A DNA stretch of 36,743 nt from Corallococcus llansteffanensis. GTDB taxonomy: Bacteria; Myxococcota; Myxococcia; Myxococcales; Myxococcaceae. A program made the position numbers and the translations under genes. This document shows, piece by piece, positions 1-36,743 of this stretch (positions within the stretch are counted from its first letter, which is position 1; each line of letters opens with the position of its first letter). The DNA is taken from contig NZ_RAWB01000022.1 of assembly GCF_003612055.1 (NCBI RefSeq), positions 1-36,743 on the forward strand, in the 5' to 3' direction. The notes below the pieces were generated by a model. The model was not told where the DNA came from. It worked only from the letters and a program-made list of their open reading frames with translations, and searched no databases.

Positions 1-969
1 GGCCACGCCCCAGAGCCCCACCCGGCTCTCGTCCAGGCCCCAGCTCACGAAGCGTCCATCGGGAGAGAAGGCCACGGTGCTCAGCTGCATGTCGTCCAGG
101 TCCGAGTCGGAGTAGAGCTCGCGGCCGCCCTGGGCGGCCCGCACCTCGAAGGCGCTCGTGTCCGCGCTGACCGCCAGCAGGGAGCCCTCCCGGTTGAACT
201 CAACGTGGATGGCGCCGGGGGCGGGCCCGCTGACGTTCCGGATGACCTCGAGATCGGGAAGGCCCAGGTACACCAACTCGCCTGCCGACGTCCCCGCGAC
301 AAGCCCTTCCCCGGACGGAGCGAAGGCCACGGTCCAGGTGCGGGAGGATTGCTCGAAGGCGCGGGTCGCGAGCGGCCTTCCAGTCCGCGCATCCCAGAGA
401 CGCAGCGAGGCACGGGTTCTGTCTTCCGGCTGTTCCTCGGCGGCGCCCGCGGCCGCGAACCGGCCATCGGGCGAGAGCGCGCACCCGTAGAGGTACGCGG
501 GGTCCTCCCGTCGCCACACCAGCCAGTTGCGTTGCAGGTCCCAAAGCAGGACGCGTCCCGCCGGAGCGGTCAACAGCAGCCGTGTTCCATCCATGGACAG
601 GTGGGCACCCGAGATCGACATCCCGGTCTCCACCGTGGACACCAGCGAACCGTCGGAGACCGCCCAGGTCTGCAGGGTGCCGCGGACCGTCACGGACAGG
701 AGGTTCTGCGAGCCAGGAAGGAACCACGCCGCCATCGCGCCCGGCAGCGGGAGCGTGACGACTGGAGTGTGATGGTCCGACTGGAGGTCCCACCAGCGAA
801 GACACGCCTGGCCGCGTTGAAGGACCGAGAGCAGGTAACGGGACGACGCGTCCCAGCCCAGCCACTGCAACTGGTAGACGGGAGGATTCGGTTCCGGATC
901 GCCCAGCCGTCGCAGCAGCGACAGGGACCGCGCGGTGTCGGGTGTCACGAGAGGGGAAGGCATGACCAT
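1..969 (-). CDS. WD40-repeat beta-propeller protein, C-terminus beyond the left edge
   Basis: The frame read down from the ATG at 969 is open for 323 codons to the window edge, with no stop, so the gene is incomplete at its 3' end. The translation shows WD40 blade signatures: ALSPDGRFAAAG, LRLWDARTGRPLAT and VAFSPDGRFVSWG, with repeated xLWD strands. There is no signal peptide, so the product is probably a cytoplasmic propeller acting as a protein-binding scaffold. The ATG shares one base with the stop of the upstream immunity gene (TGATG), which implies translational coupling. An in-frame ATG at 963 is a second possible start. Its job is unknown. Its position suggests a partner or accessory of the toxin-immunity pair, or simply a hitchhiker in that variable locus. 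Confidence 0.8.
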   Translation of the reverse strand, partial: MVMPSPLVTPDTARSLSLLRRLGDPEPNPPVYQLQWLGWDASSRYLLSVLQRGQACLRWWDLQSDHHTPVVTLPLPGAMAAWFLPGSQNLLSVTVRGTLQTWAVSDGSLVSTVETGMSISGAHLSMDGTRLLLTAPAGRVLLWDLQRNWLVWRREDPAYLYGCALSPDGRFAAAGAAEEQPEDRTRASLRLWDARTGRPLATRAFEQSSRTWTVAFAPSGEGLVAGTSAGELVYLGLPDLEVIRNVSGPAPGAIHVEFNREGSLLAVSADTSAFEVRAAQGGRELYSDSDLDDMQLSTVAFSPDGRFVSWGLDESRVGLWGVA

Positions 970-1727
970 CAACGTTGAGGGGGGATGACGGGTTGTATGA
1001 GGCCCGCGTTGGACAGCAATTCGCCCACGCGGTGGCCCAACTCGACGTGCTCGGGGTTGCTCGCCGTCAAGCGCTCCGGGGTGAGGATGACGAGCGTGCC
1101 CCTGTCCTCGACGGGCTCGATGCGGACTGGGGCCGGTAACGGGGGGACGGTTCCACGATGTCGCGACTGGTACATGACCCAACCCGCGAACGTGCCGGCG
1201 TCGGATGTTTCACTCATGAGCCTTCGGAAGTTGTCGGACGTCACAACGGCCCAATCCGGATCCCAGGCAAGGGCCATGCTCCGTACCACGGCACTCAGCA
1301 CGGAGGCCGTCACCAGCCTGTCCGCATTCGTCCCTTGCCTTGGCAGGGGCATGACGCAGCAGTTGGGATTGGCTCCTCCGTAGTCGCCGCAAGTGATTCG
1401 GAGGTCCACACTGTCTCCCCTGAGGCCACCGTTGCCGAACCAGAAAGTGAAGCCCAGTTCTTCAATCGCGGGTCCTCCCCGCTCACGGTTGACACCTTTG
1501 CGGAACAGCTCGGTGAGGATCGCTACGTCGGGCGGCATCAACGGGTGCTTGCGCGCATCCTTGAGTGACCGAGCCGGCTTGTACCACTGGGCCAGGAAGG
1601 GGTCGCATTCGGCCAGAAGCCCCAGGAAGACCGCCGTGCGCCCGGCGCACGCCTCCGGCGTCTCCTTACGCGGTCCCCAATAGGCACCCGCGTAGTAGGT
1701 CTCAGGGTAGGTCTGGGGATCCGGCAT
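969..1727 (-). CDS. Imm52-type immunity protein
   Basis: This is a 252-aa soluble protein without a signal peptide. The N-terminus contains ETYYAGAYWGPRKET, followed by an alpha/beta region with DPFLAQWYKPARS, FTFWFGNGG and MALAWDPDWAVV. This pattern matches my recollection of the Imm52 immunity family of polymorphic toxin systems, in which conserved Tyr/Trp residues near the N-terminus are typical. The start at 1727 is preferred over upstream in-frame starts because those lie inside the toxin gene, and the toxin stop lies only 20 bp upstream. The gene sits directly behind a Tox-REase-5 toxin gene, as expected for an immunity protein that binds and neutralises the cognate nuclease in the cytoplasm of kin. 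The family call is by pattern recognition; the immunity role follows from context. Confidence 0.72.
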   Translation of the reverse strand: MPDPQTYPETYYAGAYWGPRKETPEACAGRTAVFLGLLAECDPFLAQWYKPARSLKDARKHPLMPPDVAILTELFRKGVNRERGGPAIEELGFTFWFGNGGLRGDSVDLRITCGDYGGANPNCCVMPLPRQGTNADRLVTASVLSAVVRSMALAWDPDWAVVTSDNFRRLMSETSDAGTFAGWVMYQSRHRGTVPPLPAPVRIEPVEDRGTLVILTPERLTASNPEHVELGHRVGELLSNAGLIQPVIPPQR

Positions 1728-1747
1728 GGTGGTCCGTTCTACTCGCC

Positions 1748-2308
1748 TCAGCGCACCAGGGTGTGGATGACTTCGATCTCTGAAATATTGTTCTCCTTGA
1801 GCAGCTTTCGGATGGCATCGGCGGTTCTCTTCTCCGCGACATGCCACTCGATGGGAATGCCCATTCTCCGCACCCGACCGACCTGCCGATTTGCCTGCTG
1901 GACCATCTCGGCGGCTCCCGAGCTCTTGAACCAGGATTTGGGATCAAGGCTGTCGAGGAACTTGTTCGCATAGCCGGGCCCCTTGGCCTCCAGCAACACG
2001 CCGCTCTTGAATCCGTCGAACTTCACGCCTCCGCTTTTCCTGCCCACGCCTCCGACCCAGTAGTCGAGGGCACCCTCGGGCATGAAGGGATTGCGGCGCA
2101 GGCCCAGCTCCACCGCCTGCTGCACTTGCTCACCCGGCCGGGCAGTGACGAGGGCCGTGCCCATCGGCATGCGCTGCTGCCGCAGCACCCTGGCGCCACC
2201 TCGACCCGCGGGCCTCTCCACCCCGGCGCAACCCGCGACAACGAGGGTCGAGATCAACACCGTGATCGCCGCGCGCATCCGCGTCGGGAGGGGGTAGGAC
2301 TTGACCAT
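1748..2308 (-). CDS. Lipoprotein toxin with Tox-REase-5 (PD-(D/E)XK nuclease) domain
   Basis: This 186-aa protein has a lipoprotein signal peptide ending in a VVAGC lipobox (Cys27, or Cys17 if Met11 is the true start, which gives a more typical short signal). After a short linker, residues of about 75-186 match the restriction-endonuclease-fold toxin 5 domain. VKFDGFKSGVLLEAKGPGYA carries the predicted catalytic Asp98, Glu107 and Lys109, followed by a helix with QANRQ and then IPIEWHVAEK. The likely activity is DNA cleavage in a recipient cell. The toxin is small and lipid-anchored, rather than being the tip of a giant Rhs or filamentous protein. The immunity gene follows 20 bp downstream. 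No convincing ribosome binding site is seen before either Met1 or Met11. The architecture recalls the SitA lipoprotein toxins that myxobacteria transfer by TraA/TraB outer-membrane exchange, but that link is inference. Confidence 0.75.
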   Translation of the reverse strand: MVKSYPLPTRMRAAITVLISTLVVAGCAGVERPAGRGGARVLRQQRMPMGTALVTARPGEQVQQAVELGLRRNPFMPEGALDYWVGGVGRKSGGVKFDGFKSGVLLEAKGPGYANKFLDSLDPKSWFKSSGAAEMVQQANRQVGRVRRMGIPIEWHVAEKRTADAIRKLLKENNISEIEVIHTLVR

Positions 2309-2436
2309 GCGGGCGGCACGATACGCGTCGCGTTACAGAGCGCCTACATCCCTGCCAGGTGGGGGGCTTGAGCGGAGCTCGACGGTGGGCCTAAGACACG
2401 TCCGCCCCTTCCAGGGGTTCCGTTCCGAGGACACCC

Positions 2437-3099
2437 ATGTTCAAGAAGATCGCCATTGGCCTTGTCGCTGCGCTCCTGCTGTTGATCGGCGTCATCGCCA
2501 CCCGCCCCGCCCACTTCTCCCTGTCGCGCACCGCCACGGTGCCGGGAACGCCCGACATCGCCTTCGCGCTGGTGAATGACTTCCACCACTGGGGCGAGTG
2601 GTCCCCCTGGGACAAGCTGGATCCGAACATGAAGCGCGTCTACGGCGGCGCGGAGTCGGGCACCGGCGCCACCTACGCGTGGGCGGGCAACGACCAGGCG
2701 GGCGAAGGCCGCATGACCATCGAAGAGAGCAAGGCGAACGAGTCCGTTCGCATCAAGCTCGAGTTCATCAAGCCCTTCGCCGCCACCAACACCACCACCT
2801 TCGAGCTCAAGCCCGCGCAGGACGGCGTCGCGGTGACGTGGACCATGTCCGGCGAGAACAACTTCATGAGCAAGGCGTTCTCGCTCTTCATGGACATGGA
2901 CAAGATGGTCGGCAAGGACTTCGAGGCGGGCCTCGCCAACATGCAGAACGCCGCCAAGGCCGAAGTCGCGAAGCGCGCGGAGGCCGAAGCCGCCCGGAAG
3001 CTGGCCGAAGCGAAGGCCGCCGAAGAGGCCGCTGCCGCCGCTGCCGCCGCTGCCGCGCCCACGGAAGGCGCGCCCGCCGTGGCCGTGCCCACGCCGTAG
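2437..3099 (+). CDS. SRPBCC-family (polyketide cyclase/START-like) membrane-anchored protein
   Basis: This is a 220-aa protein. Residues 1-22 form a hydrophobic N-terminal anchor or signal (MFKKIAIGLVAALLLLIGV). Residues of about 30-160 have the SRPBCC pattern: TATVPGTPDIAFALVNDFHH, then WGEWSPWDKLDP, a run of amphipathic beta strands ending in TTTFELKP and VAVTWTMSGENNFMSKAF, and a C-terminal helix. Such folds form a cavity for a hydrophobic ligand; the ligand cannot be told from the sequence. Residues of about 165-205 are an Ala/Glu/Lys-rich helical tail with a run of alanines, probably extended or coiled. The start is supported by GAGGA about 5 nt upstream. It is a single-gene unit closed by the hairpin at 3125-3161. 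Confidence 0.8.
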   Translation: MFKKIAIGLVAALLLLIGVIATRPAHFSLSRTATVPGTPDIAFALVNDFHHWGEWSPWDKLDPNMKRVYGGAESGTGATYAWAGNDQAGEGRMTIEESKANESVRIKLEFIKPFAATNTTTFELKPAQDGVAVTWTMSGENNFMSKAFSLFMDMDKMVGKDFEAGLANMQNAAKAEVAKRAEAEAARKLAEAKAAEEAAAAAAAAAAPTEGAPAVAVPTP

Positions 3100-3124
3100 T
3101 CCCCACGATGCTCGTGCGGTTCCC

Positions 3125-3161
3125 GGCCCCTTGTTGCCTCCCAGGCAACGAGGGGCCTTTT
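3125..3161 (+). terminator. Rho-independent terminator after the SRPBCC gene
   Basis: A 15-bp stem (3125-3139 with 3143-3157) has a 3-nt loop and is followed directly by TTTT. Its only non-Watson-Crick pair is a G-U wobble in the plus-strand RNA. It lies 26 nt after the stop of the SRPBCC gene and isolates it from the lipoprotein gene downstream. Confidence 0.85.
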
Positions 3162-3265
3162 CGTTCCACGACGTCCCTTCCACCGACCGCCTGCACCACC
3201 CGCGGTCAGCGTGAGACACACCCGTGGTATCTGTATCGCTCTCCCGGATGTATCGAGGTTCGGCA

Positions 3266-5725
3266 ATGCCTGTGTCTCATGGAGCCTCCCGGCTCACCCT
3301 GTGCCTGCTCCTGCTGCTGGCCGCTTGCGACTCCACGAAGCCCGACACGACGCCAGGAGGGGGCGGAGACAACGACAAGGTCGCCGCGCTCCGCATCACG
3401 CCGAACGGTGCGACGCTGCTGGTGGGTGAATCGCTGACGCTGGCCGCGCAGGCGGTCGACGACACCGGCCACGTCCTCGAGGACGTCCAGGTCACCTGGA
3501 CGTCCTACCTGCCGCAGTACGCCACCGTCTCCAGCGGCCAGGTGGAAGGCGTGTCCGCGGGCGGCTCGGTCATCACCGCCACGGTGGGTTCGGTGAGCGC
3601 GACCCTTTCGGTGGTGGTGCTCCCCGACGACGCCTCCCGCCCGTCGAGCCACGAGGTGCTGGAGACGGCGCGTGAGGCCGGACTCATCAACGACGAGGAA
3701 CTGCTGGCCTATCAGGTGTACGCCGCCTTCAGCGATCCCCGCCTGCCCGTCCAGTACAAGGCGCGCGTCGAACCCGGCTTCGACGCCACCGCGCTCGAAG
3801 CGCTGCATGAACGCTTCGACACCCTCTCCTCGCCGATGCAGGACGCGCTCGGAATGTATCTCCTGCGCCCGGACGACCCGGGCAGCTGGCTCAACGCGCC
3901 CCTGCCGTCCACCGAGCTGCGCAGCCTGGCGCGTCCCACCTGTCGCGCAGGCCTCGACGGCTGGCACAGCGTGTCCAGATCCAACACGAAGGTGAAGATC
4001 TGGTTCGAGTATGGCGTTCCGGGTCAGCGCGAAAAGGCCGTGCTCCTGGAAGATGCGGTGGAGAAGGAGATCTGGCCGAAGCTGATGGCGCTGGGCCTCA
4101 AGGAGCCGCTCACCGACGAGGCCTACGCCGGCTGCAACGGGGGCAGCTCGCAGGTCGACCTCTACCTGGTCCGCAACATGACCGACCTCGGGCTGACGCT
4201 CCCGGCGGGCTACGACGACTCCCAGACCCCCACCTACATCCTGCTGTCCGGTGGACTCTCCATTGACGAGCTCAAGGCCGCGGCCGCGCACGAGGTGATG
4301 CACGCCATCCAGTGGTCCTACAAGACGATGGCGCCGCAGCCTTCCTACGGTTGGATCCGCGATGCGACCGCGACCTGGGCCATCGACTACGTCTATGGAC
4401 AGACGTTGCAGCTGGAACAGGACTACGCTGACTGCTTCATGAGCACCCCGGGTTACTCCCTGGAGGATCGCTCCGCGGGCAACTGCTCGTCGCCGAAGGC
4501 GGGGCAGGCCAAACGCGACTACGGCGCGTATCTGTTCTTCCAGTACCTGGCGAAGAAGCATGGCCCGAACCTCGTGACGGCCTCGCTGGAGAAGCTGACC
4601 AAGGAGACGTCGGCCCTCAGCGCGGTGGACGCAGTCATTCCTGGCAAGTTCAAGGAGGTCTGGCCGGAGTTCGCGAAGGTGCTCTGGAATCAGGCGCCCA
4701 TCGACACCCAGGCAGCGTCCTTCAAGCAGTGGGATCAGCTCTCGGAGAAGGTGCGCTCGAACGACCTCCTGGCCGACCTGGCCGGCGCGCCCGAGGCCCG
4801 GACGGATCTCCATGATGTGCTCAGCAACCTGTCGAGCCGCTACTACCACTTCACGTTCAGCGACACGGACACGCGGTCCATCCGCTTCCACAACGGCTGG
4901 TTCCAGAACATCACCCAGGCAAAGGATCCGGTGAAGGTGTCCGCGTTCTGGAGCGACGCGAGCGGGACGTGGCACGAGGAGGACTGGAGTGACTACGAGG
5001 ACGTGGGCTTCTGTCGCGACCTGAAGTCGCAGCGGGTGCAGGACCTCGTCATCATCACCAGCAACGCGAAGTTCGAACCCGGAGGCGGCGGGAAGCTCAC
5101 GTCGGCGGAGGCGTCGTACCTCGAGCGCAACAACGTGGGTTGCTGGAAGTTCAAGGGCACGTCGAAGGCGGTCCAGATGAGCAGTGGCTGGACCGGCAGG
5201 GGGAAGATCCTCGACGCGAACCTGGAGTTCGAGGTGCTGCGCGCCTTCGCGGCCGCGGACTACGACCATCCGCTCCTGCCGCACACCAAGAGGCTCGGCG
5301 CCTTCCTGATCATGTCGCCCAGCGCCAGGTTCACGCTCGACATCCAGTACGTGACCGGTGGCTGCGGCTACCGGCTCGCGCCCACGGAGTACACGCTGGG
5401 GCCGGTGGGCGGCGGAGTCCTGCTGGTGAATCCCTTCAAGGGCTTGAAGTCGCTGGACCCCGACACACAGGCCTGGCTGTCGCACGACTCGCGCGCCTAC
5501 ACCGCCGCGCTCGCGGACGGACGCATCGTCGACGTCACCGTCAGCGGCAGTGGTTGCACGAGCCCCTTCAAGGACGCACCCGGACACATCCTGGTCACGA
5601 ACGCGGATGAGGTCGTGTACTCGGGCCTACCGCCCCTCGCGAAACCGGACGGAGCGCTGTTCGAGTTCATCACCATCGACGGCATCGCCTTCAACTGGAC
5701 CCTTCAGCCCCAGCGCGAGCCCTGA
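3266..5725 (+). CDS. Large lipoprotein with Ig-like domain and HExxH putative metalloprotease
   Basis: This secreted lipoprotein has 819 aa from the ATG at 3266. That start has GAGG about 7 nt upstream and gives a clean signal peptide ending in LLLLLAACDS (Cys21); an upstream in-frame ATG at 3224 would put a poor extension before it. Residues of about 40-115 form a bacterial Ig-like (BIG2) module with VAALRITPNGATLLVGESLT. The middle region carries AAAHEVMHAIQWSYK, a zinc-metalloprotease HExxH at His342, Glu343 and His346, followed by YGWIRDATATWAIDYVYG. In related secreted proteins I recall an EGTATW-like stretch at this point whose Glu would be the third zinc ligand; here the position is Asp366. 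The C-terminal half is beta-rich with paired cysteines. The protein may be a secreted protease of predation or an inactive relative. Its 3' end overlaps the convergent M1-type gene. Confidence 0.78.
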   Translation: MPVSHGASRLTLCLLLLLAACDSTKPDTTPGGGGDNDKVAALRITPNGATLLVGESLTLAAQAVDDTGHVLEDVQVTWTSYLPQYATVSSGQVEGVSAGGSVITATVGSVSATLSVVVLPDDASRPSSHEVLETAREAGLINDEELLAYQVYAAFSDPRLPVQYKARVEPGFDATALEALHERFDTLSSPMQDALGMYLLRPDDPGSWLNAPLPSTELRSLARPTCRAGLDGWHSVSRSNTKVKIWFEYGVPGQREKAVLLEDAVEKEIWPKLMALGLKEPLTDEAYAGCNGGSSQVDLYLVRNMTDLGLTLPAGYDDSQTPTYILLSGGLSIDELKAAAAHEVMHAIQWSYKTMAPQPSYGWIRDATATWAIDYVYGQTLQLEQDYADCFMSTPGYSLEDRSAGNCSSPKAGQAKRDYGAYLFFQYLAKKHGPNLVTASLEKLTKETSALSAVDAVIPGKFKEVWPEFAKVLWNQAPIDTQAASFKQWDQLSEKVRSNDLLADLAGAPEARTDLHDVLSNLSSRYYHFTFSDTDTRSIRFHNGWFQNITQAKDPVKVSAFWSDASGTWHEEDWSDYEDVGFCRDLKSQRVQDLVIITSNAKFEPGGGGKLTSAEASYLERNNVGCWKFKGTSKAVQMSSGWTGRGKILDANLEFEVLRAFAAADYDHPLLPHTKRLGAFLIMSPSARFTLDIQYVTGGCGYRLAPTEYTLGPVGGGVLLVNPFKGLKSLDPDTQAWLSHDSRAYTAALADGRIVDVTVSGSGCTSPFKDAPGHILVTNADEVVYSGLPPLAKPDGALFEFITIDGIAFNWTLQPQREP

Positions 5726-7399
5726 GGCAGGCGGCTCCCAGAGGAACAGCGGGATCCGGCGGTTGACCAGCCGGTTCCCCGGATCCACCGTCACCGCCCG
5801 GACGGGCCACGGTGGAAGCGGCACGGTGGCGTGCACCGTCGCGGACAGCGGCTCCAGTCCGTACGAGACCGTGACCCGCTGTCGCTGTTCCCCGGTCTCC
5901 CCCTGGAGCTCCAGCTCCACCACGCACGGATACACACGGCCGGCGACCGTCCGCTGCGTCACGGTCAGCACCAACGCCTCCTCCTCGCGCCACTCCACCT
6001 GGAAGAACGGCCAGTCCGGCTCCCCTGCCCCGTCCACCCAGGTCTCGAAGTAGCGCTGGAGCCCCACACCAGACGCCCCTTCGAGCGCCGTGCGCAGGTC
6101 CTCGATGCTCTGGGCTCCAGGCTCGGCCAGGAACGACTGGAGCGCGGAGAGCACCTGCGGCCTGCCCACCAGCGACTCCAGTTGCAGCAGCAGGATCATC
6201 GGCCCGGTGCCGTAGACGTCATTCACGAAGGAGATGAACGGCGGCGCCGGCACGTCCCCCGGGCGCAGGTAGAAGGACGACGTGCGCGCCAGCCGGTCCC
6301 AGTACGCGAGCGTCGACGCCGCGTCCGTGCCCCGGTGTTCGTCCTCGTAGACATACGTGAGGTACTCCGCCACGGCCTCCTTCCACGGGTAGTCCCGCGC
6401 GCTGGCCAGGGTGGTCCGATTGCCTGCCCACTGGTGCACCACCTCGTGCATCAGCGTGTGCAGCGTCATGTTGGCGTAGTCCTTCGGAAGCAGCGGCAGG
6501 TTGTCGCGCAGGATGATGTTCGCCGGATGCTCCATGCCCAGCCACTCCGTGGGTGCTCCCGCCACGCGCAGCTCATGGCCGTAGGGCAGCGGACCGAACC
6601 GCGCCGTCATCCACCCCAGGAAGTCCTCCACCGCCGCCGCGTCGAGCGCCGGGCCCAGCAGCCCACCCGGGACCTCGTAGAGCTCCACCCGCGCCACCTC
6701 CGAGTCCACCAGTCGCGTCCGCTTCCACGCGGGATGGGAGGCCACCATGAAGGCCGAGTACGTGGGCGCCCGCGTCCCCAGCAGCTCACAGCGTGTATGG
6801 GTTTCATCCGGCCGGGACAGACTCCCCGGGCACAGCACCACCTGCCCCGGCGCGTGCGTCACGTCGAACGTGAAGTGAGCCAGGCGCGCGGGCGCATCGT
6901 CACACGGGCCCAGGAGGTCACAGGACTCCACCCACCCGAGCAGATACGAGAACAGGTCGCCGTGGAGATCCGGTCGGCGGGAGAACCCCACCTGCGTGTA
7001 CAGGTACGTGGTCTCCGGGACCACCCGGCGGCTTTCAATCCACAGCGGCCCATCCACCACCGACCGCCCGCAGACCTCCAGCGTCCCCTCCTCCGTGCGG
7101 GTGCTCGCGGCAGGCGCACCCTGCCACCGCACGTCCGTCACGCCCTCCGGAGCCGGAAGGGACAGACAGCCCTCCCGAGCCCCCTCCACGTCCAGCCACA
7201 GCCGAGAGGTTGCCTCCCGCGTCGTCAAATCGAAGGTCTGGTCGTACCGGTCCACCGTGTACGCCAGCGGTGTCCCCGCGTCGGGCAGGTCCTGGGGTTC
7301 AGGGTCCACCGCGTCACAGCCCGACCCGCCGAGCAGGCCCAGCAGGAGCGGCGGCATGCAGCGTCGGAGCAGGGGTCGGAGCACGAACCCGATACGCAT
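5627..7399 (-). CDS. M1-type (gluzincin) aminopeptidase lipoprotein
   Basis: This 590-aa protein has a lipoprotein signal peptide ending at Cys28 (LLGLLGGSGC). It shows the M1 family order. An N-terminal beta-sandwich is followed by EWLGMEHPANIIL, the counterpart of the GAMEN substrate-binding motif (Glu290). Next comes HEVVHQWAGN (zinc ligands His318 and His322, catalytic Glu319), then WKEAVAEYLTY with Glu341 exactly 19 residues after His322, as in HExxH-x18-E. Residues after about 440 resemble the helical C-terminal part. It probably trims peptides in the cell envelope or outside, consistent with a proteolytic predator. It is minus strand, downstream of the glucan operon terminator, and its last 99 bp overlap the convergent lipoprotein gene. 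The roughly 30-residue Gly/Glu-rich tail encoded in that overlap looks non-conserved. Confidence 0.85.
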   Translation of the reverse strand: MRIGFVLRPLLRRCMPPLLLGLLGGSGCDAVDPEPQDLPDAGTPLAYTVDRYDQTFDLTTREATSRLWLDVEGAREGCLSLPAPEGVTDVRWQGAPAASTRTEEGTLEVCGRSVVDGPLWIESRRVVPETTYLYTQVGFSRRPDLHGDLFSYLLGWVESCDLLGPCDDAPARLAHFTFDVTHAPGQVVLCPGSLSRPDETHTRCELLGTRAPTYSAFMVASHPAWKRTRLVDSEVARVELYEVPGGLLGPALDAAAVEDFLGWMTARFGPLPYGHELRVAGAPTEWLGMEHPANIILRDNLPLLPKDYANMTLHTLMHEVVHQWAGNRTTLASARDYPWKEAVAEYLTYVYEDEHRGTDAASTLAYWDRLARTSSFYLRPGDVPAPPFISFVNDVYGTGPMILLLQLESLVGRPQVLSALQSFLAEPGAQSIEDLRTALEGASGVGLQRYFETWVDGAGEPDWPFFQVEWREEEALVLTVTQRTVAGRVYPCVVELELQGETGEQRQRVTVSYGLEPLSATVHATVPLPPWPVRAVTVDPGNRLVNRRIPLFLWEPPASGLALGLKGPVEGDAVDGDELEQRSVRFREGR

Positions 7400-7427
7400 C
7401 GGAGCGCACCGTCAGGTCGTCACCATG

Positions 7428-7457
7428 AAGAAAGGGGCGACCGTTCCCGGCCGCCCC
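7428..7457 (-). terminator. Rho-independent terminator closing the beta-glucan operon
   Basis: In minus-strand RNA a 10-bp stem (7457-7448 with 7443-7434) with the stable GGAA tetraloop is followed by UUUCUU. The single wobble pair (G-U) is paired only in the minus-strand RNA, which fits the direction. It lies 23 nt after the GH3 stop and before the M1-type gene. Confidence 0.82.
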
Positions 7458-7480
7458 TCCCCTTTAGCGCTTCACTTCAC

Positions 7481-10400
7481 CTACTTCGTGAACGTGATGG
7501 GACCCGTGGACAGCGTGGTGTTGTTCGCACCGTCCACCGCGCGCACGCGCCAGGTGTGCGTGCCCGTGGCCAGCCCGGTCACCGTCGTCTGCTCGGTGCC
7601 CACGCCGTACACCTCGAACTCCCACAGCGAGTAGCCATAGGCCGTCGCGCGCTGCACACCGCGCATGCGCACGTAGCGACCCACGCCCGTCAGGCCCGTC
7701 CAGTCGTCGATGCCACCGTCGCCGGTGTCCACCGTCTTCAGCGCCACCCAGTTGGTCGCGCCGTCCAGCGACGTCTCCACGACGTAGCGCCGGCCGTACG
7801 CGGCCTCCCAGTTCAAGAGCACGCGCTTGACGGAGTAGATGGCGCCCAGGTCCACCGTGATGGAGTCGGTGTCACCCGTCGTCGCCGTGCCGACGCTCGA
7901 CCAACGCGTCGTCAGGCTGCCGTCCACCGCGTCGTTCGGGCTGCCGAACTCGGACGAGGTGGCCACCACGTTCTTGCCCCTCGCCAGGTTCGTCCCGGCG
8001 GGGGTCGCCGCGCTCCGCAGGATGGCCGGGCTCCGGTCCGCCCCGTCCACGATGAGCACGTACTGCGCCACGCCCGCGCCCACGTCCGTGGTCTGCTCCC
8101 AGATGAAGCGCGTGGACGTCCCCGGCACCGCCTGGCCCGCCGACGGCGACAGCGCCGCGAAGGCCGCCGGAGGCGTCGTGTCGTTCAGCGTGAAGGTGAA
8201 CGTGGGGGACTGCGTCACCCCGTTCGCCCAGTTGAACGCCTTGACGAACCAGGTGTGCGTCCCGTTCGCCAGCTTCAGGCTCTCCAGCGGAGCCGACGGC
8301 GTCTTCGTGATCGCCACCGGCGCGGCGCCGCCGTCGATGAAGACCTCGTAGCGCTGGATGCCCGTCTGCGGATCGCTGCTCGCGTTCCAGGTGAACGCCG
8401 GCCGCGTGGTGGTGATGACCACGTTGTTCGCCGGCGTCAGCAGGCTGAACGCCACCGGCGCCGTCGCATCCGTCAGGCCGAAGCCCTGGATGCCCACGCC
8501 GTACTGGAACAGCGGGTTGCCGTAGATGGGCTCGATGTGCTGACCCGTGGCGATCTTCTGGCGGATGGTCGCCCGCTCCGCGTCCGTCGCGCCCAGATCG
8601 TACGGCAGGTCCCACCGCTCCAGCTGGCCACTCTCCACGTCCGTGCCAATCTGGCTCATGGAGCGCGGCAGCTGCCACGGCGTCTTGCCGCGCGGCAGCA
8701 CGTCACCGAACAGCACGTCCGCCACCGCGTAGCCGCCCATGTCGCCGGGACGGTACGCAATCAGCAGCGCGTTGGTGATGGGCATCACGTTCGTCAGGAT
8801 GTACGGCCGCGGCATGATCATCACCGTGGTCGTGGGGATGCCCCGCGACTTGAAGCTGTTGATGACGCCGAACTGGTCGCCCCACTTCGCGTCGTGGGCC
8901 GGGCCAATCGGGTCACCGGGCAGGTACGGCTTCTCCTTGTCCCACTCCGTGCCGTGGGTGAAGTAGCTCTCACCCACCACCACGATGGCCGCATCCGGCG
9001 TCACGCCCGCGGGGGCGTTGTCCTTGTAGACCGTGAGCCCCGCGGCCTCCGCGCGCGCCTTCACCGCCGCGTAGATGGTCGGGTCGCCGAACTCGTAGCC
9101 GTGGAAGTCCGAACGCCAGGTCACCATGCAGGACATGTCGTCCGCGCGGGGACCCGCGATGACGATCTTCCCACCCGCCGGCAGCCGCACCGGCAGCACG
9201 CCGTCGTTCTTGATCAGCGTCATCGCCTCTTGCGAAGCGCGGCGCACCGCCGCCTTGCTGTCCGCGGTGTGCCACTCGGAGGTGCCTGCGGGGCCCTGCT
9301 TGTACGGGTCCTCGAAGATGCCCAGGCGGAACTTCAGGTCGAGGATGCGGCGCACCGAATCGTTGATCCGGGACAGCGGCACCTCGTTCTCGAAGTTGGC
9401 CATCGCGGACGGCGTCGCGCCGCCCATGACGTCCGAACCCGCCGTGGCGGAACGCACCCACGAGCCCGAAGGCAGCCAGTCCGAGCAGATGACGCCGTCG
9501 TACTTCAGCTTGGTGCGCAGGTAGTTGAGGATGCCCGGGTTGTCACCCGCGCCGTACCCCTCCGGCCCCAAGAGCCAGCTGCCGGCGTAGCCCGGCATGA
9601 TGCCGCTCGTGCCCGCCTCGATGGCCGCGTGCCACGGACGCATGTGGTAGTGGATGGTGGTGCCGTCGTAGGTGATGCCGGCCTCACCACCGGCGCCCTG
9701 CCCCGGCCAGTGCTTCGTCGTCACCCAGATGGAGTTCGGGTTCACTTCCGGACCACCCTGGAGGCCGGCGATCAGCGCGCGGGTGATGCCCGCCGCGAGG
9801 TCGGCGTCCTCGCCGTTGCCCTCCTGGATGCGCGGATAGAGGACCTTGGTGTTCACCTCCGCCAGAGGCGACAGCGTGCCGCGGCTGCCAATGGCGATCT
9901 GCTCCTTCCGCTGGATGTCACCCATCTCGTAGATGGTGTCCAGGTCGCGCGACGCGGCGAGCGCCGGCTGCGTGGGCCAGCTCGTCTTGTAGCCGTGGAT
10001 GGAGTCACCCGCGTCGATGTGCGGGATGCCCAGCCGGGTGGCCGCGGACGCCTTCTGGAACATCGGGATGTCCGTGGGGGACAGCGGCCCCATCTGGAAG
10101 CCCGCCTCCGGGTAGACCTTGGCGTCGTAGAACATCTGCATCGCCTTCTCGTGCAGCGTCATCCGGCCCATCAGGTCGTTCACGCGAACGGAGATGGGGT
10201 TGCGCCAGTCCTCGTACGGGTCGATGACGCCGTTCTTGTTCAGGTCGCGCGAGCCGTTGATGACGTTGACGCCATCCGCCTGCGTCTCCACCGTCGGCAG
10301 GTACACGCTGAAGTTGCCGATGTCGGAGCGGGGCGTGCTGCCCGACAGCGTCGCGACGACGTACCACTTGTACGTCCAGCGATCCGGCAGGTCCTCCGTG

Positions 10401-11974
10401 AAGGTGAAGGACGTGCCCGTCTGCGACGCCACCTGCGTGTAGCGATCCAGCAGGTTGCCCGCCGCCATCCAGTCGTAGTCGTTGCGCGTCAGGTTGACGT
10501 AGAGCTTGTAGTTCGTCGCGCCCGTGACGGGGGCCCACGTCAGCGTGGGACGCCGGGTCGCGGTGACCATCGCGTTGTTCGCCGGCGACACCAGCCGGAA
10601 GGAACCCGCCACCGCCATCGGCGCGGGGGCCACATACGGGTCCGGGATGATGGTGGGGTCACGAGGATCCGTGGTGCCACCCGTGGCGAAGATCTCCACG
10701 TTCCAGTCCGCGCCCTGCACCGCCAGCGCGCTGACGGACTGCCCGCGCTGCTGGGTGCCGTTGTAGTCCACCACCGCCAGCCGGATGTCCGTGTTGGGCT
10801 GGGTGGGCGAGAACTGGTTCTTCGACAGCGTCACTGTCGTGTTGGGCGGGAACGTGAGCTGGTAGGTGAACGGCCCGGGCGGGTTGCGCACGGACGGCGT
10901 GGTGTTGCCCTCCTCCGGCACGGGCGTGACGCTCAGCGGCGCGGGCGACACGTTGATCTTCGCGTACGCCAGCTCCGGGAAGTTCAGCTTGATGGTCTGG
11001 TTGGTGGTCTGCGTCGGCGGCGGGTTCGTGCCGCCGGACTGGTAGACCTCGAAGGACCACAGCGAATAGCCGTAGCCGGTGCCGCGCTCGGTGCCGCGCA
11101 TGCGGAGGTACCGGTACGTGCCGGAGACGGGGATCTCCCGCCTGCCGATCGCGCCGTTGGTCACCGTGTTGAGCGTGGTCCACTGGGCGTCGTCGTTGGA
11201 GCCGTCAATCGTATACGTCTTGCCGTAGGCACCTTCCCAGTCCAGCACCACCTTGCCCACCACCTGGGACGTGCCCAGGTCCACGCGGATCCACTGGGGG
11301 TCCGCGGCATTGGAGGCCCAGCGCGTCGTCGCGAGCCCGTCGAACGCGAAGCCCGGCAGCAGGAACTCGGAGTTGCCCTCCACGCTGGACGCCGTGGCCG
11401 GCCTGTTCTTCGCCAGGTCCGTGTTGGTTGGCGGCGGCGTGCCCCCCGTCTCATAGATGGCGAACTCCCAGAGGGAATAGCCATACGCGCCCGCGCGCGC
11501 GACGCCCTGCATGCGCACGTAGCGGCCCGTGGTCCCCGCCGGCAGGGACAGGTCGTCCACCAGGCCGTCGCCGTTGGTCACGGTGAGCGCGTCCGTGAAG
11601 GCCGTGCCGTTGGCGGACACCTGGATCTTGTAGCCCGTGGCGTAACCCGCCTCCCAGGTCAGCACCACGCGCGAAATCGTGCGCGTCTGCCCCAGGTCCA
11701 CGGTGATCCATTCATTGTTCGTGAAGTTGCTGCCCCAGCGCGTGCCGCCGTCGCCGTCCACCGCGTACTGCCCCAGGAAGTTGCCTTCCGCGGAGGACGT
11801 CGTGGTGGGCCTGTTCAACGCCACGTTCGTCTGGGCCTGGGCCGGCGCGGCGCCCAGCACGGTCAGCAGCAGCGCCGCCGCCACGAAGGCGCGGTAAAGC
11901 CAGACACCGGGTGGCGCTTCCAGCAGGACCGGGCGCACGCCCGTTCTTGACAATTGAGAGGAAGATTCAGACAT
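7481..11974 (-). CDS. Secreted GH3 beta-glucosidase/exo-beta-glucanase with three F5/8C (discoidin) domains
   Basis: This 1497-aa enzyme has a long signal region ending in APAQAQ (about residue 47). Two discoidin domains follow (about 48-175 and 184-315), each ending in GYSLWEFAIYE or GYSLWSFEVYQ. Next are a beta-rich region, an FN3-like module (about 445-560), and an EF-hand-like DLNKNGVIDPYEDW. The GH3 N-domain runs from about 589; DGVICSDWLPSG holds the predicted nucleophile Asp832. The GH3 C-domain extends to about 1165, followed by two FN3-like modules, the second interrupted by a third discoidin domain (about 1325-1458). The family removes terminal glucose from beta-1,3 or beta-1,4 glucans; the discoidin modules probably bind the polymer or cell surface. 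AAGGAG stands 10 nt before the start. It is the last gene of the operon, 217 bp after its neighbour, and is followed by a terminator. Confidence 0.92.
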   Translation of the reverse strand: MSESSSQLSRTGVRPVLLEAPPGVWLYRAFVAAALLLTVLGAAPAQAQTNVALNRPTTTSSAEGNFLGQYAVDGDGGTRWGSNFTNNEWITVDLGQTRTISRVVLTWEAGYATGYKIQVSANGTAFTDALTVTNGDGLVDDLSLPAGTTGRYVRMQGVARAGAYGYSLWEFAIYETGGTPPPTNTDLAKNRPATASSVEGNSEFLLPGFAFDGLATTRWASNAADPQWIRVDLGTSQVVGKVVLDWEGAYGKTYTIDGSNDDAQWTTLNTVTNGAIGRREIPVSGTYRYLRMRGTERGTGYGYSLWSFEVYQSGGTNPPPTQTTNQTIKLNFPELAYAKINVSPAPLSVTPVPEEGNTTPSVRNPPGPFTYQLTFPPNTTVTLSKNQFSPTQPNTDIRLAVVDYNGTQQRGQSVSALAVQGADWNVEIFATGGTTDPRDPTIIPDPYVAPAPMAVAGSFRLVSPANNAMVTATRRPTLTWAPVTGATNYKLYVNLTRNDYDWMAAGNLLDRYTQVASQTGTSFTFTEDLPDRWTYKWYVVATLSGSTPRSDIGNFSVYLPTVETQADGVNVINGSRDLNKNGVIDPYEDWRNPISVRVNDLMGRMTLHEKAMQMFYDAKVYPEAGFQMGPLSPTDIPMFQKASAATRLGIPHIDAGDSIHGYKTSWPTQPALAASRDLDTIYEMGDIQRKEQIAIGSRGTLSPLAEVNTKVLYPRIQEGNGEDADLAAGITRALIAGLQGGPEVNPNSIWVTTKHWPGQGAGGEAGITYDGTTIHYHMRPWHAAIEAGTSGIMPGYAGSWLLGPEGYGAGDNPGILNYLRTKLKYDGVICSDWLPSGSWVRSATAGSDVMGGATPSAMANFENEVPLSRINDSVRRILDLKFRLGIFEDPYKQGPAGTSEWHTADSKAAVRRASQEAMTLIKNDGVLPVRLPAGGKIVIAGPRADDMSCMVTWRSDFHGYEFGDPTIYAAVKARAEAAGLTVYKDNAPAGVTPDAAIVVVGESYFTHGTEWDKEKPYLPGDPIGPAHDAKWGDQFGVINSFKSRGIPTTTVMIMPRPYILTNVMPITNALLIAYRPGDMGGYAVADVLFGDVLPRGKTPWQLPRSMSQIGTDVESGQLERWDLPYDLGATDAERATIRQKIATGQHIEPIYGNPLFQYGVGIQGFGLTDATAPVAFSLLTPANNVVITTTRPAFTWNASSDPQTGIQRYEVFIDGGAAPVAITKTPSAPLESLKLANGTHTWFVKAFNWANGVTQSPTFTFTLNDTTPPAAFAALSPSAGQAVPGTSTRFIWEQTTDVGAGVAQYVLIVDGADRSPAILRSAATPAGTNLARGKNVVATSSEFGSPNDAVDGSLTTRWSSVGTATTGDTDSITVDLGAIYSVKRVLLNWEAAYGRRYVVETSLDGATNWVALKTVDTGDGGIDDWTGLTGVGRYVRMRGVQRATAYGYSLWEFEVYGVGTEQTTVTGLATGTHTWRVRAVDGANNTTLSTGPITFTK

Positions 11975-12005
11975 TGGGGGACGACTCCTTGAGTAGGAAC
12001 ACCGT

Positions 12006-12017
12006 GACGCATGCGTC
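12006..12017. promoter_or_regulatory. 12-bp perfect palindrome upstream of the GH3 gene
   Basis: GACGCATGCGTC is its own reverse complement. It lies 32-43 bp before the GH3 start in the longest gap of the operon. It could be an operator for a local promoter or a chance palindrome. Related CGCAT...ATGCG arms occur at 26414-26429, upstream of the first operon gene. Confidence 0.3.
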
Positions 12018-12141
12018 TGGACGCACGACCAGGACGCGCGTCAAACGCAGAGGGGACTGCCGGCTGGAGGGACTGCATCCCTGCCCTGGCGACACCGGAC
12101 ACGGGGGCGTGCCGGCGACGTCAGGACAAGGCTCGGGCGTT

Positions 12142-12165
12142 CCGGCTGTCATCCTCGACAGCCGG
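12142..12165 (-). other. Perfect 9-bp inverted repeat in the GH3 leader
   Basis: CCGGCTGTC and GACAGCCGG are separated by six bases, 27 nt after the stop of the upstream lipoprotein gene. In RNA this forms a strong hairpin without a U-tract. It is more likely a 3'-end stabiliser, processing site or attenuator between the lipoprotein and GH3 genes than a full terminator. Confidence 0.4.
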
Positions 12166-12191
12166 CCCGCCCTCCTGGCACTGCGTCCTGC

Positions 12192-12860
12192 CTAGTTCGC
12201 GGTGAAGTACAAGTTGTCGAGCAGGAGGAACTGGCCCGCGGCTCCGCCTTCCGCGGCGAAGGTGAACGGTGCCGAAACGGCGTTGAGCTTCAGGCCCGCC
12301 GCGGTGTAGTCCGCGACCGGGATGGCCAGGTGGTGCCACTCCCCGTCATTCACCCAGCCGTACTTCGAGACGGCGAGCTGGAAGCCCTTTTCATTGGCAG
12401 CCAGGCCGCTCGACATGCCGACCTTCACGTTCGCGAACGCGGGGTCCGCGGACTTCATGCTGACGTGGAGCGTCTTCCAGGCGTCCAGGTTGCGCTCGGC
12501 CTTCCAGTGCACGCCGAAGCCCATCCACGGCTTGCCGTTCTGGACGATGCGGTCGGCGGACTTGCCCTCCACGCGGTCGGGATCCGACTCCACGTAGACG
12601 GTGCTCTCGTAGAGGTAGAAGTTCGTGTCGACGTTGTCGAGCACCACATCCTCCGAGCGACCCGTCTCGTAGAAGATGCCCACCATCAGGCGACGCTGGC
12701 CCGCTTCATACGGGAACGGCCCGGGCAGCAGCTGCGAGGCCGGCTCCGTGCCTCCGTCCGTGTCGGTGCCCACGGGGCCCTGGTCGGTGTAGTCCGCCGG
12801 GCCCGGATCCGGGCGGCAGGCGGCGAGCAGCAACAGCAATCCCCACACAGGCTTCTTCAT
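12192..12860 (-). CDS. Lipoprotein with jelly-roll, carbohydrate-binding-like domain
   Basis: This is a 222-aa lipoprotein with a signal peptide ending in LLLLLAACRP (Cys15). After a Gly/Thr/Asp-rich linker, residues of about 55-222 form a beta-sandwich pattern: RRLMVGIFYETG, NFYLYESTVYVESDP, MGFGVHWKAERNLDAWKTLHV, then NDGEWHHLAIPVADY and a final FLLLDNLYFTAN. Ending on a calcium or sugar-facing LDNLYF strand is typical of galactose-binding-like and CBM-type domains, and the region resembles the C-terminal domain of ExoP-type GH3 glucanases. No catalytic motif is seen. It is probably a surface or periplasmic beta-glucan-binding protein. Its ATG overlaps the stop of the preceding gene (ATGA), so the two lipoproteins are translationally coupled and probably function together. 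Confidence 0.75.
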   Translation of the reverse strand: MKKPVWGLLLLLAACRPDPGPADYTDQGPVGTDTDGGTEPASQLLPGPFPYEAGQRRLMVGIFYETGRSEDVVLDNVDTNFYLYESTVYVESDPDRVEGKSADRIVQNGKPWMGFGVHWKAERNLDAWKTLHVSMKSADPAFANVKVGMSSGLAANEKGFQLAVSKYGWVNDGEWHHLAIPVADYTAAGLKLNAVSAPFTFAAEGGAAGQFLLLDNLYFTAN

Positions 12861-13411
12861 GGCTTCACCGCCCGGTCCGCACCGCTTGAGGTCTTCACCA
12901 TCACCCAGCCGCCGCTCACCGTTCCGCCCAGCTCCACGACGCCCTTGTACGAGGGCGTCACCAGCTCATAGGCGATGGTGCCGGACGCGTCGTACGTCAC
13001 CGCGTCCGGGAAGTTGTCGAGCACGGACTGGAAGGCCTTCACCGCCATCTCCCGCGTCTGCGGGAGGCTGGCCTGATCCGCGAGGCCCCGCTGGTAGATG
13101 GCCGCGAGCTGGAGGCCCACGTAGTACTGCGCTTCACCGTACGGCCCCTGCGCCAGGATGGTGGCCCACGAGTAGTAGCCCGCCACGGGGCTCGCCCCGG
13201 ACTGGATGTCCCACTTCGTCTCCGTGCCCACGCCCGACAACCGGAAGGGGTTGTACGGGTCGTCCAGCACGGACGTGTTCGGGTAGATGCCCATCTGCGG
13301 GTCGGTGACCGTGAAGGTCATGTCCTCCAGCGAGCGGCCGTAGAGGATGGTCGGTTCGTCGTAGCAGCCGGACAGGGCCACCGCGGCGGCCAGCAGGAAA
13401 CCCGTCTTCAT
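12857..13411 (-). CDS. Small lipoprotein of unknown function in the glucan operon
   Basis: This 184-aa protein has a signal peptide ending in VALSGCYDEP (Cys16). The start at 13411 is chosen because it gives a standard lipoprotein leader and has GAGGG about 10 nt upstream; the in-frame ATG at 13444 would overlap the previous gene. I recognise no family. The mature part contains ASPVAGYYSWATILAQGPYG, a helical YYVGLQLAAIYQRGLADQ and a closing beta-rich stretch with SGTIAYELVTPSYKG and VSGGWVMVKTS. It lies 13 bp behind the hydrolase-barrel gene and is coupled to the jelly-roll lipoprotein gene. A role as a surface glycan-binding or barrel-associated lipoprotein is a guess from position. Confidence 0.7.
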   Translation of the reverse strand: MKTGFLLAAAVALSGCYDEPTILYGRSLEDMTFTVTDPQMGIYPNTSVLDDPYNPFRLSGVGTETKWDIQSGASPVAGYYSWATILAQGPYGEAQYYVGLQLAAIYQRGLADQASLPQTREMAVKAFQSVLDNFPDAVTYDASGTIAYELVTPSYKGVVELGGTVSGGWVMVKTSSGADRAVKP

Positions 13412-13424
13412 GATGCGTCGTCCC

Positions 13425-16400
13425 TCAGAGAGAAAGGATGGCATACGCGCCCACCTCGTACTCGCGACCCTTCAGGCCCTCGGTGATGCCCCGGTCGTTG
13501 AGGCCCTCCGAGTACTCATCCAACATGCGGACCAGCCCGCGCAGACCGAAGCGCGTGGACACCGCGCCCAGCACCGGCTTCTTCAACCCGTAGGACAGGT
13601 CCCCGCCCAGCTGCACCGGGTACGTGAGGTTGAAGACGCGGTGGTAGTCGTAGGGACCCCAGTCGTTGAAGTGCAGCTGGGCCGCGAGCAGCAGCGTGTC
13701 GTAGAGCACCGAGCCGTCCAGGCCGAAGCGGTGCACCTGCCGGTTGTCCTCGCCGGAGGACTGGTTGCTGCCCACGAACGCCGTGCCGAACAGGCGCAGG
13801 CGCTGCGACGGGTTGCCCACCAGGCGCAGCGACGTCTCCCACTCGTCCCGGGCGACCGGCGCGCTGCCGAACGCCACGGTGCTGCCGTCCGCGAGGATGG
13901 CGATGCCGGCGTCACGCGACGTGGGCTGGTGGCGGTAGACGATGTCCAGGCCCGCGGCGAACGGCGCGTCCTCGCGCAGGTCCCTGTCCCACGCCCAGAA
14001 CCAGGTGCCGGGTGTCGGGTCGAACGTGATGAGCAATTCCCCGCCCAGCGTCTCGCGGTTGTCCAACACGGTGAAGGCATCCACCAGCACGTTGCGGGGG
14101 CGCACGCCCGCGTAGTAGCGGCCGGTGTCCGGGTCGAACGCGTCGGAGATGGTCGGGTTCGGCCCGACGAGGGGCTTCTGGTAGAGCAGGTTCGGCGAGA
14201 CTTGAATCGTGCCGAACTGCAGCGCCGCGCCCAGCTGGCCGGCGTAGTGGTTGCCTCGGCCGCTCTCGCGCAGGCTCCAGCCGGTGATGATGTTGCCCTG
14301 CTCCGGGCCGCTGTCCGCGACGAGGCCGCGGATGGAGGACTGGACGAGCCAGCGCACCATGCCCATGTCGTAGGTGAGCCGCGCCTTCGCGCCCAGCGTG
14401 TCCAGGAACTGCACCTTGTCCTGGAGCACGTCGTAGCCGCTGTTGAGGTAGCTGGGCGCATCCGCCGCCGCGCGGCGCGTATAGGTGAACGTCTCCCCGA
14501 TGCGCTGGGGCGCGGCCAGGAGGCCGCCCACGTCGAGCACGAGCTTGCCGGTGGCGTACTGGAAGTTCAGCGCCGTCCTGCGCGCGATGCGCTCGCGCAC
14601 CACGGAGGCCGTGTTGGACGAAGCGCCCTGGGCCAGGTCCTCCTGGTGCACCAGCGTCACGTTCACCGGGCCCACGTTGTTGCGGTACTTGGCCACGGCG
14701 GACGGGTTGGCGCCCCAGTACAGCTCCGGGCCCACCGCGACCTTCAAGCCCTCGATGGCGCGCTTGCCGGTGAACACGACGCCGAAGGGCGCATTGCCGT
14801 GGTAGATGTCCAGGTTCGGGCCGTAGTTGGCCTCGCGGTAGAGGCCGAAGAAGTCACCCTCCTCGCCCCAGTGGTAGTGGCCGGTGCGGTAGTAGCCCTC
14901 GAGCGCGAAGTCCGTCCGGTCCAGCTTGAACTCCGCCTGGTACAGCGCGAAGCGATCCAGCGGCGAGTTCGACTGCGGCACGGCGCCCGGGCCCGTCGGG
15001 ATGACGTTCGTCCCCGGAGTGGAGGGCGTGCCGCGGTTCTCGTAGAACAGGTTGTTGAGCCGGTTCTGCGCCACGTTGCCCACGACGTTGAACGACGCGC
15101 GGCCGTAGACGCCGCTGGCCGGCTGCAACGCGAGGTCGAAGAAGATGGATTCGGTGTGGTCCGCGGAGCTCTGGTTGGGCCGCACCGTCGCGATGCTGCC
15201 GCGCGACAGCGAGCTGTCCAGGAGCAGCCGCAGGTTGGACACCCGCACCGCGCTCAGTTCCTCCGTGCGAGCCAGCGCCACCGACGACGTGTAGCTGCTG
15301 GTGAGCGAGGAGGGACGGATGGACCCGAAGTGCTGGCGGATGGTGTCCGGGTTGGTGTTCGGCGCGTACGGGTCCAGGCGGAAGGCGGCCTGGAGCACGT
15401 AGTAGGCGGTGCGCGGCTGGAGGCCGCTGATGCCATTGTCGTCCGGCGGGCCCAGGGCCGCGATGCCGAACCACTCCTCGTTCATGTTGTTCTGGCCGGG
15501 GACGAAGTCCGCCGTGTAGCCCCCGTTGGGCCAGGACGCGGTGGTGTCGTGGATGGAGAGGTTGGCCTCCTGGCCCATCTTCCACCAGCCGTCCACCCAC
15601 TGGAACACGAAGCCGCCCACGGCGGTGCCCGACATCCCCTGGCCGTAGCTCTCCAGGTAGATCTGCTCCCACTGCGTGCGCAGGTACTCCGCCTGCGCGA
15701 CGTGGTCCTCGCGGCCCGCGCGGGCGTCGTACGCATCCGCGCCGAACTCGGAGAAGAACACCGGCTTGTTGAGCTTCTGCTTCACCTCCGCGAACAGGTC
15801 GCGCGCGGTGGCGCCGCGGTAGACGTTCGTGCCCAGCACGTCCAGGTCCTGGCAGTACTTCGCGATGAGGTCGATGTACTGGAGGTCGCCGTTGGCGATG
15901 GACACCGGGTGGTTCGTGTCCCGCTTCTTCACCGTGCGGGTCGCCTCACCGTAGAGCGTGTAGAGCGACTCCGCGCGCGCCGCGTCCTCATGGCCGGGCA
16001 GCGCCTCGATCTCGAACGACGTCCAGTGCAGGCCGTAGTTGTTCTCGTTGCCCAGGAGCCACATCAGGACGCCGGGCACGTCCCGGTACACTTCGACCTT
16101 CTGCGCCAGCGCGTCCAGGATGGCCTGGCGGTGCGCGGGGTTCGAGTAGTCGATGTTGGGGACCATCACCCCGTTGACGGCGTGGCCGTAGCGGCCCATC
16201 AACGGGTTGAGCATCGTGTAGATGCCGTAGTTCCGGTAGATGTACTCGACCCAGACGGGCGGGATGTCGTCGAACTGGCGGATGGCGTTGATGCCCGCGT
16301 CGCGCAGCAGGCCCATCTCCTTGGCCAGCACCTGCTTGATGAAGTCCTCCGGCTGGTTCCAGAGCGAGTAGCGGTAGTTCTCACCAATGGGCGTGTAGCC

Positions 16401-16712
16401 CCAGTTGATGCCGTGGATGGCGAAGTCCTTGCCGTCCACCTGGAGCTTGAAGCCGCGCTCGTCGTGGATCACGCGCGTCACCGTCGTCTTCACGGCGGCC
16501 CCCGGCGTCGCGGCCACGGGCGGCGGCGCCGGAGCGACCTCGGGAGCCGGGGCTGGAGCAGCGGTCTCGGGAGCCGCGGCGGCGTCCACGGGGCCCGCGG
16601 TGGGCGGCTGGCTCGCGGCCGGCGCCTGGGCGGGAGCCCCTGCCCCGGGCTGCTGGGCCAGCGCCTGCGCGCCGCACAACGCCAGACACGTCGTCAGGAA
16701 GAGCTTTTTCAA
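13425..16712 (-). CDS. Clan GH-A (GH2-like) glycoside hydrolase fused to a predicted outer-membrane beta-barrel
   Basis: This is a 1095-aa protein with signal peptide MKKLFLTTCLALCGAQALAQ. A Pro/Ala linker (about 20-75) leads to a TIM-barrel hydrolase domain (about 76-430) with FAIHGINWGYTPIG, LLGNENNYGL and FFSEFGADAYD. Glu223 (in GNEN) and Glu322 (in SEFG) fit the acid/base and nucleophile of clan GH-A, nearest to GH2-type catalytic domains. Residues of about 450-1095 lack catalytic motifs and consist of many alternating polar/apolar strands rich in Tyr, Trp and Gly (RFALYQAEFKLDRTDFALEG, LEGYYRTGHYHWG, VAVGPELYWG), ending in a strand EYEVGAYAILSL. This looks like an outer-membrane barrel that could tether the enzyme or act as a channel. 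The start overlaps the GH1 stop by ATGA. Substrate specificity is inferred from the operon, not from the sequence. Confidence 0.82.
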   Translation of the reverse strand: MKKLFLTTCLALCGAQALAQQPGAGAPAQAPAASQPPTAGPVDAAAAPETAAPAPAPEVAPAPPPVAATPGAAVKTTVTRVIHDERGFKLQVDGKDFAIHGINWGYTPIGENYRYSLWNQPEDFIKQVLAKEMGLLRDAGINAIRQFDDIPPVWVEYIYRNYGIYTMLNPLMGRYGHAVNGVMVPNIDYSNPAHRQAILDALAQKVEVYRDVPGVLMWLLGNENNYGLHWTSFEIEALPGHEDAARAESLYTLYGEATRTVKKRDTNHPVSIANGDLQYIDLIAKYCQDLDVLGTNVYRGATARDLFAEVKQKLNKPVFFSEFGADAYDARAGREDHVAQAEYLRTQWEQIYLESYGQGMSGTAVGGFVFQWVDGWWKMGQEANLSIHDTTASWPNGGYTADFVPGQNNMNEEWFGIAALGPPDDNGISGLQPRTAYYVLQAAFRLDPYAPNTNPDTIRQHFGSIRPSSLTSSYTSSVALARTEELSAVRVSNLRLLLDSSLSRGSIATVRPNQSSADHTESIFFDLALQPASGVYGRASFNVVGNVAQNRLNNLFYENRGTPSTPGTNVIPTGPGAVPQSNSPLDRFALYQAEFKLDRTDFALEGYYRTGHYHWGEEGDFFGLYREANYGPNLDIYHGNAPFGVVFTGKRAIEGLKVAVGPELYWGANPSAVAKYRNNVGPVNVTLVHQEDLAQGASSNTASVVRERIARRTALNFQYATGKLVLDVGGLLAAPQRIGETFTYTRRAAADAPSYLNSGYDVLQDKVQFLDTLGAKARLTYDMGMVRWLVQSSIRGLVADSGPEQGNIITGWSLRESGRGNHYAGQLGAALQFGTIQVSPNLLYQKPLVGPNPTISDAFDPDTGRYYAGVRPRNVLVDAFTVLDNRETLGGELLITFDPTPGTWFWAWDRDLREDAPFAAGLDIVYRHQPTSRDAGIAILADGSTVAFGSAPVARDEWETSLRLVGNPSQRLRLFGTAFVGSNQSSGEDNRQVHRFGLDGSVLYDTLLLAAQLHFNDWGPYDYHRVFNLTYPVQLGGDLSYGLKKPVLGAVSTRFGLRGLVRMLDEYSEGLNDRGITEGLKGREYEVGAYAILSL

Positions 16713-18079
16713 GCGGCCTGCTCCACGTCCAGCCCGTTCTGGGCCACGACGTCACGGTAGAGGTGGGCACTGTCCTTCGGGATGCGCTGCTGGGTGGCGT
16801 AGTCCACATAGACGAGGCCGAAGCGCTTCTCGTACCCGTACGCCCACTCGAAGTTGTCCAGGAGCGACCAGGCGAAGTAGCCCGCCAGGTTCACGCCCTG
16901 CCCGATGGCGTCACTGCACGCCTCCAGGTGGGTGCGCAGGTAGTCCACGCGCTTCACGTCGTGCACGCGCCCGTCCGCGCTGGGGCCGGTGGAGTACGCG
17001 CAGCCGTTCTCCGTGATGTAGATGGGGCCGGGCTTGTATTCGGTCTGCAGGTGGACGAGGAGCTTCGTGAGCCCCTGCGGGTACACCTCCCAGTCCATGT
17101 CCGTCTTGTCCGGGCGCACGTGCACGGTGCGCGGCGCGTTCTTCTCCTCCGGGATGCGGTTGCTGCGCAGCACGGCGCGCGAGTAGTAGTTCACGCCCAG
17201 GAAGTCGGTGGGCTCCGCGATCGCCTTCAGGTCGCCGTCCTGGATGAAGTCCAGCGAGGCGGAAGGGATGCGGCCCGCCTTCACGTGGTCCTCCACGACG
17301 TCCATGGGGTAGCCGCGGCCGTAGAGCGGCTCCAGGAACCAGCGGTTGAAGCCACCGTCGAAGTCACGGCACGCGTCGGCGTCCTCGGGGCTGGGTGACG
17401 CGGGCTCGCCGGGCGTGAGGTTGAGGGTGATGCCCACCTCCGCGCGCTGCACGTTGGAGCGGATGGCCTGGACCGCCTTGCCGTGCGACAGCAGCAGGGT
17501 GTGGGACGTGGCGAGCGCCTTCGTCCAGTCCTTGTGGCCCGGCGCGTGCTCGCCGTTGCCGTAGCCCAGCACGCTGATGCACCAGGGCTCGTTGTGGGTG
17601 ATCCACCGCTTCACGCGGTCACCCAGCGCGCGGCTCATCACGTCCGCGTACTCCACGAAGGCGTCACCGGTGGCGCGCGCCGGCCAGCCGCCCTGATCCT
17701 CCAGCACCTGCGGCAGGTCCCAGTGGTAGAGCGTGACGAAGGGCTCGATGCCCGCGCCCAGCAGCGAGTCCACCAGCTTGGAGTAGAAGTCCACGCCCGC
17801 GACGTTCACGCGGCCCCGCCCTTCCGGGAGGATGCGCGGCCACGCGACGGAGAAGCGGTAGGACTTCAGCCCCATCCAACGCATCAGTTCGATGTCCTCC
17901 GGCCAGCGGCGGTAGTGCTCACACGCCACCGAGCCGTCGGACTTGTCGTTGATCTTCCCGGGCGTGGCGGCGAAGCGGTCCCAGATGGACTCGCCACGGC
18001 CGTCAGCGCGGGTGGCACCTTCAATCTGATACGCGGAGGTGGCCACACCCCAGAGGAAGTCAGGAGGAAACTGACGCAT
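16709..18079 (-). CDS. GH1 beta-glucosidase, cytoplasmic
   Basis: This is a 456-aa protein of normal GH1 length without a signal peptide. The N-terminus MRQFPPDFLWGVATSAYQIE is the GH1 signature. The acid/base Glu164 lies in ITHNEPW and the nucleophile Glu357 in YITENGCAY. WSLLDNFEWAYGYEKRFGL near the C-terminus completes the glycone-binding set. It hydrolyses cellobiose, laminaribiose or similar beta-glucosides to glucose after import. The start at 18079 has AAAGGAG about 9 nt upstream; longer readings of the frame run into the ATPase gene and are rejected. The first 20 bp overlap the end of the ATPase gene, linking uptake and intracellular cleavage. Confidence 0.95.
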   Translation of the reverse strand: MRQFPPDFLWGVATSAYQIEGATRADGRGESIWDRFAATPGKINDKSDGSVACEHYRRWPEDIELMRWMGLKSYRFSVAWPRILPEGRGRVNVAGVDFYSKLVDSLLGAGIEPFVTLYHWDLPQVLEDQGGWPARATGDAFVEYADVMSRALGDRVKRWITHNEPWCISVLGYGNGEHAPGHKDWTKALATSHTLLLSHGKAVQAIRSNVQRAEVGITLNLTPGEPASPSPEDADACRDFDGGFNRWFLEPLYGRGYPMDVVEDHVKAGRIPSASLDFIQDGDLKAIAEPTDFLGVNYYSRAVLRSNRIPEEKNAPRTVHVRPDKTDMDWEVYPQGLTKLLVHLQTEYKPGPIYITENGCAYSTGPSADGRVHDVKRVDYLRTHLEACSDAIGQGVNLAGYFAWSLLDNFEWAYGYEKRFGLVYVDYATQQRIPKDSAHLYRDVVAQNGLDVEQAA

Positions 18080-19055
18080 CGGCGGTAACTCCTTTCGAAG
18101 CTTCGAGGTGGCAGCGGACCAGGTGGTTCGCGGCCGGCAGGACGTTGGGAGGGGGAACGGTGGAGCAGCGCGCCTCGGACACCGGGCAGCGCGGGGCGAA
18201 GGGGCAGCCCACGAGCGGAGGCAGGCCCGTGGCGGGGCGCACCGGCAGCGCCGCCTGGAGGAAGTCCGCGCCATCCGGCACGGCCGACAGCAGGAGCTTC
18301 GTGTACGGGTGGCGCGGCTGGCCCAGCACCTGTTCGGCGCGGCCCGCCTCCACCACCGTGCCCGCGTAGAGCACGAGGATGCGGTCTGCCAGGTGCCGCG
18401 CGCTCGCCAGGTCGTGGGTGATGAACAGGATGCCGATGCCGCGCTCCTGCGTGAGCCCGCGCAGCAACTGCAGCACGCCCTTGCGCGTGGACACGTCCAG
18501 CATGGAGGTGGGCTCGTCCGCGATGATGACCTGCGGCTCCACCGCCAGGGCGCGCGCCACCGCCACGCGCTGGCGCTGGCCGCCGGACAGCTCATGCGGG
18601 AAGCGCTTGGCGAACTGGTCCGCGGGCGTCAGGCCCACCGACTCCAGGAGCGACAGCACCTTGGTGCGCAGCCCGGACTTCGGCACCCGGCCGTGGCGCA
18701 CGAGCGGCCGCTCCAGGTGATAGGCCACCGTGTGCACGGGGTTGAGCGACGCGAACGGATCCTGGAACACCATCTGCACGCGCCCGCGGTAGTCGAGCGA
18801 CGCCTGGGCGCTGTCATCCGACAGCACGTCGCGGCCGGCGAGGCGCAGGTGGCCCGCGTCGGGCATGTCCAGCCGGGCCAGCAGCCGCGCCAGGGTGCTC
18901 TTGCCGCTGCCGGACTCGCCCACCAGCGCGACGATCTCCCCCGGCTGCAGGGAGAAGGACACGCCCTTGAGGATGGGCCGGCGCTCGCGGGAGAAGAAGC
19001 CGCCCACGGAGAAGCTACGGGTGAGGCCTTCGGCCTCCAGGAGGGGCGCGCTCAT
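18060..19055 (-). CDS. ABC importer ATPase, oligopeptide/beta-glucoside (OppF/DppF) type
   Basis: This 331-aa ATPase has Walker A GESGSGKST (about residues 45-53), FQDPFASLNP Q-loop, signature LSGGQRQRV (about 156-164) and Walker B VIIADEPTSMLD. It also carries the C-terminal oligopeptide-transporter extension with cysteines in CPFAPRCPVSEARC, which in this subfamily forms an Fe-S or metal site. It energises the importer together with the permease-ATPase fusion encoded upstream. Its ATG overlaps that gene by ATGA. The Opp/Dpp family includes cellobiose and beta-glucan importers, and the flanking GH1 and GH16 genes make sugar a more likely cargo than peptides. Confidence 0.92.
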   Translation of the reverse strand: MSAPLLEAEGLTRSFSVGGFFSRERRPILKGVSFSLQPGEIVALVGESGSGKSTLARLLARLDMPDAGHLRLAGRDVLSDDSAQASLDYRGRVQMVFQDPFASLNPVHTVAYHLERPLVRHGRVPKSGLRTKVLSLLESVGLTPADQFAKRFPHELSGGQRQRVAVARALAVEPQVIIADEPTSMLDVSTRKGVLQLLRGLTQERGIGILFITHDLASARHLADRILVLYAGTVVEAGRAEQVLGQPRHPYTKLLLSAVPDGADFLQAALPVRPATGLPPLVGCPFAPRCPVSEARCSTVPPPNVLPAANHLVRCHLEASKGVTADASVSS

Positions 19056-20821
19056 CGGTGACCTCCAGGGATGGCGGCGATGCGCGTGGACGGCCGGGCC
19101 ACCGACAGCTCGGAGACCGCCGGCGGATGCGGCGTGACGGACACATCCCCCGCGACGAGGTGCGGGAACGACGACAGGAGCAGCTGCGTGTACGGGTGGC
19201 GCGCCCCGGTGCGCAGGCCCTCGGAGGTGTTCACCTCCACCAGCTTGCCGCCCTGGAGGATGCCCACGCGGTCCGACAGCGCGAGCAGGAGCGGCAGGTC
19301 GTGCGTGATGAAGAGGATGGCGAAGCCCAGGCGCTGCTTGAGCTCCAGCATGCGCTGGAGCAGCTCCTTCTGGACCACGACGTCCAGCGCCGTGGTGGGC
19401 TCGTCCATGATGACCAGCCGGGGCTCCAGCGCCAGCGCCAGCGCGATGCCCACCCGCTGCCGCATGCCGCCGGAGAGCTGGTGGGGATACGCCGTGACGA
19501 GGTCCGGCGACAGACCCACCATGCCCAGCAGCTCGCGCGCGCGGGCGTAGGACGCCGTGCGGGACACGCGGCCGTGCGCCGCCAGCGTGTCGTGGAACTG
19601 CTCGCCCAGCGTGAGCACCGGGTTGAGCGCGCTCATCGCGCTCTGGAACACCATGGACACCTGGCGCCAGCGGAAGGCGCGCAGGCCGGCGCCCTCCAGC
19701 GCGGTGACGTCCATGCCGTTGAAGAGGATGCGGCCCTGCGTGACGCGCGCGGAGGAAGGCAGCAGGCCCAGCAGGGCCGAGCCAATGGTGGACTTGCCGC
19801 TGCCGGACTCGCCCGCGAGGCCGAACACCTCACCGGGCGCCAGGTCGAAGGACACCGTGTCCACCACGCGCGAGGCGCCCTTCTCCGTCGCGTAGTCGAT
19901 GCACAGGTCCTGCACGCTCAGCAGCACGCCCGGCGCGGGCCGGTCCACGTGCACCGGGAGGGTGGTGCCCCTGGGCAGCGGCGCGGGCTTGTGCACGCGC
20001 AGCGCGGGGTTGGTGAGCTCATCGATGGCGGAGCTCACCAGCGTCAGCGCGAAGCCGACGAGCGCGATGCCCAGGCCCGTGGGGACGAAGATCCACCACG
20101 AGCGCGTGAGCAGCGCCGCGTCGTTGCCGGCCCAGTAGAGGTTCGTGCCCCACGTCACCGCGCTCACGTCGCCCAGGCCCAGGAACTCCAGGCCCACCTG
20201 CGCGCCCACGGCATAGAGCGTGTTTCCAATGAACGACGAGCCCAAGAGCGACGCCATGTTGGGCAACAGCTCCCGCGACACGATGCGCGCGTGGCTCTCC
20301 CCCGTCACCACCGCGGCGGACACGAAGTCGCGCCCACGCAGGGCCAGCGACTCCGCGCGGAAGACGCGCGCGTTCCAGGCCCAGCCCGCCACCGTCAGCA
20401 CCGCCACCATGCGCAGGGGGCCGGACGGCAGGTAGGCGCCCAGCACGATGGCCAGCGGCATGCCGGGAATCACGAGGAACACGTTGGTGGTGAGCGACAG
20501 CACGTCGTCCACGCGGCGGCCCAGGTAGCCCGCCGTCACGCCCACGAGCGCGCCCACCAGCGTGACGAGCGCGCCCACCGCGAAGCCCACCGCCAGCGTC
20601 TCTCGCGCGCCCACCACCGTCTGGGCGAGCACATCCTGGCCCTGCCCCGTGGTGCCGAACCAGTGCGCGGAGGACGGCGGCTGGTGCGGCCGGCCGACGA
20701 GCTCCGACGGATCCATCACGAACCAGGGGCCCACCAGCGCGAGCAGCAGGAAGAACAGCAGGAGGCTGCCGCCCACCGCGGCCTTCCGGTGGCGGAGGAG
20801 GCTTCGCAGGGAGTCATGCAT
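19052..20821 (-). CDS. Fused ABC permease (DppC type) and ATPase (DppD type)
   Basis: This 589-aa protein combines two normally separate subunits. Residues 1 to about 270 are a DppC-like permease with an N-terminal membrane segment (AAVGGSLLLFFLLLALVGPW), HWFGTTGQGQDVLAQTVVGA and further hydrophobic helices. Residues of about 305-589 are an ATPase with Walker A GESGSGKST (about 335), signature LSGGMRQRV (about 446), Walker B LVIMDEPTTALD and HPYTQLLLSSFP near the end. The joint is a Pro-rich linker around 285-300. Together with the separate permease and ATPase it forms a complete importer core. It overlaps the upstream permease gene by 8 bp. Such fusions exist in this transporter family; here the operon context points to glucan oligosaccharides. 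Confidence 0.92.
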   Translation of the reverse strand: MHDSLRSLLRHRKAAVGGSLLLFFLLLALVGPWFVMDPSELVGRPHQPPSSAHWFGTTGQGQDVLAQTVVGARETLAVGFAVGALVTLVGALVGVTAGYLGRRVDDVLSLTTNVFLVIPGMPLAIVLGAYLPSGPLRMVAVLTVAGWAWNARVFRAESLALRGRDFVSAAVVTGESHARIVSRELLPNMASLLGSSFIGNTLYAVGAQVGLEFLGLGDVSAVTWGTNLYWAGNDAALLTRSWWIFVPTGLGIALVGFALTLVSSAIDELTNPALRVHKPAPLPRGTTLPVHVDRPAPGVLLSVQDLCIDYATEKGASRVVDTVSFDLAPGEVFGLAGESGSGKSTIGSALLGLLPSSARVTQGRILFNGMDVTALEGAGLRAFRWRQVSMVFQSAMSALNPVLTLGEQFHDTLAAHGRVSRTASYARARELLGMVGLSPDLVTAYPHQLSGGMRQRVGIALALALEPRLVIMDEPTTALDVVVQKELLQRMLELKQRLGFAILFITHDLPLLLALSDRVGILQGGKLVEVNTSEGLRTGARHPYTQLLLSSFPHLVAGDVSVTPHPPAVSELSVARPSTRIAAIPGGHR

Positions 20822-21797
20822 GGGCGCGGGTCCTCGGATCCAACCAGAGGCAGATGAGGTCCACGGCGAAGTTCGCCGCGAGCACCGCCAGGGTGATGAC
20901 CAGGAACAGCCCCTGCATCAGCGGGTAGTCCTGGTTGCGCACGGCGAGGATGAGCAGGTAGCCCGTGCCCGGATAGGAGAAGACGATCTCCGTGAGCAGC
21001 GAGCCGCTCAGCACGAAGCCCACCGCCATGCCGAAGCTGGTGACGTTGGGCAAGAGCGCGTTGCGCGCCGCGTACCGCAGCATCACCTGCCGGGGCGGCA
21101 GGCCGCGCGCGTGCGCCAGCCGGATGGAGTCCGTGCCCAGCGTGGTCACCATCGTGTTGCGCATGCCGAGCATCCACCCGCCCAGCGTGGCCACGACGAT
21201 GGACGCCGCCGGCAGCACCGCGTGCCGGGCCACGTCCGCGGCGAACGCGAACGTCAGCCCCGGCTCCATGTCGTGCCCGTACGCGTGGCGCAGCGGGAAC
21301 CACCCCAGCACGAAGCCGAAGAGGTACAGCGCCAGCATCGCCAGCCAGAAGTATGGAAACGCCCCCAGGAACGCGAGCGCGGGGGACAGGCCGGAGTCCA
21401 GCCACCCTCCCCGGTTCCACGCGGCGAGCACGCCCAGGAAGGACCCCAGCGCGAAGCTGATGATGACCGCCACGCCCGCCAGCGCCACCGTCCACATCAG
21501 GCCGGTGCCGATCACCTCCGTCACCCGCGCGGGGAAGTACGCGTACGACATGCCCAGGTCGCCCTGCAGCAGGTGCTTCAGGTACGTGAAGTACTGCGAG
21601 TAGAGCGGCGCGTCGGTGAAGCCGAAGGCGGCCTTGAGCGCGGTCATCGCCTCCGGCTGCACCTTGCCCTTGAAGCGGGCGAACATGGCGGACGCCGGAT
21701 CGCCGGGGGCCAGGCGCGGGATGACGAAGTTGAGCGTGAGCGAGGCCCACGCGGCGATGAGGTAGAAGCCCAGCCGCCGGAAGATGTAGCGACCCAT
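20814..21797 (-). CDS. ABC importer permease, OppB/DppB type
   Basis: This 327-aa inner-membrane protein begins with MGRYIFRRLGFYLIAAWASL, a typical DppB N-terminus. LNFVIPRLAPGDPASAMFA follows, and then about five further hydrophobic segments (VAVIISFALGSFLGVLAAW, FWLAMLALYLFGFVLGWFPL and others). It contains the ARGLPPRQVMLRYAARNALLP cytoplasmic coupling region and ends with VDLICLWLDPRTR. It pairs with the DppC-like half of the fused protein encoded downstream. It starts 2 bp after the stop of the binding-protein gene. Confidence 0.93.
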   Translation of the reverse strand: MGRYIFRRLGFYLIAAWASLTLNFVIPRLAPGDPASAMFARFKGKVQPEAMTALKAAFGFTDAPLYSQYFTYLKHLLQGDLGMSYAYFPARVTEVIGTGLMWTVALAGVAVIISFALGSFLGVLAAWNRGGWLDSGLSPALAFLGAFPYFWLAMLALYLFGFVLGWFPLRHAYGHDMEPGLTFAFAADVARHAVLPAASIVVATLGGWMLGMRNTMVTTLGTDSIRLAHARGLPPRQVMLRYAARNALLPNVTSFGMAVGFVLSGSLLTEIVFSYPGTGYLLILAVRNQDYPLMQGLFLVITLAVLAANFAVDLICLWLDPRTRAHA

Positions 21798-21799
21798 GG

Positions 21800-23443
21800 T
21801 CAGCGCTCCCGGGGGGCGAGCTCCGTCAGCACCAGCAGGCTGTCGGGCTCCGCGTGCGGCGCGAGCCGCGCATAGGGGTTCTGTTCGGTGGGGAAGCCCG
21901 TGAAGCGCAGCGAGTTGGACTCGCCCCAGGACGGGTTGGGGAACAGCGGGATGGCGGGCGCCGTGGCGGAGAAGCGCCGCTGCACCGCGGACATCAGCGC
22001 GTGCTGCTCCTCCAACGTGCCCGCGCGCTCGAAGCGCACGAGCAATTCATCCGCCTCCGCGTCCCCCAGCCGGTGCCAGTTGGCCGCCGCCACCTCGCCC
22101 ACCGGGACCACCGTGCGCGGGGAAAGCAGCCACTTGTAGAAGTTGTACGGCGTGGGCCCGTCCAGCGACCAGGAGATGGCCAGCTGGAACTCGCCCTTCT
22201 GCAGGCGCGTGAGCCACGTGCCGAACTCGTACGTCTTGAGCTGCACGGAGATGCCGAGCTTGCGCAGGTCGCGGCTCACCACCTGCCCCGCCCGCACCCA
22301 GTCCGACCACCCGCTCACCACCTCCAGGTCCAGCGCGAAGGGCTTGCCGTCCGGCAGCCGGCGGAGGCCATCCGCGCCGCGCGTCAGGCCCGCTTCATCC
22401 AGGAGTTTGTTCGCCTGGGCGAGATCGTAGTGCGTCCACGCATCCTTCGCGACCTCTGGGTCCTTCCAGTCGGTGTACGCGTCGTTGAGGGCGGTGGCGT
22501 CCGCGGGGCGCGTGTAGCCGTACATGGCCACCTCCACCAGCCGCTCGCGGTCCAGCGCCATGCTCAGCGCCTTGCGCACGCGCACGTCATCCAGCGGCGG
22601 CCGCGTGGTGTTGGGGTACAGGAAGACGGTGCTGCCGTAGAGCGGGAACCAGCGGTTGTGGTGCGCCGGGTCGCGGGCGACGAAGGTGCGGTCCACGGCC
22701 GGCACGAAGTTGCCCGCCCAGTCCACCTCCCCCTCCACCAGCGCCATGTTGGCCTGGTCGTTGGTGGGGAACGCGAGGAAGCGCAGCGCGGACACCGCGG
22801 GCTTGCCGGGCATCCAGTAGTGCGGGTTGCGGCCCAGCTCGTACACCTGGTTGCGGAACAGCGTCACCTGGGTGAAGGGCCCCGTGGCCACCGGCTCCGG
22901 GTTGGTGAACGTCACCGGATCCGCGACGTGCTCCCAGATGTGCCGGGGCACGACGATCTGGTGCGCCAGGTAGGTGAAGCCGGGCAGGAACACGCGCGAG
23001 AAGGAGAAGGCCACGGTGTGGGGCCCCTCCGCCTTCACGTCGGTGATGAAGCTCCACACGCCGCCGGCATCCAGGGCCTGGTGCTTCTTCAGGAGGCCGA
23101 AGGTGAAGACGACGTCATCCGCGGTGAAGGGCTTGCCGTCGGACCAGAGGACGTTCTCGCGCAGCGTGAAGCGCAGCGTCTTCTGGTCCTCCGTCCACGC
23201 ATGCGCGGTGGCGAGCCAGGGCACCCACTGGCCCTTCGCGGAGCTGAAGACCTCCATGCACTCGTAGACGCCCGCCCGCGTGGGCCAGCGGGCCCCGGCG
23301 CCCGCGAACAGCGGGTTGAAGTTGCGCACCCACGCGCTCTGCTGCTCCACGGACACGAAGAGCACGCCGGGCGGACGCGGGCGCGGCTCCGAGGAGCACG
23401 CCAGCAGCAGCACCAGCGGCAGCAGCACGCGGGCGGACTTCAC
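21800..23443 (-). CDS. Extracellular solute-binding lipoprotein, family 5 (Opp/Dpp/Cbt type)
   Basis: This 547-aa lipoprotein starts at a GTG at 23443 that overlaps the stop of the GH16 gene by GTGA. No ATG gives the signal peptide, which ends in LVLLLACSSEP (Cys16). The mature protein has the family-5 pattern: NFNPLFAGAGARW, TLRFTLRENVLWSDGKPFTADDVVFTF, YPNTTRPPLDDVRVRKALSM and LDRERLVEVAMYGY. It captures ligand in the periplasm and hands it to the importer. Cellobiose and beta-glucan binding proteins belong to this family, and the gene's place between GH16 and the permease supports beta-gluco-oligosaccharides as cargo. Frame extension upstream of the GTG lies inside the GH16 gene and is rejected. 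Confidence 0.9.
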   Translation of the reverse strand: MKSARVLLPLVLLLACSSEPRPRPPGVLFVSVEQQSAWVRNFNPLFAGAGARWPTRAGVYECMEVFSSAKGQWVPWLATAHAWTEDQKTLRFTLRENVLWSDGKPFTADDVVFTFGLLKKHQALDAGGVWSFITDVKAEGPHTVAFSFSRVFLPGFTYLAHQIVVPRHIWEHVADPVTFTNPEPVATGPFTQVTLFRNQVYELGRNPHYWMPGKPAVSALRFLAFPTNDQANMALVEGEVDWAGNFVPAVDRTFVARDPAHHNRWFPLYGSTVFLYPNTTRPPLDDVRVRKALSMALDRERLVEVAMYGYTRPADATALNDAYTDWKDPEVAKDAWTHYDLAQANKLLDEAGLTRGADGLRRLPDGKPFALDLEVVSGWSDWVRAGQVVSRDLRKLGISVQLKTYEFGTWLTRLQKGEFQLAISWSLDGPTPYNFYKWLLSPRTVVPVGEVAAANWHRLGDAEADELLVRFERAGTLEEQHALMSAVQRRFSATAPAIPLFPNPSWGESNSLRFTGFPTEQNPYARLAPHAEPDSLLVLTELAPRER

Positions 23444-24303
23444 GGCGTCGCCTTCTCGTAGACGCGCACGTAGTCCACCTTCATCGTCTGCGGGAACACC
23501 GTCTTGGCGTCCGGAGGCCCCACGTACGAGCCGCCCACCGCGACGTTGAGGATGATGAAGAAGGGATGGTCGTAGACCCACTTCTTGCCCGCGGGCAGGG
23601 TGTCCGGCGTGGCCTCGAAGAAGACGGTGTCGTCCAGGATGAAGCGGAGGCGCTCCGGCTCCCACTCCACCGCGTAGACGTGGAAGTCCGCCTGGAGCGT
23701 GCCCCCGCCGACCGCGTGCTCACGGCCCACGCTCTGTCCGCCGGAATAGCCCGGCCCGTGCAGGGTGCTGGTGACGATGGAGGGGATCTGCCCGCGGTGC
23801 TCCATGATGTCGACCTCGCCGCAGGCCGGCCACCCCTTCGTGTCGACGTCCGCGCCCAGCAGCCAGAACGCCGGCCAGATGCCGCGCCCCGTGGGTAGCT
23901 TGATGCGGGCCTCGTAGCGGCCGTAGGCGTGCTGGAAGCGGCCCTTCGTGTTCAGGCGCGCGGAGGTGTAGTCATTGTTCCCGTAGCGCTCGCGCCGCGC
24001 GGTGATGGCCAGGTTGCCCTCGCCGTCCAGCGACGCGTTCTCCGCTCGCGCGGTGTTGAACTCGTACTGGCCGTTGCCCCACCCGTCCCCACCCACGTCC
24101 GGGGCCCACTTCTCCTTCGCGGGCAGCGTGCCCGCGGAGCCCTCGAACTCGTCCTGCCAGATGAGGGTCCAGCCGGTGCCCGGCAGCACGGTGTCGGGCT
24201 TCGGGGGCTCGTTCTGCTTGTCCGCGATGCCCGCGGCGGGATCACACGCCAGCGTGCCCAGGCCGGACAGGGCCAGGGCGAAGAGGAAGCGACGGGACGT
24301 CAT
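23440..24303 (-). CDS. GH16 endo-beta-1,3(4)-glucanase (laminarinase-like) lipoprotein
   Basis: This is a 287-aa secreted lipoprotein (signal peptide ending LGTLACDP, Cys20). The single GH16 domain shows WTLIWQDEFEG, GRYEARIKLPTGRGIWPAFW, the catalytic GEVDIMEHRG (nucleophile Glu163, Asp165, acid/base Glu168), STLHGPGYSGG, then DFHVYAVEWEPERLRFILDD and a terminal MKVDYVRVYE strand. The extra Met in EVDIME is the laminarinase-type active-site insertion rather than the shorter lichenase form. It cuts internal beta-1,3 or mixed-linkage glucan bonds at the cell surface. The ATG overlaps the ROK stop (ATGA), and the stop overlaps the GTG of the binding-protein gene. Confidence 0.94.
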   Translation of the reverse strand: MTSRRFLFALALSGLGTLACDPAAGIADKQNEPPKPDTVLPGTGWTLIWQDEFEGSAGTLPAKEKWAPDVGGDGWGNGQYEFNTARAENASLDGEGNLAITARRERYGNNDYTSARLNTKGRFQHAYGRYEARIKLPTGRGIWPAFWLLGADVDTKGWPACGEVDIMEHRGQIPSIVTSTLHGPGYSGGQSVGREHAVGGGTLQADFHVYAVEWEPERLRFILDDTVFFEATPDTLPAGKKWVYDHPFFIILNVAVGGSYVGPPDAKTVFPQTMKVDYVRVYEKATP

Positions 24304-25526
24304 GCGGTTCTCCCAACGTTCTGCTGGGGAAAGAGGGAGCGGTCGCGCAGCGCCGCCTGCAACACCAGGGTGGCCGCGCCCACGGCGATGGCCCGCTCCC
24401 CCAGCGCCGAGGTGACGATGCGCGTCTCCGCCATGGACACGGACAGGGCGCGCTGACGCACCGACGCGCGCAAGGGGTCGAGCAGCAGCTCCCCCACCGA
24501 CGAAATCTCTCCGCCGAGGACGACGATGGCGGGGTTCAACAGGTTCAGCAGGCCGCCCACCGCGATGCCCAGCCAGGCGCCCATGCCGTCGATGATCTGC
24601 TTCGCGGCGGCGTCGCCCGCGCGGGCGCCCTCCACCAGGTCGCGCACCGTGGGGCCCTTGCGGCCCCGCGTGCCCATCAGCTCCCGCGCGCGCTCGGTGA
24701 GCGCCGTGGAGCCGATGAGCGTGACGAGGCAACCGCGCAGACCGCACACGCAGAGCGGCCCGTTGGAGTCCACCGCGATGTGACCGATCTCACCGGCCGT
24801 GCCGCCCGCGCCGCGGTACACGTCGCCGTGGATGATGTGGCCGGCACCGATACCGGTGGCCAGCTTGATGTACGTCAGGTCCTCGCCCCCGGAGCCCGCG
24901 CCCCAGAAGCACTCCGACAGCGCGCCGAGGTTCGCGTCGTTGTCCACGAACACCGGCATGTCGAAGGCGGTCTCGAACCACTCCTTCACGTCCACGTTCT
25001 TCCAGGCGGGCAGGATGAGAGGCGACATCTTCCCGGGCGAGGCCGGGTGCACGGGGCTGGGCACGGCCACCCCCATGCCGACCACGGAGCGGCGCGGGAC
25101 GCGTTCAGCGTCCAGGCACTCCTGGATGAGCTCCTTCGCCTTCTGGAGCGACCCTTCCGGATCGCCGCGCACCGCGTGGCTCGCCTTGCTCTGCGTGCGC
25201 ACGCGGCCGCGGAGATCCGTGAGGACCACCGTCACGTGGGAGGCGCCCAGTTCGACGCCCACCAGGCTGAAGGCCTCGTCGCAGAAGCCGATGAGGGTGG
25301 GACGCCGGCCGCCGCGGGAGACCCCGGCGCCAATGCTGCGCACCAGGCCCGCCTGCTCCAGGTCCGCGACAATGGCGGAGACGGTCGACGGACTGAGCTC
25401 CGTGCGCCGGGCGATCTCCGCCCGGGAGATCTGACGCTCGCGCCAGATCATGTTCAGCAGCAGGCCGCTGTTCTGCGCGCGCATGCCCGCCGCATCGACC
25501 GTCAACACCGCCATTCCCGCTCTCAT
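24300..25526 (-). CDS. ROK-family transcriptional regulator
   Basis: This is a 408-aa protein with an N-terminal winged helix (about 15-75: RAEIARRTELSPSTVSAIVADLEQ split across the helices, then a wing with SRGGRRP) and a ROK sugar-binding domain. The kinase-type phosphate loop is degenerate (VELGASHVTVVL), VDNDANLGA is kept, and the zinc motif reads GH, then CVCGLRGC (about 257-266). The Glu that usually follows the last Cys by two residues is Val here. It probably represses the operon and is released by glucose or a beta-glucoside. It is the second operon gene, 48 bp after the lipoprotein gene, so it is likely autoregulated. ATGs at 25514 and 25484 are alternative starts. Confidence 0.92.
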   Translation of the reverse strand: MRAGMAVLTVDAAGMRAQNSGLLLNMIWRERQISRAEIARRTELSPSTVSAIVADLEQAGLVRSIGAGVSRGGRRPTLIGFCDEAFSLVGVELGASHVTVVLTDLRGRVRTQSKASHAVRGDPEGSLQKAKELIQECLDAERVPRRSVVGMGVAVPSPVHPASPGKMSPLILPAWKNVDVKEWFETAFDMPVFVDNDANLGALSECFWGAGSGGEDLTYIKLATGIGAGHIIHGDVYRGAGGTAGEIGHIAVDSNGPLCVCGLRGCLVTLIGSTALTERARELMGTRGRKGPTVRDLVEGARAGDAAAKQIIDGMGAWLGIAVGGLLNLLNPAIVVLGGEISSVGELLLDPLRASVRQRALSVSMAETRIVTSALGERAIAVGAATLVLQAALRDRSLFPQQNVGRTA

Positions 25527-25574
25527 CGTCCGCTCACGTTCCGTTGTGCCGCCTGGTTCAGGCGCGGTGGGAAA

Positions 25575-26333
25575 TCAATGCCACTGGATGTCGTCGAGGA
25601 ACAGCACGAGCGGGGCCACGTCCAGCCCGCCCGCCGACCAGCCGAAGCCCGCCGCCACTTCGGTGTAGCGGACCCTGCTGATGTCCAGCGTGTACTTCGT
25701 GGGCTCCTTGGTCAGGGTGACGTTGATCTTCTTCTCGAAGCCGTCCTTGGACTTGTCCCCGTAGCCCACGAAGAAGTCGACGACCTCGCCGCCCGTTCCG
25801 CCCCAGGCGTAGAAGGACACCGACTTCGCGCCGTCCGGCACGAGGAAGCCCTTCTCCGGCTTGTCCGGCCAGTTGCCTTCCGGGTACTGCCAGAAGATGC
25901 CGGCCCAGGCGTCCCCGGTGCCCACGCGGGTCGCGGTGATCTTGTGGCAGTTGCCCAGGGCCGCTCCCGGCCGCGGCGTGGCGCAGACGGCCTCGTCCAC
26001 GATGCCGCCCGGCTGACTGCCGGCGCCCATGTAGCCGCTGGCCGCCCAGGTGCCGTCCACCGCCAGGGGGAACGCCGACTGCGGGCCCGCATCGGTGCCC
26101 GCGTCCGTCGTGGTGCCCGCATCGGTGCCGGCATCCGTCGTGGTGCCCGCATCGGTGCCCGCGTCCGTCGTCGTGCCTGCATCGGCGCCCGCGTCCGTCG
26201 TCGTGCCCGCGTCGACCTTGGTGCCTGCGTCGGGCGTCGACGTTTCCTCGGGATCACATGCGCCAATGAGCCCCGCGACCGCGAAAACTCCGGCGGCCGC
26301 CCACGTCCACGCGAAACGCTTGTTGCGATGCAT
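25575..26333 (-). CDS. Lipoprotein with TDAG-repeat linker and carbohydrate-binding-like domain
   Basis: This is a 252-aa lipoprotein with a signal peptide ending in VAGLIGACDP (Cys26) and a strong AGGAGG ribosome binding site about 8 nt upstream. Residues of about 35-82 are a flexible linker of repeated DAGTDAGTTT units. The C-terminal domain (about 88-252) is a beta-sandwich: WAASGYMGAGSQPGGIVDE, AWAGIFWQYPEGNWPD, KSVSFYAWGGTGGEVVDFFV, TKYTLDISRVRYTEVAAGFG and the closing LVLFLDDIQWH. Ending on LDDIxW is typical of galactose-binding-like or CBM folds. It is the first gene of the glucan operon and resembles in design the jelly-roll lipoprotein near the operon's end. A surface glucan-binding role is likely but unproven. 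Confidence 0.82.
   Translation of the reverse strand: MHRNKRFAWTWAAAGVFAVAGLIGACDPEETSTPDAGTKVDAGTTTDAGADAGTTTDAGTDAGTTTDAGTDAGTTTDAGTDAGPQSAFPLAVDGTWAASGYMGAGSQPGGIVDEAVCATPRPGAALGNCHKITATRVGTGDAWAGIFWQYPEGNWPDKPEKGFLVPDGAKSVSFYAWGGTGGEVVDFFVGYGDKSKDGFEKKINVTLTKEPTKYTLDISRVRYTEVAAGFGWSAGGLDVAPLVLFLDDIQWH
26085..26220. repeat. 30-bp tandem repeat encoding DAGTDAGTTT
   Basis: About four and a half copies of a 30-bp unit run from 26091 to about 26220, with single-base differences mostly at codon third positions (gcc/gcg, atc/gtc). They encode the linker of the lipoprotein and keep frame, so copy-number change would only alter linker length. Confidence 0.85.
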
Positions 26334-26729
26334 GCGATCCCCTCCTGGTTGGTCTTGCTGCGATGACTTTGTTCTTACGACGAAGAAATCAAAGGTAGTT
26401 GGAAGTCGCCGCTCGCATGCTGCAATGCGTCACCTTCGCCGCCGTGCGTCAGAGGAGAAGAACTCTCCTCTGTCACCCTGGGCCCCTGCTGCCTGGAGCC
26501 GTCCCGCGTCCCCGCCATCGCGAACACATGCGAGTTCGTTCGATTGCCGAAGGAATACCAGTCCCCTTCACTGATTTGCAAGTACGTGACGGAGCCGTAC
26601 ACCCGGTAAAAGAAGGCCCTGCCACCATCGGCGACGGTTGGATCCGGGTGACGCAGTTCGTCGGAAGTGGCGGCCGGCCCGGTCATGCCAAGGGCAGACA
26701 CAGGCGCCGCATCAACCCCAGACAGCGCT
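26334..26729. other. 396-bp intergenic region, promoter region of the beta-glucan operon
   Basis: This gap lies between the REC gene stop and the first operon gene. It is less GC-rich than its surroundings. It holds the AGGAGG ribosome binding site at its left end, a 9-bp inverted repeat (26450-26472) and CGCAT...ATGCG arms (26414-26429). A 108-codon minus-strand frame with a GTG start crosses it but has no recognisable family or ribosome binding site. I could not find a convincing sigma-70 or sigma-54 promoter by eye. The operon promoter must lie here or upstream within the REC gene. Confidence 0.6.
26450..26472. promoter_or_regulatory. Inverted repeat upstream of the glucan operon, candidate ROK operator
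   Basis: CAGAGGAGA and TCTCCTCTG form a perfect 9-bp inverted repeat around five bases, 117-139 bp before the first operon start. There is no following T-run on either strand, so it is unlikely to be a terminator. As a dyad ahead of an operon with its own ROK regulator it is a reasonable operator candidate. Confidence 0.38.
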
Positions 26730-27095
26730 TCAGTGCCTCGGCGGTTTGCCGATGATGTCGTGGACCAGGGAGAGGAGCTGATCGATGTCGAAGGGCTTGG
26801 GCAGGAAGCCCGCGCACGGCAGGTGCTGCCAGAACTCCGCGGGGCTGGCGCTCATCATCACCACCGGGACGTCGCGCAGCCTGGGGTCGCGCAGCATCGC
26901 GTCCAGGACGCCCGGGCCGTTGAGCAGCGGCATCATGTAGTCCAGCAGCACCAGCGACGGGCGCTCGAGCGCCATCCGCTCCAGGGCCTCGCGACCGTTG
27001 AGCGCGGTGGCGGTGGAGTAGCCCTCGTCCGACAACAGATCGCGGACGGCCTCCACGATGCCGAACTCGTCGTCGACGATGAGGACGGGCCCCAT
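26730..27095 (-). CDS. Single-domain response regulator (REC)
   Basis: This 121-aa CheY-like receiver has no output domain. The acidic pocket is IVDDEFG (Asp8, Asp9, Glu10), the phosphoacceptor is Asp52 in VLLDYMMP, the switch Ser82 is in MMSAS, and the conserved Lys100 is in FLPKPFD. The start at 27095 gives the canonical REC N-terminus and lies 2 bp after the stop of the KaiC-like gene, so the two are co-translated. It probably relays phosphoryl signals by protein contact, with the KaiC-like ATPase as the obvious partner. Longer readings of the frame run into the KaiC-like gene and are not used. Confidence 0.93.
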   Translation of the reverse strand: MGPVLIVDDEFGIVEAVRDLLSDEGYSTATALNGREALERMALERPSLVLLDYMMPLLNGPGVLDAMLRDPRLRDVPVVMMSASPAEFWQHLPCAGFLPKPFDIDQLLSLVHDIIGKPPRH

Positions 27096-27097
27096 GG

Positions 27098-28660
27098 TCA
27101 GGTCCCTCGGCGCTTGCGGACGGTTTGGCGTGGCTTGGAGCCGGCCGCCTTCTTCGAGGCGCTCTTGCGGGCGGTGCGGCGCGGCTTCGCGAGCGGGGTC
27201 GGCTCCGGGGCCCTCGTGCGCGCGAGCCCCGTCATCAACATCTGTCCTTCCACGAGGGGCTGCCCCACCCGGAGCCCCGTGCCGGTGATGTGCAGCTCGC
27301 GCAGCGACGTGTCGTAGTCGCTGTTGCGCACCTTCAGCACCGCGAGGAAGCGGCGCAGCCCGGAGTGCAGCTCCACCAGGCGCAGGAACAGGATGTTCTC
27401 CGCCACCATGGAGATGCCCTTGAGGGGGAACTTCACCTCTGGACCGAAGGCGCTGGTGGACTCGGCGGTGTAGAGCAGCGTCACCTCGCGCACCCGGCAC
27501 TCGTTCACGAGCGCCGCCAGGAAGCGCGCCACCCGGGCATTGCGCGGCGAGGCGCGGCGAAGCGCCTCGTAGCCATCCAGGAAGATGCGGCGCACCCGCC
27601 CGCTGCGGATGGTGGTCAAGAGCTCGATGCCCAGCTTGTCGAGGATGTTCTCCGTGGGCGGCCGGAAGCTCACCTCCAGGTCCCCGCGCTCCATCAACGG
27701 CTGCAGGTGCAGCCCCACCCCGGCCGCCTGGGCGAGCATCCGCTCCGGCGCGTCGTAGAAGGCGAAGTAGTGGCCCCGCTCGCCCCGGCGAGCCCCTTCC
27801 GCGAGGAAGCTCAGGCCCAGGAGCGTCTTGCCGCTGCCCGGGGGGCCCAGGAGGATGGTGGTGGAGCCCGCGGGCACGCCGCCCTTGAGCATCTCGTCCA
27901 GGCCGGGCACGCCCAGGGCGTCGCGTTCGCGCATCCCCGCGCCGGGCACCAGGTGCCCGTCCACGAGCGACTCCAGGCGGGGATAGACGGTGAGGCCGTC
28001 GCCGGTGATCTCGAAGCCGTGCTGGCCCAGCTTGTAGGCGCTGCCCCGGAACTTGCGGACGCTGATCTCACGCAGGGTGCGCACGCCGAAGGTGCGCTGC
28101 TGGAGCAGCATCAGGCCGTCCACCATGGTGTGCTCGGCGCGCAGGCCCTTCTCGCCGCCGGTGGTGAGCACCAGCGTGGTGCAGCCGATGAGGCCCGTCA
28201 CGACCTGGAGGCCGTGGATGAACTTCTTGAGCGCCTGGCGCGACGGGGCCATCTCCTCGGCCGCCAGCATCCCGTCCAGCACGAGCAGCGAGGCCTTGTG
28301 CGCTCGCACTTCCTTGCGCACGAGCTGCGCGAGCGCCTCCAGCCCTCCCTGTTCCAGGATGGAGAAGGCGCTCAGGTAGTTGATGGCGCCCGACACCAGG
28401 GCCGGATCGAAGAACGACAGCGTCTGGAGGTTGCTCACCAGGTCCGTGTGCGACTCGGCCAGGAGCGTCAGGTACAGGACCCGGCGCCCCTGGGCCGCCT
28501 GATGGAAGCAGATCTGGCTGGCGAGGATGGTCTTGCCCGCGCCCGGCAGCCCCAGGAGCATGTACATCCGGCCCTTGCGAAGGCCTCCGCAGAGCAGCGT
28601 GTCCAGGCCGGGAATGCCCGTGGACAGCCGGTCCTCCTCGCGTGGACCCCCCGGAATCAT
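27098..28660 (-). CDS. Two-domain KaiC-like ATPase
   Basis: This 520-aa protein has a duplicated RecA/KaiC fold. Domain 1 (about 10-240) contains STGIPGLDTLLCGGL and Walker A GLPGAGKT (37-44), then SLLVLDGM as Walker B. Domain 2 (about 248-475) contains GVPGLDEMLKGGVPAGS and Walker A GPPGSGKT (about 272), then RIFLDGYEAL. The last 35 residues are a Lys/Arg-rich tail (KPRRTARKSASKKAAGSKPR), unusual for KaiC and possibly nucleic-acid- or membrane-binding. AAGGAA precedes the ATG. No KaiA or KaiB is present, so circadian function is not implied; such proteins are usually signalling ATPases. The coupled REC gene suggests a phosphorelay-linked switch. Confidence 0.9.
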   Translation of the reverse strand: MIPGGPREEDRLSTGIPGLDTLLCGGLRKGRMYMLLGLPGAGKTILASQICFHQAAQGRRVLYLTLLAESHTDLVSNLQTLSFFDPALVSGAINYLSAFSILEQGGLEALAQLVRKEVRAHKASLLVLDGMLAAEEMAPSRQALKKFIHGLQVVTGLIGCTTLVLTTGGEKGLRAEHTMVDGLMLLQQRTFGVRTLREISVRKFRGSAYKLGQHGFEITGDGLTVYPRLESLVDGHLVPGAGMRERDALGVPGLDEMLKGGVPAGSTTILLGPPGSGKTLLGLSFLAEGARRGERGHYFAFYDAPERMLAQAAGVGLHLQPLMERGDLEVSFRPPTENILDKLGIELLTTIRSGRVRRIFLDGYEALRRASPRNARVARFLAALVNECRVREVTLLYTAESTSAFGPEVKFPLKGISMVAENILFLRLVELHSGLRRFLAVLKVRNSDYDTSLRELHITGTGLRVGQPLVEGQMLMTGLARTRAPEPTPLAKPRRTARKSASKKAAGSKPRQTVRKRRGT

Positions 28661-28804
28661 CAGACGGTTCCTTCCTGGGCGCCGCGCGCCGAACTGGGCC
28701 GCGAGCGACGGTCCTGGTGACTCCTTAGTCCAGCCGTTTTTGAAAACATCAACAATCTGGGAAGCGCTCGCTGGTGGACAGCACGCCCGCGGCCCGCTGG
28801 CTGC

Positions 28805-29581
28805 TTACCGGGCGGAGTGGAGGTCCGGCGGCGCGAGCACCCCGCTCCCCGTCAGCGGCTTGAGGGACGCGCGCAGGGCTTCAATCTGGGCGCGCGCCAG
28901 GTCCTTGAGCCTCTCCACGTCGTCCAGGGTCATCCCCTTGGTGGAGATGGGCGTGCCCACCGTCACGAGCCCCCGCGAGGTGGCGAAGCGCCACGAGTGC
29001 TTGGGCAGCGCGAGCCGCGTGCCGCTCACCGCCAGGGGCAGCACGTCCGCCTGGGCCTCGATGGCGAGCCGGAAGGCGCCGTCCTTGAAGGGCAGCAGGT
29101 CCTCCGTCTTGGAGCGGGTGCCCTCCGGGAAGATCATCACGGGCATCCCCTTGGCGAGCCACGCCTTGCAGCGCCCCATGGCGCCGGTGGCCGAGTCCCG
29201 GTCGCCGCGCTCCACCGGGATGTCGCCGGCCATGCTCATCATCCAGCCCACCACGGGCACCCGGAAGAGGCTCTTCTTGCCCAGCCACTTCATCTCCCAC
29301 GGCAGGTGGGAGATGAGGAACGGATCCGCGTTGGACTCGTGGTTGCTCACCACCACCGTGTTGGGCGCCACCCGGTCCGGGATGGGGCCGTGCGTGCTGA
29401 AGCGCCAGAAGGGCGTGAGCTTCGCGGCGGTGAAGCCGATGAGCCGGAAGCAGCGCCCCGCCACGTAGCGGCGCTTGTCGAACAGGCCGGTGAAGATGAA
29501 CAGGGTGAGCTGGATGAAGAAGCCCACCAGGGCCACGAGGCCCACCTCGATCCAGGTCCAGATGGAGAGCAGTGCATTCAT
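28805..29581 (-). CDS. plsC: 1-acyl-sn-glycerol-3-phosphate acyltransferase
   Basis: This is a 258-aa membrane enzyme that adds the second acyl chain to lysophosphatidic acid to make phosphatidic acid. Residues of about 10-34 form a hydrophobic N-terminal segment. The catalytic HX4D is in SNHESNADPF (His81, Asp86), the glycerol-phosphate site is FPEGTRSK (Glu153, Gly154), and DIPVERGDRDS is the third family block. The start at 29581 is chosen because the upstream frame runs into the exonuclease gene. It lies 29 bp after xth, probably as one transcript. Other lysophospholipid acyltransferases share these motifs, so the exact acyl acceptor is not certain. Confidence 0.9.
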   Translation of the reverse strand: MNALLSIWTWIEVGLVALVGFFIQLTLFIFTGLFDKRRYVAGRCFRLIGFTAAKLTPFWRFSTHGPIPDRVAPNTVVVSNHESNADPFLISHLPWEMKWLGKKSLFRVPVVGWMMSMAGDIPVERGDRDSATGAMGRCKAWLAKGMPVMIFPEGTRSKTEDLLPFKDGAFRLAIEAQADVLPLAVSGTRLALPKHSWRFATSRGLVTVGTPISTKGMTLDDVERLKDLARAQIEALRASLKPLTGSGVLAPPDLHSAR

Positions 29582-29610
29582 GAGGGGTGTCCCTTGGGCA
29601 CGATGGGGTT

Positions 29611-30396
29611 TCAGGAGAGGACGGCGGGATCCAGGTCCACGCTCACCGGGCAGTGGTCCGACCCGTGGACCTCCGGGTGCACCGCGGCCTTGCGCACGTA
29701 GCCGAGTGCCGCGGGCGTGGCCAGCACGTAGTCGATGCGCCAGCCGATGTTCTTCTCGCGCACGCCCGCCCGCTGGCTCCACCAGGAGTAGTGGCCGCCC
29801 GCCGGGTTGAAGTGGCGGAAGGTGTCCACCCAGCCCGCGCGGATCCACCGGTCGAACTCCTCGCGCTCCTCCGGGCGGAAGCCGCTCGTCTCGCGGTTCT
29901 CGCGCGGGCGCGCCAGGTCGAGGTCGCGGTGGGCCGTGTTGAAGTCGCCCATCACGAGTACGCGCTCGCCGTCGCGCAGCGGCTTCTCCAGGCGATCGAA
30001 GAGGCGACGGTAGAAGTCCAGCTTGAAGGGAATGCGGCTCAAGTCCCGGTCCTTCCCGTTGCCATTGGGGAAGTAGCCGTTGACGACGGTGAGCCGGCCG
30101 AAGCGGGCGAACTGGAGGCGCCCTTCCGCGTCCATGGCGGGCACGCCCAGGAGGGTGTCCAGGTCGTCGGGTTCATGGCGGCTGAAGAGGCCCACGCCGC
30201 TGTAGCCGGGGCGCTCCGCGGCCACGAAGTGGGTCTTCCAACGGCGGGGGGCGCGCACCTCGGCGGGGAGCTGCTCCACGCGGGCACGGACCTCCTGCAG
30301 CCCCACGATGTCCGCCCGGGCCCTGGACAGCCACGGGAGGAACCCCTTGCGGTGGATGGAGCGCAGACCGTTGACGTTCCAGGAGACGACTCGCAC
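29611..30396 (-). CDS. xth: Exodeoxyribonuclease III / AP endonuclease
   Basis: This is a 261-aa base-excision-repair enzyme of the exonuclease III (EEP) family, of normal length. It begins MRVVSWNVNGLRSIH with Asn7, followed by IVGLQEVRA (metal ligand Glu35), GYSGVGLFSR, VNGYFPNGNG, VLVMGDFNTAHRDLDL (the DxN pair), WRIDYVLAT and the terminal HGSDHCPV (Asp247, His248). It cleaves DNA at abasic sites and removes nucleotides from 3' ends in the cytoplasm. It is the first gene of a short unit with plsC, and the hairpin at 30433-30464 separates it from the upstream lamin-tail gene. Confidence 0.95.
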   Translation of the reverse strand: MRVVSWNVNGLRSIHRKGFLPWLSRARADIVGLQEVRARVEQLPAEVRAPRRWKTHFVAAERPGYSGVGLFSRHEPDDLDTLLGVPAMDAEGRLQFARFGRLTVVNGYFPNGNGKDRDLSRIPFKLDFYRRLFDRLEKPLRDGERVLVMGDFNTAHRDLDLARPRENRETSGFRPEEREEFDRWIRAGWVDTFRHFNPAGGHYSWWSQRAGVREKNIGWRIDYVLATPAALGYVRKAAVHPEVHGSDHCPVSVDLDPAVLS

Positions 30397-30432
30397 GCCC
30401 CCGCTTATGGCGAAAGCGCGCGGGTATTTCCA

Positions 30433-30464
30433 GCCCCCACCGTCCCTGGAAGGACGATGGGGGC
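30433..30464 (-). terminator. Candidate terminator hairpin after the lamin-tail lipoprotein gene
   Basis: A 13-bp stem (30464-30452 with 30445-30433) has a 6-nt loop and one G-U wobble that pairs only in minus-strand RNA. It sits 18 nt after the stop of the lipoprotein gene. No U-tract follows, so efficiency is uncertain. Confidence 0.5.
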
Positions 30465-30481
30465 CGGCCCTACTCAGTGCG

Positions 30482-32350
30482 TCACGGCGTCTCGGCGGCG
30501 CTCGCCCTGTTCTGTGGATCGCGCTTGGTGCGGAGGATGAAGTCCGCGTTGTTCACGTTCGTGTCGTGGCCGTTGCCCGCCGCGCTGTCCGTGCCGCCTT
30601 CCATGGTCGCGGCCGACGAGGAGGCCTTGGCCTTGCGCTCGTAGCTGCCGGCGGCGGCCGGCTGGCTGGTGACGGGGCTGTTGCCTTCCGCACCGTTGGC
30701 CGTGGAGCCGCCAAAGCCCAGCGTGTCCACCGCGAGGGCATCCGTCGGACTGGTTCCGATTCCGGGCTTGCCCAACCGGATATGACCGATCGGAGCCATC
30801 GGAATGGACGCAGTGGTCCCGTCGCCCTTCACCGCGCCCTGGTAGCCCGTCGAGTGGGTTACCAGGAAGAAGCCGTGCGCGGCGATATTGGCCCCCGGCG
30901 CGAACGTGAAGGCAGCAGAGTTGTAGGCCGCACCCGCCGCGCTCTTGTACTGGAGCTTCCAGCCGGAGAGGTCCACCCCGGAGTTCGTCGGGTTGTAGAG
31001 CTCGATGAACTCGTCATTCGCGCCACCCGAACCCACCGCGGCGAGCTCGCTGATGACGACGTGGTCCGTCGTGGGCTCGGCGGTGACCTTGACCTGGGCG
31101 GACACGGACTGGCCTCCGAGCGTGGCGACGATGGTGCCCGTCGCGGCGGCCGAGCCGGCGGTGAAGGTGAACTTCGCGGAGAGCTGGTTGGCCGGCACCG
31201 TCACCGACGCGGGCACCGAGCCCACGCCGTCCGTCGTCGCGAGCGTCACGACCGTGGCCTCCGCGGGAGGCACGTCGAGCGTCACGGTGACGCCGGCCGT
31301 CTTGCCGGTGCCCAGCACCACCGTCTCCGGCGACAGGAACGCCAGCGAGGCCGCCTCGGTCTCGCCGAGCACGCGCACCGTGGCGTCGCGCGTGTCCGCG
31401 CCCAGCGTGGCCGTCAGCGTCGCCTTGGGCGAACCCGCCGCGGCGTCCGCCGTCACGACCACCGGCGCCGTGCGCGAACCCGCGGACACCGTCACCCGGC
31501 CGTTGTTGGCCACGGTGACCGAAGGGCTGGACGACGTGACCTGCACCACCACGTCCGTCACGGCCGGGCCGCTCAGCGTCACCTCCAGCGGCTCCGGAAT
31601 CGTCTCACCCGTGGTGCCGGAGCGCGCGAAGACCGCCGCCGGCTCGAGCGCGGTGAGCGTCACGCTGCTCGTGCCCGCGTCGCTGCCCGTGCCGCCATCC
31701 GTCTCCGTGCCCGCATCCGGCGCGGGACCCGCGTCGATGGCGCCGCCGTCCGTCTCGGAGCCACCGTCCGTCTCCGTGCCGGCGTCCGTGCCCGCGTCGA
31801 CCGTGCCAGCGTCCGTCTCCGTGCCGGCGTCCGTGCCCGCGTCGACCGTGCCGGCATCCGTCTCCGTGCCCGCGTCGACCGTGCCGGCGTCCGTCTCCGT
31901 GCCCGCGTCCGTCCCCGTGCCTGCATCGACCGTGGTGCCGGCATCCGTCTCGGTGCCCGCGTCGACCGTGGTGCCAGCGTCGACCGTGGTGCCCGCGTCG
32001 ACCGTGGTGCCCGCGTCCGTCTCCGTACCCGCGTCGACCGTGGTGCCAGCGTCCGTCTCCGTGCCCGCGTCGACCGTGGTGCCAGCGTCGGTGCCGGCAT
32101 CATCGCCGGGGATCACGCCTCCGTCGGTGCCCGCGTCCGTCCCCGTGCCCGCGTCAACGGTCGGGGTGGTGATCTGACAGGTGTTGCTGCAGCGGTCGCC
32201 TTCGGTGCGATTGCCGTCATCACACGCCTCGCCCTTCTCGACGATGCCGTTGCCGCAAACTGGATCCTTCGGATCATCACCACCGCACGCGGACAACAAG
32301 AGCAGCACCGCTGACATCGGGACCAGCAGGTGCCGGAAAGACAAGGACAT
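30482..32350 (-). CDS. Surface lipoprotein: Cys-rich repeat, TDAG-repeat linker, Ig-like domains, lamin-tail domain
   Basis: This 622-aa protein starts at the ATG at 32350, which gives a signal peptide ending in LLLLSACGGDD (Cys22) and a GGAG 5 nt upstream; an ATG at 32389 would add a non-hydrophobic extension. Order of parts: a myxococcal Cys-rich repeat (CGNGIVEKGEACDDGN and following cysteines, about 31-62), about 25 DAG-containing repeats (about 65-225), Ig-like beta modules (about 230-440), and a lamin-tail domain (about 445-580: HVVISELAAVGSGGANDEFI, IELYNPTNSGVDLSGWKLQY). The lamin-tail fold is common in secreted bacterial proteins, often beside nucleases or as a surface module. The probable role is surface display or adhesion. 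Its translation start is buried in an RNA hairpin. Confidence 0.85.
   Translation of the reverse strand: MSLSFRHLLVPMSAVLLLLSACGGDDPKDPVCGNGIVEKGEACDDGNRTEGDRCSNTCQITTPTVDAGTGTDAGTDGGVIPGDDAGTDAGTTVDAGTETDAGTTVDAGTETDAGTTVDAGTTVDAGTTVDAGTETDAGTTVDAGTGTDAGTETDAGTVDAGTETDAGTVDAGTDAGTETDAGTVDAGTDAGTETDGGSETDGGAIDAGPAPDAGTETDGGTGSDAGTSSVTLTALEPAAVFARSGTTGETIPEPLEVTLSGPAVTDVVVQVTSSSPSVTVANNGRVTVSAGSRTAPVVVTADAAAGSPKATLTATLGADTRDATVRVLGETEAASLAFLSPETVVLGTGKTAGVTVTLDVPPAEATVVTLATTDGVGSVPASVTVPANQLSAKFTFTAGSAAATGTIVATLGGQSVSAQVKVTAEPTTDHVVISELAAVGSGGANDEFIELYNPTNSGVDLSGWKLQYKSAAGAAYNSAAFTFAPGANIAAHGFFLVTHSTGYQGAVKGDGTTASIPMAPIGHIRLGKPGIGTSPTDALAVDTLGFGGSTANGAEGNSPVTSQPAAAGSYERKAKASSSAATMEGGTDSAAGNGHDTNVNNADFILRTKRDPQNRASAAETP
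31672..32165. repeat. Degenerate tandem repeat encoding T-[ET/TV/GT]-DAG units
   Basis: Short in-frame units of mainly 12, 15 and 24 bp (gcccgcgtcgaccgtggtgcc and variants on the plus strand) encode about 25 copies of DAG with alternating spacers TET, TTV, TV and GT. The mosaic order suggests repeated slippage or recombination within the coding frame. Confidence 0.85.
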
Positions 32351-32351
32351 G

Positions 32352-32378
32352 GAGACTCCGTGTTGGGTACAGAGTCTC
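32352..32378 (-). promoter_or_regulatory. mRNA hairpin occluding the ribosome binding site of the lamin-tail lipoprotein
   Basis: In minus-strand RNA, GAGACUCUGU (32378-32369) pairs with ACGGAGUCUC (32361-32352) around a 7-nt loop, making 10 bp with one G-U pair valid only on this strand. The Shine-Dalgarno GGAG (32359-32356) is wholly inside the stem, which ends one base before the AUG at 32350. Translation would need the helix to open. Confidence 0.6.
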
Positions 32379-32509
32379 TTCCAAACCACAAAATTACAGG
32401 CCGACGCAAACTCGCCCCGGCACTTTCAGGCCCCCTCTTTCCCCCTGGCGGGCGCCTCGGATTCCCCAAAACCCGACAACCCTGGCGAGGCGGATCCGCG
32501 GACGCGGGC

Positions 32510-33472
32510 TCAGCCTGGAATGACGGGGGGTTGCACCGGGGCCGGGGCCTCCAGCCCGTGGACCAGCAGGAAGCGCCGGACGGCCTCGGCGATCTCCGTC
32601 CCGGCCTCCAGCAACCCCGCGTGGCCGGCGTCATCCACCTGGAGCCATTCGGCCTGGGGCAGCGCGCGGTGCAGCCGCTGGACCTCGCTGAGGGGCACGA
32701 GCACGTCATCGCGCGCGGCGATGAGCAGCACGGGCACGCGCACGGACGACACCACGTCCCAGGCATGCCCTTCCGCGAGTCCGCGCAGCGTGCGCCAGTA
32801 GGCCTGGGGGCTCATACGGTAGAGCGCGTCCAGGAACTCGGCGATGTCCTCGCGCGGCGCCCGGTCCCGCAGGGCGCCCACGGCCCGGGCGAGCGGATCC
32901 GCGAAGCGGCTGCCGATGACGGCCTTCACCGCGGGCGCGACCCAGGGCACCAGCGGCGTGCTGGCGCGCAGGGCCTGGCGCGTGGCGGACAATGCCAGCC
33001 GGGGGCGCCAGCGTGGATCCGCCGAGCCCGGCGCACCGGGCGTCCCCGCGATGAGCGTCATGGACGGCACCAGCTCCGGGCGACGCCGGTACAGCTCCAG
33101 CAGGATGCGCACGCCCATGGAGAAGGCGATGTGATGCGGCGGCCGGCCGTTGCCGCGCGCCATCGTCTCCTCGGTGACGCGCTCCAGGTCCTCCACGTGC
33201 ACCGGCACGCGGTAGTCCCCGTCGCGCGACTCCTCGCTCTGGCCGTGGCCCCGGTAGTCCCAGTGCACCACCCGGTGGTCCTGCTCCAGGTTGGAGACGA
33301 TGTGGCGCCAGAAGTTCTCCGAAGTCCCGATGCCGTTGGTCAGCAGCACCGGCGGCCGGTTCGAGAGCGCCGCGTCCCGCTTCGCCTCCGGCAGGCCCGC
33401 GCTGTGGGTGTGGAACGCCACCCGGGTGCCATCCGGGGCGGAGACGAAGTGCGTGGAGCGACGGTAGGGCAT
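32510..33472 (-). CDS. Alpha/beta-fold hydrolase
   Basis: This 320-aa soluble protein starts at the ATG at 33472, which has GGGCGGGA just upstream; an earlier in-frame ATG (33517) gives an odd Cys/Trp-rich extension. The fold markers are PPVLLTNGIGTSENFW (oxyanion region), HWDYRGHGQSE, the nucleophile elbow IAFSMGVRI with Ser118, VPVLLIAARDD with Asp255 or Asp256, and DDAGHAGLL with His284. The first Gly of the usual GxSxG is Ala here, which is tolerated in several subfamilies. The substrate is not predictable; it may be an esterase, lipase or haloperoxidase-like enzyme. It is divergent from the PhyH-type oxygenase gene. Confidence 0.9.
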   Translation of the reverse strand: MPYRRSTHFVSAPDGTRVAFHTHSAGLPEAKRDAALSNRPPVLLTNGIGTSENFWRHIVSNLEQDHRVVHWDYRGHGQSEESRDGDYRVPVHVEDLERVTEETMARGNGRPPHHIAFSMGVRILLELYRRRPELVPSMTLIAGTPGAPGSADPRWRPRLALSATRQALRASTPLVPWVAPAVKAVIGSRFADPLARAVGALRDRAPREDIAEFLDALYRMSPQAYWRTLRGLAEGHAWDVVSSVRVPVLLIAARDDVLVPLSEVQRLHRALPQAEWLQVDDAGHAGLLEAGTEIAEAVRRFLLVHGLEAPAPVQPPVIPG

Positions 33473-33612
33473 TCCCGCCCACCATGCGGCCGGGCAGGCG
33501 CGGGTGCAAGGGTCCACCGCCCGGCCCGTCGGAGGCCCGCTCGCGCGGGGGCTCCGCGAAGGGGCTCCACGAACGCTGGACGCACGCCCTCCTCCGGGAG
33601 ATCGTGGCGCGG

Positions 33613-34410
33613 ATGATCCGTGCGGAGGCCGAAGGGTTGGACGTGGCGGCCGTGCTCGCCCACTACGAAGAGCACGGCTTCGCGCGGTTGGGTCCCGTGC
33701 TGGACGACGCGGGCGTGGAGTCCCTGCGCGAGCGGGCGGACGACCTCATGCTGGGCCGCGTGGTCTACCCGGGCCTGTTCTTCCAGCCGGATGCCCCCTC
33801 CGGCCGCTACGAGGACGCGCCGCTGGGGCTGGGCTGGCAGGGGCCGTCCTTGGACTACCGCAAGCTGGAGAAGCTGGAGAAGGACCCGCGCTTCCTCGCG
33901 TGGCTGGAGAACCCGCTGTTCGAGCGCATCGCGCGGGCGCGCATCTCCGGCGACATCGTCCTGTACCGCGCCATCCTCTTCCACAAGGGCCCGGCGGGCG
34001 GCAGCAACCTGCCCTTCCACCAGGACGGCGGGAAGCTATGGGGCCTCACGCGCGAGCCGGACCTGCAGATCTGGACCGCGCTGGACGACGCGCCGGAGGG
34101 CGGCGGCTGCCTGGAGGTTGTCCCCGGCAGCCACCGGGCGGGGCTCGTGACGGCGCTGGGGGGCGTGATTCCCCCGGACCGCGTGGCGGCGGCGGATGCG
34201 GAAGCGCACGTGGTGTCGCTGCCGGTGCGGGCCGGAGAGGCGCTGCTCATCCACAACCACGTGTGGCACCGCTCCGGGCGGGGCCGGCCCGGGCAGCGGC
34301 GGCGCGCGTTCTCCGCCTGCTACATGAGCGCGGACACCACCTGCGTGCGCAAGAAGAAGGCCCCGCGCGTCTTCCCGCCGGTGTTCCGTCAGCCGGTGCG
34401 CGGCGGCTGA
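33613..34410 (+). CDS. Phytanoyl-CoA dioxygenase (PhyH)-family Fe(II)/2-oxoglutarate oxygenase
   Basis: This is 265 aa from the ATG at 33613; a GTG at 33604 or an ATG at 33484 are alternatives, the latter giving a Pro/Arg-rich leader that looks untranslated. The double-stranded beta-helix carries the iron ligands in LPFHQDGGKLWG (His136, Asp138) and VWHRSG (His219), with a downstream Arg in the RRRAF stretch for 2-oxoglutarate. GGCLEVVPGSHRAGL is the typical PhyH segment between them. It hydroxylates an unknown small molecule or lipid in the cytoplasm. The 140 bp before it, shared with the alpha/beta hydrolase, should hold divergent promoters. The WbqC-family gene follows 20 bp later, probably in one operon. 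Confidence 0.88.
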   Translation: MIRAEAEGLDVAAVLAHYEEHGFARLGPVLDDAGVESLRERADDLMLGRVVYPGLFFQPDAPSGRYEDAPLGLGWQGPSLDYRKLEKLEKDPRFLAWLENPLFERIARARISGDIVLYRAILFHKGPAGGSNLPFHQDGGKLWGLTREPDLQIWTALDDAPEGGGCLEVVPGSHRAGLVTALGGVIPPDRVAAADAEAHVVSLPVRAGEALLIHNHVWHRSGRGRPGQRRRAFSACYMSADTTCVRKKKAPRVFPPVFRQPVRGG

Positions 34411-34430
34411 AAGGCCCTATCATCCGGGGC

Positions 34431-35276
34431 GTGTCCGGACATCCGGGAGTCCTTGTCGCCGAGCAGCCCCACTACCTGCCGTGGGTGGACTTCTACGAGC
34501 AGGTGGCCCGGGCCGGCACGCTGGTGGTGCTGGACGACGTGCAGTGGCTGAGGCGGGGCTGGCAGCGCCGCACGCGCGTCGCCCTGCCCTTGGGCGTGCC
34601 CACGCCGCCGCCCACCGAGCCGGGCTTCCAGTGGCTGTCCATCCCCCTGGAGGATCCGCACCGCGACACGCGGATCCGCGACCTCGCCGTGGACGCGCGG
34701 CAGCCCTGGGCGCGCAAGCACCTCCAGACCCTGGTGACGCTCTACGGCGGCCGCCCCCTCTTCCGCCAACAGGTGCTGCCCCTGTTGGAGCCCTTCTACG
34801 ACGCGGCGGCGCGCGAGTCCGGGCCGGGGTCGCTCCTGCGCATGCTGCTGTCCAGCATGGCGCTGTTCTACGAGCCGCTGGGCCTGGCCCCGAAGCTCGT
34901 GTGTTCCTCCACGCTGGAGCGCCGGGGCGAGGACAAGACGCAGCGACTGGTGGAGTACTGCCTCCAGACGGGAGCGCACACGTACTACTCGGGGACGGGC
35001 TCCACGCTGTACCTGAAGCCGGAGCGCTTCCGCGCGGTGGACGTGCGCCTGCTGTGGCAGCGCTTCCGCCACCCGGACTACGCGCAGGGGCGCGAGGGGC
35101 GCTTCGTGACGGGGCTGTCGGTGGTGGACGTGCTGGCCAACGTGCCGCTGGAGACGGTGCGCACGTGGCTTCAGCCCTCGCCGTGGGGGCCGTTCGCGGG
35201 GAACGGCCCCCAGCCGCTTCAGCGGGCCGAGGCGGAGGTGGCTTCGGATTCGGCCTTGTCGAAGCGCACGAAGTAG
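34431..35276 (+). CDS. WbqC-family protein
   Basis: This is 281 aa from a GTG at 34431. No ATG precedes the conserved N-terminus, and the GTG lies 20 bp after the PhyH stop with CCGGGG upstream. The family signature is clear: VAEQPHYLPWVDFYEQVARA, then LVVLDDVQWLRRGWQRRTRV, a middle helical region with LVTLYGGRPLF, and SGTGSTLYL near 190. WbqC-like proteins occur in O-antigen and other polysaccharide loci and are thought to act in modified-sugar biosynthesis; the biochemical role is poorly defined. The last 58 bp overlap the convergent AAA+ ATPase gene. The final 25 residues encoded there look non-conserved. Confidence 0.85.
   Translation: MSGHPGVLVAEQPHYLPWVDFYEQVARAGTLVVLDDVQWLRRGWQRRTRVALPLGVPTPPPTEPGFQWLSIPLEDPHRDTRIRDLAVDARQPWARKHLQTLVTLYGGRPLFRQQVLPLLEPFYDAAARESGPGSLLRMLLSSMALFYEPLGLAPKLVCSSTLERRGEDKTQRLVEYCLQTGAHTYYSGTGSTLYLKPERFRAVDVRLLWQRFRHPDYAQGREGRFVTGLSVVDVLANVPLETVRTWLQPSPWGPFAGNGPQPLQRAEAEVASDSALSKRTK
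35185..35211 (-). terminator. Candidate terminator hairpin for the AAA+ ATPase gene, inside the WbqC-family gene
   Basis: GGGGGCCGTT and AACGGCCCCC form a perfect 10-bp stem around seven bases, beginning 8 nt beyond the ATPase stop on the minus strand. It has no U-tract and lies within the coding 3' end of the convergent WbqC-family gene, so it may be a non-canonical terminator or an mRNA 3'-end stabiliser. Confidence 0.42.
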
Positions 35277-36743
35277 CTGCGCACGGCGGCGTCGAGCAGC
35301 GTGGGTTCCAGGCGCGGCGCGGTGCCCTGGTAGTGCGCCATGTCGATGACCTGATCCAGCAGGTCGCGCGGCTGGCACGCGGCGAAGGGCCGGTGGTTCG
35401 GGCGGTAGTGCTCGTCGATGAGGTAGTCGATGGCGCGTGCGTCGTAGGGCACGCCGCGCTTCTTGCACATCACCTGGAAGATCTCGTGGAACTGCTGCTC
35501 GTCCGGACGCTGCACCTCCAGCTTGTAGCGGACGCGGCGCAGGAAGGCGTCGTCCACGAGGGCGCTGGGGTCCAGGTTGGTGGAGAAGGCGGCGAACACG
35601 TCGAAGGGCACCTGGAGCTTCTTGCCCGTGTGCAGCGTGAGCATGTCCACGTCGCTCTCCAGCGGGACGATCCACCGGTTGAGCAGGTCCTTGGGGGACA
35701 CCTTCTGGCGGCCGAAGTCGTCGATGAGGAGCATGCCGTTGCTCGCCTTCATCTGGAACGGGGCCTCGTAGTACTTCACCTCCGGGGTGTAGACGAGGTC
35801 GAGCATCTCCAGCGTCAGCTCACCGCCCACCACGACGAGCGGACGGCGGCAGCGCACCCAGCGGCGGTCATACGGCTGGGAGCCGGGTTCGTCCTCCACG
35901 GGCTTGTGGATGTTCGCGTCGAACATCTTCACCACGAAGTCGTCGATGAGCAGCGCGTGGGGGACGAAGATGTCCCCCTCGTAGCAGTTGACCATGCCCT
36001 GGCAGATGGCTGTCTTGCCGTTGCCCGGAGGCCCGTAGAAGAAGATGGCGCGCCCGGAGTTCATCGCCGGGCCGATGCCGTCGAAGATGTAGTCGCGGAT
36101 GATGAGGTCGCCGAACTTGTCCTGCATCCGGTTGCGGGTGATGCGATTGCCGCGCACGGTCTGCTGCTTCACGGCGGCGACCCACTCGTTGAAGGGCACG
36201 GGCGCCGGGCCGTTGTAGCGGTTGCGGTCGAGGATCTGCCGCAGCACGTCCGTCACGAAGGTCGTGAGCTGGTAGATCATCGTGGAGCGGCCCACGCCGG
36301 AGCCGCCACCGCCGCGGATGTCGATGTACTTCTGCCGGCGCAGGCCCTCGATGATCTCATCCACGAGGGCGGTGGGCAGTTGCAGGCGGGCGGCCACGTC
36401 CATGCCGCGCATCTCGCCCGCGAAGAAGATGGCCTTGAGGACCAGCTCCTCCACGAACGTCGCGTTGAGCCCGCACTCCTGGAGGTTGCGCGGCTGCACG
36501 GGCCAGAACTTGGGCGCTGGCGGAGCCTCCGGGGCGTCACCGCGACGGGGCGGGCCGCGACGGTCCGGGCCGGCGAACGACTGGGCCACCGCGGGAGGAG
36601 CGCTGCCGCGCCGGTCAGGGCCGCTGTAGCCCTGCGCCGGGGCGCCGCCACGACGGTCCGCGGCCAGGGCGACTCCCGCGCCGCGCCGCTCGGGTTCCGC
36701 CGGGGGCGCGGCAGGAGGGCCACCGCGCCGCTCGGGTTCGGCG
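35219..36743 (-). CDS. AAA+ ATPase with winged-helix and RRG-repeat N-terminus, 5' end beyond the right edge
   Basis: The frame is open to the window edge (508 codons including stop). A GTG at 36589 could start a 456-aa form, but the same low-complexity composition continues upstream, so the gene is probably longer. From the edge, a Pro/Ala/Gly region carries five [DE]RRG motifs about 11-17 residues apart. Next come a helical winged-helix-like part (NLQECGLNATFVEELVLKAI, then LPTALVDEIIEGLRRQKYID) and an ATPase core with Walker A FFYGPPGNGKTAICQG, Walker B GMLLIDDFGRQKVSP, AFSTNLDPSAL (sensor 1) and FLRRVRYKLEV (arginine-finger region). It resembles MoxR-like or stress-associated AAA+ proteins, but I cannot assign a subfamily. 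The role is unknown. Confidence 0.8.
   Translation of the reverse strand, partial: AEPERRGGPPAAPPAEPERRGAGVALAADRRGGAPAQGYSGPDRRGSAPPAVAQSFAGPDRRGPPRRGDAPEAPPAPKFWPVQPRNLQECGLNATFVEELVLKAIFFAGEMRGMDVAARLQLPTALVDEIIEGLRRQKYIDIRGGGGSGVGRSTMIYQLTTFVTDVLRQILDRNRYNGPAPVPFNEWVAAVKQQTVRGNRITRNRMQDKFGDLIIRDYIFDGIGPAMNSGRAIFFYGPPGNGKTAICQGMVNCYEGDIFVPHALLIDDFVVKMFDANIHKPVEDEPGSQPYDRRWVRCRRPLVVVGGELTLEMLDLVYTPEVKYYEAPFQMKASNGMLLIDDFGRQKVSPKDLLNRWIVPLESDVDMLTLHTGKKLQVPFDVFAAFSTNLDPSALVDDAFLRRVRYKLEVQRPDEQQFHEIFQVMCKKRGVPYDARAIDYLIDEHYRPNHRPFAACQPRDLLDQVIDMAHYQGTAPRLEPTLLDAAVRSYFVRFDKAESEATSASAR

Follow-up and report, generated by a model that had tools for sequence, protein, structure and literature searches.

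In members of the phyla Myxococcota and Bacteroidota, a glycoside hydrolase domain and a predicted outer-membrane beta-barrel are joined in one polypeptide, and this fused architecture is common to both phyla. The protein described here is encoded in a 36,743-nucleotide window of Corallococcus llansteffanensis (contig NZ_RAWB01000022.1, positions 1 to 36,743). It would combine two functions in the outer membrane, as part of a system for using beta-1,3-glucan (laminarin-type); laminarin-type uptake by the enzyme-barrel protein as a whole is judged to lie just on the probable side, and in both phyla the fusion probably serves as the gate through which a widespread polysaccharide of algae and fungi enters. 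An earlier note on this DNA had proposed a hydrolase fused to an outer-membrane-type barrel, an arrangement borne out by structural models, fold matches, and conservation in relatives.

The fused gene lies at 13,425–16,712 on the minus strand, as do all features given below, and encodes 1,095 residues. Its TTG start and the end of the upstream GH1 gene, stop codon included, overlap by four bases. The frame, length, and coordinates are exactly those of the earlier note, and the frame recurs in relatives elsewhere. A plus-strand frame opposite the gene (13,410–16,760) is rejected as a gene because the minus frame is the one kept in other genomes, and a local fusion or frameshift artefact is ruled out by the same architecture in other genera and in another phylum. 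The protein opens with the signal peptide and Pro/Ala-rich linker previously claimed: the former, judged by eye and without a lipobox, spans residues 1–20 (16,653–16,712), and the latter residues 21–76 (16,485–16,652). The linker is present in the Corallococcus, Pyxidicoccus, Archangium, and M. dinghuensis rows and short or absent in most of the Bacteroidota rows listed. A TIM-barrel hydrolase domain of clan GH-A follows at residues 79–425 (15,438–16,478), then a helical connector at residues 426–489 (15,246–15,437; modelled helix from about 435 to 486), and finally the predicted barrel of about 26 strands at residues 490–1095 (13,428–15,245). The hydrolase had been placed at 76–430, which the model narrows to about 79–425; the strands do continue to the end of the protein as claimed, but in the model the first of them lies near 490, not 430, and the last reaches 1094. 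Mean conservation across 22 representatives is 0.55 in the connector, as against 0.72 in the enzyme and 0.66 in the barrel.

By remote matches of sequence and of modelled fold, the enzyme domain is closest to the GH158 endo-beta-1,3-glucanases. The best PDB match of the fusion on both counts is GH158, represented by BuGH158 (6pal) and GH158(Pro) (9oro), and a Foldseek search with the whole protein returns GH158 structures at ranks 1–6, followed mostly by outer-membrane barrels with some GH2 enzymes. Against characterised GH158 proteins, phmmer gives 1.7e-8 (188 residues) and 1.2e-4, each covering only part of the domain, and profile matches to GH158 members reach 4.7e-7 and 5.3e-7. The predicted acid/base E223 (16,044–16,046) and predicted nucleophile E322 (15,747–15,749) stand at the positions first assigned to them, in LGNEN and SEFG, and N222-E223 and E322 are the same in all 54 of the rows aligned (the alignment omits L001, L017, L018, L020, L022, and L123). 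As is typical of clan GH-A, the N-E pair follows strand 4 and the second E follows strand 7. The E223 context aligns with LGNE and the E322 context with TEFG of 9oro, while E322 aligns with TEWG of 6pal; both structures share with the fusion a TIM barrel, an N-E acid/base, and an E nucleophile in these contexts. In the excerpted description of BuGH158, the counterpart catalytic set is N136, E137, and E220, and an Ig-like domain comes after the TIM barrel, where the fusion instead has its outer-membrane barrel. Neither AlphaFold model contains such a C-terminal Ig-like domain, the TIM barrel being followed by the helical connector and then the barrel. Pfam recognises in the protein the TIM domain of GH2 alone, at 30 bits; the sugar-binding and Ig-like domains that precede it in GH2 are absent by Pfam, with about 55 linker residues in their place. 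GH2 proper is rejected since Pfam gives the TIM domain alone. GH2 enzymes do occur among Foldseek matches for the enzyme half.

The C-terminal region is predicted to be an outer-membrane beta-barrel. The AlphaFold models, built on 16–18 sequences, are moderate in confidence (full length, pLDDT 66.7 and pTM 0.47; barrel alone, pLDDT 70.6 and pTM 0.66) and contain about 26 strands, or 24 if the weak pair at 741–766 is not real; the amphipathic pattern is weak in strands 12 and 13. Hydrophobic alternation over the 26 modelled strands is 2.34, compared with 1.57 ± 0.22 in within-strand shuffles, of which 8 in 10,000 reach this value. The best outer-membrane barrel in Foldseek scores 2.3e-7 with the whole protein and 2.3e-9 with the barrel alone. 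Nearly all of the 50 VIA matches listed are outer-membrane barrels, bacterial or mitochondrial, the listed rows other than bacterial barrels being VDAC, TOM, and one apolipoprotein. The sugar channels AlgE, chitoporin, and maltoporin are among these matches; their fold matches are partial (Z 11–14, mostly 6–8 Å) and are not accompanied by a Pfam match. The barrel region has no match in Pfam at E ≤ 1 and none in NCBIfam at E ≤ 0.1, and Pfam finds no plug or TonB-receptor domain (TonB-dependent transporter, SusC) in the protein. The signal peptide seen by eye, the even number of amphipathic strands reaching the C-terminus, and the modelled fold all agree with an outer-membrane barrel. A soluble beta-sandwich or beta-helix is rejected, as the AlphaFold and Foldseek checks that had been suggested give a barrel in the models and the matches listed.

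The barrel is matched in 51 of 195 Myxococcota genomes and 35 of 395 Bacteroidota genomes. Large unbroken matches all lie in frames of more than 1,000 residues in both phyla, and within these genomes the enzyme and barrel halves are never found apart. A profile search of eight genomes (E ≤ 1) found no free or paralogous barrel, with one match per genome in eight of eight. The matches in short frames comprise one in pieces with a frame change (G085), two fragments (G184, G432), one split over contigs (G401), and one weak match with a stop (G316). The accompanying tree was built quickly and carries a warning about long branches.

In the window, the fused gene is embedded among genes for glycan handling. 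On one side are a small lipoprotein of no assigned family (12,857–13,411; start inferred, LSGC lipobox by eye), a second lipoprotein with a sub-threshold match to the galactose-binding-like Pfam family Exop_C, a candidate glycan-binding protein (12,192–12,860), and a GH3 protein with three F5/8 C stretches (7,481–11,974), found in 6 of the 29 Myxococcota-type loci. On the other, family scans identify a GH1 protein (16,709–18,070; start inferred, no signal peptide by eye), an oligopeptide-type ABC ATPase (18,060–19,055), a fused ABC permease-ATPase (19,052–20,821), an ABC permease (20,814–21,797), a family-5 solute-binding protein (21,800–23,443) and a GH16 protein (23,440–24,285), both lipoproteins by eye with inferred starts, and a ROK-family regulator (24,300–25,526). 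None of the 10 window neighbours scanned belongs to an outer-membrane channel family.

Neighbourhoods were sampled from 15 of the 51 matching Myxococcota and 20 of the 35 matching Bacteroidota genomes, and the tallies rest on family-query counts because ORFs picked by length include wrong frames in high-GC loci; a merged cluster of these ORFs in which several families are mixed was set aside. The 29 Myxococcota-type loci, some of them near copies of each other and several ended by contig ends (L007, L010, L011, L014, L017, L020, and L022, which are near copies, fragmentary, or truncated, are omitted), contain an ABC ATPase in 27, with queries that may also match unrelated ABC genes, GH1 in 25, the small and the Exop_C-like lipoproteins in 26 and 25, and GH16 in 21. 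The 22 Bacteroidota loci (L019 omitted) hold an SGBP-like lipoprotein in 22, GH16 in 21, GH149 in 19, MFS in 18, GH17 in 15, and GH30 in 14, and the ABC and GH1 queries match none of them; the GH149 identity comes from a near full-length match to 6hq6. A glycan-binding lipoprotein shared as the same gene is rejected, as the window lipoprotein is found in 0 of the 22 Bacteroidota loci. The Bacteroidota SGBP query matches 6 of the 29 Myxococcota-type loci, away from the window-type lipoprotein, and when lipoproteins of one phylum are compared pairwise with those of the other, similarity is weak (5e-5 over 49 residues and 0.006 over 104). Since these lipoproteins are not demonstrably homologous, GH16 is the sole constant partner by homology. 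From such neighbours, we infer beta-1,3-glucan (laminarin-type) use.

The nearness of a SusC/D system was judged by SusD; in the 14 control genomes, the search for it matched one, a Bacteroides. Of 20 Bacteroidota loci, two have SusD less than 20 kb away, at some 3 kb (L108) and 6 kb (L111) upstream of the fusion, and contigs that stop short of 20 kb may hide others. SusD is encoded somewhere in 18 of the 20 genomes, thus another uptake route may exist. Because of the GH16 and importer neighbours and the rarity of nearby SusD, oligosaccharides probably enter across the outer membrane through the barrel. The earlier suggestion that the barrel supplies a missing outer-membrane step is favoured to this extent by context, in that the fusion travels with GH16 while the importer is exchanged; the enzyme may also gate the pore, as that note put forward. 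In one locus (L094), two Porin_O_P genes lie upstream of the fusion.

Barrel topology bears on where the enzyme would act. The gaps that follow odd strands are 19.5 residues long on average and differ in length, whereas those after even strands average 5.8 residues with little variation (Mann-Whitney p 0.0006 and 0.02). These loop lengths and the even strand number imply that strand 1 begins in the periplasm, and the hydrolase, attached before strand 1, is therefore predicted on the periplasmic side, most likely at the inner mouth of the pore. With a predicted periplasmic enzyme, surface anchoring is not the default reading.

The proposed route begins with GH16 and the glycan-binding lipoproteins, which would take hold of the glucan and shorten it. 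Oligosaccharides would then pass inward through the barrel of about 26 strands and be cut again at the pore exit by the periplasmic GH158-like domain, a second cut that could make the flow one-way with no need of TonB. Utilisation would be completed by an ABC or MFS importer in the inner membrane, followed by GH1 or a phosphorylase. We infer the substrate, sugar conduction, the inner-side enzyme, and hydrolysis-driven one-way flow. A more specific version is offered tentatively: a one-protein, TonB-independent importer of beta-1,3-glucan in Myxococcota and part of Bacteroidota, replacing SusC/D, in which the glucanase caps or plugs the inner mouth of an unusually wide barrel and its cutting of the emerging chain clears the passage as well as making diffusion one-way. 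SusCD is credited with selfish uptake in Bacteroidota in excerpts of PMC6246565. In loci mostly without nearby SusD, a widespread enzyme-porin would be a second uptake route, easily overlooked because annotation ends at 'GH2 TIM barrel' and PULs are defined by the SusC/D pair. Such a protein would also be a simple way of tying transport to catalysis within a single chain. In Gammaproteobacteria such as Colwellia, the GH17/GH16_3/GH149 loci have no susCD according to PMC10811738.

A surface-displayed enzyme is a doubtful but substantive alternative, in which the hydrolase goes through the barrel, or is exported by it, in an autotransporter-like manner, the barrel serves mainly as an anchor, and sugars enter via other porins or SusCD. 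In autotransporters a helix precedes the first barrel strand, and the models place a 20-residue helix (467–486) right before strand 1. Conservation of the channel lining is also weak, lumen-facing residues being slightly better conserved than lipid-facing ones, with 35 of 500 shuffles doing as well, and SusD is encoded in 18 of the 20 Bacteroidota genomes, as noted above. However, an autotransporter unit has 12 strands and about 280 residues, as opposed to about 26 modelled strands and 600 residues here, and no autotransporter (type V) translocator is matched by Pfam. The window neighbours scanned offer no other channel, and the constant-length outer loops 663–669, 796–821, and 1018–1030 are conserved above the barrel average, though loop 767–772, also of constant length, is not.

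Retaining the periplasmic placement, the barrel may instead merely hold the enzyme in the outer membrane while general porins transport; this is regarded as improbable. Besides the faint lumen conservation, which gives no sugar-specific channel signal, outer loops are not enriched in invariant positions (27 of 52, versus 254 of 606 for all positions), and a test for aromatic enrichment there was weak. Against this, a barrel of some 600 residues kept fused across two phyla would seem costly where a lipobox suffices. Equally improbable is an export machine, in which the barrel exports a beta-glucan exopolysaccharide trimmed by the hydrolase, like PgaB or PelA beside PgaA or PelB. The fold matches include AlgE, PelBC, and Wzi, and for PNAG and Pel, excerpts of PMC9384988 describe a periplasmic glycoside hydrolase next to a porin. 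Yet no synthase is present among the scanned window neighbours or in the 25 of 86 families listed (80 neighbours from 10 of the 20 Bacteroidota loci), and the neighbours are importers, a phosphorylase, and glycosidases. Identity with GluM, which shares a genus with the nearest relatives and is described as an outer-membrane beta-barrel protein in excerpts of PMC10971235, is the least credible, since GluM is reported as a beta-1,6-glucanase whereas the enzyme domain here is GH158-like, beta-1,3 by family.

The preferred reading, a glucan-entry barrel with its own hydrolase, can be set against known systems. SusC/SusD laminarin loci likewise combine GH16, GH17, GH30, and GH149 with an outer-membrane barrel; the fusion differs in its lack of a plug or TonB-receptor match, its own hydrolase, and the scarcity of nearby SusD. 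LamB, chitoporin, and AlgE are listed fold matches of its barrel, in part of the fold, but have 16–18 strands and no enzyme domain. PgaA/PgaB and PelB/PelA are separate proteins that work in the export direction, and the PgaA and PelB barrels are also smaller. The fusion shares with these pairs a predicted periplasmic glycoside hydrolase next to a sugar channel of the outer membrane (PMC9384988). Among the best open-access matches, with subscription papers and preprints outside, no paper describes an outer-membrane barrel that carries a glycoside hydrolase in the same chain. A Muricauda laminarin locus does list a 'GH2' glycosidase, called a GH2 beta-glycosidase or beta-1,6-glucosidase in excerpts of PMC13188888, whose neighbours there (GH16, GH149, GH17, GH30, and MFS) match those of the Bacteroidota fusion loci. 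From this locus make-up, as far as those excerpts give it, the 'GH2' is very likely the fusion protein. The main text of PMC13188888 uses 'outer membrane', 'porin', and 'TonB' 0 times, and every 'barrel' in it refers to an enzyme fold. Judging from excerpts of PMC10108472, the 'GH0' of North Sea GH149-GH0-GH16_3 loci is perhaps the fusion protein as well.

The architecture of the fusion, as described here, is close to certain. Its gene (13425-16712, minus strand) encodes 1095 residues from a TTG start that overlaps the stop codon of the GH1 gene upstream. As the earlier note had claimed, a single frame carries in order a signal peptide (recognized by eye), then Pro/Ala-rich sequence reaching about residue 76, then a TIM-barrel hydrolase. 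The sole Pfam match is Glyco_hydro_2_C (residues 126-343, 3e-7); the closest solved sequences to the enzyme domain are two GH158 beta-1,3-glucanases (1.7e-8 and 1.2e-4), and a profile search also matched GH158 (4.7e-7 and 5.3e-7). E223 and E322, previously proposed as catalytic, align with the LGNE and TEFG/TEWG contexts of GH158 and, together with N222, are unchanged in 54 of 54 aligned rows. In BuGH158, activity requires N136, E137, and E220 (PMC7157763). A second gene of the same genome (919-3261, minus strand, of locus L024) contains a GH158-like stretch with 36% identity to fusion residues 187-327 and gives no match to the barrel profile. Very long antisense frames at 13410-16760 (plus strand, 1116 residues) and 5831-11950 (plus strand, 2039 residues), opposite conserved genes, are probably GC-rich codon shadows.

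The C-terminal region is very likely an outer-membrane barrel, as judged from structure prediction. AlphaFold was run on the full length (mean pLDDT 66.7, pTM 0.47) and on residues 406-1095 (pLDDT 70.6, pTM 0.66), using alignments of the window protein with proteins of related loci. Both models place antiparallel strands from about residue 490 to 1094, numbering 26, or 24 should the weak pair at 741-766 prove spurious; the barrel claimed earlier thus stands, with its start at about 490 instead of about 430. In Foldseek, the whole protein retrieved GH158 structures at ranks 1-6, then siderophore receptors, MOMP, FimD, LptD, MtrB, and some GH2 enzymes, while the barrel alone matched the outer-membrane class (best 2.3e-9). 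VIA matches at Z 11-14 comprised MOMP, AlgE, FimD, OprD-type channels, chitoporin, and maltoporin; since these mostly lie at 6-8 Angstrom across some 300 residues, the barrel class is clear, without a close match among the known barrels listed. The hydrophobic alternation of the modelled strands was equalled by 8 of 10,000 within-strand shuffles. Searches of the barrel region gave no family match in Pfam (E<=1) or in NCBIfam (E<=0.1).

In outer-membrane barrels, the outer loops are long, the periplasmic turns are short, and the chain ends in the periplasm. Here, an odd strand is followed by a gap of 19.5 residues on average, whose length differs among homologues (mean s.d. 2.4), and an even strand by one of 5.8 (s.d. 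0.46; p 0.0006 for length, 0.02 for variation). With an even strand number, strand 1 would be entered from the periplasm, so that the enzyme would lie on that side unless it passes through the barrel; a periplasmic enzyme domain is therefore somewhat the more probable arrangement. Among 22 representatives, the outer loops at 1018-1030 (0.94), 663-669 (0.88), 610-642 (0.83), and 796-821 (0.78) are conserved above the whole barrel (0.66), and the remaining ones are not. Conservation is only slightly higher at lumen-facing than at lipid-facing positions, a difference that 35 of 500 shuffles also reach, and invariant residues are scattered over strands and loops; both observations count against a specialised channel.

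A barrel-only query found matches in 51 of the 195 genomes from the window's phylum (15 of the same genus), every large unbroken match being part of a frame no shorter than 1047 residues. A Bacteroides finegoldii relative from a plasmid collection (44% over 90%) served as the query for Bacteroidota, where 35 of 395 genomes matched and all 33 large matches lay in frames of 1024-1084 residues. The two halves were never seen apart in these genomes, and the barrel profile at E<=1 gave exactly one match in each of eight genomes. In a 54-row quick tree, one branch (support 100) sets the 23 Bacteroidota rows apart, next to the rows of the Myxococcota loci L114 and L122, so the fusion may have moved between phyla. 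The B. finegoldii locus (L055, 9850-22900), whose annotation contains no SusC/D, also carries a DUF6377 protein, a fimbrillin-family protein, and BglX. Its record is labelled plasmid yet may be a chromosome piece, because it holds valS and rpsA.

Gene neighbourhoods were tallied by tblastn. The 22 Bacteroidota loci contain an SGBP-like lipoprotein (22), GH16 (21), GH149 (19; identified by an almost full-length match to 6hq6, a beta-1,3-oligosaccharide phosphorylase), MFS (18), GH17 (15), and GH30 (14), with ABC and GH1 queries matching in none. The 29 Myxococcota-type loci contain an ABC ATPase (27), a small lipoprotein (26), GH1 (25), an Exop_C-like lipoprotein (25), a solute-binding protein (22), GH16 (21), and ROK (20). 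Three Myxococcota loci (L112, L114, and L122) have a GH149-type partner, L112 and L122 also MFS, and are intermediates between the two operon types. The fusion and GH16 are thus constant across phyla while the inner-membrane importer and inner enzymes are swapped, the pattern expected of a fusion that carries out the outer-membrane step. SusD (PF07980) lies within 20 kb of the fusion in two of 20 Bacteroidota genomes examined and was not detected anywhere in two of the 20 (completeness not given for these two). The substrate, judged from context and fold, is very likely beta-1,3-glucan. The barrel is likely the entry pore for its oligosaccharides; TonB-free import gated by hydrolysis is an attractive possibility. 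Downstream of the fusion, both phyla carry a lipoprotein gene, with similarity too weak to establish homology of the two. LptE is a dedicated partner of LptD, and by analogy the small lipoprotein of the window (12857-13411, minus strand), which belongs to no known family, could be one for the fusion. In the window's oligopeptide-type importer, a single protein (19052-20821, minus strand) joins ABC permease and ATPase.

Published loci offer candidates for the same protein. For laminarin loci of Muricauda, a 2026 study places a "GH2 beta-glycosidase" beside GH16, GH149, GH17, GH30, and MFS, and its main text contains no occurrence of "outer membrane", "porin", or "TonB" (PMC13188888); from the shared gene neighbourhood, we infer that this enzyme is the fusion. 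"GH149-GH0-GH16_3" laminarin loci are described as highly expressed in a North Sea bloom, and their unclassified GH0 may be the fusion (PMC10108472). Corallococcus GluM appears in a review as an outer-membrane beta-barrel beta-1,6-glucanase (PMC10971235); compared by description, this reported activity and the GH158-like family of the fusion's enzyme domain speak against the two being identical. Elsewhere in the window, two minus-strand genes (25575-26333 and 30482-32389) encode proteins with long T/D/A/G repeats.
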